Assembly (NCBI GenBank): GCA_003194525.1 | Contig: NBIV01000241.1 | Span: forward strand, 1 to 64,000 | DNA from: Gracilariopsis chorda | Lineage: Eukaryota; Rhodophyta; Florideophyceae; Gracilariales; Gracilariaceae | Direction: 5' to 3' | Length of the DNA stretch: 64,000 nt | Shown here: positions 1 through 64,000 of the stretch, in pieces | How the letters are laid out: each line of letters starts with the position of its first letter | How positions within the stretch are numbered: the first letter of the stretch is position 1 | The notes under the pieces: generated by a model | Databases searched by the model: none | Told to the model about the DNA's origin: nothing | What the model saw: only the letters and a program-made list of their open reading frames with translations | Position numbers and translations under genes: made by a program

Positions 1-470
1 TTTCCATCAAAATATTTTCACACATTCAACACTGCTAGTTTTTTGAAAGTATAAACTAGTAAAGCACTTCACATTTTCCAAGTTATTTCGGACCAAAAAC
101 CGAGTCCGGACTCCGCGAAATGTAGTCCAGACTCCACTACTACATACCTTCACATGTGAACGTGAGATTGAAATCTGACCGGACCACCGGAACTGCCCTT
201 CAAATAGAAGGATAGGATGCTCAGATAAATACATATATAGGAAATACATTAGAGTTTACAAAACATGATAGCCCTCGCTACCTTCACTCGTTGTCAGTGT
301 CTGCGGCCTTGCATAGCATGCACCAGTCCACGAGCCAGCGCAAAACGCTCGGCATCACCTGCTCCACTTCATCCCCGTGCGCCATAATAATTACGCTCCC
401 GCATTTCGCTCTCCAACAACCCCTTTGCTCCCCTTTCTCCTTCCAATCCTTCAACTCTCCTTCCCGCACC
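1..470. other. Left flank, no gene seen
   Basis: AT-rich sequence upstream of the transposase start at 471. No convincing coding frame is present. Two short perfect palindromes are visible: a 12-bp one at 102-113 (gagtccggactc) and a 12-bp one at 149-160 (ttcacatgtgaa). This could be the 5' leader or subterminal region of the DNA transposon whose transposase follows, but no terminal inverted repeat can be fixed because the true left end may lie outside the window. Confidence 0.4.
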
Positions 471-3400
471 ATGTTCCCCTGTTGCTACCCTCGCTGCTCC
501 TTCCACGGCCGCACCACATACTCTCTTCAGAGTCACCAACGCAGGTGCCCCCATCGCCTCACCGCCAACAAGCGTTCCTCCTCCACAGCCACCGCTCCAG
601 TTCAGTTCCCTCCCAGGACCAAGAAGCGAAAATCCGTTCCCAACCTCTCCATCAATTCTCCTCCCCTTCCCTCTCACCGTCCTTCCGACAACGTCCCCGC
701 CGATGATGATCCATATGAACTTCAACAGGCTTCCCTCTCTCTTCAAACCCAAGACGCTTACCATATCGCAAGTCACGCCATCGGCTCCGTCTCCTCCTCA
801 AACCCCCTTCTCCCGCCCCCTTCTCGTTCCCCTTCCCCTCTCGCCGACAACCCTCATCTCGAACAACTCGTCCTCTACATCTCCTCCAATCGCATCCTCC
901 GTCAGCACCCGCAAAGCAGACGAGCTCATCTCCATCCTCAACCATCCAGACTTCTCCAAGTCCTCCTTCCAGACCTCCATCTCCTCCGCCAGGCAGTGCC
1001 TCGCACTGCAAGAGACCTCTTCAAGCAACGCATCAGCTCCAACGGCTTCATCCCTTCCACCATCACAGACAAGCGCAACACCTTCTCCGCAACCCTCTTC
1101 CAGAAACGTGCCATCGACGTCCTCAAGCAACAACTCGCACTCGCACACCTCAACAACACCTTCTTCCAGCCGGTATCTCAATCTTCCTCATCTTCTTCGT
1201 CTTCTGGTCACCCGGCTTTCGCACATCCCATGGCTGCAGCCCTCGGAAAGAAAGTCGTCCCAGCCATCAAACAGGAAATTATGCAGTCCCCCGTCGATGA
1301 CATCGTCTGGCACACCCCCCAGGAAACCGGTATCGAATCATTCATCGGCCTCGTCCAGCTCTACTCGGACAAGTCCGCAACCTCCCTGAAAAGCTCCTCC
1401 TTCAATTCCTACCCCCTCCACGTCACGTTTCTCAACTTCTCCGATGCCCTCCGCCGAAAGTGTATATCCGAAAATCTCACACTCCTCGGATACCTTCCAA
1501 CCTCCTTCTCCCCGTTTACCGCCTTCGACGACGGCGGCGACTACGTCCCGAAATCATCCTCCAACATCCCACGCGAGACCAAAATGAACCTCATTCAGCG
1601 CGCCATCTCTACCATCCTCAACCCACTCCTCACCTCTGCGCTCCCAGGATTCTCCTTCCGTGACGCTCACGGTGTCCTCCGCCACTGCCACCCCATCCTC
1701 GCCAGCTATTGCGCAGACATCCCCGAAGCAAAGGACATCCTCGCCATCTCCCACGGAACACGGCCGCAGCACCCTTGCCCGAGATGCACCGTCCCTCGGG
1801 AACACCTCTTCCTCAATACAGATCCCATCCCCTTCCGCACACAACTCCAAACTCGAACCAATCGCAGACAGCACACCTGCCTTCTCCGCGAATCCGAGGA
1901 AGCGCAAACTCGCCCGGAAACCAAAAGTGGCACGCACCAAAAAAGAAGAGGCAGCAACAGCACTTCATTCTCTCTCCCTCGCAAAGTACACTTCTCTCTT
2001 CGAATCATACCCCATCTTCAACATCACTCCGCTTCTCTCTTCTTACAACATCTTCGCCTTCGAGCCACTGCATAACTTCCACCTCGGCGTCTCTAAACTC
2101 ATCAAAGCCACCGCAATCGAACGTCTCCGATCCGATTCCCTCTTCTCCATTGTCGGTCCCAGCAAATCCAAGAGATCCTTCCAATCCATCCGCACCTCCA
2201 TCCTCAAACACTCCAACTCCATTCTTGCGGCCATCGAAAAAGATTCCCCTGCAACTGGACTCCACATAGACTTCTCCACCTCCGACAACGCTCAAGCTCT
2301 TAACGGCTTCTTCACCACAGAAGGACTCCGTGGAATGCTCGAAGCAAAAGATTACCGCGCACTCGACATGGTATTCCCCTTCATCGGAGCATTCTTCGAC
2401 AGATGCTGCAACGAAATCGACTCCTCCCCAATCACTTCCGTCTTCACCAAGTACACAGATCTCGTTCTCTACGCCATGCGATACAACTCCACTTCCGAAT
2501 GGACCGAAGACTCTCTCAAATCACTCGAACGACAGATCAGATCCTTCAAACTCACAGCCACCACCGTCCTCGGACCCTACCACTCTTCGCACCTCGGTAC
2601 CCTCAAGTTCCATCTCCTCGATCACATCGTCGACGACATAAGTAGATACGGAGGTCTGCACTTCAACGACGCAGGCATATTCGAACATGCCCACGTCCTC
2701 TTCAAATCTCACTACTCCAAGACATCCAAACGAAGAGCCACTGCCCACAACGAAACCATCCGCGCTATAGACCGCTCCACCGCCATCAAGGATTGGAATC
2801 CACTCTCAGCAGAACCCTCTATTGCTTCTCATCCTCCATCAAAAACTCCAACCGAACCCCGAAAACCATGCTTTGTACGCGACGGAAAACAAATCTCATT
2901 CTACGACATCTTCACTGCTGCAAAGTACCTCGGATGCAATCCAAACGTTTCTCCAAAACTTCTTCAAGAACTCTTCTCCGCAGACACTCTCTCCATCATC
3001 TCACAACTCGGTCACACGGCTCTCCATTCGTTTATCTCTCTCTCAATCGAATACCTCAACCTCGACCTCTCCACGAAACAACTACGTCAAACTCGTCTCA
3101 CCATCCTCAACTCAGGATACGTCGTCGGCGGCTACACTCCCACCCTCGACAATTACAACCCCGAACAAAACGAACTCATGCTTCAAGAACCTCCTGTGTC
3201 TCTCCTTCAGCGCATCTTCGCCGTTCAATCCTTCGGACCCTCGAAGTCTGCAAAATTCTCCCACATCCTCGTGGCGGCACAAACTCCTCCTCTTCATCCA
3301 AACCCATCGTATGGGTCTCCAAGCTCATCGCCCTCGTTCGCTTCACAGTACCTTCTGCTTCCTCAACTTTCCCCACCTCGACCACAGAGGAATTTTCATT

Positions 3401-3730
3401 TGTACAATTTCTCGAAGTCGTACCACCTCGCGACCAAGTAGATATAACCCTCAACTGTGTATCCTTCGATGGTCAACCGATGACGAACACAACCACACCA
3501 CAAATCCCGTTCCCATCTCCAAACCATCCACAGACGATAACGTTTCCCCTTGGTTCGGACTCGTTCCTTCAACTTCCATTCTCGGTGCAGTGCACGTCGT
3601 GCGTCAAAACTACCCCGCCCCACCCTTCACGTCTCGACTTCACTGGCGTTTCCATCGTTTCTACATTAACCGCTTCTATCGCGACACCGCTTCAAAGCCC
3701 TACAACCCCCATTCCACTACCCCTCCATAA
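471..3730 (+). pseudogene. Plavaka-like (CACTA superfamily) transposase, frameshifted
   Basis: Likely transposase of a Plavaka-type DNA transposon. The ATG at 471 opens a Cys/His zinc-finger-like N-terminus (MFPCCYPRCSFHG then HQRRCPH), typical of this family. A middle segment has a family-like cysteine pair (CPRCTVPREHL, near 1780-1810). A second frame, from about 1840, carries FEPLHNFHLGVSKL (near 2065-2100), like the LLHEFELGVWK block of fungal Plavaka proteins. The C-terminus shows EEFSFVQFLEVVPP (near 3390-3430), then, in a third frame, LGAVHVVRQNY and HRFYINRFYRD (near 3580-3690). Reading the whole protein needs frame changes near 1820-1850, 3290 and 3460. No good GT-AG introns were seen at these points, so decay or sequence error is more likely than splicing. 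The family call rests on remembered motif patterns. Confidence 0.6.
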
Positions 3731-3794
3731 ACTATCCGTTCCACTTGAACAACTACTCGCCTCCCTCAACACCCTCCATTTCACCGTAGAGCTC

Positions 3795-6123
3795 TTACCT
3801 TGAACCATTCCTCCCATTCCCTCCGTTCTCATTCTGCAACCTCTTCATCCACACATCCTCCGGCCGACAAGCAGCAACATAACAGTCAAGCACCCCTCCA
3901 AGTCGTTTCGTCAGGTGCTCCACGAAGTACTCATCCCTCATTGCCAAGTAGATCTCCCGCTTCGAAGGTATCCAAAGCGCAACCGTCGCTTTCCTATTCT
4001 CATTCCCTGCTATGCGACGCGGATCCCCCTCGTCGAACCCTTCATTCTCCAATTCCTCATGGTGCCGTTCCCTCACTCTCTCCCATGCCACCCCAATTAT
4101 GTTCTCCAGAGCAATCGGGAGATACTCACCAAAACAACTTTGAAAACAATAACTGCCGTTTTCCTCCACGGCCCACATTCGTGTCCAACGCAGTCAAAAC
4201 ACATCCGATCCAAGCATCCAAGCGTGCCAAATTCATCACAGTTCCATCCACATAATCTGTCTTCCCTTCGCCTCCCGGTACCACCTCATATCCCATAAAC
4301 TCTTCCAGCACTTCTACCGCAGCTCCGTTCTTAAAGTACATGTCCTCCCCACCAAAGTCCCTTAACCTTCGAGCAACTTGAAATCCAGAATATGTAAGAT
4401 CGTCAATCGCACTCATTCTCCATGCACATAAGATTCGGCTCTTCTCTACCTCCTTTCCCATTAACTTGCTTCTCGCTTCCTCTAACTGCTTCTTCAATTC
4501 GACATCAAGCTCCGTCCCCTCCTGAGGTCTCACACGTCTTGCTATCAAGTCATACCCAAGTAGCGAAAACAACTTTTCCCGTGCCGCCCGCTTCCGAACC
4601 CCAATCACATCGCTCAACGTTTGCTTCATACGCTGCCTCAAACACCTTTCCCGAGCTACGTCCTGCATACACTGAATCTTCTTACCCGCTTGTCGAATCG
4701 ACTCCCATCTATGCCCTTCAATCTCAACACCAATCAAATACTTCAAAAGTTCATTGCTTCCTCCTCGCAAACTCGGTGTATACGCCCTCATCTCCGATAC
4801 GATCTCAAAGGGACACCGAGGAACAATTTCGTTCCCTCCCACTACGAATACACTCGACTCCGTCCCTTTCCCTAAGATCTCACACCGGTTCGTCCAGTTC
4901 CTCTCCATTCGATCCGTAGTAAAACAAAGCTCCGACACTTCCAACTTTGCGTAATACAATATCCTATCATACACTACCCTAGCAAATCCATAAAAGCTCT
5001 CGTCCACATCAACCACATACTTTTTACGCCTCGTCAAATCAGTGTCTCCCCCTTCAGCTCTTCTTCTCTCCGCACTCCTTACCTTTATCCCTTCCCTCAA
5101 ACTGTCAATCAGCATGTTCTTCTCGATCATTTCTTCCCTCATCCTCTTCAGTTCCTCCTGTGTCAGCTTCGAAGATATCTTTAAAGTAGTATGGTCCTCC
5201 TTAAGGCTTCCAAGTTCTCCCTTTAGCGAATTCACCTTCTGAACCAATGTAGGTCTAGACAACACACCGATCTCATCATCATCAAGGTCCTTCACAACAT
5301 CGGTACTCACCACTTGCTCATCACGGGGTGACTTATTCACATTCTCTTCCGCCTCCAATCCCATTTCGAAAGATCGGTCAAATGATACCGAAATTCTTCG
5401 CCTTCTCTCCCGCATTCCTTCCGGTGTACGCAGCGCATTGCGTCCGCTTTCTTTCTCTACGTCAGGGACGATGTCCATATTCCTCGATCGGATGGGAGTG
5501 CCACCATTTCCATCTTGATCTCTCGTGGCCTCATTCTCATGAAATACATTAGAACACCGCCCGTGCTTCTCACGTGCACTTCCTTCGGTACACCTCCCCT
5601 TCGTAATCTCATCTTCGCGCTCTCCTTCGCTCTCAGGCAAATAAACATTCACCTCTTCTTGCGCGCGCTCTTGATTACCACTGGGAGCTCCACGTCGCTT
5701 GGAGTTACGACACTCCTGCACCTCCTTTCCACACGACAAGACCTTCCTCACTCCTGAGCCTTCAGCGCGTGCCTGCTCGGAAACACCATCTCCCTCCACT
5801 CCGCTCCTGTCGTGTTTCGCAGCTTCCTCGTTGGATCTCCGCTTCATCCGTTGCACGCGCCTTGGTTCCTTGCCAGACCGCGCCTCTCGGGAGAGCTCCG
5901 GCCTCAAATTATCGTTTATCGTGCGATCCGATGCGCCACTTGGGTTTGAACCCCCTGTCCCTCCTTTTCTCCCGGACAAACCGCTCCTCGGAACGCGGGT
6001 AGCTCCTACCTGAGGTCCTTTCGTGCCACTCGGACTTCGTTCCTCCACACCCCTCCGTCGCGTTCTCGGTGCATTCGTCGCGCCTTCCCTCCCGGCGCCT
6101 CTCTTCTTCCCCTTCACGGGCAT
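3795..6123 (-). pseudogene. Coiled-coil protein of the transposon cluster, one frameshift
   Basis: Unrecognised protein. The first ATG in frame is at 6123 (MPVKGKKRGAGREG). An upstream GTG at 6213 opens the same frame but is an unlikely start. The N-terminal third is very basic, polar and Arg/Glu-rich and probably disordered. A coiled coil follows (LVQKVNSLKGELGSLKEDH onward, roughly residues 285-355 from this start), then a conserved-looking globular C-terminal domain. The frame stops at 4126, but coding character continues in the next frame to 3795 (EYLPIALENIIGVAWERV). The break falls in a four-base A/T run at 4131-4134, so a single-base indel is the simplest explanation. The stop also overlaps a donor-like GTGAGTAT, so an intron is possible. 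Its 3' end lies tail-to-tail with the transposase. An accessory transposition or structural role is only a guess. Confidence 0.5.
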
Positions 6124-6382
6124 AGCTGTTAGATAATGTCGCGTGCTTGTGGCGGGAAACACCGCGGCCCTAAAACGACGTGTGCCGAGCAGGAAGAACT
6201 CACGAAAAGCCACGAAGGGTTTTTGGCATTAGTTCCACCTCTCTGAAAACATGAAAAAAATTACCCTGATGTTCCTACCACTCGTTAACCGAATGGGTCC
6301 CCTGACATATCGCCCCCCCATCAAGGACTTTTTCACTAAAGTAGCTATGTGGTTTACAAACTCGGTTTCTTTAGTATATAAG

Positions 6383-9300
6383 CTAGTCAATTACAATAGC
6401 TCCATCATCTATACGCAGATGCGTCTGAGTATGCCAATCATAGACATTTCCGTATTCACTAAAGATTTCGTCCCCTTCCTCTATTTCAACAAGGGCTTCC
6501 AGCTTGATAAGCCTGTAGTCTGTTAGTTTCCTACGGTTCAGCCCTAGGCCAGGTGAACGTTTCATCCGCACGTTAGCCTCACGCTTTTTCACAAGGCCAT
6601 CTACCGTAGCATCTAAGTCCTTATCGCCTTCGACATACTTAGGGTCGTTAATATACCCTGCAACACAAAACGGAGCTGGAACAACCCAAAAAATCGGGTT
6701 GGTTTGTTTTCCATGGTTCAGTATTCTCCGATGAGGTAGTGCAGAGAACTGATGCCCATGAACATCCACCTCCACCGCATATTTTCGAAAGCGATCCTTC
6801 GTCACACCCATAACTCCGTCCCCGTAGGTCTTGTGCACTTCTTTACGGTTCGTCAGATCATGATACACGAGTGTCCCATAGAAGTAGCACACTACCTCCC
6901 CTACAGCAATTCGACGAGTTGCAAACACTCCAACACCAGCGTTATCGTGGCGGATAGTAGACTTGCTGATTCGTAGTCCATAATGCACAGCTTCCATTGC
7001 CAGCAGCGAGTTCATGTTCTCCAGATTCATCCTACCCTGCAGCACGCTAGGCCATTGATCGAAGGTCCTGCTCTTACCCAATTTGGCTACCTCTTCACTT
7101 CTCCACAGCGTCGACAGGAACTGGACGACGTGTGGGGGAAGCATCAGGTACGGAGAAAAGCCATTGACTGCCTTCCATGACAAGGTATGCCTCAATCTGC
7201 CCATTGGGAATGCGATGACAACAGTATGGGCCATCTTCCTGAGCTCTTGGTTCTTCTCAAGATTGGTGTTTCCCTCCCGGATTATAGAAGCAAAACGAAC
7301 AATGGCAGCATGCTTTGCGTGTTCAAAGCAAGCTTTATCGTCTTCACATCCTACAAATATCCGGTGCTTCGGCAGTTCCATGCATGCCATCGCTGTAGAG
7401 AACGTCCCCGCAAAGAGGTCAACCACTAGGTCTCCTGGCTGACTAAACCTGCAAATGAGTTCCTTCAGCAATGCCCTACACTTCTGTTCCGGTCGCACCT
7501 TTTTCCTCGTAGTGATTCTCTCCGAGTTTGTCACATTCCATAGCAGAGTTTCGCCATAAGACATAGGCGGCACCTGGTCTATGATTGCGTGATATGCCGG
7601 GTAGCGTGAAGGGATAAAATTAAAGTTCTCATAGTTCACCATTCTGTGCTGTTGGGAATACGGGACCCCAGAGCGCACTGCATGTACGGCATACTCCGAC
7701 GTCTGGTACAGCCGACAGCTCCGCCTTCCCGGATTACCCATCGAGTTCCCCATGGATCGTACGAACTGGAGAGGTTGTTCGTCCACGACAAAAGAAAAAC
7801 GAGTTGTGCCAGAGTCATCTGTGTACGTAACACTCTGCAGCACCTCCCGCCACTTCTGTATCTGATCCCACGAGCAGAACAATATAACATGCCCACCGGG
7901 ACGTAGCAACTTTGAAATTCTTTTCCCTGCCCGGGCCATGGTCTTCTCGGTGAGAACATCATGACCACTGTTCTCCCGATTACGCTCCGCACGAGTCCCA
8001 TATGGGGGATCCGAAAGCACGAACTGTACCCTTCCTTCAATGGATAGTTCGCTGTCCCCGGACTTGTTGTCGTCGACTTCGACAAGGTCTTGGAAACTGC
8101 ATTTGTGAAGACGGAAGCTGCGGGACATCTGCCTCTCACAGTACTCGTACGACATCAACTGATCTAAAGTCTTCGGATACGGTGGAGGTTGAACACCAGT
8201 CTCCTTCACGCTGTACGTCAGTCTCTGAGACAATGTCGTTGTCTGCAGACCAGTAGTAGCTCTTGGAGCAGCCACACTCTCCACCACCTCTTCGACCTCA
8301 TTATCAGCGATACCTTCCTTTTCATGAATACCTTCATGCCTCCCAGCAGCAGGGTTGGTCCGTACCGGCACCATCATGATATCGTCATCTTCCCCAGGCT
8401 CCTGCTTAACAGCTTGATGAACGGCGAAATTGCTTCCATGCGATTTAGTTAGCTTAAGAGGCTTGATGGCATCCTGAACTGTAGTGACAAGAGACTCACT
8501 AAAGTCCTCAAATCGTGTAGGGAAATGCCTTGTGTTCGTGATATTGAATCTCTTTAGAGCATCCCATTTACTGGGAGCAGAGATTTCGAACAGTTTCTCT
8601 TGTACTACCACACTGGAAAGGTCCCCAAGGTATTCCTTTGCACATAAACGAAGTCCTGTATCAACTGCGCCAGGTAGGCTCCAAGCCCATTCCACAACGT
8701 TCTCCCTGATGGTAGTGGCGTTCTTCTCCTTCACAAATTGTTTCGAGCAGTCTTTGTGTTGAAAACCCAGGGAAGGTTCTCCAATATCTTTGAATACCAT
8801 GTTACGGTAGTCCAGTCGAATGTACGGCAATATCATAACCTCGACGTTGGGAAAACCAAGAAATTGTGCAAAGCAATCCCATGCCCTGGTAACCAGCTGG
8901 ACGCCATAGCCCACTCTCTGACATTGCAGCTTGTCAGACAGGCTCACCTTCGAGAACTTCGTACTAGACATTCCGAATTTCCTTTTTCTACCACTCGCTT
9001 TCTTATGCAACGAGATGTTCTGCACCATAGAAAAGGCTATGAAGAATTCGAAATCCGTGCAAGGTTTGGTGTGGAAAGGAGAAGAGTTATTGATGACGCC
9101 TAGCACTCGAGACTTGAAGAACACACTTAGCAATACATTGCGTGGTATACCCTTATGCACCTCGCTTCCACAATAAAGCTCCCAAAAGTCCCTCACGCGT
9201 CGGTCCCCATCACCATCCTTCAGGTCCACTACTCTTGCCATCAAGTACATCTGACGTGCCGGACCCCTAGAAGCGACTTTCCGTAGCTCGGAATCGGAGT

Positions 9301-9565
9301 ACGAGGTGTAATCCGGTCCGATGAGAGTATAGAACATTTGCTTCACAGACTCATGAACGTTTCGGGTTTCCACCGCGAACGTCAAGAAATCGCTGTGCTT
9401 CAGACCTCTCGGCTCGTCAAAGTTTTGCCTCGTCGCCACGTAGGCGTCGCGAATACCCAGGTAAGCAGCAAGAAGCTGCTCCCCAGTTCCATGCATCTTA
9501 CCGCTTCCCGAAGCACTCCCGGTGGCGGCCGACCTCACATTAACTTCTTCGACGGAGGAGCCCAT
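6383..9565 (-). CDS. DNA amino-methyltransferase fused to SET domain
   Basis: Intact 1060-residue ORF with ATG at 9565. Residues 1-470 match no family I recognise. Residues about 475-760 form an S-adenosylmethionine-dependent DNA amino-methyltransferase (N6-adenine or N4-cytosine): motif IV is DPPYGTR at 519-525 and motif I, VVDLFAGTFS, lies after it at 714-723. Catalytic motif before SAM motif is the beta-class order. Residues about 864-1045 form a SET domain: AGVGVFATRRIAVGEVV (876-892), a YINDP block (971-975) followed by EANVRM (996-1001), and FSEYGNVYDW (1035-1044) with the Tyr expected at the active site. A SET domain methylates lysines, usually on histones. VKQE at 386-389 followed by an acidic stretch fits a sumoylation consensus. 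The protein is probably nuclear. It is divergent from the gene at 10512 across a giant palindrome. Specificity (A or C) cannot be told from sequence. Confidence 0.85.
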   Translation of the reverse strand: MGSSVEEVNVRSAATGSASGSGKMHGTGEQLLAAYLGIRDAYVATRQNFDEPRGLKHSDFLTFAVETRNVHESVKQMFYTLIGPDYTSYSDSELRKVASRGPARQMYLMARVVDLKDGDGDRRVRDFWELYCGSEVHKGIPRNVLLSVFFKSRVLGVINNSSPFHTKPCTDFEFFIAFSMVQNISLHKKASGRKRKFGMSSTKFSKVSLSDKLQCQRVGYGVQLVTRAWDCFAQFLGFPNVEVMILPYIRLDYRNMVFKDIGEPSLGFQHKDCSKQFVKEKNATTIRENVVEWAWSLPGAVDTGLRLCAKEYLGDLSSVVVQEKLFEISAPSKWDALKRFNITNTRHFPTRFEDFSESLVTTVQDAIKPLKLTKSHGSNFAVHQAVKQEPGEDDDIMMVPVRTNPAAGRHEGIHEKEGIADNEVEEVVESVAAPRATTGLQTTTLSQRLTYSVKETGVQPPPYPKTLDQLMSYEYCERQMSRSFRLHKCSFQDLVEVDDNKSGDSELSIEGRVQFVLSDPPYGTRAERNRENSGHDVLTEKTMARAGKRISKLLRPGGHVILFCSWDQIQKWREVLQSVTYTDDSGTTRFSFVVDEQPLQFVRSMGNSMGNPGRRSCRLYQTSEYAVHAVRSGVPYSQQHRMVNYENFNFIPSRYPAYHAIIDQVPPMSYGETLLWNVTNSERITTRKKVRPEQKCRALLKELICRFSQPGDLVVDLFAGTFSTAMACMELPKHRIFVGCEDDKACFEHAKHAAIVRFASIIREGNTNLEKNQELRKMAHTVVIAFPMGRLRHTLSWKAVNGFSPYLMLPPHVVQFLSTLWRSEEVAKLGKSRTFDQWPSVLQGRMNLENMNSLLAMEAVHYGLRISKSTIRHDNAGVGVFATRRIAVGEVVCYFYGTLVYHDLTNRKEVHKTYGDGVMGVTKDRFRKYAVEVDVHGHQFSALPHRRILNHGKQTNPIFWVVPAPFCVAGYINDPKYVEGDKDLDATVDGLVKKREANVRMKRSPGLGLNRRKLTDYRLIKLEALVEIEEGDEIFSEYGNVYDWHTQTHLRIDDGAIVID

Positions 9566-9890
9566 GATATACCTCGATGGCTATGCAGCTAGTTTGAAAA
9601 TGAACGGACGTGGGGGAGGAACGTGATACTCCACACGTTCGGAGCGGTCGCGGAGCAAAGAGAAAGTGGTTACCGTGTTTTTCGGTGGTCGTCAATGACC
9701 AAAAGTTGCAATCACGCGGATGAAGATTGGCGGGTTTTCGGAATCGTTGTAATGCTTGTGAGCCGGCGTGGTTGTACTGCGATGATAGGAGAGAATATCT
9801 GCGCATCGACACCGATTGCATGAAGGAGCGCGGCGGTCAGAAGATCATTGCGAGAAACTATGCTGATGTTGAACTGCTAGGGGGGGTGGA

Positions 9891-9964
9891 GGTCCGTGGA
9901 CCGGAGTGTCGTGGCGCTTCATCAGGCGCCTGATGAAGCGCCACGACACTCCGGTCCACGGACC
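9891..9964. repeat. 74-bp perfect palindrome, copy 1
   Basis: Two 37-bp arms meet without a loop at the ggcgcc centre (9925-9930). The arm begins ggtccgtggaccggagtgtc. The same arms recur at 10127-10200. Such a sequence would extrude as a cruciform or form a hairpin in single-stranded DNA. Confidence 0.95.
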
Positions 9965-10120
9965 TTCGCCACCCAGCTGTTCAGAAAATCAAAAAATTAG
10001 TGTAAAATGAACCATGCATCTTCCGCCCATGACCTACTAGGTCGTACCGCAGATGTCCGTTCATTCCAGACACTAATTTTAAACTAATTTTTTGATTTTC
10101 GGAACTGCTGGCCGCCACGT

Positions 10121-10206
10121 GGTGGAGGTCCGTGGACCGGAGTGTCGTGGCGCTTCATCAGGCGCCTGATGAAGCGCCACGACACTCCGGTCCACGGACC
10201 TCCACC
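10121..10206. repeat. 86-bp perfect palindrome, copy 2
   Basis: Same core as the palindrome at 9891-9964, with arms extended by 6 bp (ggtgga / tccacc) to 43 bp each. Between the copies, gaaaatcaaaaaattag (9984-10000) is inverted at about 10084-10100, so the 328-bp block 9882-10209 folds back on itself at two levels. Confidence 0.95.
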
Positions 10207-10511
10207 CCCAAAAACAAACTTCGAATACCAATGCAAAATCATTACAGGTGCATTGCAGCGCCGCCTAAATGAACTTAATGGTTGTCAGGAAACGTCTTCA
10301 ATACCATGTATTTCAAAAGTATAGATGCTCACGTCGCCTGAACCGAGCAGACGTGATCACGAGAGCATCTTACGCGACTGGGTGCCACGACAACTTGATC
10401 ACGCGAACGCTTCAAGATTGCAGCGTGGTTCTCGGCCGGAATAAGAGTTCTACGAAGACGAAGAAGCATTGTCCCAGGAAATCCGCTTCGCTGCGAAGGC
10501 CTGACATAGAA

Positions 10512-11603
10512 ATGCCGACTACGCGAGGAAAAGCGAAAAGCATGGGCAGCTCCAGAGCTTCCAACCTTTCCACGCCTCCGCCCGCTCAACGCGATGCAAA
10601 CAGAGAGCTCCATGGTGGGGCGTCTGTCAATTTGTTTGTGCGAATCGGTAATAGCGATGAAAAGGTGAAGGTTGGCAAAGCACAATTGCGGGGTATGGAC
10701 GTAGCGGGTGGATCTGGGCCTGGAACAGGACTCTGCCGATCTCTGCATCGCCATCCGTTGTCGTCTTACCAGAAAGAGGGACAGGATTTGGTAGTGATAT
10801 GGAAGGCTAATATATCGTCACATGGAGATGAAAGGTATCCGTACGTATTTGGAGGTCCTGAGGAACCGCCCGCTACTCTGAAGGAGATGGTGTCTGCAGG
10901 GCTGTATGCGTGGGACACTGCAATGATGAGCAGTAGGGAGGACGTGGGAGAGGGGGGTGAGTCGGTTCCACCGCAGTCAGCAATAAATGTGAAGGCTGCG
11001 CAGCCAAGCACTAGTGCTAGTACTGCAACGACTCCTATGAAGCCAAAGAAGCCCCTGGCCACTCCGAAGACCCTTTCGAAGCAAAAGAACCCCCCCGCGA
11101 CCAAACAGAAGAAGCCGCTGGCGACTCCGAGGGTACCTGGTACACGTAGGAGGCTCGTTTCAACTGCCCCTGGGTCGCCGTCAAGCATTTTGACGAGTAG
11201 AGCACCAGTTAAAAGGATTGAGAGTGGTGAAGCGGCCTCAGGTCCTGCCGATATAGAACCCTTTCCAAGAGGAAGCTCAGGAACGAGAGGCCGTGGCCGT
11301 GGAAAGGGAGATGTGACACCGCGACCTGCTAGCAGAGGAGTTAGAAAACCGCAGGAAACTGAACGTGAAGAGGTGTCTGCTCCCCTCATTATTCCTGAGG
11401 CACAAGAGGAAGCGAAAGAGGTGGTAAGCGTGGAAGACTCTGATGATGACGTCATAGAGGTGCCGCGACAGTCCAATAAGGACCTCACCCCAGAGGAGAG
11501 GGTTTTGTATGATGAGGGGGATGTAGTTGGTTCAGGGGGCATTTTGGTTCATTGGCATACGTACCTTTGCGGCACAGCCAGCGAATGGCACGGATTTCTG
11601 TGA
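10512..11603 (+). CDS. Basic Ser/Pro/Lys-rich protein with SUMO-interacting motif
   Basis: Unrecognised protein of 363 residues from the ATG at 10512 (MPTTRGKAKSMGSS). An in-frame ATG at 10269 would add 81 residues that look non-coding. The first about 120 residues have a folded-domain look (VNLFVRIGNSDEKVKVGKAQ). The middle is low-complexity, with repeated KKPLATPK-type segments and an RGRGRGKGD patch, which suggests DNA or chromatin binding. Near the C-terminus is VVSVEDSDDDVIEVPR, in which an acidic run precedes VIEV, the pattern of a SUMO-interacting motif. The last residues overlap the next gene's start by 19 bp, so a frameshift or an unrecognised short intron joining them cannot be excluded. 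Probably nuclear; function unknown. Confidence 0.6.
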   Translation: MPTTRGKAKSMGSSRASNLSTPPPAQRDANRELHGGASVNLFVRIGNSDEKVKVGKAQLRGMDVAGGSGPGTGLCRSLHRHPLSSYQKEGQDLVVIWKANISSHGDERYPYVFGGPEEPPATLKEMVSAGLYAWDTAMMSSREDVGEGGESVPPQSAINVKAAQPSTSASTATTPMKPKKPLATPKTLSKQKNPPATKQKKPLATPRVPGTRRRLVSTAPGSPSSILTSRAPVKRIESGEAASGPADIEPFPRGSSGTRGRGRGKGDVTPRPASRGVRKPQETEREEVSAPLIIPEAQEEAKEVVSVEDSDDDVIEVPRQSNKDLTPEERVLYDEGDVVGSGGILVHWHTYLCGTASEWHGFL

Positions 11604-12181
11604 TTCGAAACAGACTACTTGGATTCACGATGGCAGGTCTTTTGCCGTTGAATGTTTGTATTTTTGTTGGCTATCACTTCTTGGAAGCGCCAATTTCGAT
11701 TGGAATGGAACTTAGGACTGGTGCTCTTGCATTTTTCACTGGTGGTTTCATGTTTGGGGGTAGGTCGTATGTGGTTGAACGGCTAACGATGTTTTTTGTG
11801 ACTAGGGACAGCATTAACAATGAGAGAGAGCTCCCATATGTGCAGAGAGGTAGTGTTGGGCTGATTTTGGATGTGTGCAGGACCGTATACGGTGGTTTGA
11901 ATAAGGTGCTTGGGTTTAGAGATGGTGTGGCTACTATGAGGCTCTATATCGGAAGGGTGTTCCCTGTTGTGTTTACCTACTTGATTTTCACGTTCCTGAG
12001 CGATACTTCTTTGCACAAGGTAAGGGGACTCGCGCCTGTAGTGGAGAATACTATCTTTTTCGTGCTGCTTCTTTTGGGTATGGCTGTGGATATGGACTTG
12101 GAGTACCATTTTCGAAGGTATGTTGCGAATCTAGGAGAGCACTGTAGGCCTTTTGGTTCTCGTTTTGAACCATTTCTTTAG
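11585..12181 (+). CDS. Multi-pass membrane protein, unrecognised
   Basis: A 198-residue ORF starting at the ATG at 11585 (MARISVIRNRLLGF). Four hydrophobic stretches are visible: LLPLNVCIFVGYHFL, TGALAFFTGGFMFGG, VFPVVFTYLIFTFLS and NTIFFVLLLLGMAV. Basic residues lie between them, and the C-terminal tail is hydrophilic. I do not recognise the family. It overlaps the end of the upstream SIM-protein ORF by 19 bp in another frame, so it may instead be a downstream exon of that gene. A membrane protein is unusual cargo for a DNA transposon. Confidence 0.5.
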   Translation: MARISVIRNRLLGFTMAGLLPLNVCIFVGYHFLEAPISIGMELRTGALAFFTGGFMFGGRSYVVERLTMFFVTRDSINNERELPYVQRGSVGLILDVCRTVYGGLNKVLGFRDGVATMRLYIGRVFPVVFTYLIFTFLSDTSLHKVRGLAPVVENTIFFVLLLLGMAVDMDLEYHFRRYVANLGEHCRPFGSRFEPFL

Positions 12182-12423
12182 ACACGTTCGTTATTCTACC
12201 TGTACATACCTAAGTTAGTGTGATAGAGTTGTAAACTGAAGGAAGTGTTAAACTAATGTCGTTCTAAATTTTTCGTTTCAGATTATTGGTGGGACACGAC
12301 TCGGTGGGAAATGGCGCGAAAACGGGGGAGTGAAAAAATGCGGTTGGATAAGTACCTGGGGAGTGCTCGCTTGGTGGTTGGGTTAGGAATGGGAGCGCCG
12401 TTGTGGTGGGGCGTGTAGTAGCC

Positions 12424-13182
12424 ATGTCTAGCGAAGACGTGAATGATGAGGAGCTACTGGCGTTGTTGGATAAAGCGGAGAAGAGGGAGGTCCCCGAGAC
12501 GCCTCCAAGGACGAAGAAGGAGGAGGAAGGGAAGGGTGATGGTGAAGAGGGCAAGGGAAGGAACGTTGTTGGGTTCGGGGAGCTTGGGGTTGGGACGATG
12601 ATGGGAGGGGATGGGGGGGAGGGAAGTGAGGGCGAGGGAAGTCGAGGAGGACGGGGAGGAGGAGGAGGTGGGGCGGGGCGAATGAGTCGGTTTTACCGCG
12701 ATGTGAAGAAACTGGTGAGGAGCGTGGGCGGAGGGCTTAAGGAGCGTTTGGATGAGTGTATCGAGGAGGTTGTGGTGGAGATGGGGGGGATGGTGCTGAG
12801 TTCTTCAGAGGAAGGGGTGCCTATGGGTGCTGTGGCTGAGCTGCGTAGGAGGGCAAGGGAGGCTGGGGTGTGGGCGGAAATGCATGTCGATGGGGTTGTG
12901 GCGTGTGTGGGTGAGGAGCTGAGGAGACTGTGGAAGGAGAACGAGGAGATGCGTAGACTGGTTTTGGTGTTGGAGAAGCAACTTTTACTGGTTGGTAGGG
13001 CTGTGCATCTAATCGAGGAAATGCAGAAGAAGGTGTGTGATGCGGAAGGGAGAGCTGTTGTCGGGAAAGGCACTCCTGTTACTCCCGGTCGAGGGGCTGT
13101 AAGGAAGAGGTTGGAGGAGAAGGACGACGAAGGAATAGAAGGTGAGAGTCGGTTGAAGAGGAGGCGTGGAATGAGAGGATAA
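12424..13182 (+). CDS. Acidic-then-basic coiled-coil protein, unrecognised
   Basis: A 252-residue ORF from the ATG at 12424 (MSSEDVNDEELLALL). The upstream GTG in the same frame (12403) is an unlikely start. The N-terminal third is acidic and Gly-rich (GEEGKGR, then GGRGGGGGGAGR). It is followed by a helical region with a probable coiled coil (LRRLWKENEEMRRLVLVLEK) and a basic tail (RLKRRRGMRG) that could be a nuclear localisation signal. An acceptor-like pyrimidine tract with CAG (12264-12281, tttttcgtttcag) lies upstream, so an intron in the 5' leader is possible. Function unknown; it is the last gene before the H1 boundary. Confidence 0.5.
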   Translation: MSSEDVNDEELLALLDKAEKREVPETPPRTKKEEEGKGDGEEGKGRNVVGFGELGVGTMMGGDGGEGSEGEGSRGGRGGGGGGAGRMSRFYRDVKKLVRSVGGGLKERLDECIEEVVVEMGGMVLSSSEEGVPMGAVAELRRRAREAGVWAEMHVDGVVACVGEELRRLWKENEEMRRLVLVLEKQLLLVGRAVHLIEEMQKKVCDAEGRAVVGKGTPVTPGRGAVRKRLEEKDDEGIEGESRLKRRRGMRG

Positions 13183-13635
13183 GGAGAAGAAGGATGGTAA
13201 GGATGGTAAGGGAGGTTTTATGTTTGGTGTTCAAGAGTGTGGGTGCCACCCAGTGAGGCTGAGAGAACAGTTGGGCTCCAAACTTTGACAATTTGAAGTT
13301 TGAAATCCACGAGATGGAAATATGTAAGTTAATTTGGGTTGCATGGGGGTGGGGCCGCTGGCCGCTACGCGGCCAGCGCCATTTCGAGCCCTCTAACTAG
13401 CGTTTAGTGAGCAAAGAACTTGCTCTAAACTTGAAACTAGCGAAGTGCGGTACTAGGGACGGATGACAATAGAAAATATGAAAGAGTGATTTCCGAAAAA
13501 TTTTTTTTTTTGCTTGCCAACCACCACGAACTAGCAGAATCTAGCGTTTTCGTAGTTTTTTTGAGTGATTGCCTAACAAACTTGCGATCTAGCACCCTTA
13601 TCTAGCATTCCGAGAACACCGACGGAATGGGGGAT
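13183..13635. other. Non-coding end region with hairpin and CTAGC cluster
   Basis: No gene. It contains a GC-rich hairpin at 13356-13378 (10-bp arms cgctggccgc / gcggccagcg, loop tac). Six copies of CTAGC follow, at 13397, 13437, 13531, 13541, 13589 and 13602, three of them extended to CTAGCG. A small hairpin, cattccg/cggaatg, sits near 13606-13627. Clustered short motifs near an end resemble transposase-binding subterminal repeats of CACTA-like elements; that role is an inference. Confidence 0.5.
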
Positions 13636-14042
13636 TTCGAAGTCGGTCCCGCACTTGCGCATTGTTTGCGGCATTCGCAGTTGCCCCATCTCCAGCAACA
13701 GTAGCAGAAGCAGCCTTCACTACATCGTGCGTTTCTGTTACGGTTCCCTCTACCAATAAGGGTACTTGAGACTTGTCTTGGTAGAGGCCAGTCAGATCCA
13801 CGACGATAGTTCTCATCATGGTTGGCCCCCCTCAATGAGCATATTCAGGAAGAGGGCCAGCATCTGAATGGCACGCACTTTCTCTAGCACTTTAGGTTTC
13901 TTCGTATCCACGTATGACTACTCCTTGTTCCGCTGCTTGTATGATATGCACGGCAGTGTACGCATTTTGTTTTCGTTTTTTTTTTGTTTTTGTTTTGTTG
14001 TTGTTGTTGTTTTTTGTTGTTGTTGTTGTTTTTTGTTGTTGT

Positions 14043-14088
<46 letters not shown>

Positions 14089-14089
14089 A

Positions 14090-14135
<46 letters not shown>

Positions 14136-17060
14136 CTACCAAGCATGGATTGGTACAGCTCACACACTAGGTCTGGCTTGGGCTGGATCAAATCGTACAA
14201 CTTGGACACGATATCTCGTACGTTGATGTCTTGAATGAATGCACGCAGGTTAAGCACGCACAAAGTGAGATGTATCCAAGAACCGCGGACTGGTATCCTA
14301 CAGAAATCTGTAGCGCGTGTTGTTCTAGTTCTTCGTGTGGAGAGAGAGAGCTGTGTTGCCCTCACGTCTGAGAAAGGAGGGTCGCCCTCCCGCCACATGT
14401 GACATGTACATGAACGCTTGCGTCGTCACGAAGAGCATTGTCAAGTTGAGCACAGATGGCTGTGAAAAGATCCCAATCTATAAAGACTGCGAACCAACTC
14501 ACTCCTTTGAGTTCTGCGGAAAGTGACGCCCCATCCTGACATTCTTCTCACTCTACAGCACACACCGGGGGTCTCTTTTCTAATCAAAACACAACTGCAA
14601 TACTTGCAGCTATGAATTTTCAATGTCCAGTCTGGGTACAGGCAGGAAGAGGGCGTGTGTGAGTGAGGTTCGCATCTTCCGCGTTGCCTTTGACCTGCAG
14701 TGAGAAGCGTCTCAAACTCACGCACGCTTGTACGGATGGCCTGACCATTCCTCGTCTGAGCTGCCACGGGATCCCACATATATTACACGCGATAGAGTCC
14801 TCGATCAGGACTCCCAGCAGACTGCATGACCGTCGTTTCAAGCTGCTGCTGTGGCGGTTGTAAGAGCGCAGGAGTGATCTAATCTTCTTCAATATCCATA
14901 AGAACAGGCATCTGCTATTTTTACTGTTCAGCTTGTAGCAGCGCAGGCTATGTGACAGGTGTGAGGCAGCAGGAATGATCTCATTCTCTTCCCCTCCCAT
15001 CGGGACGGGCATCTCTTCTTCCTCCTCTCCAGCTTGTGGCAGAGCAGGCTGCTGTGGCGGCGATATCTTTGAAGAAGCAGGAGCTATCTCATCCCCTTCC
15101 ACTTTCAACGCAACTGGCTGTGGAGCAATTGAATCCGTGGTGTCGGGAATGGCTTCATACAGGTACACTATAGTACCTCGCAAGGTGACGTGGATATGGC
15201 TACGAGGCACACCCCATTTTGGGTTGTTTTGGAACCGGAAGTAATGGTAACCATCACAGGTGAATTGAATGTCTGGCCTGGGTACAAGTGGTATACTGGG
15301 TACGCTGGACACCTAATAGGTGAATGCGGCTGGCACGGCCGTGCGAGGGCACCCTGACAGCGCGCTAGCAACGTGCATGGACCACGCAAAGTGTACACAT
15401 ATGCTTAGATAGCTATTACACTTTACAGTGGTAGAACCTACTAAAGGCAGGTTGAGCTCCACTCACCTCCCCGACAGAAAAGGGTAACTGAGTCGTGTCT
15501 TCTTCCTGAAGGCCGGGCTATAGTCGTAACCATTGGCGTAGGTTTACAACTCCTCGCGGAGGGTAACCACGTTAGACTCTAGTGCGTGTACCCCTCATGG
15601 TCAACTAGGAAGCACTTTATCGTTCGTCACCTTCTTTTCAGGGACCAGCGTCGTCCCGAGACTCCGATCGGTTTCCGTTCGTGTATAGGATATTTCTTTG
15701 GCAAATATTATCGCTGTTAGTACGCCTACGGACCTGGTCCCGCTTGTCACACGGTCCTTGGCATCGCTCCGGGTTTTGTGTCCCGAGTACGCTCACCGTC
15801 CTACGGTGCCGCTTGCCGTTGTCTTTTGCCCCTTTCCTCTCAGGTTCGCCGCCAATATCATTGATCATATCATCCCTTCTTCCCCACCTCTGTAGGTATA
15901 TCCAGCAACCGTCTCCAGTCTTACACCCGGCGTACCTAGCACTGAGCATGGACAGAGGGCTCTTTCCGCTGCAGTTCACCTCTCAAGGGGGCGGACTCCG
16001 GACAGCCGGTGGACATCACCCATCGCAGGGTTTTGCTCCACACCGGCATGTGTTCTGCAGGCATCGGTGGGACAGAGAGAGGCATCGGAGGCAGAGGAAT
16101 GTGACTCGGAAGGCCTTTCACAAACTCCAGAAGTCCAATTGTTGGGCACTAAGTTGGTAGAACGGTGGCAACAGACCTACTGGGTCCAGCGTCCTTTGTG
16201 CTATCTGCGGCTGCAACCGACGTACGTGCTAGATTTATTTCGTCTTCTTCTACCGTGGGAACATTGAGTCCATGAACGTGCTCTCCGATCTCATTCACCC
16301 CACCTCATATAGGGCCGGAGGAGCTGGTACTCGTCGAGTTCTTCCATCTCCTGACGTGCTCCACTACTATCAAGGCGACGACCCCCAGCGTTTTGTATTG
16401 CACAGCCTGTGTTCAAGCCATCCCCTCCAGAATTGTCTCAGGCACCTTCTGAGTTTGATCAAAGTCCATCAAAGCCCATACGTGAACCCCCTCGCGTCTT
16501 TTTTATCTACGAAAAGTAGGAAGCAATAATTCTATTTTTCTAAACCCCTAAAAACATCGCTGGAGTCCCAGAGTAATAATCCAAAATTGAAAACGTTGTA
16601 GATGAAAAACTGGCTGCAGTTTGTTGCTTTGCACCCATTGGGCCCAGTTGTATGACCAATTAAAAAAATTGCTGCAATACTTATAATAACCCGATGAGGT
16701 CGTGCGCAGCACAGAGACTCTGGACATACTCCTGCTGGATTATGACGGGCAAAGTGTGCCAAGCCGTTTTTCAAGCCATTTGATGTTTAATCTGCGTCTA
16801 TTTGAAAGGATTGGTCTGCTTTTACTCACACATCGAGGTGTGGCGTCCGGCTGCAAGAGGTACGATACGGCGGCAGCCCCGTACCCTTCACAGCAAGCTG
16901 GTATTAGGTCCGAGAGGTCCTCAGACGTCCTGGATCGCCGTAAAAAGACCATTTTACCACAGAGGAGCACCTGACCTTTCCTAGATCCGTGGTACTCAGA
17001 GGGTTACTCTTGTCGGTGTAGAGCAATTCGAACGCGCATACCCTCTGGGTGAGGTGGATT
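13636..17060 (-). pseudogene. Decayed Helitron-like element copy H1
   Basis: Degenerate, inverted relative of the element at 33130-50270 (H2). Shared segments include a 5' leader (16500-17050, matching 33140-33560 reversed), a VPTVEEDEINLARTS block like VPAVEEDEVTSAPT in H2, a zinc-knuckle-like remnant before CLYPDW (near 14640), and FIQDINVRDIVSKLYDLIQP (near 14160-14250), present in H2 as FIQDINVRDVVTKLYDVIQP. It ends in AEATANVANNAQV-like sequence and is cut off at about 13636. Residues near 15230-15280 (CDGYHYFRFQNNPKWG) vaguely recall a FLYWCH finger. Numerous stops and frame changes mark it as dead. The Rep and helicase parts known from H2 are missing here, presumably removed by the unit ending at 13635. 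Confidence 0.6.
13978..14135 (-). repeat. GTT/CTG-type repeat encoding poly-Gln in H1
   Basis: GTT repeats (about 13978-14045) pass into GTTGCT repeats (14046-14135). On the - strand they read as a long glutamine tract directly after the KPDLVCELYQ segment of H1. The corresponding place in H2 (near 35040) has only a few Asn codons, so the tract expanded in H1. Confidence 0.9.
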
Positions 17061-17526
17061 ATGAATGATTCAATAACGACGTGGTATTGATTCAAATCAG
17101 GTATGAGTGGACCCTCTGAAATATTATATGAAATTACTTATGAATTTTAAGTAGTATTTTTGGAACCTTCGTGGGTGATATCTGTGGTATCTGGAACAGA
17201 TGGATGCGTGGCAAGCGTACGGATATTATTCATGGTTGGCGTGATTCAAACGTGTCGTGTTGTGCCGTGGCTGGCAGTGCCGCCAAGTGACACAAGTGTG
17301 TGGAACACAATTGTGGCACAGTACAATAGTAGTATTCATAGATTATTGTGACCCAATAGTACTTAAGGGAAGACAGCCTTGCCGTATTGAAGTGCAACGC
17401 TCCTAGCGGTATCAGCACGTCGTGCGCTCATATCCCGCTCTGGCGATGCTCACCACTTTGCCGTGAAGTATGAGTGTCACACCGGTAATCTGTTTCCGTT
17501 GGAAGGGCCCCAATTTGGTTGACAAG
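17061..17526. other. No gene seen
   Basis: Sequence between the H1 remnant and the probable E1 LTR. No coding frame, repeat or RNA gene was recognised. Confidence 0.4.
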
Positions 17527-18167
17527 TGTAGTGCACAGCATTGCTGGCTTTTGCCACACGTGTGTAGTGTTTCGCACCCCCGTAGGGACATTATTAGTTA
17601 TTATTAGTTAATTACTACTGTACTGTCAGGGCGCGGACCACCACTACTTATGTGTGTGAGCTCCGGCTGCCCGGGTCAAAGTAAACGCAACAAGCGAGTG
17701 TCTGGCTCTAACTCAGGTTCCCTGGTGAGTGTCCACCTCCGTCTGGAGAGACGTCATCCTGTGAAGGCCTAGTTACCCACCTCGTGGAGCTCAGCACATT
17801 CTTACCACTATTGTGTTTGTTTTTGTGCACGCTTTTACAGCGATTGTTATTCCTTGCGCCGTATACAGGTGTTGCTTCACTAGCAACTACCGGTGATTAC
17901 CGTTGCTGTTTTCGCCACCGCCCCCCTCGTGTGGACACCGTGCCGCTCTTGCGCGTCGCCCACCACTCGTGTGTCGCTGCAATTTCCGCTTTCCCACTCC
18001 GTGGTCTGTCTTTGTCTCTACACCTGTACGCCAGTCGTGACGGTGAGTCCCGGTCTTACACCCGGCTCCGTGTACTCACCACAGGTGGTTCTGTCGCTGC
18101 GCTACCCTGCTGAGGAGGACGTCGAACACCCTCGTGTGTCTGTCCCATCTTGGGGTATTGCACCACA
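17527..18167 (+). repeat. Probable 5' LTR of old Ty3/gypsy element E1
   Basis: Begins TGTAGTGCAC and ends GGTATTGCACCACA. Read in element orientation, the E3 LTR starts TGTAGTGCAAT and ends ATTGCACCACA, so both ends match the family. The start is less certain than the end. No primer-binding TGG lies directly downstream, which fits the age of the copy. Confidence 0.5.
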
Positions 18168-18184
18168 CGTATCACCCTGAAGTG

Positions 18185-18239
18185 AAGTCAAGCTGTGACT
18201 TGGTTCTGAGTTTATCAGAGCCAAGTCACAGCTTGACTT
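18185..18239. repeat. 25-bp inverted repeat (hairpin) in E1 leader
   Basis: Arms 18185-18209 and 18215-18239 match at 24 of 25 positions (the arm begins aagtcaagctgtgacttgg), with a 5-nt loop gttta. It lies 18 bp after the E1 LTR end, in the untranslated leader. Confidence 0.9.
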
Positions 18240-18942
18240 GGGTGAAGTGACCTACTCATGCTGGGGTTTCACCGCGTTCGTTATAGTTATACTCACCACC
18301 AAAGTATCACCAAGGACCACTGATGTGTCTTACCCCGTGGGTTCGCGCAGTGTTCACTGTTTTTACCGTTTTGGTTACTATATATAGTGGGAACAGATAG
18401 CCGTTCGACTGAGTATTGAGTTATGCTGTACTGGCTGAACAAGCAATACCCCCCAACATTGGCTCTCTTTCGTCTATCCGCACGAGCTTTCTGGTTATAC
18501 CATCCCTTTTTGTTTCTCCCCTTTTCCCTTTTCCGTTTCTGGATTCTCCGTGGACCGGAACACCGCTCAAACGGACCTGTGCACTACGTTGACCAGCTGG
18601 TAACCCGATTCTCGGTATCACCTCAGTCGTTATAGCCGGAAGCCACCTCGTTTTCACACCCAAACACCGTGTGGTACGGAGGGCCCTGCCCCTGCGCCTA
18701 CCTCACAAGAAAGCAAGGCAGCGAACACCTTGGGAGGATTTCCCGCATAGAGATATTGCTCTACAAGCAGTCTCCCGATCAACAATAGGTTCAACTGTAA
18801 TTGGTTTTATCACTTTGTGCATTTCTGTGTGGTTCCAGTTCTTTGGAAGAATCTATCAAGATCTTTGTGTTGCCTCAATTCTTTGGAAACCTCTGATTCG
18901 AGTTCATAGAAGTTCCGAACAATCTGTTGACTAGCATGCAGT
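18240..18942. other. E1 leader, no gene
   Basis: Untranslated leader of E1 between the hairpin and the gag remnant. A TATA-like tatatata occurs at about 18379. No convincing ORF. Confidence 0.4.
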
Positions 18943-19797
18943 ATGCCGCCACCAGCCCCGAATTCTAGGACTGCTTCTACCGATGCAGTTGGTATACACC
19001 CGCATGGTGTACCGAGCACGCGGATATCCGGTCCGGAACGATTGGAAAACAATGAAGTTGGTCGTAACGGCAAAAGAACGCCCTCAGTTGCGTCTGCTCC
19101 ACAGGCTATAACCCAGCCGGTACCACCCCCAGTGGTCGAAACCCCGTGTGCAGCTTACGCTCGTATGGACTCAGCTGTCTTTACTTGACTGGACTCGATG
19201 ATCCACATCTCTAAGGTGGATCATGTGCACTATCTCCAAGAGGTAAACGTACTTCGTCAAAAGTTGCAATTGCCCAAGTTCGGGATGTCTTGGGAGATAT
19301 CCGACTCTTACTTCTAGATCTGAACTCCATTTTGGAATGTATGGCTCCCCAGGTACCTTTGTTAAGGACTACAATAAGTTTGTCAATGACGAACAGGTGG
19401 CCTTCGAACGTTTGCGTATTCGTTTGGATACACTGGAAGCGACCATCCGTATGGATACAGGAGTCCGCGGAAGCGGAGAACGAGGCCTTCTCTATCGATT
19501 CAATTCGCTGCTCGAACAAACGACAGGCTTGATAGCCATCGTCTATGCGAAAAAGCGGCACCGGATATCTGTCGTAGATATTACCAACTTGGTCATATCA
19601 CCCAGAAATGTGACTTGAAATTGCGGGAGGTGCCCAAGGTTATCGTGAATTCCAAAACCCTAACGCCAGCTGATCGAGCCCGAGTGCCAGGTACTTCATA
19701 TGACGAGGTGAAAGCATTATTCGCTAACGCCGCACTGGCACGAACGGATATTCCTGTGGCTAAACCAAGCCCTGATCAACCGGTGGACGCAGTCTGA
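18943..19797 (+). pseudogene. E1 gag remnant
   Basis: Related to the E3 gag: PPPVVETPCAA (near 19125) matches PPPVVETPSAA in E3, and a zinc-knuckle-like CRRYYQLGHITQKC (near 19575-19615) matches the E3 CYICYLEGHTASQC. It carries stops and frame changes throughout. The segment coding for the capsid-like domain, about 400 residues in E3, is missing, so the gene was shortened by an internal deletion. Confidence 0.7.
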
Positions 19798-19820
19798 CGC
19801 TCGAATGTGATTAAATCTGG

Positions 19821-22816
19821 TTGGGAATATGGGAAGGTGACACCGAGTTCGGTGAATCCCTCTTCGAGGAGGTAGATTCGGGAGTTTTTTCTATGGGAAG
19901 GGCGTCTTCTGAGCCGAAGTTACCGCACCACGCAGTACAGCTTCGCTCCCCCATTTTCAAGATCCTTAGTAGGAAAATGGCTGTAACTGACATCAGCTCG
20001 GAAACCATCTCGGTTCTACGTCTTCCATGGATATGTTCTCGTAATTTCCGTATTCCCGATAGAGCTTTGGTCCTGGTCAAGAGAAACAACGAAGTTTATG
20101 CCGATCTTGTTCTGTCCAACGAATATATGGCTCGCTAGTTATCTGTTTTAGATACAGGGGCTGCGCCCAACCTTATCAACTCTGTGCTAGTACCCCCGGG
20201 GTCTTCGGGCTCACATTCCTTGCAGACCAGGCCTGGATATCGCCGACGCGAATTACAATCCCCTGAAGACCGTAGAATACGTTGCTCTCGTCGTGAGACT
20301 GGGTACCTGTATGAGTCAACTGGACTTCGTTGTTTGCGATATACTCCCTTCATCAGTGATTCGTGGTTGTGACTTTTGTATTCGCTTTTTCAAAGAAAAT
20401 TGCCCTCGTGCAAAAACTGTGGAAATAGCAAACGGTTCCACCGTATCTATTGTCTGGAAACGGCTCAAGCGTGCTACGCAAAATCTTGTACCGATACTAG
20501 CTGCCAAGGAAATGCAGAACAAAAATCTCGTTTCTACGAAGCTTCGTATCGCTCATTCAATTGCCGCACCATCCAAGTTCCAAGTCTGGGTCATATTTGT
20601 CTCCATACAGAGTTAACATGATGTGGTTCAGCCACTTTCGTTGTTATACGACCACTTTGAACTGGCACTTGCAAATGTAGTCATTTCTACAGCACTTACG
20701 TTCTTTCTAAGGTCCTGGTAGCCCAAGTCGGTAAAACCACGCAGTGGTTAGTAATGAACCAAGTCCAGGGTTCGGTCCTCTCACAACTGCGGGTATTAGT
20801 GCCCACTAACATTCTAATGGCTGCCGTCATGGGAGTGGAAATCTTTAAGGAGGGGGACGACAACTCTAACAACGCTGAGCGTATTTTGGATACCGATGTC
20901 GAAAGTGAAAGAACTAAGGGAACCCATGCGATACCACCTGCTACAGAAAAGGCGAATCGTATGGAAGAACTCGAGAAATTCCATTTGGACCATGTCCTTG
21001 ACTCTCATCGTGAGAAACAACGGATATGCTTCGTGCGTTTACCTCTTTCTGGGACGGTTCCCTTGGAAAAATAGGAATAATGAAGCACCGTATTGATTTG
21101 TTACCGGACATTCGACTAATTACACAGCATCCCTTTTGGGCTGGACGGACAGCCCGTGAAGAGTAAAAATCTGAAGTGGAGAAAACTTTACGCGCTGGCA
21201 CCATTGAACCCACTCAATCACCTTGGTCTTCGCCAGCAGAGCTCGTTCCGAAATCGGATGGATCGTGGAGATTTAGTATCGATTACCGATGTCGCCATAT
21301 AGTTACCGTGAAAGACGTTTACACGATCCCTCGAATGGACGAGTGCATCGACTCACTTGGGAGTGCTACGGTATTCACGACTCTTGATGCCAATTGGGGT
21401 TATTGGCAAGTGCCTATCTATCGGACCGCGACAAAACTGCGTTTGTGTGTCACCAAGGACTATATCGTTATAAAAGCATGCCCTTCCGGTTAACTAATGC
21501 ACCTGCTACGTCTCAACTTGCCATAGATATTCTATTGGCCAGGATAAAATGAACAAACGTTTTGGTGTATTTCGACGATATAATCGTTTTCTCCAATAAC
21601 TTAGATGATCATATAACCCATGTGAGGAACTTTATGCGTGTGCTCCAAGATGCAGGGACTATTCTGAAACTTAAGAAGTGCAAATTCTGTACCGATGTAG
21701 TGGTTTATCTTCGACATATAATCCGCACCGGACTGCTCTCGATAGTCGAGGTAAGAGTTAGGTCACTGAAGAACGCGAAACATTCGAGTAAGCGAACGGA
21801 ACTCCGATCATTTCTCGTACTTTGTAACCTATATCGTCAGTTGTTCCCTAATTTCGCGGAGATTGCGACACCTCTGAATTCTCTCCTAAAGAAGAAACAA
21901 CCAGTTAAACTGGAAAAGTTTGGCAACATAGAAGTGTCTGCCTTCACGGCTCTCATCAACACCGTGACGTTTCCGCTAATATTGGCGCTACCATGTCTTA
22001 GTTTACCCTATGAAGTGGATACTGATGCCAGTCATAACCAGGTCAGTTGTGCGCTATTTCAAATTACCGAAGAAGGTGAAAGATCTCTAATAGGATATTG
22101 GTCTAGGATATTTGACGTGCAAGGACGTAACTACTCGGTTTCTGAAAAAGATTTTCTCGCCGTTATTTGGGCGCTCGCCTTTTTCGGACCATATCTTATG
22201 CAAACCCAGTTTGAGGTACATACGGATCACTCCTGCCTCCGTTGGCTCATGGAGATTGCCGAATTATCGAGACACCTCATTCTTTGGCGCCTTTGACTCC
22301 CGGAATTCGAGTTTGAAGTACTCTACAGAAAGGGAACCCTTAACACGCACGCCGACGCGTTATCGCCCCTGGGAACCTTTGCAGATGCAGAACCGGTCGA
22401 CGCTCTCGAGATACAGTGTTTTGTGGTTGGGAACGATGAACGGAATACCAAGGAGTGGTCAGAGGACATCCGTGATGATATTCTAGCTTCTCAAACTTTG
22501 GGACCCCCGAAATAAGGCTCCTTTGCGCCTATTACTCCAGAACAGTTGATTCTCAAGCAACATTGCGAGTAGTTATATACGCTGATTCAGGCTCGACTCA
22601 ATGGAGGATATGACTTGCCTCTTTCCATTAACGATCAGGGATACATTGTCAGGCTGGTTACTTCTTTTCCACAAATGGTGGTACACCACTCTTCATGGAG
22701 ACGGGGTTTACACCTTTCTCACTACGTAGCATTTGAAGCATACCCAGGGGGTAGGAAGTTATATCTAACTCTCTGCAGAGATTTTTACTGGCCCGATATG
22801 ACGTTTGACTGTTATG
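19821..22816 (+). pseudogene. E1 pol remnant (PR-RT-RH-IN start)
   Basis: Decayed Ty3/gypsy pol closest to E3 pol in this window. Visible are a protease LSVLDTGAAPN (near 20140-20172) directly after an in-frame TAG, reverse transcriptase blocks TTLDANWGYWQVPI (near 21380-21420) and LVYFDDIIVFSNN (21560-21600; YFDD replaces YLDD), RNase H (EVDTDASHNQVSCALFQ, near 22015-22065) and the start of integrase with its HH zinc site (GGRKLYLTLCRDFYWPDM). Coding stops at 22816, where a 5'-TGTG LTR end begins, so the catalytic integrase core is missing. Confidence 0.85.
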
Positions 22817-23621
22817 TGTGTTGCAATGCCCCAAAGGGGAAAAACACCGAAAGACGTTCGGGATCTTCCTCTCCCGAGGTGAACCCAGTTGGGTAGAGCC
22901 CTCCCGGAGGTGTCACGGCAAAGCCGGTTTGTAAGACCAGGGACACCTGTCGCGACTTGCGCAGGGAGGTGAAGGCGAAGAATCGGTATCCGCGTGAGCG
23001 TGGTGTGATCCTCAGTAGAGGTATGTTTCCACATGAGTGGGGAAGTGTGAGCAGGTGCACACAAGAGGGGCCGCGGGTAGCGGGATGTACTACCCTGAAA
23101 GGGGGAAAGGAGAAGAGTGAAGGGAAAGGAGGAAGAGTGGGCAAGAGTGAGTCGCGAGAGCGACGAACAAATACGGCAATGCCGGTGGACAGGACTCCTT
23201 ATACAGGGCGAAACACCAATGTGATTGGAACAATTATATTCCCAAGGATGGGCCTCTTTAGATGTGCAAGGGGGTTATATGTCCCGTGGTTCATGGCGTT
23301 TCCCTCCAAGGAGTAGTAGAGCACGCGCGCAAGCGGTAACAGCTAGAGCCAATTCCCCAGGTTGGGGTCCCTTGTTAGGGAAGGTTTACTGGTGCGACGG
23401 TAGTGCGCCGTCGCACTAAGTACTAGCTTCCCAGAAATGGGTGTGAAAATAATTAATAATATTAACTAAAATACTCCACATTTCGTGGCAACATCCACTA
23501 CTGTGGCCAACCTCCAATTGGCCCAAAACCGTGTCCAACGTTTCCATACCCACCATTGTGGGGCGTAGTTAATATACACACTACACAACCGATAATATCG
23601 GGAAAACGATCAAGTACCAAG

Positions 23622-24099
23622 TGTGAGATAGTGAAGTCCAGTGGATTCCGCAACTCTGGAGACCCATGTGGACGATACACGTTGTGTATCTGGCCCAAGG
23701 ATGGCTATCTGTATTTTATATAATTTATTTAATTTTATTGAATTAGTAACCATAGGACTAGATATAGCTACTGTAGAGTAGGGCACTTTACAGTGCCACA
23801 GGGTCGAGGCGCCTCGGTGCCGATACTTGGGCACCTCGAGCTGCGCCTCCCCTAGGGACAGTAAACTCAGACACCCTTGTGAGTCTTGAGCACCCCCGTA
23901 CTCGGTACTCACAATTCCCTTTGGCCTTCAAGGTATCGCTACCGCAATTCCGACCTGTAGGACTGCGTAGTCAGCGCCACCCCATTGCGCCAACATTACC
24001 AGAGGTGTCGCCGCCGCTTCATTAACCTTAGGACCCCCCAGCTCTGCCACGCTACCACGAGACCATTAGGAGCTTGCCCACTTGGCTCACTATCCTACA
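23622..24099 (+). repeat. E2 5' LTR
   Basis: 478 bp, begins TGTGAGATAG and ends ATCCTACA. Matches 32169-32646 except for two adjacent bases near 23672 and one in the AT-rich run near 23735. Confidence 0.97.
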
Positions 24100-24101
24100 T
24101 T

Positions 24102-24119
24102 TGGTCTCCCGACCTAGAA
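24102..24119 (+). other. E2 primer-binding site
   Basis: tggtctcccgacctagaa starts 2 nt after the LTR and opens with TGG, the complement of a tRNA CCA end. The same 18 bases occur at the same spacing in E3, so both elements use the same tRNA primer. The tRNA was not identified. Confidence 0.85.
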
Positions 24120-24204
24120 TCCCCTTTGGACGTTTCGATACAGACCTTTAGGAAAGAAGAATTTACGGGATTCTACCTTTGGACTTTGGACCGACGGACT
24201 GGTA

Positions 24205-26379
24205 ATGACAAGCAACCGCCCCATGGATACCGAAAATAACAACCGACCAGATGACCAGAGGACGCCACAGGCTGGCCCCAGTGGACTGTCGACGGTTCCT
24301 GAAACCATTGGCCTCGCGGCCGATGCGAGCAGTGACCGACGGAGTACGCGCAGTCAACCTTTAGGGCGTCCATTGACCCCCGTGGATAATCCTGAACGGA
24401 TTGCGAGAGAGTCCAATTTGGCCGCTCGTCTCCGCTCACGCCTTAACAGGATCAATTCCCAGCCGGCCACGCCGACGCAAGACCTACAGGAAGCTTCTCC
24501 AGATGTGAGGGAAGACCTCTCCAGGGGTCTCGCAGATGTCCTTTGGCCGCAGCTGAAACGGCTCTGTGAGGAGCACGTCCAGTCCCTTTTGGATACGCGT
24601 GTTCCAGAGGTCCTTGACGGAATGATTGACCAACGGATTACTCGCCTCGTTCCTCAGGTCCTGGAATCCACGACCTTCGTGGAAGCCATGGCCTCGACCA
24701 TACGGACGGAGGTCACACGCCAGGTAGGCACCCCGGCCCTCGCGGCCAATATTCAAAGTATTCCTTCGGCCTCCGTGTGGCAACCACACTCCGAACCCCC
24801 GGGAGTGGCTGCTTTACCAGCCCCTCGCCGGGTAAACCAACAGGACGACCAAATGGAAGTGCACCCAGGGAGTGGAAGAGAGCCTCCCCGGCAAGAAGGC
24901 CTAATGACTGCACGACCCATGAGGTACCAGGGCTCCCAGCAGGCCCGCAGACCCATCGGATTTGGCGATGTCGAGATCGCTCCATTGGACGAGCGAAGTG
25001 CTGACCGAAGGAAGAATAGAAGACCTAGAAGGAACAAGAAGTCGAGGAAGAGGAGAGACCATTCGGACGAGAGCGATGACGGGTCCAGTTCGGACTCGTC
25101 AGTTTCGACCGATACGGACGCGGATGAGGCGGCTGTTCGACGCCTCAGGCCGCTGGCAACCACCAACGAACTTTTTAAGAAAGTGTTGGACTATCGGACT
25201 TACCGACTGGACAACAGGTCCTCAAGGTATTCCGGTTCGGTGGCTCGACGAGTCACCAAGTGGGCCAAACGGATGCAGCTTACCGTCACGGACAAATTCT
25301 CGGGCGCTGACCCGATTGCTGTCCTTAGGTTTCTGTCTCAATTCCGTACGGCCTGCGACCAGAACGGCGTCCACGAGGGAGCCGCTCTGTATCTGTTTCA
25401 GTTTTTCCTCAGTGGACAAGCGCGTGACCATGTGGTTTCGAAGATCTCCGGTTCCAGTGACCCAATGGATGCGACCGATAGGGAGCTCCTTAGGTCCTAC
25501 CCAGAGGTCGTCCATTACCTTTTGGAGACGTACGCCACTGATGACGTAATCATGGATGCCCATCAGGACGTGATTTCCTTTAGGCAAAGCACTAACGTAA
25601 CCGAAACGGACTTTGCTGACCAACTGTGGAAGAAGGCGTACCGCTGTGGGAATGTGTTTTCCGAAGGGCGACTCAAGCAGCACTTCATCGCTGGATTGCT
25701 GCCGGCCATTAGGACTCACGTGCGTAATCACCACTCGGACAACCAACGCCTCTCGTTCCGACAGCTGGTCACATATGCCGAAGGATACGGCAAGACCTAT
25801 AGGACATCCCGCCGAGCGGCTGACTTGGATACCAGAGGCCGAGCATCACCCTTAAGGAAGAGTTCCAAAGTCCATATGGTCAACTCTTCTGAAAGCGAGT
25901 CCACTGGTAACATCCGTTCGGAAGAAGGAGATATCCTTGCGGTCTCTTTTTCTTCCGCTCCGTCTGGTGCTCCATCCATATCGGCCACTGGAACTACTAC
26001 TACTCCATCTGGACAAACGACGCCGCGGTATACTTTCGTCCAACCTAGGAAGGACGTATTCACCCGCGGGCCCCCTTGCTACCTCTGCCTTTCCACGGCC
26101 AGGCCGTGTGATTGCATGAAGTTCATGCCGGAGGACGTTCGCAAGAACCTGTTGGCCCTAAGGGATGAGAACTTCCAGGCCAGGAGGGCGGAGGGAAATT
26201 ACCCTCGTCAGTACCAGCGGAATCAGTCCTCAGGGTCTAGTCGATACGCCACGCCGCGGGAGGCTCCAGCCTCTCAGGTCAACGCTGTCGATATTTCCGA
26301 TACGGATACTGTCCCTCAGGTGACCCCCGTGGAAGCTCCAGTGGACCGTCACGGAAAGACCGAACAGGAAAACGCGTAG
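24205..26379 (+). CDS. gag: E2 Gag polyprotein
   Basis: A 724-residue Gag with ATG at 24205, 105 nt after the 5' LTR. The N-terminal third is polar with a helical stretch. A basic linker (RRNKKSRKRRDHSD) follows. Residues about 315-535 form the retrotransposon capsid-like domain (KFSGADPIAVLRFLSQF, then FLSGQARDHV, then DFADQLWKKAYRCGN) and align with the same region of the E3 Gag. Near residue 627 a Cys-rich CYLCLSTARPCDC lies where E3 has a zinc knuckle, but it lacks the His, so the finger is degenerate or different. The stop is at 26377; pol lies in the -1 frame. Confidence 0.9.
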   Translation: MTSNRPMDTENNNRPDDQRTPQAGPSGLSTVPETIGLAADASSDRRSTRSQPLGRPLTPVDNPERIARESNLAARLRSRLNRINSQPATPTQDLQEASPDVREDLSRGLADVLWPQLKRLCEEHVQSLLDTRVPEVLDGMIDQRITRLVPQVLESTTFVEAMASTIRTEVTRQVGTPALAANIQSIPSASVWQPHSEPPGVAALPAPRRVNQQDDQMEVHPGSGREPPRQEGLMTARPMRYQGSQQARRPIGFGDVEIAPLDERSADRRKNRRPRRNKKSRKRRDHSDESDDGSSSDSSVSTDTDADEAAVRRLRPLATTNELFKKVLDYRTYRLDNRSSRYSGSVARRVTKWAKRMQLTVTDKFSGADPIAVLRFLSQFRTACDQNGVHEGAALYLFQFFLSGQARDHVVSKISGSSDPMDATDRELLRSYPEVVHYLLETYATDDVIMDAHQDVISFRQSTNVTETDFADQLWKKAYRCGNVFSEGRLKQHFIAGLLPAIRTHVRNHHSDNQRLSFRQLVTYAEGYGKTYRTSRRAADLDTRGRASPLRKSSKVHMVNSSESESTGNIRSEEGDILAVSFSSAPSGAPSISATGTTTTPSGQTTPRYTFVQPRKDVFTRGPPCYLCLSTARPCDCMKFMPEDVRKNLLALRDENFQARRAEGNYPRQYQRNQSSGSSRYATPREAPASQVNAVDISDTDTVPQVTPVEAPVDRHGKTEQENA
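26367..26373 (+). other. Candidate -1 frameshift site, E2 gag-pol
   Basis: ggaaaac sits two codons before the gag stop. The pol frame is -1 to gag and is open across it. Slippage G-GAA-AAC to GGA-AAA is possible though not a canonical heptamer. E3 has gaaaaac in the same relative place. Confidence 0.45.
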
Positions 26380-26480
26380 AGGAGCGACCTGAGGCAAGCC
26401 GCCCCTCTGAGAATCCCTGCCTCAACCCCGATGGACAGGAGTCATCTGACTCCAGAAGTCCTTCGGAGTCTCACCAACCA

Positions 26481-29400
26481 ATGGACGAATGGATCGACGA
26501 CCCTTTGGAGCCGTCGCTGGATGACCAGGACCCTATTTGTGTCCTGAGGAAGGAGAACTATAAAGTTCGAATGACCATAGGACTCCGCCCCTCACACTCT
26601 AGAGTGGCTACGAGTGTGCTGGACACGGGCGCTGGGCCCAATTTGGTACATCCTAAGGTCCTACCGAGTGGTTGGGAAGACAAGGTTCAGGTGAGGAAGA
26701 CCCCTAGGATCACTGATGCTTCGCGCAGACCAATGGCCATTAAAGGAATCATTTCTTTATTTGTCCAACTGGGCAGTTTGCGAGTCCGCACGTGGTTCCT
26801 CGTATGTCCAAACTTGGGAGCGGAATGTATCCTTGGGACTTCCTTCATCGACCGCTACGTGAAGGCCATCTACCCTGGCCTTCGGAAAGTCGCGTTCTAT
26901 CGCGCACATCCTGTGGCCCTGATAGGTTCCAAGCCGGGACCTGAGGCAAACCCGCGGAAACCTCCACTGGCGACGAACACTGTGTCCAATAAGGTCAGGC
27001 TCACAAAAGCCCTGGTCATCCCTGCGATGACTCAGACCACCGCTTGGGTTCAGTGCGAGTCCTCTGGTCTTTTGACGCTGCAGAATCATCCCAAGACGAT
27101 CCGGCGTCAACTCACCCTTATGGCCAATGGAGTTATGGACATCCGTCCGCGGCAGCCCTTTGTGGTCAGTATCAGTAACTTCACTGACCACCCGGTTCGA
27201 TTACCTAAAGGAACAGTAGTTGGCATCGCCCTGCCAGCTCCTGTGGCCATTATGGAAACCAATATGGACAACTCCCAACCGGACGACGACGAGGACGTCG
27301 AGTCCTGGGAGGGGGACGTCAACATTGGCGACGAATTAGAATCCTATAGGCCTCAGGTTATAGAGCTCCTTCGGGAATTCAAATCCATGTGGTCTGGCCA
27401 GCTAGGCGAGATTCGGGCGACAAAGCACCGAATTGACCTTAAGGACGACGCGAAGCCAGTGTACCAGCACCCCTATAGGACGGGCCTAAAAGGAAGAACC
27501 ATCGTGGCCGAACAGATGGACAAGATGAGGAGGGCCAACGTCATCGAGCCAGCTCCTCCTCATCAGTCCGAATGGGCAAGCCCTTTTGTCCTTGTGGCCA
27601 AGAAGGATGGCTCCGTCAGGTTTTGCGCTGACTATAGGAAGCTCAACGCTATGACCAAACGGGATTCGTACCCTATCCCCCGGATGGACGACTGTCTCGA
27701 TTCCTTAGGAGAGGCAGCTGTCTTTACCACCTTGGACGCCAATTGGGGATATTGGCAAATACCACTGGACGATGACGCGAAGCCGCTGACCACGTTTACG
27801 ACCCACGAGAGACTTTTCCGATTCATTCGGATGCCCTTTGGATTAATGAACGCACCCGCGACGTTCCAGAGGGCAATGGACATTATCCTATCTAGGGTCA
27901 AATGGCAGTTCGCGCTGGTCTACTTGGATGACGTTATCATCTTTTCGAAGACCATTGGTGAACATTTCTCCCATGTTAGAACAGTCCTGAGGATTCTCCG
28001 TGAGGCCGGAATAACTTTGAAGCTCCCCAAGTGCTTCTTTTTCCAGTCCTCTGTGGATTATCTTGGCCATGTGGTCCGCCCTGGCTGCCTACAGGTTGCC
28101 TCGAGGACGACTGACGCCATACGGCAAGCTAAGCCCCCCAGGACCCATACGGAGTTGCGTTCTTTTTTAGGTCTGTGCAACGTCTATCGTCGCTTTGTCC
28201 AAGGGTTTGCAAAGATCGCTGCGCCGCTTAACGACATGCTGCGCAAAGGGACCCCATCGGAGTTCGATTGCCTGACGGACGAACAATACGAAGCTTTTGA
28301 GGCCCTGCGGGATAAGCTTCTGAACCCTCCTATATTGGCCTTGCCTAAACCGGACAAACCGTACATCCTTGATACGGATGCGTCCGATGGCCAAATTGGA
28401 TGTGTTCTCCTCCAGGAACAAGAATCTCCGAAGGACTATAGACCAATTGGATATTGGAGCCGCTCGCTAACGAGCCCAGAGCGGAATTATAGCACGTCCG
28501 AGAAGGAGTGCTTAGCCATTGTCTGGTCAGCATTAACCTTAAGGCCATACTTGGAAGGAGTCCGCTTTACCATTAGGACTGATCATCATTCCCTCAGGTG
28601 GCTTATGAACATGACCGACGCGTCCAGCAGGCTCGCCCGATGGAGATTGCGCCTGTCGGAGTTTGATTTCGACGTTGCCTATAGGCCGGGGATCAAGCAC
28701 CGAGCAGCGGATGCCCTCTCTAGGATCCTAACCGACGGCACCGACGAATCCCCACTGGACGACGAGCTACCCACGCCGGACCTTTCAGGTTATGAATCTG
28801 ACCATGAGGATGACTTCCTTCTAGGACGCGTTAATTGCGATGACTCCGATGTGGACGTGAATGCAGTTTACCTTGTGGACTGGCCTATGGATGACGACAG
28901 CGAAGCGCGGACCCTTGAGGTTCATGCGGTTCAACCAGAGGAAAAGGAGCTCTTGCCCATCACGCTGGATGAGCTCCTTCAGGCCCAAAAGGACGACGAG
29001 TACTGCAAAAACCAGGCTGACCTCGCCGGGACCCCTGGCTGTCTGTTCGACTACGACCGATTCGGACTGCTCTGTCGCAGAGCCCCTCTGGACGGAGCAA
29101 TCCAGCGGGTCATTCCCAAGGTCCTCAGGGCACGGGTTCTATACCTCGCCCATTACCCCCGGTTGGCCGGCCATCCTGGCGGAACAAGAATGTATCAGTC
29201 CTTAAGGAAACATTTCTACTGGCCCTTTATGGCTAATGACCTCTGGCAGACCTCTAGGACATGCGCTTCGTGCGTGAAAGCACGCGGCTCGAAAACCAGC
29301 CATCAGGCCAAGTTGAAGCTGTTCCCAGCCGCAGGACCACTGGAGTTTATCGCTACGGATATCCTAGGGCCATTACCGTCAACGACCCATGGGAACAAAT

Positions 29401-30743
29401 TTATATTGGTGCTTACCGATCGGTTCACCAAGCTCACCAGAGCTATTCCCATGAGGTCCACTACGGCCACTGACGTAGCAATGGCGTTCTTGACCCATTG
29501 GGTGTATCCATATGGTCTGCCACTTTATCTCCTATCGGACAACGGGCCACAATTCGTGTCGAAATTCTTCGCTCACGTCTGTTCGACCTTAGGAATTAAG
29601 CACGTCACCACAACGGCTTATCATCCGCAGAACAATGGACAGGCTGAGCGCTTCAATAGAACCATTAAGGACAGGTTGGTGCATTATGTTGCAGAGCACC
29701 AGGCCGATTGGGATGACTACGTCGGACCACTGGTCTATGCGTATAACACGCAAGTCCATCGGTCCACGGGGACTACACCCTTCGACCTAACGCTCACGCG
29801 ACAGCCCCCGCACTTTGCGGTTGACCTTAAGGACAGCTGGATACCACAGGACTTCACGGCAGAAATGACCCCTGCCCAGGCCAAACGGTACACCCGGAAG
29901 CGGATTGACGATATCATCCGTACGGCCAGAGCACGGTTGAACAAGTCCCAACGGAGGTACAAGGATGAATTCGATAAGTCCGTCAGGTTTACGCTATCCT
30001 TTAAGGCCGGTGACATGGTCTACTTAGACCGCGCTCCATCGGATAAGCCGCAGGACGATATCGAGGTCATCACTCGAAAGCTCCTCCCACGGTCCACTGG
30101 TCCCTATAAGGTTCTCTCAGCTACGTCCCATACGGTCACTATTGAAATCGATGGCCTACAGGACACCGTCGCAATTGACCGCGTTACGGCCGCGCCTATG
30201 CCGCCGAAGCCCACTGGTTCCCCTTTGGAAACTCCTGAGGACGCCCCTTCAGATGCTCCCAATTCCGCCGTACAGGACTCTACACCTACGGACGAGCAGC
30301 TTTCGTCCCGCCCTACGGTAGTTACGGCAGATCCATTGATCGCTACACCACTTCCAAAGGCCGTCTCGGCTGACCCACTGGCCCCCTCATCCCAAGAAGA
30401 ACACAACGACGGAGTACCGTCCCAGTTGGCCAATGATGGTTACGCCCCTTTGGACGAGATGGATCTCCCCGAGGAGTGGCCTGTGGATGTTCCGAAGGAC
30501 GTATCTTCACTTCCTAAGGAAAGCGCTATAGACCGTGTGGTCAATGCCGGCATTGACGACGACGGCGTCGTCAAATACCGTGTCCATTGGTACGGCTACA
30601 AACCCTCTGAGGACACATGGGAACCCCGGGAGAACATCCCGGAGAACTTTGTCCTTAGGTTTTGGCGCCGCATGGGCCGCACGGAGCGCGAACTTAAGGA
30701 GGGGGCATACATATTGAAATCCAATGGTCAAGGTTCGAATTAA
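26481..30743 (+). CDS. pol: E2 Pol polyprotein (PR-RT-RNaseH-IN-chromodomain)
   Basis: A 1420-residue ORF from the first ATG; in the element it is probably made as a Gag-Pol fusion by -1 frameshifting, since the frame is open upstream into gag. The aspartic protease has VLDTGAGPN near residue 48. Reverse transcriptase has LVYLDDVIIF near 480, RNase H YILDTDASDGQIGC near 630. Integrase shows the HHCC zinc site (HYPRLAGHPGG, then CASC) near 890-935 and the DDE core ATDILGPL, LLSDNGPQF and GQAERFNRT between about 960 and 1060. A C-terminal chromodomain, at about 1350-1400 (RVHWYGYKPSEDTWEPRENI), marks it as a chromovirus-type Ty3/gypsy element and would guide insertion to modified chromatin. All motifs are intact. 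Confidence 0.97.
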   Translation: MDEWIDDPLEPSLDDQDPICVLRKENYKVRMTIGLRPSHSRVATSVLDTGAGPNLVHPKVLPSGWEDKVQVRKTPRITDASRRPMAIKGIISLFVQLGSLRVRTWFLVCPNLGAECILGTSFIDRYVKAIYPGLRKVAFYRAHPVALIGSKPGPEANPRKPPLATNTVSNKVRLTKALVIPAMTQTTAWVQCESSGLLTLQNHPKTIRRQLTLMANGVMDIRPRQPFVVSISNFTDHPVRLPKGTVVGIALPAPVAIMETNMDNSQPDDDEDVESWEGDVNIGDELESYRPQVIELLREFKSMWSGQLGEIRATKHRIDLKDDAKPVYQHPYRTGLKGRTIVAEQMDKMRRANVIEPAPPHQSEWASPFVLVAKKDGSVRFCADYRKLNAMTKRDSYPIPRMDDCLDSLGEAAVFTTLDANWGYWQIPLDDDAKPLTTFTTHERLFRFIRMPFGLMNAPATFQRAMDIILSRVKWQFALVYLDDVIIFSKTIGEHFSHVRTVLRILREAGITLKLPKCFFFQSSVDYLGHVVRPGCLQVASRTTDAIRQAKPPRTHTELRSFLGLCNVYRRFVQGFAKIAAPLNDMLRKGTPSEFDCLTDEQYEAFEALRDKLLNPPILALPKPDKPYILDTDASDGQIGCVLLQEQESPKDYRPIGYWSRSLTSPERNYSTSEKECLAIVWSALTLRPYLEGVRFTIRTDHHSLRWLMNMTDASSRLARWRLRLSEFDFDVAYRPGIKHRAADALSRILTDGTDESPLDDELPTPDLSGYESDHEDDFLLGRVNCDDSDVDVNAVYLVDWPMDDDSEARTLEVHAVQPEEKELLPITLDELLQAQKDDEYCKNQADLAGTPGCLFDYDRFGLLCRRAPLDGAIQRVIPKVLRARVLYLAHYPRLAGHPGGTRMYQSLRKHFYWPFMANDLWQTSRTCASCVKARGSKTSHQAKLKLFPAAGPLEFIATDILGPLPSTTHGNKFILVLTDRFTKLTRAIPMRSTTATDVAMAFLTHWVYPYGLPLYLLSDNGPQFVSKFFAHVCSTLGIKHVTTTAYHPQNNGQAERFNRTIKDRLVHYVAEHQADWDDYVGPLVYAYNTQVHRSTGTTPFDLTLTRQPPHFAVDLKDSWIPQDFTAEMTPAQAKRYTRKRIDDIIRTARARLNKSQRRYKDEFDKSVRFTLSFKAGDMVYLDRAPSDKPQDDIEVITRKLLPRSTGPYKVLSATSHTVTIEIDGLQDTVAIDRVTAAPMPPKPTGSPLETPEDAPSDAPNSAVQDSTPTDEQLSSRPTVVTADPLIATPLPKAVSADPLAPSSQEEHNDGVPSQLANDGYAPLDEMDLPEEWPVDVPKDVSSLPKESAIDRVVNAGIDDDGVVKYRVHWYGYKPSEDTWEPRENIPENFVLRFWRRMGRTERELKEGAYILKSNGQGSN

Positions 30744-31568
30744 TCCAATGGACGTCGCTAGCTATCGCGCTAAAGTCGCTGAGCTGACCATAGGACAGAC
30801 GTACTAAGCACGCGCACTACGCGCGCTAAGCCGATCTGGCTTTCCATGGTCCACGGCGCGGAGCGCTAACCATCCTCTGGTCTAACTATAGTGCGGCCTG
30901 CCTCTGGCGCACACTAATTTTGGCACTAACTATCAGCCCAATGAAACATCCGATGGACTTACAGCGCGGGCAGCGCCTGCCAAGGCGCGCGCGCTTGATC
31001 AAAAACGCCGTCGGCCAAATGGACAATTTTTTGAAGTGGCGTTGCACGCCCCAAAATCGGCCAAAGCAAAGAACGGCCGATATCTCGGCTTCTAGGCCGC
31101 GCACAGACCAACGGACAGCCGATTCGGAGTCTCCTCGTTTCGGCCGAAACGGCACCGTACGGGCACATTGTGCGACGAGCACGCAAGAAGCGCGCGCGCT
31201 GGCCACTGGCATCTCAAAAAATCAACAATTTCCAATGGACAATTTCTTCGCTTGATTTTTCGAGTGCCAAGGGTGTTGTCCAGAATGGGCACGAGCCCCA
31301 GCGCTCCCACGTTGGGCACGTGTCCACGCCCATTGGACAACCGCTGCCCTGAGAAACCGGCCACGCCGAGCGAGATCACTACGCCTCCATTGGCTACTGC
31401 AAACTGTTGCAAGTCCACTGGAGCGCGAACCGTCGCGGTGCACCCTGAGGGCAACCCACCGCACTAATTGACCTGAAGGCCGGTCAAGCCGACCTAAGGG
31501 AAACGGACGTAATAACCAATGGATAACTTGACCTTATTGAGACCTAACAGGCTAATTGAAGAGTACCC
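30744..31568. other. E2 region between pol and antisense ORF
   Basis: GC-rich, untranslated sequence downstream of pol. Several short open frames exist on both strands, but none looks coding. Confidence 0.5.
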
Positions 31569-31997
31569 TCAGGCCGATGGAGCCGGCGTGATCGCGTCGC
31601 CGCCCTGGCCCTCAGACGCACCACCACCGCCATCGGTTGGCGCCTGACCACCGGAACTCTGACCACTGGGACCCACCGTGCGCTGGCGCTTGCGCGGAGG
31701 ACTGTGCGGACCACTGGACGCGGAGCCTGCACCGCCGCTACTGTCGCTCAAAGCGAGCCCATAGCGAGCGTCGATGTCCGCAAGGACCTTGTTGGACAGC
31801 ACATGAGCGTTCTCCTGTAGGATCTGCTCCACCGAGTCCTTTAGGGCCTCATTCTCCTCCAGTAGGGCCCCGTAACGCGACGCACGACGCGCCCAAGACC
31901 TAGCGCGGCGCAATAAGTCCTCAAGGCCACCGGAAACATTGAGGCCAGCGGCACCAGCGACCTCACGGAGAGCTTCGGCCGCATTGGTTACGCCCAT
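31569..31997 (-). CDS. E2 antisense ORF, leucine-heptad protein
   Basis: About 142 residues from the ATG at 31997 (MGVTNAAEALREVAG); the frame is open further upstream to 32129 from a TTG. An Arg-rich helix (RRARSWARRASR) runs straight into a heptad leucine stretch (YGALLEENEALKDSVEQIL), loosely like a basic leucine zipper. The tail is Ser/Gly-rich with a possible nuclear signal (PPRKRQRT). It lies antisense to gag-pol, just inside the 3' LTR, the same position as the much longer antisense ORF of E3. It matches no family I know. Confidence 0.5.
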   Translation of the reverse strand: MGVTNAAEALREVAGAAGLNVSGGLEDLLRRARSWARRASRYGALLEENEALKDSVEQILQENAHVLSNKVLADIDARYGLALSDSSGGAGSASSGPHSPPRKRQRTVGPSGQSSGGQAPTDGGGGASEGQGGDAITPAPSA

Positions 31998-32155
31998 AGG
32001 GATAGCCGGGATAGGCGGCAGCGGGGTGCCGCTGACAGCTGAAATCGGACAGGTGCGTTGTAGGAACGGTGAGACCAAAGGAAAAACTTGGTAACCGGCC
32101 AATGGGCTGAAGATACCCGTGGAGGACAAGCGGTTCGACCGAGACGGTCAAGCCT

Positions 32156-32168
32156 AAGGAGAGGGAGA
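32156..32168 (+). other. E2 polypurine tract
   Basis: aaggagagggaga directly abuts the 3' LTR start TGTGAG, as expected for the plus-strand primer. Confidence 0.9.
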
Positions 32169-32646
32169 TGTGAGATAGTGAAGTCCAGTGGATTCCGCAA
32201 CTCTGGAGACCCATGTAAACGATACACGTTGTGTATCTGGCCCAAGGATGGCTATCTGTATTTTATATAATTTATTTAAATTTATTGAATTAGTAACCAT
32301 AGGACTAGATATAGCTACTGTAGAGTAGGGCACTTTACAGTGCCACAGGGTCGAGGCGCCTCGGTGCCGATACTTGGGCACCTCGAGCTGCGCCTCCCCT
32401 AGGGACAGTAAACTCAGACACCCTTGTGAGTCTTGAGCACCCCCGTACTCGGTACTCACAATTCCCTTTGGCCTTCAAGGTATCGCTACCGCAATTCCGA
32501 CCTGTAGGACTGCGTAGTCAGCGCCACCCCATTGCGCCAACATTACCAGAGGTGTCGCCGCCGCTTCATTAACCTTAGGACCCCCCAGCTCTGCCACGCT
32601 ACCACGAGACCATTAGGAGCTTGCCCACTTGGCTCACTATCCTACA
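32169..32646 (+). repeat. E2 3' LTR
   Basis: 478 bp, ends ATCCTACA and is followed by target-duplication copy ccaag at 32647-32651. Confidence 0.97.
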
Positions 32647-32861
32647 CCAAGAATCCCTCCCTGAGGGCGTTGCACTTCATTGTTGATTAAAAGCAGGCGT
32701 TGGGCAAATAAACGCTCGCACATGCCCCCGTACGTGCGCCCAAAAACCTCTCTTGGCGAAATACCTCCCTTCTATTCACCAAACTCACCAGCAGCAGCAG
32801 CAGCAAAACGTACAGCTCTTTGGCTGTTGCTGCATGCTGCTGCATGTTGACTGCTTCTGAT

Positions 32862-32910
32862 GCTGAGTGGCTGGCAGTACATTAAATTACTGCAGTGCCA
32901 GCCACTCAGC
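32862..32910. repeat. 15-bp inverted repeat
   Basis: gctgagtggctggca (32862-32876) is perfectly inverted at 32896-32910, around a 19-nt spacer. Confidence 0.9.
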
Positions 32911-32946
32911 AGTAGCAGCTGGCTTGCGCGACACGTGGCTGGCATG

Positions 32947-33006
32947 TTGCACCGCGCCAGTGCACAAAAATGCAAAGAGCATATATACTGCACTGGCGCA
33001 GTGCAA
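32947..33006. repeat. 18-bp inverted repeat around a TATA-like core
   Basis: 32947-32964 (ttgcaccgcgccagtgca) is inverted at 32989-33006 with one mismatch. The 24-nt spacer contains catatata, a TATA-like sequence. Confidence 0.85.
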
Positions 33007-33569
33007 AAAGCATCTCCCTTGGTGACCCTAACCACTATTTTGCATCCCCTTCAGGCTTGGCCATTAGCGCAGTGTCATGAACTCTGCTACTTTGGGCACT
33101 GTTACTGTCCTGGGACCTAGGCAAGGCCGAGCTCGTGTGCAGTTCGCCACAAGAGTGAACCACTGAGTACCATGGATCTGGGAAAGTTCAGGTGCTCCTC
33201 TGTGGTATACTGGTTGTTTGACGGCAATCAGGAAGTCAATGTGTGAGTAAAGGCTTACCAATCCTTACAACAGGACGCGGGTTAAACATCAAATGGCTTG
33301 GAAACCGGCCGGGCACACTCCGCCCGTCATAATCCAACAGGAGTGTGTCAAGAGTCCCTGCGCTGCGCAAGACTGCATCGGGTAAATATAAGTCTTGCAG
33401 CAATTATTTTTAATTGCTCGTGCAACTAGGCCCGTTGGGTGCAAAGCAACAAAATACAACCAGGTTTTCACTTTCAGCTTTGTCATATATTGGAAACATA
33501 TTCTGGAATTCTGGCAGATTTTTAGGAGTTTAGAAAAATTGAATTTACTGTTTTTGTTTGTAAATTGCT

Positions 33570-36138
33570 ATGGCTCGAGGAGGTCCACGCTCGAACTCCG
33601 GAGGGGCCAAATCGAATTCTAGAGGTGCCAATGCGAATTCCAGATGTGCAAGAGTGAATTCCGGATGTGCCAGAGTGAGTTCTAGAGGTTCCAGAGCGAA
33701 ATCTGGAGGTTCCGGAGCAAATTCTGGTGGTGCCAGGGCCAATTAAGGAAGTATCAGGGCACATTATAGAGGCGTAAGAGCCAAATCGGGAGGGGCCAGG
33801 GTGAATTCGGGAAGGGTCAGGGTGAACGCAGGCTGCAAAAGGCCAGGAGCTGGACGACCGCGACGATTGCCAGTTCCTCCCACTCGAGATGAGATGCCGT
33901 TAAATGAGAGCGGAGCGCACGTGCAAGCAGCCATTGTTCCAGCCGTAGAAGAAGACGAAGTTACTTCTGCACCTACGTGCGTCACTGGGGCGAGTGATTC
34001 CTGGCGCACATCACGACCAACGTCCTCTCCTATGCCTCCACCTCTTCCACCAATGCCCGCCCCTGCTGTTGATCATGACTGCAACACAATAGTGGAGACA
34101 GATGCGCGTCCTCTCCCGCAAGTTGAATAAGAGGAACGGATGCCCGTTGTGATGGAAGTAGAAAAGAGGGAGATCAACCCTGCTCCCGCACAGTGGCCGC
34201 AGCAGCCTTCTGTGCCGCATGTTGAAGAAAAACAAGAGATGCTGGTTCCCATGGAAGTTGAAGAGGATTAGATCACTTCTGCTTCCGTACACCGTCCACA
34301 GCAGCAGCCGCAGCACCCACAGCAGCAGCTTGATACGACGATTATGCAGGGTGCTGGAAGTCCGGATGGAGGACTGTATCGCGTGTAGTATGCTTGGGAT
34401 ACCATGGCAGATGAAGCTTGGAATGATCCAGCCATCCATGCAAGCGTTCCAGAGTTTGAGACGCCTTCCACTACGGGTCAAAGGCGATGCGGAAAATGCG
34501 GCGAGGAAAGGCACACGCTCTTTTCCTGCCCGTATCCGGACTGGATATTGAGAATTCATAGCTGCAAGTACTTCCGATGCGTTTTGCTTGGCAAAGAGAC
34601 CACCAGAGTGTGCGGCAGAATGAGAAGAATGTGAAGGTGGGGCGTCACTTTCCGCAGAAGGCATAGCAACGAATTGGTACGAAGTATTTATAGCCTGAGA
34701 GCGTTTCAATCTCATTTACTCAAATTGGATACACTCTTGGCGACGATGCAAGCGTTTATGGACATGTCATGTGTGACGAGAGGCGGTCCTTCCTTTCTAA
34801 GACTTCAGGGCAACGCGGCTCTCGCTCTCCCAACACAGAACCGGAACGACACGCGCTACAGATTTCTTTGGGTACCAGTCCGCCTTCCTTGGATCCATCT
34901 CACTATGCGCGTGCCAGTCTGGGTGTGTTCATTCAGGACATCAACGTAAGAGATGTTGTAACCAAATTGTATGATGTGATACAGCCGAAGCCAGACGTGT
35001 TTTTGAACCTTACCGATCCATGCGTAGCACGCAACATCAACAACAACAACAAAATTCAGAGATCGCCGTTGATATCAGCGTGCAAGCAGCGTAACAAAGA
35101 GTAGTCGTACGTGAATACGAAGGAACCTGAAGTGCTACAGTCAGTGCTACTCATACAGGTGCTGACCATCTCTCTGAAGAAAATCCTGGTGTGGGGCCAC
35201 ACATGATGAGAACGCTCGTGGCTGATACGACTGGCCTGTACCGAGTGAAGTCTCAAGTATCGCGCTTGGTAGAATGAACCGTAACAGAAGAGCACGCTGC
35301 AGTGACGGCTGCTGCTGCAGCTGGAGCAGAGGCGACTGCTAATGTCGCAAACAATGCGCAAGTGCGGTTCCGATTTCTAGAACCGGCATCCAAACTTGCA
35401 GAGAAGGGCACGTTTCCTCTTCTCTACACGTATGGTGATAAGCCTGAACCGTTTGAAATCGGTCTATTTCTGAATGCAAGGAACTCCACACAGCAAAGCT
35501 CAGGTCTCAGCTTTAACGAGCGGAAGCATCGAAAGCTCACCTGGGCTGAGAACGCAAAGGGACGTCTGTACTCAGACAACATCCCCCTAAGCAATAGACC
35601 GTTGATGAAGGTGTGGATGTTCCGCACGCACACAAACATTGATGACATTTGACTACATTTCGTGGAGGGAAAACAATATGCAAGTATTGTACAAGAGCAA
35701 GAGATCCAGCAGGCACATCAGCAAACCGATCACCTGCCACTATCCCAGCTCGGGAGAATGGGAAGGATAATTCTGCCAGATGAATCGGTCAACTCAGCAC
35801 CGTACTAGAAGAACAAGCGCATGGATTTACAGGCGATCGTGGCGCGGAGACGCCCGCTTTCTCTGCTCATTACAATCACCATGAAAATCTGGAGAGAGTA
35901 CATCCAGAGCCTAGGGATGGACAACAGCAATCGGAGCGCATTTACGGCACAGAGTAACCGCCCTCGACCGTCTGACTGACTGAATCTGATTGCAAGGGTG
36001 CAAAAACAGTACGCAAATGACTTCATGAAGGACTTGGAGAACAACTCCGGGCACATATTTGGAATGAATTGCCTAGCGTTTGCATCGAAGCTCATGGTTC
36101 AAGAGCGCAATGTGTCTCATCACCACACGCTCGTGTGG
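33570..36138 (+). pseudogene. Helitron-like element H2, left part (zinc knuckle to Rep HUH)
   Basis: Degenerate coding region starting at ATG 33570 (MARGGPRSN). It opens with 21-bp tandem repeats, interrupted by a TAA at 33744. It continues with a proline-rich VPAVEEDEVTSAPT segment and a CX2CX4HX4C zinc knuckle (CGKCGEERHTLFSC, 34488-34529), then FIQDINVRDVVTKLYDVIQP (near 34920-34985). It ends in a Helitron Rep segment: LITITMKIWREYI (near 35870), ARVQKQYANDFMKDLENN and the HUH-like SHHHTLVW (36115-36138). Stops and frame changes occur throughout. The gene resumes in frame at 47598 beyond the E3 insertion. H1 is an inverted relative. Confidence 0.65.
33591..33830 (+). repeat. 21-bp tandem repeat, about 11 units
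   Basis: Units such as tcgaattctagaggtgccaat repeat from 33591 every 21 bp with point changes. Each encodes seven residues of the form NSGGARV. The eighth unit contains the TAA stop at 33744. The Arg/Gly repeats lead into KRPGAGRPRRLP, an AT-hook-like patch. Confidence 0.85.
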
Positions 36139-37052
36139 TGTGGTGCAATCCCGGTGTGGGAAAGGCACCCAAGGCAGCTCGAAGCCTTGCTCTCTTGGAG
36201 AGGTAGGCCCAGCTGGGTAGACCCCTCCGTGTCCCGTATGACGGGTGTAACTCCGTCGGGAGCCTGGATGTACCTCGGAGGTTTAGGGGTTAGAACGGGT
36301 CGGAACCACGGCTGGTCCGGAAGTAGCCTGCGAACAGTGGAACAAAAGAGGGAAAGGGACCACCCGACGGGGGCGTGCGGAAAGCGGGAACAGACCCCGG
36401 AGGGGGGGTGCCGATACACACACACGAACACGCACCGCGCGGCGGTTAGGGGATATGAGGGGAAGGGATGGTCTCACGGTCTCACGACACACGTCGGTAA
36501 TATCAATACCCAAAACTGGGGCGGAGATAGGGCCTGTACGGGCGGTCACACGACAACAACGAATACCACGAGTGGTCACAACCCACTGGGTACGACGAGC
36601 ACGGTCTCCTCGGTGGTGCGAGTCGGGTGAAACTATCGGGCAAGCGGTGTACCTCCGCGAGGAGTTAGACACTTCGCATGGCGAATAGAGTCAGAGCCGA
36701 ACTCTTGTTACTTTTCTTGGTGAGCTCGCCGCCGTGCGGCCGACGCTCAAGTACTAGCTCAGTGCAGTACAGTAGTTAGTGCACTAGCCTAAGTAAAATT
36801 AACCCCTAAACTATACTAAAATAAGTAGCCGTTTTGGGCCTCCTGGCCGGGGCTGTAGCCACGTGTCCACCACCCTTGCCAGGCAAGTACCACAAAATAT
36901 GAATGTTCCCATAACCACCCTGGGTAACCCGACCGCTAATTAGCCCGGTAAACGGGGGCTAAAATTCATGCATCCCGCTTCATCGCTCGCACCGAGTACA
37001 CCTCAGATATGAGTTTCACCATCGCCCGTACGCGGGAATGTATTGCACTACA
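36139..37052 (-). repeat. E3 LTR (3' LTR in element orientation)
   Basis: 914 bp; on the + strand it starts TGTGGTGCAAT and ends ATTGCACTACA, imperfect inverted ends. Essentially identical to 46679-47592. Confidence 0.97.
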
Positions 37053-37065
37053 CATCCCCCTCCTT
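37053..37065 (-). other. E3 polypurine tract
   Basis: On the - strand aaggagggggatg directly precedes the 3' LTR. It resembles the E2 tract. Confidence 0.85.
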
Positions 37066-37116
37066 AAGGGCCGAAAACGAACGTGAGTATAAACGTGAGG
37101 AGATGAGGCGCGAGGG

Positions 37117-37124
37117 TATAAATA
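37117..37124 (+). promoter_or_regulatory. TATA box for E3 antisense ORF
   Basis: tataaata in a GC-rich context (gagggtataaatagtcccg), just inside the internal region. It lies on the + strand, 105 nt before the first downstream ATG of the antisense ORF. Its position supports separate transcription against gag-pol; transcription itself is an inference. Confidence 0.6.
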
Positions 37125-37228
37125 GTCCCGACAAGGGAATCGCCGAGATACCGGTCCCCCGTACCAACACGGTTACAACTGATCAACCCTCAGTACCTTC
37201 TTCAACAGACTCTGCGCCCCTCTCTACT

Positions 37229-38944
37229 ATGACCAACACTCCGTTTTCGAACAACCCGCCTGCGGGCGCCCCGCAGGGGACTTCCGCGAGCGGACAACCT
37301 TCCTTCGCGACGCCGGGGTCGTGGGTTCGTCACCCATCCTCTGGGTTCCTCTCCTTGCCTCTGCCTGGAGGATCGTCTCATGTTCCAACCTTGGATGCCT
37401 CGGATGCCGCGAGTATCGCCGCCTGGAATTCCGCTCAAGCGATACCGATCACTGCGACCGCCGCCGGCTGGGTGTCACCATCGACACTTTGGGCCCGCAA
37501 TCCCCGGGAAGACGCTCTCCTCTTTTCGCGTGCGCCCTGGTTCCACCCCACATGGGTTTCCGACTCGGACCTCATCGACTCCTATGTGGAGGAGGGCGAG
37601 CTCCCAGGGGGACTAGGCCGGGATATGGTCGACTCCTTCGACTGGAGGACGCGTATCGCGGTAGAGCCACAGTTCCTCGCACGGAAGCGCACCAGATATG
37701 GTTTCGAGACGCTGAATGAAGCCCGTGCCGGGATGGCCAAGGTCGCCTACGACCGTCTCGCCCGCGCGAGTTATCCGGATGAGCTGGTACCAACGGAATA
37801 CAGCTTTGACCTCTCGCGGTACCTTACCTACGGTGAAGTCTCATACTGCGAGAACCTTGCTGCCTACCAGCCATCTACACCGTTCCGGTCCACTCCAATA
37901 GAAGCCGGGATGCTCCTCTGGAGGCGCCCAATTCTGCGTGCAGAGTTCCGATATCTTCGTCGTCCGAATCATCGCGGATCCTTCTTCGACCGACTCCGGT
38001 TTGAGCGAAAGGCGCGCTCCCGCTTCGGGTTCCTGGTACCATACCAAAATCTCGAGGTCGAGAGGCTCCGTCCATCCGCGATGCGCGGCCGGTATGCACC
38101 TCTTCCCCATTGGTGGAGCAGGTTCGAAGTCCCGAGGGGATGCTTTGCGGAGATGCCTCCGTGCCTCAGCTACATCGGTTCACGATTAATCAACAATCCG
38201 GATTCCGGTTACTGGACTCTCTTCCTCGCCGAATGGGCTGCTCGCGTTGCCGCATTTCTCCTCTGGGAGGTGTACGACAAGAACCGTCTGTGGTACATTC
38301 CTCCTCACCTACGCCAGGTTATCCGCCGATTGGATCTCTATATCCCTCTGGGATCCGAAGCCAATGTGGATGAGCTTCAGTGCCTTCTGAACACCATCGA
38401 TATGGTTAACTGGGATACAGTCCCAGTCTCCAACGTCCCTGACGGTGAGCCTTCCAGGCATGATCGCTCTCCAGGCCGGAGAAATCCAAACGCTGGCAAC
38501 TTCGTCTTCTATGACCCTTGGGAGGTATCCGTGACTTCACGGGCTCACGCGCTAGCGTTACGCGATGTACCACGCTCCGTTCCGCGAGGCCACCCGGTTG
38601 GGTTCATGTTTTCCGATGACTGGCACGGTTCCTACGAGGATGATCCAATGGTGGATGACGACCCCGATGAGGTGGAGGAGGCCGTAGCCCCGGTAACGGC
38701 GATGGTCGACGATCTCGACGGATCCGGCCAGCATGTGGCTGCTCCAGATGGCTGGAATATGGCCGCCAGTGTGGCTGCGTCTCCGTCTACCGCATCTCCG
38801 GTCCCCGTGGACCCTCAGGCCGTTGCCCTCAGGGCTCACCTCCAGTCCATTGGAGTGGTTGCGCCTTCCAACCTCACCAGCGTGAGCGAGTTATTGGCTT
38901 TCGCGTCTGCGAACTACCAACCGCCAACGAGCGGCTCATCCTAA
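37229..38944 (+). CDS. E3 antisense ORF, unrecognised 571-residue protein
   Basis: Long intact ORF on the strand opposite to gag-pol, between the polypurine tract and the chromodomain ORF. The frame is open from 37043 inside the LTR, but the first ATG after the TATA box is at 37229 (MTNTPFSNNPPAG). The N-terminus (about 70 residues) is Pro/Ser-rich. Residues about 85-420 look folded and are rich in Trp, Tyr and Arg (DALLFSRAPWFHPTW, ARSRFGFLVPYQNLEVERL, YWTLFLAEWAARVAAFLLW). The rest is acidic and low-complexity. No signal peptide or clear membrane segment marks it as an envelope protein. I recognise no domain. Extra antisense ORFs between pol and the 3' LTR are known in some plant Ty3/gypsy elements; homology to them was not visible. 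Confidence 0.75.
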   Translation: MTNTPFSNNPPAGAPQGTSASGQPSFATPGSWVRHPSSGFLSLPLPGGSSHVPTLDASDAASIAAWNSAQAIPITATAAGWVSPSTLWARNPREDALLFSRAPWFHPTWVSDSDLIDSYVEEGELPGGLGRDMVDSFDWRTRIAVEPQFLARKRTRYGFETLNEARAGMAKVAYDRLARASYPDELVPTEYSFDLSRYLTYGEVSYCENLAAYQPSTPFRSTPIEAGMLLWRRPILRAEFRYLRRPNHRGSFFDRLRFERKARSRFGFLVPYQNLEVERLRPSAMRGRYAPLPHWWSRFEVPRGCFAEMPPCLSYIGSRLINNPDSGYWTLFLAEWAARVAAFLLWEVYDKNRLWYIPPHLRQVIRRLDLYIPLGSEANVDELQCLLNTIDMVNWDTVPVSNVPDGEPSRHDRSPGRRNPNAGNFVFYDPWEVSVTSRAHALALRDVPRSVPRGHPVGFMFSDDWHGSYEDDPMVDDDPDEVEEAVAPVTAMVDDLDGSGQHVAAPDGWNMAASVAASPSTASPVPVDPQAVALRAHLQSIGVVAPSNLTSVSELLAFASANYQPPTSGSS

Positions 38945-39345
38945 GTCAGGATCCTGGACCGTGGCACACACACCTGATATAGGTTAGCGCTTAACGCTCC
39001 ATAGCTTGTGGTAAACGACTTCCTTCTTCTATATCCGTATGTCCGGACTCTTCTTTTTCTTCTTCATAGCATCTTCATGCTGGACCGCTAGGCGGTATTC
39101 TTCATTAAACCGTTACTTCGGTCGGACCGCTAGGCGGTGTGACGTCCAATGACCATTGGTTTCCCTATCCAGTCCATTACTTCGTGTAACCTTCTGTAGC
39201 CAGATCTCTTCCTGTGTCCTCTTCTCTTCGGAGACTTCTCTTCCGTCTTCGGAATCTTCTGCATAGTGCAGTGTATCGTCCTACCCAACCTGGGCCATGT
39301 CCAAAGTGGATGGGAGTGGGAACCGCGTCCGGCGGTGGTAGGTTA
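38945..39345. other. Gap between convergent E3 ORFs
   Basis: Pyrimidine-rich, with repeats of ccgctaggcggt (near 39085 and 39125). Likely 3' untranslated sequence for the converging antisense and chromodomain ORFs; nothing coding was seen. Confidence 0.4.
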
Positions 39346-39624
39346 TCACCTTGGAACGAGGAAGGTGCTGAATGGGCTCCCATGTGTCCTCTTCCGGGGG
39401 TATCCGTACCATCGGATTTGGTAAAACCACACTCCTTTGGACTCCAGAACATGATCCACGATGTGGTCAACGACAAACTCCTGGTCGTACGTAGCCGGCT
39501 CCTGACCCGTCATGGCAGGGCTTAAGGGGAGAACCCTGTGAGGGGACTTGCCTGAAATTGGCGCGACCCTGCGGGCAAAGTCAGCTTTCCTCGACGCTGC
39601 GAGTGCTGGGACTTGATACCGCAT
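39346..39624 (-). pseudogene. E3 chromodomain ORF, frameshifted
   Basis: Starts at ATG 39624. It contains a chromodomain N-terminal half (EFVVDHIVDHVLESKGVW, then FYQIRWYGYP), comparable to the chromodomain ending E2 Pol. After GYP the expected chromodomain ending (EEDTWEP) appears in another frame, so one base is missing from a run of five C/G at about 39398-39402. The ORF is separated from the end of pol (40069) by about 440 bp without an open pol frame, so it is either a detached pol C-terminus or a separate small protein. Confidence 0.7.
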
Positions 39625-40068
39625 TGCGGTCTTTCCGCTTCCTAATCCTCTCCTTGTGGGGGGGGGGGGGCCTTCCGTTCTAACCGGATTCCCCTATTGA
39701 CGTGCAGCTCGCGAGCTCTTCTCCCACGCGACCCGTGCAACTCTGGTGAGTTTGACCTTTCACGGTGAGGGAGGCGGTTCATTACGGTTCCGACGCCAGG
39801 AGGCGGATTGCCATGCATCACACACTGTGATTGGCTGGCCGCTGGCGGCAAGTGTCGCACGCGGTCTTTCCACGACGCGGGTCTTGACTGTACTCCTGAC
39901 GCCGGCCGGCGGTATGTACGTGTACACCTTTCCACGGTTTGGAATTTCGGGCTTCGTCCGCGTGACAGTGGCGTCACAGTGTCCATTTGTAGGGCTCTGC
40001 GGTAACGCACGCAGTGTCAACCACACTCTCCGTGTCCGCGGTTGCTTTTCAGCTCACCACGAAACTGG

Positions 40069-43000
40069 TTATGAACGAGGTTGTATGTGCTCCGTGCTCG
40101 GAGATATCATTCGCCACATTAGTGACCACACCGAGTCCGGTTCACCACTTCCTCCGTCGCTACCCAGCGACTCGCTCGACAGGAGTGCATCCGGGTCCGC
40201 GGAGACGGCCTTCTCGCTTCGCGATGCGTTCAACTCCTCCCTGCTCCGGGGGTGCTCATCCGACGATGCCGTATGAAACGGGACACCGTCCGACGCCGGA
40301 GCTTCCTTCCGCGATGGCGCGATCGATTCCCGTCCCTCCCCCTCCTTAGGTGAGAGGGCGGTGGGTTCAGGATGAAGGACCTCCGCGGGCGGAGTAACGG
40401 TTAGGCGTTTGGGGTCAAGCGTGCGTTGCACGATACGCGCGGCGCGCCCAACCGGTTGATCGGCAATTGGAAGATCCGAGAGTCCCCGTTTCGGGTGCGG
40501 TAAGACGGGTGGGCGGGACGGAAGCAGATTATCCGTTGGCCGAGTTACGAGGTCATCCTCCGGGATTGTCACGAGCGGTGATGAGCCCTCAGGGGGCGCA
40601 GGCGCGTGGGCTACGCGGTCGCGTGAGACGCGTTCGAACTGGTTATCGATGTCCAGTACGACTGTGTCGTCGGCGACGGAAACCACCCGATAGGGTCCAT
40701 TCACTATCGGTGACAACTTGTGGCGCTTCTCCTTTTCGGGATTATAATATTCCTTTCGCAGGAAGACAGAATCCCCTTCCGAGACCTGGGGTATCGGGGA
40801 ACGAATCTTCGCGTCGAAGTTCTGTTTGTATGCCTCCTGGGCTTTTCCCATAGCCTTTCGGGCGGTAGGGACCATGTTCTTCAACCATTCCTTCCAGGAA
40901 TCTCGATATAACCTTGGTGAAGGGTACCCCGAGACGTTCGGTTGCGCTTCAATAGCCATGGGTGGTGGAATCCGAGACAGGACCAGCTCAAATGGAGCGA
41001 GGGTCGTGACCCGGTGTACCTGGGTGTTATACGCGTACGTAATAGCGTCCGTGTACAAGTCCCATTCCATGGGGTGATCCGCGACATACGCGCGCAGTGC
41101 GTTGAGCATAGTACGATTGAATCGTTCCACTTGTCCGTTACACTGCGGGTGGTAGGTGGTAGTAAACATATTCTTGATTCCCAAGATTCTACATACGTCC
41201 TGAAAGAACTTTGAGGTGAATTGAGATCCGTTGTCGGAGAGTAGGTGTACCGGCGGGCCGTAAGTAAAGACCCAGTGGGTTACGAACGCACGCGCAACCA
41301 CGTCCGCGGTAATCCGTTTAAGCGGTACTGTTCTCACCAACTTTGAGAAGCGGTCAGTAATGACGAGAAGATACTTGTAACCACGTTTGGTTTTGACAAG
41401 CTCGCCCAAGATATCAATAGCGACATATTCGAGTGGCGCCCGTGCCGGGAATAGTGTTAACTTCTTCGAGTACTTCCGAAGTTTCACATTATTCTTCGCA
41501 CATTCCACGCACGAGCGGCGAACTGCATAGCAGTCAAATGCCATAGCAGGCCAATAGAAGTCCCTGCGAAGGGTCAGGTATAGTTTTCTCCCGCCGGGAT
41601 GTGCACCCAACTTCGCGTAATGCGATAGATGCAAGACGCGCTGCTGCAGCGTGTGAGGTACAACGATCTGTGGGGCCCGTGTCAGCAACCTGACTAGGTA
41701 GCCTCGATCGTTCACCGCAAAGGGTATCTGTGCGCCCCCGTTAAGACGGGCACGAATCTGGGAACAGAAAGGATCCTGCTGTTGTTCACGGATCATTTCC
41801 TCAGGGGATATGGGAACAACCTGGTCATCCGGAGGATCCGTAGGGTTTGCAGCCAGAATATCGTCACAGATGTCATCCCCATTCACGTCTGGGTCGTCTT
41901 CTTCCGTTCCCTCCGGGGATTGTGCCATGAAACATGGTATTTCCAGATCGTCGACCGGTTCGGTTTCCGCTGATGTTCCTAAGCGCGATAGGGCGTCAGC
42001 CTGAGTATTCAGGGATCCCTTCTTGTAGAGGACATCAAATGTAAATTCCGAGAGTCGGAGACGCCAACGCATGAGGCGGCCCGACGGTTCTCGAATTTCG
42101 AGTAGCCAACGGAGAGCCGAGTGATCGGTGTGAACCTTGAAATGGTTACCCATAAGGTATGGGCGAAGCGTTGCCAACGCCCAAACAACAGCAAGACACT
42201 CCTTCTCGGACACCGAGTAGTTGCGCTCGTGAACGTTCAACGAACGTGACCAATATCCGATCGGATGTCTTTCTCCTTCTTCCGTGACTTGAAACAACGC
42301 ACAACCCACCTGGTGGGCACTTGAGTCAGTATCCACTTCGAAGGGTAAGTCCGGGTGCGGTAAGGCCAGAACTGGCGGGGACGTTACAGCGTCGACAAGA
42401 GACGAGAATGCTGACGACTCAGCCTCGTCAAAGACGTCCAGTTCGGTGGGTTGTCCTTTCCGGAGGAGTGCGTTAAGCGGTGCTGACAAGTCGGCGAAGT
42501 TCGGGACGAATCGGCGATATACATTGCAAAGTCCTAGGAAGGATCGAAGCTCCGTTTGATTAGTCGGATGTTTCGCCTCTCGAAGTGATTTCACTCTTGC
42601 TTCATCGATTGAAAGCTGTCCGGGGCGGATGATGTGCCCCAGATATTTTACCGAATCGGCGCAGAACTCACACTTTCCCAGCTTCAGGGTGATGCCTGCG
42701 TTGCGGAGCACTGTCAAGACTTCCCGGACATGGGACAGGTGATCGTCCAAGTTATTGGAGAACACTATAATGTCGTCCAAGTATACCAGACAGCTGGTCC
42801 ATTTGAACCTCGCCAAGAGGATATCGATTGCCCGTTGGAATGTAGCTGGGGCATTCGTTAGTCCAAACGGCATTCGCTTAAAGCGATATAGTCCTTGATG
42901 GCACACAAACGCGGTCTTATCACGATCTTCTTTCCTAATAGGGACCTGCCAGTATCCCGAATTGGCATCGAGGGTAGTGAACACCGTTGCGCTCCCCAGG

Positions 43001-44484
43001 GAGTCAATGTACTCGTCCATTCGTGGAATCGGATAGACGTCCTTGACAGTAACCGCATTCAGGCGGCGGTAATCCACACAGAAACGCCATGATCCATCGG
43101 CTTTCGGAACAAGGACAACAGGAGAAGCCCAAGGGGATTGTGCTGCTTCGATAACTCCAGCTCGCAGCATCTTCTCCACCTGAGATTTCTCTTCCCCCCT
43201 TGCTTTAGGGCCTGCCCGATACGGGTGCTGTGCAATAGGCCGTGTATCCGGCAACAAATCAATCCGATGTTCGGTTACCCCTATCGTCCCCAGGGAACCG
43301 TCCCACATGGCGGTAAAGTCCCTGAGCATGTCACGAAACTTCTCACGATGAGATTCATTAATGTGATCCAGGTCCAACTTATCCAAAGCCTGTTCTGGGT
43401 CTAACGCAGTATCTGCCGATGCTGAAGTCGTGCTCTTCTGAGCTTCTTCGACAGTCGAATCTGAACTTTCCCGGGCGGAATCCAACGGAACGAACGGGAC
43501 CTCCTCCCCCTCCTTAGGGTCTTGTATTCCGAGAACGTCGGATATCGGAATCTTTGTAGGAAGGATAGCCAACGGATGCGGAAGCATGTTGCCCAGGACC
43601 TGGTTTTTAACCAACCACTGAGTGGTAGTTCCGAGGTTAGCAACGAGAACCTTAAAGGGTTTGTCCGGCTCGACGGATACGATCCCATTTGCTAATGCGA
43701 GACGGCGCTGTTCGTAGAGCGAGGGGAGCGGTTGAACAACCTGCAACCCGTGGGGTTTGGATGTTACTGAGACCCACACCTGAGATTCCTTCGGGATCGA
43801 AACTGGTTCCGCGACGCGAATCTTCGTAGATGCTCGATCCACATTGGACGCTTCCTGAGCAGCAGGTAAAGGTACCCGTTTACGGGAGGCGTGTCGCAAG
43901 GGCTTCCGTACAATCGGGATGGTCGAACCGTTGGCCAATTCTACGGATCTGGAGCGAGGGCGGATAGCTTCCACGAAGCGGTCACAGAAATCACAACCGA
44001 GGATGACCGGTGCAGCAAGAGAATCGCATACGATGAAGTCCAACTTCACCACGTAGGTGCCTAGTCTGAGTACCAGAGGAATTGTTCCAAGAGTCTGGAG
44101 CGGGTTGTTATTAGCGTCCGCCAGATCCAGACTTGGACCAATGCGAATGCATTTCCGCATGGCGGGTGGAATAATCCCGATATTGATCAGGTTCGGAGCG
44201 GCACCTGTATCCAGGACAGATAACTGACGAACCATGAACTGGTTAGAGAGACCGAGGTCACTATAAACTTTATAGTTCCTCTTGGCCATTACCAAAACTC
44301 GATCCGGGATGCGGAGGTTACGGGACCGTATCCACGGACGACGCAGAGCCACTAAGTGGTCCGAGCTCACGTCTTCTTGAGCCAGTTTCCTCGTAAGGAT
44401 TTTGGCAGGGGAGCGAAGCGGTGGCGCCTCAGGCGTCTTCAACTTCGGCTTGGAAGACACCCCTCCCGTGGGGGAGACTCCCAA
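40069..44484 (-). CDS. pol: E3 Pol polyprotein (PR-RT-RNaseH-IN)
   Basis: A 1471-residue open frame in -1 relation to gag; it has no ATG at its head, so Gag-Pol frameshifting is the likely mode. Protease LSVLDTGAAPN is near residue 90. Reverse transcriptase has CLVYLDDIIVF near 560, RNase H FEVDTDSSAHQVGC near 715. Integrase carries the zinc site (HLSHYAKLGAHPGG, then CVECAK) near 950-1000 and the DDE core AIDILGEL, LLSDNGSQF and GQVERFNRT up to about 1120. The C-terminal about 250 residues are low-complexity and lack a chromodomain, which lies in a separate ORF downstream. All catalytic motifs look intact. Confidence 0.95.
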   Translation of the reverse strand: MGVSPTGGVSSKPKLKTPEAPPLRSPAKILTRKLAQEDVSSDHLVALRRPWIRSRNLRIPDRVLVMAKRNYKVYSDLGLSNQFMVRQLSVLDTGAAPNLINIGIIPPAMRKCIRIGPSLDLADANNNPLQTLGTIPLVLRLGTYVVKLDFIVCDSLAAPVILGCDFCDRFVEAIRPRSRSVELANGSTIPIVRKPLRHASRKRVPLPAAQEASNVDRASTKIRVAEPVSIPKESQVWVSVTSKPHGLQVVQPLPSLYEQRRLALANGIVSVEPDKPFKVLVANLGTTTQWLVKNQVLGNMLPHPLAILPTKIPISDVLGIQDPKEGEEVPFVPLDSARESSDSTVEEAQKSTTSASADTALDPEQALDKLDLDHINESHREKFRDMLRDFTAMWDGSLGTIGVTEHRIDLLPDTRPIAQHPYRAGPKARGEEKSQVEKMLRAGVIEAAQSPWASPVVLVPKADGSWRFCVDYRRLNAVTVKDVYPIPRMDEYIDSLGSATVFTTLDANSGYWQVPIRKEDRDKTAFVCHQGLYRFKRMPFGLTNAPATFQRAIDILLARFKWTSCLVYLDDIIVFSNNLDDHLSHVREVLTVLRNAGITLKLGKCEFCADSVKYLGHIIRPGQLSIDEARVKSLREAKHPTNQTELRSFLGLCNVYRRFVPNFADLSAPLNALLRKGQPTELDVFDEAESSAFSSLVDAVTSPPVLALPHPDLPFEVDTDSSAHQVGCALFQVTEEGERHPIGYWSRSLNVHERNYSVSEKECLAVVWALATLRPYLMGNHFKVHTDHSALRWLLEIREPSGRLMRWRLRLSEFTFDVLYKKGSLNTQADALSRLGTSAETEPVDDLEIPCFMAQSPEGTEEDDPDVNGDDICDDILAANPTDPPDDQVVPISPEEMIREQQQDPFCSQIRARLNGGAQIPFAVNDRGYLVRLLTRAPQIVVPHTLQQRVLHLSHYAKLGAHPGGRKLYLTLRRDFYWPAMAFDCYAVRRSCVECAKNNVKLRKYSKKLTLFPARAPLEYVAIDILGELVKTKRGYKYLLVITDRFSKLVRTVPLKRITADVVARAFVTHWVFTYGPPVHLLSDNGSQFTSKFFQDVCRILGIKNMFTTTYHPQCNGQVERFNRTMLNALRAYVADHPMEWDLYTDAITYAYNTQVHRVTTLAPFELVLSRIPPPMAIEAQPNVSGYPSPRLYRDSWKEWLKNMVPTARKAMGKAQEAYKQNFDAKIRSPIPQVSEGDSVFLRKEYYNPEKEKRHKLSPIVNGPYRVVSVADDTVVLDIDNQFERVSRDRVAHAPAPPEGSSPLVTIPEDDLVTRPTDNLLPSRPPVLPHPKRGLSDLPIADQPVGRAARIVQRTLDPKRLTVTPPAEVLHPEPTALSPKEGEGRESIAPSRKEAPASDGVPFHTASSDEHPRSREELNASRSEKAVSADPDALLSSESLGSDGGSGEPDSVWSLMWRMISPSTEHIQPRS

Positions 44485-44486
44485 GA

Positions 44487-46529
44487 TTAGTTTTTCGGGA
44501 CCGAATCGACCGCTGGGTGCGGCTGAGCCCGTTCCGAAAGGTTAGGGTTGTTACCGTTCGCGGTTTTCGCGGCTTCTCGAGCTTGAGCATTGTGGACCGC
44601 AGCCTTTGCGTCTTCATACGAATTACTCGGGACACGAGCCTTATGCTCCGGTGGGAGATTCTCATAATTTCCCACGATCTTCCACATCTCGCGAATGGGG
44701 AGGGTACACTGCGACGCAGTATGACCTTCAAGGTAACAAATGTAGCAAATCAGCGGGGCTGAACGTGTTCCGGTGGCGTGGGACATCATTCCGCGGTGCT
44801 GAGGGTGTTGTGGTTGGAATGCTAGTTGCTTCGGGTTGGACCATCCCAGGCGGGAGTGTCTTGTGGCGCTCGACGCGTAGGCTAGCGGGGCTGGGGGAAC
44901 CCGACCGGGGTTTGCGTAAAAGGCCGGATCTACCACGGGTGGTGTAACCGTGGACGGCAGTTCCGAGGTTGCCAACGACTGTTCAAGACTGCCAAGATAC
45001 TGGATGTTATCCGCAAATCCGGAAGGTGGTCCCGGGTTAGGGAGAGATGCCGAGGAAGCCTCGTTCTCGACGAAGAGAGCCTTCGACGACCGACGCCTCG
45101 GGTCTCTCGCTCTGAGGGTGTCACCCTCAGCCTGCGCGTACTGGACCAGTTCCAGATACGTCGCCTTGCGCTTCTCTTCCCTGTAGCGGGACACCAGTGC
45201 CCTGATACCAGGATCTAAACCATCCACCAGCATGGAGCAACGCTCAAAAGCGGTAAACACATTTCCACAACGATGAAACGCTTTATTCAAGCGAGTTGAA
45301 TACGACGTTTCCGTTTCACCAGGCTTCTGTTTCGTATCGCGAACCGCCACGATGGCTTGACTGATTGCAGTTCCCGTCGCGTACGACCTGAGCAGGTAGT
45401 GTACAGCCTCGGGCCAGCACGTAACACCTCCTTCTGAGGCCCTGGACGAACCCCTGACCGAGTTGTACTGATCTTCAGCCATTCCTGAAAGAAAGTAGGG
45501 CAACGCAACGTATGCCTGCGCCTCACTCATTTCGAGTACGTCTGCTTCCTGCACAAAGCGGGCCAGAAAATCCAACACGAGGATCGGATCTTCACCGGAG
45601 AACTTCTGCTTAAGCATCGTCACATTCATACGACGTATGAGATCCTTCACCCGACCGGTGTCTCTCGAACTTCGAGTGCCCGAAGAGTCTTCCAATCGGT
45701 AATAACGATAGGACAACAGCTTCCTGTAAAGGGGATTCGTCGGTTTCAATTCCTTCAAGCCGAAATGACGGCGACCTTTCTCCCGCGCACGGATTGCTCC
45801 ATGGGAGGTGTAGGTAGCCCTCGAACTAGGTTCTTCTCCGCGACGGCGGCCTCTCCCTTCACGCGATGATCTCGAAGACGAGCTACTCGAACTTGTTTCC
45901 GAGTCGGAACTTGGCGAAACTTCATAACGATGAACTCTCTTTCCAGGGTGACGGGGGAGGTGACTGGAGCGGTGTTGGGTTGAGATGACCTTCACTTCCT
46001 CCTGTCTCGGAGCGTTCAGGTCTTCTCTGAGCAACGCTTCCAGCGTGTCCATACGTCCGGTTACCCGCATCATATGGGTTTTAACTTCCTCCACGAACTC
46101 CCGATATCCTTCTACGAAGGCAGCCGGAGTACCCAGACACTCCAGAATGGAATTCACATCAGCTCTCAGGAGACGAATATCTCCCGAGTAATCCCGAGCC
46201 AGGGAGTCACTCCATCGCCGTTCCAACTCGGTAACTTGCTGCGAGAGGGAGGCGTGGGCCACATTGGCAATGTCGATTCTCGACTCGAGGAGATGGTACT
46301 TAGGCGACCCGGGTCTCGGGGGGGCAGCCGACGGCGTTTCGACCACCGGAGGTGGCGTAGTGGCCACAGCTGTCACGGCTCGAGGCACCGAGGTTGCCGA
46401 TGGGATTCCTTGGGATTCCAGACCGACGGCATTGGTAAGTAGTTGTTCCGGAACGGACCTTCGTGATCTCGCCGCTGCGGCGTTCCGTTGCGGACCATTC
46501 CTGGGGGAACTCGGAGCTGTGGGTAGCAT
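44487..46529 (-). CDS. gag: E3 Gag polyprotein
   Basis: 680 residues from ATG 46529. It has a Pro/Ser-rich N-terminus, a helical segment (ASLSQQVTELERRW), a Ser/Arg-rich linker (SSSSSSRSSREGRGRRRG) and a capsid-like domain at about residues 270-490 (KFSGEDPILVLDFLARF, then LNKAFHRCGNVF), which aligns with the E2 Gag. A CX2CX4HX4C zinc knuckle (CYICYLEGHTASQC) near residue 590 would bind RNA. It ends PKN-stop at an A-run (44490-44496), where pol begins in the -1 frame. Confidence 0.95.
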   Translation of the reverse strand: MLPTAPSSPRNGPQRNAAAARSRRSVPEQLLTNAVGLESQGIPSATSVPRAVTAVATTPPPVVETPSAAPPRPGSPKYHLLESRIDIANVAHASLSQQVTELERRWSDSLARDYSGDIRLLRADVNSILECLGTPAAFVEGYREFVEEVKTHMMRVTGRMDTLEALLREDLNAPRQEEVKVISTQHRSSHLPRHPGKRVHRYEVSPSSDSETSSSSSSSRSSREGRGRRRGEEPSSRATYTSHGAIRAREKGRRHFGLKELKPTNPLYRKLLSYRYYRLEDSSGTRSSRDTGRVKDLIRRMNVTMLKQKFSGEDPILVLDFLARFVQEADVLEMSEAQAYVALPYFLSGMAEDQYNSVRGSSRASEGGVTCWPEAVHYLLRSYATGTAISQAIVAVRDTKQKPGETETSYSTRLNKAFHRCGNVFTAFERCSMLVDGLDPGIRALVSRYREEKRKATYLELVQYAQAEGDTLRARDPRRRSSKALFVENEASSASLPNPGPPSGFADNIQYLGSLEQSLATSELPSTVTPPVVDPAFYANPGRVPPAPLAYASSATRHSRLGWSNPKQLAFQPQHPQHRGMMSHATGTRSAPLICYICYLEGHTASQCTLPIREMWKIVGNYENLPPEHKARVPSNSYEDAKAAVHNAQAREAAKTANGNNPNLSERAQPHPAVDSVPKN
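44490..44496 (-). other. Candidate -1 frameshift site, E3 gag-pol
   Basis: On the - strand gaaaaac is directly followed by the gag stop taa. The pol frame is -1 and open across it. Same layout as ggaaaac in E2. Confidence 0.5.
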
Positions 46530-46658
46530 ACTGCAGATAGCCGTCCACGGCTTACTTCACCAGTCCCACGGCTTGGGAATCTCAACGAATGAGCAAAAAG
46601 GGATAAAAGGGAAAAGGGGAAGCGGACTTCCGACAGGCCGGATTGAAAGCCAAACCCG

Positions 46659-46676
46659 TTCTAGGTCGGGAGACCA
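46659..46676 (-). other. E3 primer-binding site
   Basis: On the - strand tggtctcccgacctagaa starts 2 nt inside the LTR end. Identical to the E2 site. Confidence 0.85.
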
Positions 46677-46678
46677 CT

Positions 46679-47592
46679 TGTGGTGCAATCCCGGTGTGGG
46701 AAAGGCACCCAAGGCAGCTCGAAGCCTTGCTCTCTTGGAGAGGTAGGCCCAGCTGGGTAGACCCCTCCGTGTCCCGTATGACGGGTGTAACTCCGTCGGG
46801 AGCCTGGATGTACCTCGGAGGTTTAGGGGTTAGAACGGGTCGGAACCACGGCTGGTCCGGAAGTAGCCTGCGAACAGTGGAACAAAAGAGGGAAAGGGAC
46901 CACCCGACGGGGGCGTGCGGAAAGCGGGAACAGACCCCGGAGGGGGGGTGCCGATACACACACACGAACACGCACCGCGCGGCGGTTAGGGGATATGAGG
47001 GGAAGGGATGGTCTCACGGTCTCACGACACACGTCGGTAATATCAATACCCAAAACTGGGGCGGAGATAGGGCCTGTACGGGCGGTCACACGACAACAAC
47101 GAATACCACGAGTGGTCACAACCCACTGGGTACGACGAGCACGGTCTCCTCGGTGGTGCGAGTCGGGTGAAACTATCGGGCAAGCGGTGTACCTCCGCGA
47201 GGAGTTAGACACTTCGCATGGCGAATAGAGTCAGAGCCGAACTCTTGTTACTTTTCTTGGTGAGCTCGCCGCCGTGCGGCCGACGCTCAAGTACTAGCTC
47301 AGTGCAGTACAGTAGGTAGTGCACTAGCCTAAGTAAAATTAACCCCTAAACTATACTAAAATAAGTAGCCGTTTTGGGCCTCCTGGCCGGGGCTGTAGCC
47401 ACGTGTCCACCACCCTTGCCAGGCAAGTACCACAAAATATGAATGTTCCCATAACCACCCTGGGTAACCCGACCGCTAATTAGCCCGGTAAACGGGGGCT
47501 AAAATTCATGCATCCCGCTTCATCGCTCGCACCGAGTACACCTCAGATATGAGTTTCACCATCGCCCGTACGCGGGAATGTATTGCACTACA
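46679..47592 (-). repeat. E3 LTR (5' LTR in element orientation)
   Basis: 914 bp. Followed on the right by target-duplication copy tgtgg at 47593-47597. Confidence 0.97.
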
Positions 47593-50265
47593 TGTGGCTC
47601 GAGGGAGGCGTGATTGAAGACGTTGATGTGATCGACGAGGTGATTCGTGCAGAACTTCCCCTTCCAGGCGAAGACGACGCGTTGCGCCGCCTTATTTATC
47701 CCATGCACAGGCAGCGCCACTCCCCCTATTGCCGGAGTCGTGCTGGGCGGTGCAAGTTTGGATACGAATGCAACATGATTGTGCCGGAGACGTACAATGA
47801 AGGGGGCACGAATCGCGTGATCTACTGCAGAAGGAGGCAAGAAGACCACACGATTGTGCCATATAACCCAAATATGACCAATAATTACCGCTCTCATATC
47901 AACTTAGAATGCACGCAAGAAGGAGGCGCAGTGGCTTATGTGATGAAGTACGCGTTTAAACAGTACGCGTTTAAACAGCCGAAATCTGAGGAGGTGGTAC
48001 CTTAATATGAGTGGTGCTAATGAAACAGGCACACAGAATGAGCAGCAACAAAAGCCGCAGGCGCAGAACGACATTCGTGTATGCATGCAAGCGCGTGTGG
48101 TCGGCGCCGTCAACGCAGCTTGGAGAATTTACGAGTTTCGACATGTTCACATGGTACCAAAAGTAGAGCGACTGGCTATAAGTTTGAAAGGAGAGCGAAC
48201 ATTTCTGCATAGAGGTCCAAATCAAATCCATTCCGCATCGCCAACGTCTACGTTAGAGAAATACTTCGCAAGGCCCGTAGCATATGAGACCCTGGACTAC
48301 CTTTCGTACCCTGAAAAGTGCGATTGTATCGCACGCGTCATGCCCGCGTGCTTAACCAATACGACGGAGACAGCACTCATCTTCCTACAGACGACTGCGA
48401 TCCGCCCATGTACGTGCTAGACCGCACCAAAGACGAGCAGTGCGTCGCAAGGATCAGAGGTATTTTACCGTCTGACATTGACCTCTTTGCTCTGCGCTTG
48501 GGGCTCATGAATAACAGCTCGAGCTCTTATGAAAAGGCAAGGACTTTCAATGAACAGAAGTATGACACTTATCTTGAAACTGCGATTTCAAGCGGACTGC
48601 TTGTGGACGGATCCGGGTTTGATATTGCCTTTCAAGAAGCAGTGCAAATCTACAGCACGCCCTCCAAGCTACGGCGTATGGTTGTCAAACTATACGAACA
48701 AGGCGTAGACCCAGAGAAAATGGCCGTCGAACACCGGCAGGCGCTATGTAGCGACATACGTACAAGAGATGAGCAGCAACGAATGCAAGAAATGTATCGA
48801 CGCGTGGTGCAAATTTCAGACCGGCTCGGTGAACGACTGTTACGTGATCACAGTTTCTTTCCACAACACTTCCAGCAGGATGATGCAGCATCTAATGAGA
48901 CCAAATAAGCTACAACAACTCGAGATGCGGCGTGGTACGATATGCGTCAACGTTGCAGTCAAGTTACGCCACCTTAAAACCGTGCCAATGAAAAGTCATT
49001 GAAATTTTAATTCCCACAATACAACAACGGCAGGCGCTGCAGGAGCGAACAAGCACTCCTAGAAAGGTTTTCTTTGTGCAAGGATCCGCAGGAACCAGGA
49101 AGACATTCGTGCTCAACGTCTTTCGCGATATCGCTGAGTCAGAAGGAATGCTCGCCGAAATGACTGCTACAACAGGCATTGCAGCATAGTTGTACGAAGA
49201 TGGCTGCACTTTATATAGCCTGCTCGGACTTAGTGTAGCCGACGAGCACAGTACAGGCAGCACTACAGCCATTTTGTCAAAGTACAGTCCCCGATCTCAA
49301 CGTGCAGAATTGTTAAGCGAAATACAACTGCTCTTCATGGATGAGGCGTCCCTGCCCTCACAAAAATCTCTTTTTACTCATGAATCCATTGCTCAAAGAT
49401 ATTCGCTGCAGTGGAATGGAAAACCCGCCTTCGTTTGGAGGCTTGACCATCGTTTAATCCGGCGACTACTTCGAGCTGCTTCCAGTGGTGCCACAGGTGT
49501 AGAATGAGGCTGAGTCTAGTGGTAACGGGAGACGAGTGTACACAAACATTCTCAACGAGTTGCCGTGGAAGAGTGATCTGTGGAAATTTTGCTCGGTTCA
49601 AGTGCTGTACCTCAACAAACAGGTACACCAAGCCGAATATCCAGCATTTGCGTCACTGTTACATTCCGTTGCACGCAATACAACATCCAAAAACGCTCCA
49701 CTACCACTCAGATCTACCGGGGGCATGCAAACTGCTTAACAATTCTTGTGGAAGTGGCTCACAGCATGACGCAAGGAGGATGTGGATCTCAGTAAAATCC
49801 TCATTGTGTCCATTAACCAGTTGGTCGACGAGTATTATGCGGCAGCACTCGATCTGTTTCCTGGTGAGCGCTTCACTCTTCCTTCAGCGACAACTTTGCA
49901 GCCTGCTCGTGGACAGAATCCAGAGTCTGACATCGCCAGTAATTTTTTTCACGAGTTTGCATATCAGTATGTGCCTACTGAAGTACCGCCTCAAAAAGTC
50001 GACTGGAATATCGGTTTGTTAGTTATATGAATTCGAAACTTGCTGCATCTTGCTTGCTGTGGTCAACGGAAAGCTGTTCGTAGTCTTTTGTTTCAATCAT
50101 TATACCATGCAGGAGGCTCGATTCGACGAAAACACGGACAGATTCTGGAACAACAGCTCTTGCATCTTATCTACTTCGAATGTTCTTTTGCAGACATTTT
50201 TATGCTTCGACTGCAGCTCCCTATTCGTCTCAGGTTTGCTACAACAGTTCAACAAAGATAGTTGA
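47593..50265 (+). pseudogene. Helitron-like H2, right part (Rep Y2 and PIF1-type helicase)
   Basis: Continuation of the Rep-helicase gene. Rep end: CRSRAGRCKFGYECNM, YCRRRQEDHTIVPYNP, SHINLECTQEGG and the tyrosine motif AYVMKYAFK (near 47935-47960), which contains a 15-bp tandem duplication. Then Helitron spacer sequence (LETAISSGLLVDGSG, near 48570-48615). Then the helicase: a Walker A-like GSAGTRKT (49082-49105, with Arg replacing the usual Gly), ATTGIAA followed by an in-frame TAG, and a Walker B-like LLFMDEASL (near 49330-49355). Further helicase blocks (LFPGERFTLPSATT, near 49855-49895) follow. Several frames and stops: inactive. The family assignment rests on the HUH, Y2 and helicase order. 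Confidence 0.75.
47949..47978 (+). repeat. 15-bp tandem duplication in Rep tyrosine motif
   Basis: tacgcgtttaaacag occurs twice in tandem, duplicating YAFKQ just after the KY of the Rep motif. Confidence 0.95.
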
Positions 50266-50768
50266 AATCTTAGGATGGTTTGATTGTGGATATACGTTTC
50301 AACAATTTTTGCGTGGGTCATTTCACGTAACATCATTGTGCGTTTGAAGGAACGATCATGTGCTGCTTGTACATGACCTGCAGCTTACATCGAGGAATGT
50401 GCGGACACTTCATCCCATGTCTGTGACCATTTCAGCCCAGTGCTGTCTGAAGCCATTCAGTTCTGCATTCCGCTACAACCGTAATCATATTTCTCGCGTT
50501 CTTCATTTAATTAATTAAAGTACTTGCTCTTTTGCTTTTGCTTTCTTTACCCTCTTTTTCTTCCCACTGCTTATTATCACTCCTCCACCGTGGCGCGCAG
50601 TGCTGCCTTTGCCCCCCCTGTGTCACCGTTTTGTGATGGCGCCCACAGTTTAAAAAACAATTGGTCTGCTCACGACATGTCGGACTAAAAATCAGAAAAA
50701 AAACAAATTTATATAAAATACTGTTGTAAGACGTGGTGAAGACTTGCTATGTCTTTACTGCTGAGATT
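50266..50768. other. End of H2 and spacer, no gene
   Basis: AT-rich, with pyrimidine tracts (50520-50590). The 3' end of the Helitron-like element should lie here or upstream, but no clear CTRR end with a hairpin could be fixed. Confidence 0.4.
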
Positions 50769-51102
50769 GGGTCTAACCTGAAAACCCTTTTACCATTTTG
50801 GGTGTAGCCAAAAACAGGTTATCATACCCTTTTGGGTACACCCAAACACCCGAAACCCTCTGACGTCCTCACCCCGTCGCAGACGGAAAAAGGGGCCTCC
50901 CAAAAACAAACTTCTGCGCCAAATTCGAGAGGATGGGGCCTTTTTCTGCCGCCAAACGCGCGCAACGGATACAGGCACAACATGAGCGCGCGGCGCCCTC
51001 AACTGCAATGGCAGGACGCTCTTCGGCCACAGCGTCATCACCGACCGCTCTCATCCTGCCGCAAACTCGTTAGCAGTCGGACGTTCCCAGTTCCCACACA
51101 CA

Positions 51103-52396
51103 ATGCCCGAAGTATTAGATGGAACGAACTCCATCTGCAACGCGACCGAAGACACAGAGCACCCGATGCTCGATCGCCAACGAGCCACCCACCGATGCTC
51201 AGATACACCCAGCAAAAGGCAGGAACCGACATCACCGTATCAAGCGCGCTCAGATTTTGCCTTTCCTGACAGCTCCGCTTCTGTTTCCCCGGAAACCCCG
51301 CCTATCTTCTGTAGGGAAAGCTTCAGCCTTCCCGTGGATGGTCTCTCAGCTCCGACAGCCCCGACTGCGAATAGATCAGGGTATCGGCTGCCAGCACCCG
51401 CTCATCCGCGCCACCACATTACTCCTCCCATGCCTTCTGCTACTCCACTCGAACGAATGACGAACGCCGCCGCATGCAACAGCGCAAGAGACGATGTGGC
51501 CTGGCCTCCGGCCTCTGCATCGAACATGGAAAAGCCAGCCATCGATCTCGCTGCCGCTGGTACGCGTGGCAGCCCCGGATATGGGGGTTCGTATGTCCGT
51601 GGACACTCATCGTTGCGACTGACTCGCCCCCCAGACCCCGCTAGTGGTCGAATCGCAAAGAAAAAGAACAGCAAAAGCGGAAAAGCGCCAACGCGCGGCA
51701 GTGGCCTTTCGTCTGTCGAGACGGACACGATGCTTGACCTTATCGAAAAAATGCAGCCGCTGTGCAGGGATGAGTGGGACTTGCTTGCGCAGGAACATGG
51801 AAAGCGTCACCCGGAAAAGCAACGAACGTCAGACAGTCTCAAGAAAATTCGCGACCTTGTATCGCAAGAAGATACCGACTGGGGATCCCCGCATGCCCGA
51901 AGACGTCAGAAGAGCCAAACATTTGAGGTATGGGCTCACGGAGCTGGCGGAAATTGGTGACGGTGAGCAGCCACGTGAGGTTGTTTATCAATTCCTGCCA
52001 GGTGTTGAAGAGAATTCTGCGTCGCTCGCATCCGGCGACGAGCAGGATGCTCAATCTACCGGAAGGGACAGTTTGTCCGCTGCTCCGTCACGCGGCATTA
52101 CCCCAACGCTGCGGCCAATTGTAAACAGACCACCCCCCCGAATGGTCAGGGATGATGAAGACTTGACGTCCGTCGTCAAAATGATGATGATGCAGGACCA
52201 GCATCGTTGCGAAGAAGAAGCACGCCTGAGAGAGGAGGAGAGGAAGGAGGATCGCTTAAGACGGGAGGAGGGGAGGCGGAAAGAGGAAGAACAGAGACGC
52301 GAAGACTCTGAAAGGCACAAACAATTTATGGAGATGATGCTAGTCATGATGACGAAATGTGTGAATGATAATAGCAATCCTGCGTCGTCAAGATAA
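51103..52396 (+). pseudogene. Harbinger Myb/SANT-like DNA-binding protein, frameshifted
   Basis: Starts at ATG 51103 (MPEVLDGTNS). After a long Pro/Ser-rich N-terminus comes a trihelix-like segment: TDTMLDLIEKMQPLCRDEW, then ERTSDSLKKIRDL. A frame change near 51860 leads to KKIPTGDPRMPEDVRRAKHL, an end motif common to Myb/SANT-like proteins of Harbinger elements. A long charged coiled coil follows (RREEGRRKEEEQRREDSER, near 52260-52310), ending at 52396. In this family the protein binds the terminal repeats and carries the transposase into the nucleus. One indel breaks the gene. It ends 4 bp before the converging transposase. Confidence 0.7.
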
Positions 52397-52399
52397 AAG

Positions 52400-53578
52400 T
52401 CAGAGCCTCATGTGCCTAATGAGATAGTTGGCTTCAACACTCATCTGCGGCATGTACGAAGACAACAGTTGATTAATGCCAACAAGTCTCGCTCTCACGT
52501 TGAACAAGTATACAGCACATAGTAAAACGAGTCTTCGCTCTCCGTTTTCTTCGTATAAAAACCGGTCCTTCATGCGTGGGAATGAACCTTGGAACGCTCT
52601 CATGCCCCATTCTGCCGCCTGCCGCGCAGAAGTTGCTTGGCGCAGCAATATGATTTTGGCCGACGAATTGGCGCTCGTTTCGTCCTGCGCCGATTTGATG
52701 AGGAACGGATATTGCCCCCATGCGAATGCAGAATCCACCACACAGCGGCCACCAAAAGCATCGAAGGCGGCCTCGAGTTTCTCATACACGCCTCCCCATT
52801 CAGACACGAGAGAATCATGCATACTGCCGGGTGAATTCAAGGCGCATGCGATGATGACTCCACTGGGAGCAAACACCAACACGTTTGTGACTTAATGATC
52901 GTGTTTCCAACCATCATAAAAACGGTTTTGAATAAAGCAGTCTCCCGATTGTTCTAGGCAGAGTTTGAGTCCATCGGCAACTGCATAAACATCTTTTAGC
53001 GTGAAGTACTTTGCAGAAAACGCTAGCATGAACTGACGAGCTTCCTGTTTCGTTGGCATCCGAACTTGTGCTTGACAGTCATAGGTGAAAACGCGAAGAA
53101 GAATTCGCCTTGAGAAACGTAAAAACAACGAACACACAGAAGCCGTGATACCAAACAAAATGCACAAAGTCATAGTAGAACCACGCGTGCGATGCCAGTA
53201 GAGGATAAGTCCCAATTCGTTCCGTGCGGTAAGCAATCGCGGCCAACCCCGTCTGCGGTTCCTCATTCGTACAATGCAGATGCAGCCGTTCTTTGAGTAG
53301 AGTTTGTATCGTTCGTACAGTGGAGCAAATCGTTCAAGTAGATACGCAAAGGTGAGATGGTCGAAACCGGTCAATGTTATCAGAGGCTGGTCACAGGCGG
53401 AGTTGAAAAGTTGAACGAATGGAGAAGATGATGGATCGAGAAGGGCAACACGAGATATTCGTTGTGAGCGACGGTGGAGCCCACGAATTGAAAGTCGATC
53501 GCGAAACGTAATTGCAAGCCTTCGACGACGCCGACGGTCGAGGAGAAGAACCAGTAACATAGTAGACGAGGATTCCAT
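52400..53578 (-). pseudogene. Harbinger DDE transposase with one in-frame stop
   Basis: About 390 residues from ATG 53578, split only by a TAA at 52892-52894, where the family usually has a Tyr codon. Before the stop: TLKDVYAVADGLKL (first Asp of the DDE triad, DG), DCFIQNRFYDGWKHDH. After it: VLVFAPSGVIIACALN, SPGSMHDSLVSEW, VVDSAF (second Asp) and AEWGMRAFQGSFPRMK (the Glu). This is the PIF/Harbinger nuclease (DDE_Tnp_4 type). All three catalytic residues are present, so a single nonsense change is the only visible defect in the core. Confidence 0.85.
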
Positions 53579-53786
53579 CGCGCAGAAGTACTGCGAGCTG
53601 TTGAGAAGCAGAAGAGGAGGCAGAATTTTGCCTGATGTCGTACTGGCCTCGACGAGGTTTGCTGGCCTTCATAATCGTGTGGAAAAAGGTGCGGCTTTTC
53701 AGTGGCAGAAACACTGCTATCAAATTTGGGTGTTTACATTTTTGGCATTTATGCGTTGCACTCAAATTGAATTTCAGGTTCGACCC

Positions 53787-55357
53787 ATTAATGCATAAAG
53801 CCAAGTCACACATTTTCAGCAACACCGTGAATGCAAAACGTTACAAAAGAGCATGCAATTGAGTGCAAAAGACAGAGACGTAAGCATGCAAACGGGCTTG
53901 AGGCAGAACGATAAGCTGAGGGGGCAACCGGCCCCAGAGTAAAGCGATCGCAGAGGAGCGAGTGGACAGCCCTACAGCGCAGGAAGTTTGTTCTGACTCA
54001 TTATCTCTACGGTCACTCGCCTACATCCTCGCCCCTAGTCACCATGAGTGCCAAGTTCGGCTCTTATACATCTGTACAGAGATATGTTGGAGCTTCTGTT
54101 CTGCATCAATTCCATACAAGCCTTTTAAGAAAGAGAGATTCCCTACCGATTGTGGGAATTAGGGCAGCAACATTTCCCTCACAAGCACATAGATACCCAT
54201 GATTCGCCGGTTGTTGTTGACACGGCTACACGTTTTGTCCAGATATGTCAGTGCATATGTGCGTGTTTGTATGAGCTCGTGTCTCTAATTCCAAGACTTC
54301 AGTAGGGGCTAGCCCGAATAGAACCCCACTCTCTCCAGATAAACCAACAGCTTTTCTGGCCATGTTCTTAATATTGATTCGGCGTCAGAGCCTTGCCTCT
54401 CTCGGAGAGGTGGAAGTTCTCTACGTCGGGACGGCGCTCTTCGGCGACATCTAAGAACGAAATAGTCAAGTAAGTTGTGCCCACATCCGAGCGGGTGGAA
54501 ACATTTCTTGTTCCGGATAAACGGAGAAATAAGGTGTAGTGCTGGGACTCAGCGCATATGCCAAACTACGAAAACACGTTAACTCTTCGTCCAGGAAGAA
54601 CACCTGCCTTCCTGAAGAGATAAAGCTTTTACTGAATGCTCTCCTTCAGCTTAGTAATAGAAAGCTGTTGACCACAATAAAGAAGAAGAAGAACACCTCT
54701 CTCTCCTTCATGAGTGTTGCCGGAATCTGAAGCAACAAAACTCCCTTTTTTGGAGATTCAGCTCAGAAGACCTTCGTGCGGTTCGCATCTCCCTTTTGCT
54801 TGTCGTTTGGATATCTAGAAACAGTACGAGTATGAAGGCAAGCAGGCAACAGCATAGAGTTCATCCGGGCTGTGCCTTGGAATTGGTTACTTCCTTCACA
54901 GCCCAGGGTTTGATGAAGACAAGAATCTCCACTCATCAGTTTTCGTTGACGCTTCCGAAACTGAGAATGATAATTACGAGCATTGTGTTGAATTTTATTG
55001 AGATATACAGGCTCTTTGCGCAGTTACGGGAGGAGCACTACTAGCTAATTCTGTCTTCGTAGGAATCAAGAAACTTATCTCGCCTCTGTTAAATATATAT
55101 CTGCCGCAGGAACCCCTTCTTTCTTTCGTACTCGGCAACTCTTTGCGTCAGACTTTGTTTGTTACTGACAGCGAAACATGCAGTGATCCAGGTCAATGAT
55201 TCACGAATGCTAGGTTCAGGAGAAATACCTGGAAGCCTCTAGTATACTGTAATCACATCGAAGCGCAGCTGTTTTCTTGCAACTGTGTTAAGCACTAAAG
55301 CTATAGTGAAGCTTGTAATAGAGAACGATCGAATGCACTCTGAAATACTACGTCAAC
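53787..55357. other. No recognised gene
   Basis: Between the Harbinger element and the first MFS gene. Short open frames exist (for example 54539-54730 and 54796-55044, +), but they show no recognisable domain. Part of it must be the 3' untranslated region of the MFS gene ending at 55358. Confidence 0.4.
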
Positions 55358-57003
55358 CTACGGCTTCGAAACCACCGCTTGCAACGGGTATTCGATATCG
55401 AAGGTCTTGTTTTTCTCAGCACTGTCATATACACTTCCATATGAGCTGAGCTTTCCTGGCATGTATGCAAACGCTTCTTCACATCGTTGCATCACAGCTA
55501 TGGCCAACAATCCTAGTATACCCAGTGTTCCGAGAACCATGTACGCTTTGCAAAATGAGATAGGTGTGATGACAATACCTGAATCCATTCCCGATGCCAT
55601 AGAAAACAACTTTGTCGCAAGCGCACAACCTAGGCCGATCGCAATGCCCCCGCCAAATCCAAACACAAACGAGCAGTTTGCACCACCGAAAAAATCACGT
55701 GCGAGAAGTGATGACACAGAGGTACACATATCAACATTGATCACAAGTAATGACGACAGAACTGCGAATCCTTCGTAAGACTTAGCCTGCGACATCGGGA
55801 CCAGTAAGAAGAAGAATATGCTCTGAAGAAACAGTAATACAGCTGTCGTATTTTTCCCGCCTGAGAAGAAAAAACCGCTTCTCGTTCTGAGCACGTCAAC
55901 CATGAAACCCGCCACCAATCGACAGATTGTTGATCCGAAAGTTGCAAGTTGAAACACGCGTACAAGTTGCTTCATAGGACGTTCGAAACTAAGACCCACT
56001 TGGTAGAAGTATCCGTAAAAGGAGAATGGCGCCATAGCGTTGAATATCACTATTATGTAAAACCAGAACGATGGGGCTCTAACGATTGTTTGCCATGACA
56101 AACATTGTTCATTTTGAAAAAGTGATGCCTCTTCATTGTTTTGCGGTACGTGATGAGCGTTACCTGGAATGTCCAAGTTCATTGTTCCGAGAAGTGAGCA
56201 AAGAGTAAGAACGGTTGCAGTTGCATACAACGCGTACTTGCATCCCAACGATACTTCCAACCAGTGACAGAATGATGAAAACGACACGACACCCAGCCCA
56301 AAGGACATTTGCCCAATACCAACTGCAAGACCGGGATGAGTAGGGTACCACATGGGTAGAAGCTCAGCACAAAGCAAGTAATCTGAGGTTGCAAAAATGT
56401 CAGATATATGCATGGCAGAACCACAAACAACAAAGAGACTTGTGCGAGCCACTTACTAATACTTAAAGGGAATGCCTGCATTACGATAGCAAAGGCGACC
56501 AAGAACCGACTAGATATTGAAACACCGTATCCTGCAAGGAACAGAGCTGCGAATCCACCAGTGGCAAGAAAGGACTGTCCACGAATGCACGCCAATGTTG
56601 AACTCTTGTCACCGGGAATTCGGCATGCAGACTTTGATCTAGAGAGGTAAAGTGCAGCAATAAGCATGACCAACGTACTCGCAACGTTCATCTTTCCAAT
56701 CGACGAACCCCAAATGTCATCCAGTACATGCGGTGGGTGGGCTGAACGTTGAATGGCATCGCTGAATACACCAAGCGCGAATGTCGAGCCCGATAGGAAT
56801 TGAAGGATACACGCAAGGGCTATTTGGAAAAGGCTTTTGGCGCTGTGGTGAACGTTGGGATTGGTGAAGGTCATGGTGAAGATATTCGTGACGCGGGAGC
56901 GTGAACTACGGTTAGAGAGGTGAGATGCACGGCTCTGACCGGTGAAGTCAAGCTTGGTTACCGGACGACTCGTCGTTGCATGATCAATGATGCGGTCATA
57001 CAT
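55358..57003 (-). CDS. MFS transporter 1 (one 74-nt intron)
   Basis: Major facilitator superfamily membrane transporter of about 523 residues; exons 57003-56457 and 56382-55358, intron 56383-56456. The intron starts GTAAGT and ends CCTCAG, and splicing joins the frames through INYLLCAELLPMWYPTHPG. ATG is at 57003; a second one 43 codons later (MTFTNPNVHH) may be the real start of the membrane domain. About 12 hydrophobic segments are seen, with a hydrophilic central loop (NNEEASLFQNEQ). PTHPGLAVGIGQMSFGLG and FGFGGGIAIGLGCALATK are helix-packing Gly motifs of the OFA/nodulin-like branch. Substrate unknown. It is a tandem paralogue of the gene at 58562-60053, sharing the intron position. Confidence 0.8.
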
Positions 57004-58165
57004 CTTGCGGACGGGCTGGCGAGGTCAGTGATGGCACTGAATTCTGAGAGACACTTCAGTGATTCGGTGAACGTGACTAGCTGGCGTCACTCCCCGCGGG
57101 AGATGGAACTTCTTGAGAAAGACTGGTAGTCTTTGTAGTGGTCGGAAGAGGCGGACAGGTCAGTCATGGACTGTTGGTTTGGCCAATTGATTTGCAGAAC
57201 GGTTGCATTGCACGTTACTATTGGTCGCTAATCAGAAAATATAATGTATCTATCGCCGTTGGCCAGTCACCCGATCTTACATGCGAAGGTAGAACTGAGG
57301 CCCTCAAAGATCTCCCTGGCGTTTGAGCATTCTGCGCCGAACTTATGTCCCGCATCGCCCTGCTGAAGAATTCCAATCGTTTGCAGTCGAGTTCTTGTGG
57401 CTGTGCATGTCTCGGGCAAGCACTGGTGGGACCTCGGGCGTGACTCATTCCTTTTACCCTGTGCACAGTCCTCCCCTCTCTCGTACGTAGGGATGTCAGA
57501 CATAAAAACTGTCGTATTATGGAGACAACCCTGCCACGTCCTCTTGCATTCCAGGATGCAAAAGAAGTTCGCGACATCATCGGTGGCTTTCTTTGCATGT
57601 GCGCAAACACACTTCGCCGAAATGGCAAGACTTTCAAGGGAATACTCCTGAACTCTGTCAACTCTTCACATCTTGAGCAGCGAACCTTCATCATGCTTCA
57701 CCATGCATCTGTCCCTTTGTCTGTTCTACAAAGACGTTTTGACAAGTGCAGCTGATGTTCGAGAATAATTCGACATAAGAATGAGATGTGTGCGCGGGAG
57801 AGTGTGTGGCCGCTTTGCAAACTCGGAAAACGTGATATAATATACCTTCTTTGACTAAACCGGTTGAGAGGGTTTCGAAACCCTATACATCTGTTCTGAG
57901 GGGGCGTCAAAGTTGTCGTAGCCCATATGGAACCACGATGCTAAATCGCTTTGAGCTGGATGCCTGCTGTGATGAGGGATCACTGCAAGGTACTGGCGAG
58001 TCCCGTTAAGGGCACATGCAGTTCCGCCCGTCGCCCGTCGAGGTGTACCGACCTTCCGAAAAGGCTACACAAGACCATGAAGTTACGCCGGATGAGGAAG
58101 CCAAATGGATATGCGATTGGGTCTATTAGGGGAACTTAGCCTCGGAATTAGAGGCACGTGCCCGT

Positions 58166-58219
<54 letters not shown>

Positions 58220-58561
58220 CTGTTCTGAATAGGTCCAACGCAGTTGTTAGTGCAAATGATAACTCGTTGTGAAGTAATACCCTCAACAACTAGTATCTTC
58301 GATGAAGAGTATCCTCGCATGTCACTTGGTTTCATCGCACCGATCCCTTTAATTCAGTACGACCTGTTCCGTCCGATGTTCAAAATCCGCGATCTCCCCG
58401 TGGCTGATCGTTCTTTCATGTACTATGACTGAACAAGTCTTCAAGACTCTGTGGAGGTAAGAGTAAGACGTATGGTACATGTGCGCTGTGCTTGAATCCG
58501 CAGTAATTTTTTATGTACCTTCGTGGCTTTATATCTTATACGTGATCCAGGACGGTCTCAG
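57004..58561. other. Intergenic between MFS genes
   Basis: No firm gene. A 78-codon ORF at 57519-57755 (+, METTLPRPLAFQDAKEVRD) has some protein-like composition but no recognised match. Contains the CA repeat at 58168-58218. acatctgttctga occurs at both 57886 and 58217. Confidence 0.4.
58168..58218. repeat. (AC)n microsatellite, 51 bp
   Basis: Uninterrupted AC dinucleotide run, about 25 units. Confidence 0.98.
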
Positions 58562-60053
58562 TTATCCACATTCTGAGTCAAGCTGTGTTGTATCCACTAC
58601 GGTATCGTGGTGACCATTCGGAAAAGGCGGTTGAAACGCAAATACGCATCTGTGCAGAAAATAGCCTGCCGTCAGACCAACTGCTGTCCACACCAGAGAA
58701 AACCAGTAATAGTTGCTATAGTCATCTGAAAACTGCTCAACCTCGACCGCTAATTGTTCCATCATTACAACTGAAAAGGATCCTCCTAGACCCAACGCCA
58801 GGCTACCTCCCATTCCGAAAACTAAAGCACTGTTATTCTTCCCGAACATCTCCCGCGCTAATATAACGGCCAAGCATGTGGACCCCGAGTACAACATCAT
58901 GATTGATCCGCCTATCACATTGAAAGATTCAAAGCAAGACATGGGAATCATGAGCAGAAATAAGAACAGTTGTGAAGCCAGTACCGCCATTATCGCCTTC
59001 TTCGACGCCAGCGAGGATCCGTCTGCGTGCTTAAGCCCCTCGCAGATACCACCGAAAAATGGACGAGAAATTGAGCTGAGAATACTTACAATCTGGAAGC
59101 ATCGCACCTGGACATGCAATGGCACGCCATAAGAATTACCAATGTCGAAAAAGTATGGAAAGAATGCATACGGCGCTTGAGTGGCGGATAGCGTAATGAC
59201 ATACAACCAGAATACTGTGAGGCAGGGCAAGGTTTTCCATGTTAGCGGCCTTCCATCGGGAAGGTGATTTGAAAGAAGTGGGTCATCTTCTGACTTGGAC
59301 GCCTCTTCCGAACATGGCAGTTCTGGCCATTCTACGAGCATAACACTTGCAAAACAAGGTAAAGACATAATTGCTGTCGTGAGATATACTGCTCTCGCAA
59401 CGTTCGTATTTGACACAAATCGGCTATATACATCAGATAGTACGACGGAACCGAGTCCGTATGCCAGTTGGCAAAGACCAATAGCAAGTCCAGGATTATT
59501 CGGAAGCCATGCGGTCGCTAGCTCTCCACCAAGTAGATAACCTGCATCATGGGCGTTTGATCATATCATAATATGATTTGATGAGAGTTGTTAGCAAAAC
59601 TAGATGTTATCTGCAAATTTCAAATCACGGTGTACAGAGTGGAACCTTACATATACCAAATCCAAAACCTAAGCTCGAAAGACCGAGTTTGATAAGTAAG
59701 GGTGATTCGAACGCAATCCCAAGCCCACCCAGGCCTAAAAGCGAAAACGAAATCGCAGCAGTGAACAACGCGATACGTATTCGTGAAGTTCTGGAAGCCC
59801 ATGGCGAAGCGGGGTCCGATTCATCACATCCTTGACTCAGGAAAAGGCCGCAGGCCATCAACGAAATAGTGCAAGTAATGTTGTTATAAGCCATAGAGGA
59901 TGTCCAGACTCCATCTAGCGCATCAGAGTCACTTGCGCTTTCCTCGATTGCTAAGTTATAGACTCCCAACACAGTGGTGCCTCCAATAATAAACATAATC
60001 GTACTGACAATGAACACATTCTTGAATGCACCAAACGAGACGACGACTCCCAT
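58562..60053 (-). CDS. MFS transporter 2 (one 109-nt intron)
   Basis: MFS transporter of about 460 residues; exons 60053-59651 and 59541-58562, intron 59542-59650 with GTAAGG donor and GATGCAG acceptor. Splicing gives GFGICYLLGGELATAWLPNN, which aligns with INYLLCAELLPMWYPTHP at the splice point of the paralogue at 55358-57003, so the intron predates their duplication. ATG at 60053. It has about 12 hydrophobic segments and a central loop (LPCSEEASKSEDDPLLSNH). FGMGGSLALGLGGSFSV corresponds to the Gly motif of the paralogue. Substrate unknown. Shorter N-terminus than its neighbour. Confidence 0.85.
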
Positions 60054-60064
60054 GAAGAAAGAGG

Positions 60065-60421
60065 TCGCAGACTGGACACAGAAACTGATTTGATCACAAC
60101 GGGAGAGAGTGAAGAGAAAAGGCGAAGCGGAACGAAAGTGAAAGACATGGTACTTTTGTCCCTCAACGATGACATTGACACAGATAAAGGTGGAGCGTAA
60201 GAAAAGTCGACGTGGCCTGATAAATGAATCGGAATAAAGAGATCACAGAATGGAAGCAAAAACTGATTTGACCCCAACACGAGAGAGTGAAAAGAAAAGG
60301 GAAGCAGAACGAGAGTGAAGGGCATGGTCCTTTATGCCCTCAACGGCCACCTTGACACAGATGAAGGTGGTGGAGCGTACGACGTTTCGACGTGGCCTGA
60401 TAAATGAATCAGAATAAACAG
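60065..60421. repeat. 178-bp tandem duplication upstream of MFS 2
   Basis: Two diverged copies (about 60065-60242 and 60243-60421) share aactgattt, gagagagtga, cctcaac and tcgacgtggcctgataaatgaatc in order, with a period of 178 bp. They lie directly upstream of MFS transporter 2 and may hold duplicated promoter elements. Confidence 0.8.
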
Positions 60422-61821
60422 CCGTAAGAAGTAATCTGAATGATACAGTTACGCGCTGCGTAGATCTGCGTATGACGGTAATATAACTTGTTTGAAGGAT
60501 GGGGAATGTCCCTTCGATCCTGAAGGAAAAATGCGGCATAGCCCCCTCGACAACGTATCTGACGTGCGGATGCAGGATTTGTGGCCACATAATCAGGATC
60601 GCTATACTAGCATGGATACCGAAGGGTAGCTCATCTGCAGTTGAAACTGGGCCACCGGACTGGTTGAAGCGACTCTACATTCAGTGGATACGACGACGAC
60701 GAAAAATGGGCGTGATGTCGCGGCATGAGCAGCATTGTACTGGTTCGGGAGGAGGAAGGTGAGCATTGTTGCACAGGCATGGGATGTGGTACTCGGGCCG
60801 ATGTTTAGACCGGCGCCAAGCGCGCATTCTGGCAAGTGCACCTTCGGCGGAGGTAACGGCTTGAGCACGTGCGAGCTGATGGGGGAAGGTAACAAGGTGT
60901 CAGTTTGAACGGTCATGTCATAGGCAGCTTCGGAATTGTCGTGGACAGGGTTGATTCGGCCGAGACGGCAAAGTGAAGACTGGCCTGCTTCAGAGTGGGT
61001 TACACATGAGCCGAGGCTAAGTAACTGGGGGAAAAAGTTTGTTCGTAGAGAAGGGCGTGTGACATGAACGCTCGCAACCGGGCACCGAACGACAGGGATA
61101 CATAAAACGGGGCTTTCGCACCAGCTCGAACCATGTTGACATGTTATCAAGTTGTACGATGGTCTGTGGAACGAGGGTTTTGGTGAGAGTACAAGTTCTC
61201 AAGACGAATTCAGGTTGGTAATACTAGGGGTGTTGAACAGCTCTGGAGGGTTCGTCATTACAAGGGCGCCAATGCGATCACAGCTTGAAAGCCGCAATGA
61301 AATGAGCGTGGAATTGAATGAAGCTGCGTTTGTTGGGCTCGTGTCGCCTTGGCGATGCGGAACGGTATGGTACCAGCGAGTACCTTCCACTAATCGAAGC
61401 GCTAGTTCTCCGATGGGTCTGATAAGAGCTGACCGTCTGACACACAACTGCTTCCACGCTAAAGCATGACCGCGTTGCGTTTCACTTGTTACGGTTGAAG
61501 TGGAAAGGCTCCACAAACGCTGTAAAAAGCTCCGTTCTGTAAGCCATGAGCGCTGCTTGTGGCCAAGTGTTGCCTCATGAGTGAGCGAAATGCAAAACAG
61601 GACGTTTTGGTTGGCTGTTCCAAGCGCAAATTAGGGTGGTAGCGCTGTCTCAGACATGGTGACATTCTATCTGCGCGCTCAATGCGCGAGCTCGCCTTCG
61701 TCATCATCCATCACGCCGCCTCTCAACCCTCAATGCAAGCCCAGTGACTCCTGCGTCCGGACACTGCCTCCCCCAAAGGAAGTGCCGTTTCTTCCCCTTC
61801 TTTCCCCCCACTCGTTTAGCA
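60422..61821. other. No recognised gene
   Basis: Between the MFS pair and the one-helix protein gene. ORFs on both strands (60499-60762 +, 60602-61150 -, 61152-61469 +) lack recognisable domains. The part next to 61822 is pyrimidine-rich (61770-61812), as expected for a 5' leader. Confidence 0.4.
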
Positions 61822-62334
61822 ATGCATCCGCAACTAGCTTTCGCCAACTCCTCGAACGTCTCCTTCAACCGCATCCGACGCTCACAAACGTGCATCAGGC
61901 CCACCACCACCACCCGAGTCGCTGTCCGTCGCTGGCGCGCCACCGCGGCTGATCCGGAACGTCCGAAGAATATTCAGCCCCCAACGCCGGATCCACTCCC
62001 GGAGCCCCCCGCACAGCAGGAATCGCAGCCCGACGCGCAGCCCGTACCCGACGCCCAATTTGAACAGCAAGTACCAGGCAAGATTCAATTAGACGAACTC
62101 ACCATAGCAAAACAACGAACCGTCCTGGAAGAATATTCGCGCGAGCTCCGTCAAAAGCGGTTGGAAGAAGAAAGAGAAGCGGCTAGAATATTCGGATGGG
62201 TGCCCTATGCAGAAACTCTCAACGGTCGTCTAGCCATGTTTTTCCTCGTCACCGGGTTACTCACCGAGTATTGGACGGGCTACACTTTACCCGAACAAGT
62301 GGAACTCATGCTGCGCACATTGGGAATAATCTAG
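61822..62334 (+). CDS. Nuclear one-helix (HLIP/OHP-type) chlorophyll-binding protein
   Basis: 170 residues from ATG 61822 (MHPQLAFANSSN); the GTG upstream at 61744 is not needed. The first about 42 residues are rich in Ser, Thr and Arg with few acids, like a plastid transit peptide. A Pro/Gln-rich linker and a charged helix (RELRQKRLEEEREAAR) follow. The C-terminus carries one light-harvesting-type helix: FGWVPYAETLNGRLAMFFLVTG, with the E..NGR.AM chlorophyll-binding signature (Glu and Asn ligands and the paired Arg), then LLTEYWTGYTLPEQ. Proteins of this family bind pigments in the thylakoid membrane and help protect and assemble photosystems. Its 3' end faces INO1 with only a 35-bp gap. Confidence 0.88.
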   Translation: MHPQLAFANSSNVSFNRIRRSQTCIRPTTTTRVAVRRWRATAADPERPKNIQPPTPDPLPEPPAQQESQPDAQPVPDAQFEQQVPGKIQLDELTIAKQRTVLEEYSRELRQKRLEEEREAARIFGWVPYAETLNGRLAMFFLVTGLLTEYWTGYTLPEQVELMLRTLGII

Positions 62335-62369
62335 TTGCCCTTGTTTTTGTTTAACTAATCGACGCGCTT

Positions 62370-63995
62370 CTACGCTTGGGTAAACGGGCATTTCGTTTCG
62401 AGTAACATGTTGTTCTCCGGTTCAAGCCCCACTAGTGCCCGTAACAGATTTTCAATACATGACTTCTGTCGTCCTAGAGCGTTCACTATAGGTTCTCCTG
62501 GCGGCGTGCGAGGTATTTTCATATAGAACCCGAGCACGCTCATCGCACTCTCCATGCTTGAAAACGATTCCTCCTTCACCTTTCCGTTCTCGTCCTCCAC
62601 AGCGTATAGGACTCGCGAAAACAGCTCTGCAAAAATAGCCAGGTCCAGTATTAACGGAGAGCACAACGCCGAGTCCAGACATTCGTTGTGCATGATTGTC
62701 GTGTAGTGACAGTCCATAAATGTTTCAGATGTGTATTCAGATACATCTCTTTTTGAATCGCCAAGGAATGGCACATACTTTACAACCACAACATGATCCG
62801 GGGAATCGCCTCCCGCTTTATACAGCGTGCCATTAGAATCCACAATATCCTCAATTACCCGCGACTTTGACGCCGATTTCGGTTTCCACATTACCTCATC
62901 GGTTAGTTGATACATGTCATTGTTTCCCAAGTGGTTGTACGTCACCATTGTCTTGATCTTCACGCCGCATCCGATGAGATAATCCGCCAGCACTGATTTC
63001 ATTTTCGTCTGCCCGGATTTGAAGTCATCTCCGCTTATAATTACGTTGTGCTTCTTGGCGAGCTCTACTGCGCCAGGAACAAACGTATTTTGCGGTGATC
63101 CGTTCACGTAAGGGCATCCTTCAAGAATTGACGCAACACAATACAAAGTTGATGGCGAAACTTCCTGGTGCGATGATTTGATTGAGCTGAGTAAATTATC
63201 CGCCGTATCGTTCACACCCTCGCTCTCTACAGCATATCTCTCAGAGTTGCCAGTCCACACCACCACTACAAATTCTAAGCCATTTTGTTCCTTGAAGTCA
63301 CGAATGTCTCTCCTGAGCTGATCCAGTTGGACTTGCTTGTCCTGGGATTCAATGATGTTGTCGGCTCTAGGTACCTGGTTCTTAGCGATGAATTGCCGGT
63401 CAAACGCTGCAGGAAGAGGTTTCATGGTCTCCATATGTGGTCTAAGCTTTCGTCGCAAGTCCGGTTCGAGCACACCCGCGCGGTCCATTGCGTCTGCCAA
63501 GTTAAAGCCAGAGATATCCCATCCTCCCAATACAATATTGTTCGGTTCAGCCATTGGTATGACAGATTTGATGGGCACGAACACATCCCGTCCGTGATCA
63601 TCAAATCCAACCCTTAGTGTAGCCGCTTGAGTAAGAGAACCGTTGTAGTTGGGTAAGTGAACGCGATCTCTCGTTTCCCATGACACCCCTTGTTGGTTTG
63701 CTACAACGGCAGCAGTAACGGTTGATCCGTTGTTTCCTCCCCAACCTACTTGAAGCAGACCCAGTTTCCTTGGCTGAAACTTTGTCTTGAAGCGGTAAAA
63801 TCGCTCGGTAGGAATTGCCACTACGTTTCCTTCTTCATCCAGTACAGCATTTACTGTGACGTATCGAAAGCGTGAGCGTATGAAACCATCCTCTACTCTC
63901 ACGTTAGGACTTTTAACAGTTAGTAACCCCGAAGCTGTGATTGCCCCGGCAACTCGACCGATGCTTCTCTTTCGTTGTTCCGTGTTATCCGTCAT
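62370..63995 (-). CDS. INO1: Inositol-3-phosphate synthase
   Basis: 541 residues, ATG 63995, no intron: the usual length for the eukaryotic enzyme. It converts D-glucose 6-phosphate to 1D-myo-inositol 3-phosphate with NAD as internal redox cofactor, the committed step of inositol synthesis, normally in the cytosol. Hallmarks: the NAD-binding loop LLQVGWGGNNGSTVTA near residues 80-95, VVVWTGNSERY near 245, YVNGSPQNTFVPG near 298, ISGDDFKSGQTKMKSVLADY near 320-340 and TYNHLGNNDMYQLT near 354-367. The conserved C-terminal part (SVLGFYMKIPRTPPGEPIVNALGRQ) is complete. All family blocks are present in order, so it should be functional. Confidence 0.97.
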   Translation of the reverse strand: MTDNTEQRKRSIGRVAGAITASGLLTVKSPNVRVEDGFIRSRFRYVTVNAVLDEEGNVVAIPTERFYRFKTKFQPRKLGLLQVGWGGNNGSTVTAAVVANQQGVSWETRDRVHLPNYNGSLTQAATLRVGFDDHGRDVFVPIKSVIPMAEPNNIVLGGWDISGFNLADAMDRAGVLEPDLRRKLRPHMETMKPLPAAFDRQFIAKNQVPRADNIIESQDKQVQLDQLRRDIRDFKEQNGLEFVVVVWTGNSERYAVESEGVNDTADNLLSSIKSSHQEVSPSTLYCVASILEGCPYVNGSPQNTFVPGAVELAKKHNVIISGDDFKSGQTKMKSVLADYLIGCGVKIKTMVTYNHLGNNDMYQLTDEVMWKPKSASKSRVIEDIVDSNGTLYKAGGDSPDHVVVVKYVPFLGDSKRDVSEYTSETFMDCHYTTIMHNECLDSALCSPLILDLAIFAELFSRVLYAVEDENGKVKEESFSSMESAMSVLGFYMKIPRTPPGEPIVNALGRQKSCIENLLRALVGLEPENNMLLETKCPFTQA

Positions 63996-64000
63996 TTCAA

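Follow-up and report, generated by a model that had tools for sequence, protein, structure and literature searches.

A Plavaka-like DNA transposon of the red alga Gracilariopsis chorda carries a DNA methyltransferase-SET fusion gene

DNA methylation and histone methylation are usually coupled by different enzymes, each recognising the mark left by the other, and the window analysed here, the first 64,000 nucleotides of Gracilariopsis chorda contig NBIV01000241.1, raises the question of whether one polypeptide encoded by a mobile element might write both. The original prediction joined a beta-class amino-methyltransferase (MTase) and a SET domain in one 1060-residue ORF, and this ORF at 6383..9565 is borne out, lying on the minus strand (the strand was previously unstated) and containing both DPPYGTR and VVDLFAGTFS. 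Profile searches with N6_N4_Mtase and SET, the check proposed with that prediction, find each domain above its Pfam cut-off, the SET domain only just. As both motif sets are intact in one protein in 15 of 19 aligned sequences and the genome holds five near-identical full-length copies of the fusion, four of them without a stop, the single-ORF arrangement is not due to chance. The locus almost certainly encodes a transposon-borne MTase-SET fusion, and its features are collected in the table.

Features of the transposon copy and of the fusion gene, in window coordinates
Feature	Position	Strand	Remarks
Plavaka-like DNA transposon copy	1..13624		sister copies C53 and C64 align from base 1
Plavaka transposase gene, first part (PF18759)	291..2075	+	frame broken in window copy
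Transposase gene, second part, other frame	1660..3441	+	overlapping ORF
Accessory ORF, 695 aa	4126..6213	-	without known domain
MTase-SET fusion gene	6383..9565	-	1060 aa, ATG to stop
SET domain of fusion	6449..6937	-	aa 877-1039; GxG, ND, C-terminal Tyr
Beta-class amino-methyltransferase domain	7313..8029	-	aa 513-751; DPPY, then FAGT
N-terminal ~470 residues of fusion	8156..9565	-	conserved region and variable linker
Two near-perfect palindromes (arms 43-47 nt) flanking a third inverted repeat	9881..10209		upstream of fusion gene
ORF, 444 aa	10269..11603	+	no known domain; within element
ORF, 209 aa	11552..12181	+	no known domain; within element
ORF, 259 aa	12403..13182	+	no known domain; within element
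Right terminal inverted repeat CGTCGGTGTTCTCGGAATGCTAG	13602..13624	-	element-copy comparison

The MTase half matches the Pfam N6_N4_Mtase profile over aa 513-751 with 66 bits (cut-off 26.7, E 6e-18). DPPYGTR occupies aa 519-525 (DPPY 519-522), F718-A-G720 lies within VVDLFAGTFS, and motif IV precedes motif I, which is the beta-class order. Compared with solved structures, the MTase profile best matches DpnA (E 2.9e-17), MboIIA (5.6e-12) and CcrM (8.3e-11), with a cytosine-N4 enzyme reaching only 3.8e-4 in the same comparison, and phrog_67, a phage DNA methyltransferase family of PHROGs, matches this half with an E of 1.4e-23. No NCBIfam model scores above its cut-off for the fusion protein. 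Judged by these similarities, the MTase half would be of phage or bacterial type, with N6-adenine a more likely target than N4-cytosine, and is likely to be active on DNA.

The SET half matches PF00856 over aa 877-1039 with 23.0 bits against a cut-off of 22.4 (E 1e-4). Its earlier description as a complete SET domain holds for the GxG (G877, G879), the Asn (N973) and the C-terminal Tyr (Y1038), and fails at the NH pair, which is replaced by ND. Canonical SET enzymes carry an NHxC motif, of which the Asn is kept and the His changed to Asp (N973-D974), and the 16 aligned members whose SET is intact all share this change. The best matches of the SET profile in the PDB are KMT5A (E 3e-9) and KMT2C (E 2e-8), the KMT5A matches consisting of two separate weak stretches that both leave out the ND region. 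Since the canonical NH is missing, lysine-methyltransferase activity is less certain than the word complete implies, and activity of this half on a lysine of a histone or another protein is predicted with moderate confidence.

For the N-terminal ~470 residues, first described as unrecognised, profile searches gave no credible match, though part of the region shows conserved columns across homologues. A hit of the designed protein 8etq (E 8e-8) to this region was discarded, as no stretch passes alone. The ORF has no chromodomain match at E 1 or better, and a ParB-like part is not detectable in the fusion protein 6383-9565.

Besides the window protein, the alignment of 19 sequences holds 18 from databases, all but one of which are 26-38% identical to it. 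Of the 19, 18 retain DPPY/F and 16 the SET motifs (GxG, Asn, Tyr); PF00856 is found at E 0.1 or better in 16 members, and the MTase profile matches 17 of the 18 database homologues. Because most members carrying both motif sets are only 26-38% identical, the fusion is, on this divergence, old. In P0015 and P0017 the SET is degenerate and the MTase intact, and P0018 presents the reverse, as if the MTase and SET activities were separable. P0014 has a ParB-like N-terminus (phrog_1033 of PHROGs, E 2.1e-5); a reading by eye had placed one in both P0014 and P0018, where Pfam finds none and PHROGs supports P0014 only. Searches of bacterial and archaeal genomes (54 loci) and of viral contigs (79 loci kept of 100 relatives) match the query's MTase region only, and viral contigs scanned with the SET region and, separately, with P0012 gave no confirmed relative. 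A protein profile search with A2 returned P0001 alone among 7997 candidates scored, which is not evidence of rarity.

The transposon context of the gene, first described as a position beside a transposase gene, is confirmed and proves closer, with the gene lying inside a defined element as cargo. The element is ~13.7 kb long; C53 and C64 both cease matching at its right end, 13624, and their left terminal inverted repeat (TIR) begins 95 bp before base 1, so that the first 95 bp fall outside the contig (window base 1 is contig base 1). The terminal repeat pattern, CGTCGGTGTT[C/T]TCGGAATGCTAG, has one free position and 110 matches genome-wide against 0 for a reversed control. An inverted repeat at 56-84 and 13428-13456 was rejected as the TIR, the true ends being different. 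In sister copies, the left flank of the window copy itself lying beyond the contig, the 2-bp flanks match in all 15 copies read at both ends and 3 bp match in none of the 15. These 15 TSD-bearing copies come from 22 facing TIR pairs listed, and 13 of the 15 hold an MTase match; only 13 of 150 MTase matches lie between two listed facing TIRs. The transposase matches PF18759 of Pfam with 74.8 bits (cut-off 26.3, E 9.5e-21), and small indels distinguish the window copy from its sister copies; the open frame spans 910-1160 aa in several sister copies and is shorter in others. As the termini (CGTCGGTGTT..AACACCGACG) fit neither the TGT..ACA of fungal PlavakaA nor the CATCA..TGATG of PlavakaB, the element is called Plavaka-like only and assigned to a different lineage; by its class it would be expected to move by cut and paste. 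The accessory ORF is open for 748 or 821 aa in most near-identical long copies, and its sole relative outside the assembly among 8000 candidates scored is P0019, at 89%.

Across the genome, the presumed rarity of the domain pairing does not hold, as 59 of 150 MTase-family matches have a SET just downstream on the same strand. A Plavaka transposase match lies within 12 kb of 73 of the 150 (4.4 expected), with the convergent arrangement of the window copy in 71 of these 73 pairs, and the other 77 have no Plavaka match within that distance. For 47 of the 150, the same strand carries an accessory-ORF match no more than 6 kb away, and the order Plavaka, 695-aa ORF, MTase-SET recurs where the MTase-SET is only 65-71% identical. 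The joining of a bacterial-type DNA-methylating domain to a SET domain in one element-borne protein hints that the transposon supplies its own means of marking chromatin. One subfamily is young, with 12 copies that share 99.2-99.5% identity across 1764 bp, and many older copies are decaying in place. Eleven internally deleted copies match aa 420-1014 only; C64, the one aligned as DNA, is without the N-terminal 419 residues and the end of the SET domain including Tyr 1038. Break points of several such copies fall within the palindromes at 9881..10209, and the deleted class has nonetheless multiplied, presumably in trans. Among 28 genome copies some catalytic residues are replaced (D519, Y1038 and D974 in two each; N973, G720 and P520 in one each). 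In 17 older copies the C to T rate is 0.040 in CpG versus 0.020 outside it; so slight an excess is compatible with 5mC and equally with its absence. A six-frame, exon-by-exon search of the host genome, with prokaryotic controls only, gave no match to a C5-cytosine methyltransferase. Seven phycobilisome-linker matches point to a red-algal host, while the phycobilisome domain PF00502 matched once and weakly (E 9.8e-5).

Between the window copy and 17 copies of a second subfamily at 65-71% identity, dN/dS is 0.154-0.195 for the N-terminus, 0.153-0.198 for the MTase and 0.154-0.213 for the SET, with dS near saturation and the 17 copies, through shared ancestry, amounting to roughly one comparison. 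For the 4 of these 17 copies that were bootstrapped, no upper bound exceeds 0.27. Near-identical copies, with very few differences, give SET values scattered up to 0.92, and L139 and L162, which carry frame slips, give 0.36-0.92. By these estimates, purifying selection acts on all parts of the protein, N-terminus, MTase and SET alike.

What such a protein might do for the element can be proposed from its domains. The chances are about evenly balanced that the fusion is a double chromatin writer, carried as cargo of the Plavaka-like transposon and keeping the element open against silencing. The MTase half would methylate element DNA, probably as 6mA, and the SET half a lysine on a histone or some other protein of chromatin. 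Recruitment, whether to the element or to a partner, would probably fall to the conserved region at the N-terminus; both marks, set together on the element's own chromatin, would leave it open to transcription and transposase binding. Anti-silencing as the main role is put slightly below an even balance, and a private two-layer epigenetic code, in which one polypeptide would write DNA and histone-lysine marks in the same binding event, is offered more tentatively. In several eukaryotes 6mA accompanies H3K4me3 and permissive chromatin (PMC12695648), a published link that concerns MT-A70 enzymes, a family other than that of the fusion's MTase. H3K27me3 is described on repeats of a red alga (PMC8566409), and TET enzymes borne by transposons are thought to help them escape silencing (PMC12730594).

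The fusion could instead serve transposition itself, the MTase marking element ends or palindromes and so telling replicated from unreplicated copies or tuning transposase binding, and the SET opening donor or target chromatin or being secondary. Dam plays such a part for Tn10, the nearest solved relatives of the MTase half include restriction-modification and cell-cycle adenine methyltransferases, DPPY/F is kept more widely than the SET motifs (18 versus 16 of 19 aligned sequences), and copies whose SET is no longer intact have gone on spreading; the SET is under purifying selection like the MTase, however, and such control is considered unlikely. It is somewhat unlikely that the MTase is the sole enzyme and the SET a module for binding whose catalysis is weak or lost, an arrangement compatible with the other roles. 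The retention of GxG, Asn and Tyr in 16 of 19 sequences, the dN/dS of 0.154-0.213 and the SET retained in P0018 beside a degenerate MTase argue for function, against which stand ND for NH in 16 of 16 sequences with an intact SET and a Pfam score barely above its cut-off.

Repressive DNA and lysine marks placed on element copies could also limit copy number or damage and so earn host tolerance. Retrotransposons bearing DNA methyltransferases are known (PMC5890265), rotifer N4CMT and SETDB1 silence transposons (PMC8885841), and the many older copies decaying in place would fit. An element profits less by silencing itself, however, TET on transposons is read as an escape aid (PMC12730594), and the young subfamily has multiplied (12 copies at 99.2-99.5% identity), which together make self-silencing quite improbable. 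An ordinary algal MTase-SET gene captured by chance and of no role for the element would account for the MTase matches near which no Plavaka match was detected (77 of 150), but it is highly improbable given the purifying selection on MTase-SET and the recurrence of Plavaka, 695-aa ORF and MTase-SET at 65-71% identity. For the preferred reading of a double writer, the significance lies in the union of DNA-MTase and SET domains within a mobile element, which has kept both under selection across a long divergence. If both halves are active, the protein would be a natural dual epigenome writer and a tool for synthetic epigenetics, and would allow the use of such marks by transposons against silencing to be tested directly; 6mA and 4mC in red algae likewise become directly testable.

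Genes for TET, SET and DNMT are already known on transposons (PMC12730594, PMC5890265), and no published DNA-MTase-SET fusion emerged from the searches made. The fungal Plavaka elements with TET/JBP share the Plavaka-type transposase, 2-bp TSDs and a cargo acting on epigenetic marks, and differ in that this cargo is a dioxygenase acting on 5mC rather than a writer fusion, that their termini are TGT..ACA or CATCA..TGATG rather than CGTCGG..CCGACG, and that their hosts are fungi rather than a red alga (PMC12730594). HarbingerS and MuDR of Phytophthora are also DNA transposons carrying a SET gene, belong to other transposase superfamilies and are described, in the part of that source consulted, without mention of a fused DNA methyltransferase (PMC12730594); HarbingerS combines a Harbinger transposase with a SET gene, and the transposase here is Plavaka-type. 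Dinoflagellate and charophyte DNMT retrotransposons, and DIRS elements whose adenine MTases are Dam-like, are likewise mobile carriers of DNA methyltransferases, but they are retrotransposons with C5-cytosine or Dam-type enzymes, and SET is not mentioned in the sections of that report drawn on here (PMC5890265). Among phage families, the MTase half resembles phrog_67, and no SET match is reported with either phrog_67 or phrog_1033. N4CMT of bdelloid rotifers is likewise a eukaryotic protein in which a chromatin module is attached to a bacterial amino-MTase; it is a fusion with a chromodomain reader and deposits 4mC, whereas the red-algal protein is a fusion with SET, resides in a transposon, carries DPPY and is nearest to N6-adenine enzymes (PMC8885841).

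The 1060-residue ORF was originally predicted to join a beta-class amino-methyltransferase (MTase) to a SET domain, and Pfam recovers both in that single frame, N6_N4_Mtase at residues 513-751 (E 6.1e-18) and SET at residues 877-1039 (E 1.1e-4, with a score of 23.0 bits where the cut-off is 22.4). The MTase motif DPPY (519-522) precedes D716-L-F718-A-G720, which is the beta-class order. The SET domain had been called complete, a description that stands for GxG (877-879), N998 and Y1038 but not for the canonical NH motif, which is replaced by ND (N973-D974). Profile searches of the N-terminal region gave no credible match, so that it remains as unrecognised as first described. The solved structures closest to the MTase profile are adenine enzymes (DpnA 2.9e-17, MboIIA 5.6e-12, CcrM 8.3e-11), with a cytosine-N4 enzyme at only 3.8e-4, and an NCBIfam scan of the ORF returned three adenine-MTase models, all far below their own cut-offs. 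The DPPY motif and the adenine enzymes as best profile matches favor 6mA as the more likely product of the MTase half. The best matches of the SET profile are KMT5A and KMT2C, the former as two weak stretches with the ND region outside both. Among the PHROGs phage protein families, the MTase half matches phrog_67 (1.4e-23) and a homologue, P0014, has a ParB-like N-terminus (2.1e-5), together pointing to a probable phage or bacterial origin of this half.

Searching 5.8 billion proteins yielded 18 homologues, one (P0001) with 94% identity and the remainder with 26-38% local identity. Of the 19 proteins in the alignment, one of them from the window, 18 matched N6_N4_Mtase and 16 matched SET in single scans at E 0.1 or better; by motif, DPPY/F is kept in 18 of 19, the SET GxG, ND and Tyr in 16 of 19, and both sets in 15 of 19. 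SET is degenerate in homologues P0015 and P0017 with the MTase intact in both, and P0018 has a degenerate MTase and an intact SET. Homologue P0016, labelled partial by its source, is without the SET part and is filed under a Bacteroidota MAG, the contig of which may be mis-binned. With both motif sets kept by most of these divergent homologues and one half degenerate in a few, the fusion is old, with one half lost in places.

The suspected transposon setting is borne out, the fusion gene lying within a TIR-bounded element that carries a Plavaka transposase gene. Comparison of window 1-22000 with the flanks of the copies on contigs C53 and C64 places their common right end at 13624, and their left TIR begins 95 bp ahead of window base 1, i.e., ahead of the contig start; the stretches compared for a third copy, C332, held no element end. 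The element terminates in inverted repeats, CGTCGGTGTT[T/C]TCGGAATGCTAG, a pattern with one free position that occurs 110 times in the genome (91.3 Mb, 1081 contigs) and 0 times as a reversed control. Among 100 of the 110 TIR places, at least 22 facing pairs lie <16 kb apart; identical 2-bp flanks occur in all 15 of these 22 pairs with both flanks read (3 bp in 0/15), and 13 of the 15 enclose an MTase match. The intact element would measure about 13.72 kb, and the 22 listed copies with both TIRs seen span 5.6 to 11.9 kb, below that length. Several copies compared as DNA have internal deletions, with break points of several falling in the palindrome region, and several sister copies hold the transposase gene in open frames of up to 1160 aa.

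Features of the element and its surroundings in the window
Feature	Position	Strand	Remarks
Plavaka transposase gene	291-3441	+	PF18759, E 9.5e-21; two frames in the window copy
695-aa accessory ORF, kind unassigned	4126-6213	-	convergent to the transposase gene, as is the MTase-SET gene
MTase-SET ORF	6383-9565	-	1060 aa
Two near-perfect palindromes	9881-10209		arms 43-47 nt, either side of a third inverted repeat
ORF without known domain	10269-11603	+	
ORF without known domain	11552-12181	+	
ORF without known domain	12403-13182	+	
TTGCTG array	13995-14135		about 370 bp past the element end
LTR-retrotransposon-type polyprotein	26481-30743		reverse transcriptase, RNase H, integrase; terminated by a chromodomain
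LTR-retrotransposon-type polyprotein	40069-44484		reverse transcriptase, RNase H, integrase
AC run	58168-58218		
Tandem repeat	60054-60418		178 bp, two copies
Myo-inositol-1-phosphate synthase	62370-63995	-	ordinary host gene

Plavaka has 114 matches genome-wide at E 0.001, of which a few fall below the family cut-off, alongside 150 N6_N4_Mtase matches from 175 candidates, 85 SET matches and 67 matches to the 695-aa ORF. A Plavaka match lies within 12 kb of 73 of the 150 MTase matches, with 4.4 expected under independence, and 71 of the 73 pairs are convergent as in the window. SET follows closely downstream on the same strand in 59, and in 47 the 695-aa ORF is at most 6 kb away, again with the strand shared. 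The 77 MTase matches with no Plavaka match within 12 kb may reflect contig ends, decay or carriers of another kind. With 100 of the 110 TIR places listed, at least 13 MTase matches sit between two facing TIRs (15 kb), 38 have one TIR and 99 have none, the chance expectation for one or more being 2.4. An upstream MTase is absent for 26 of the 85 SET matches; the 13 strongest belong to this group and resemble normal host genes.

The phycobilisome linker has seven matches in this genome (E 4e-31 to 9e-41), and MTase matches share four of the contigs concerned (C12, C60, C144 and C153), which supports a red-algal host; the phycobilisome domain itself has one weak match. A six-frame genome search, which an intron-split gene could escape, found no C5-cytosine MTase (PF00145); in a control limited to prokaryotes, 10 of 14 genomes gave a match. 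Despite this, CpG C-to-T excess is two-fold in 17 older element copies. One study reports about 8% of the genome of the red alga Gracilariopsis chorda as methylated and H3K27me3 on Cyanidioschyzon repeats (PMC8566409).

The element would be moved by its transposase and TIRs, and the fusion protein would place methyl groups on the DNA and on a lysine in the chromatin of the element, possibly with its own N-terminal region as the guide. An anti-silencing role is favored by analogy, since TET genes are borne by Plavaka and other elements (PMC12730594) and 6mA is linked with permissive chromatin (PMC12695648). Rival readings hold that the MTase methylates the element ends and so controls transposition, that the fusion serves self-silencing of the element, that the SET domain, with its ND motif, is dead and a binding module only, or that the MTase-SET gene is a chance passenger. 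Counting against the last two are the Nei-Gojobori dN/dS values of the fusion, obtained by comparison with 17 copies from the subfamily at 65-71% identity, which today carry 2-8 stops: 0.154-0.195 for the N-terminus (residues 1-470), 0.153-0.198 for the MTase (471-790) and 0.154-0.213 for SET (863-1045), with dS near saturation and shared ancestry leaving about one independent comparison. The intervening residues 791-862 are looser (0.19-0.31), and bootstrap intervals lie below 0.27 for the four of the 17 copies that were resampled. These ratios show past constraint on N-terminus, MTase and SET alike.

The fusion protein has at least 44 match rows in the genome (two rows being one copy), 23 at 90-100% and 21 at 65-71% identity, with five full-length near-identical copies, four of them stop-free. 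The near-identical copies (99.2-99.5% over 1764 bp) differ too little for a dN/dS test and give scattered values, up to 0.92 for SET, and two copies with frame slips, L139 and L162, give 0.36-0.92. A few catalytic residues are substituted across 28 copies, none of them in more than two. In eleven copies, ten of them stop-free, the match is confined to residues 420-1014, a span that includes the entire MTase; five of these (C64, C37, C12, C144, C232) measure 7981-7987 bp between TIRs, and C64, aligned as DNA, is missing residues 1-419 and the end of SET. Such partial copies have multiplied, presumably in trans, an argument that the complete fusion protein is not strictly required.

In the literature searched, which is mainly open-access and apparently excludes Repbase reports, neither a DNA-MTase-SET fusion nor a red-algal Plavaka with such cargo was found. 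Related systems are described in earlier reports, including the rotifer N4CMT (PMC8885841), Mariner elements with MTases (PMC3627910), the Plavaka giant repeats of Amoebidium (PMC11244446), and mobile elements carrying TET, SET or DNMT genes (PMC12730594, PMC5890265).
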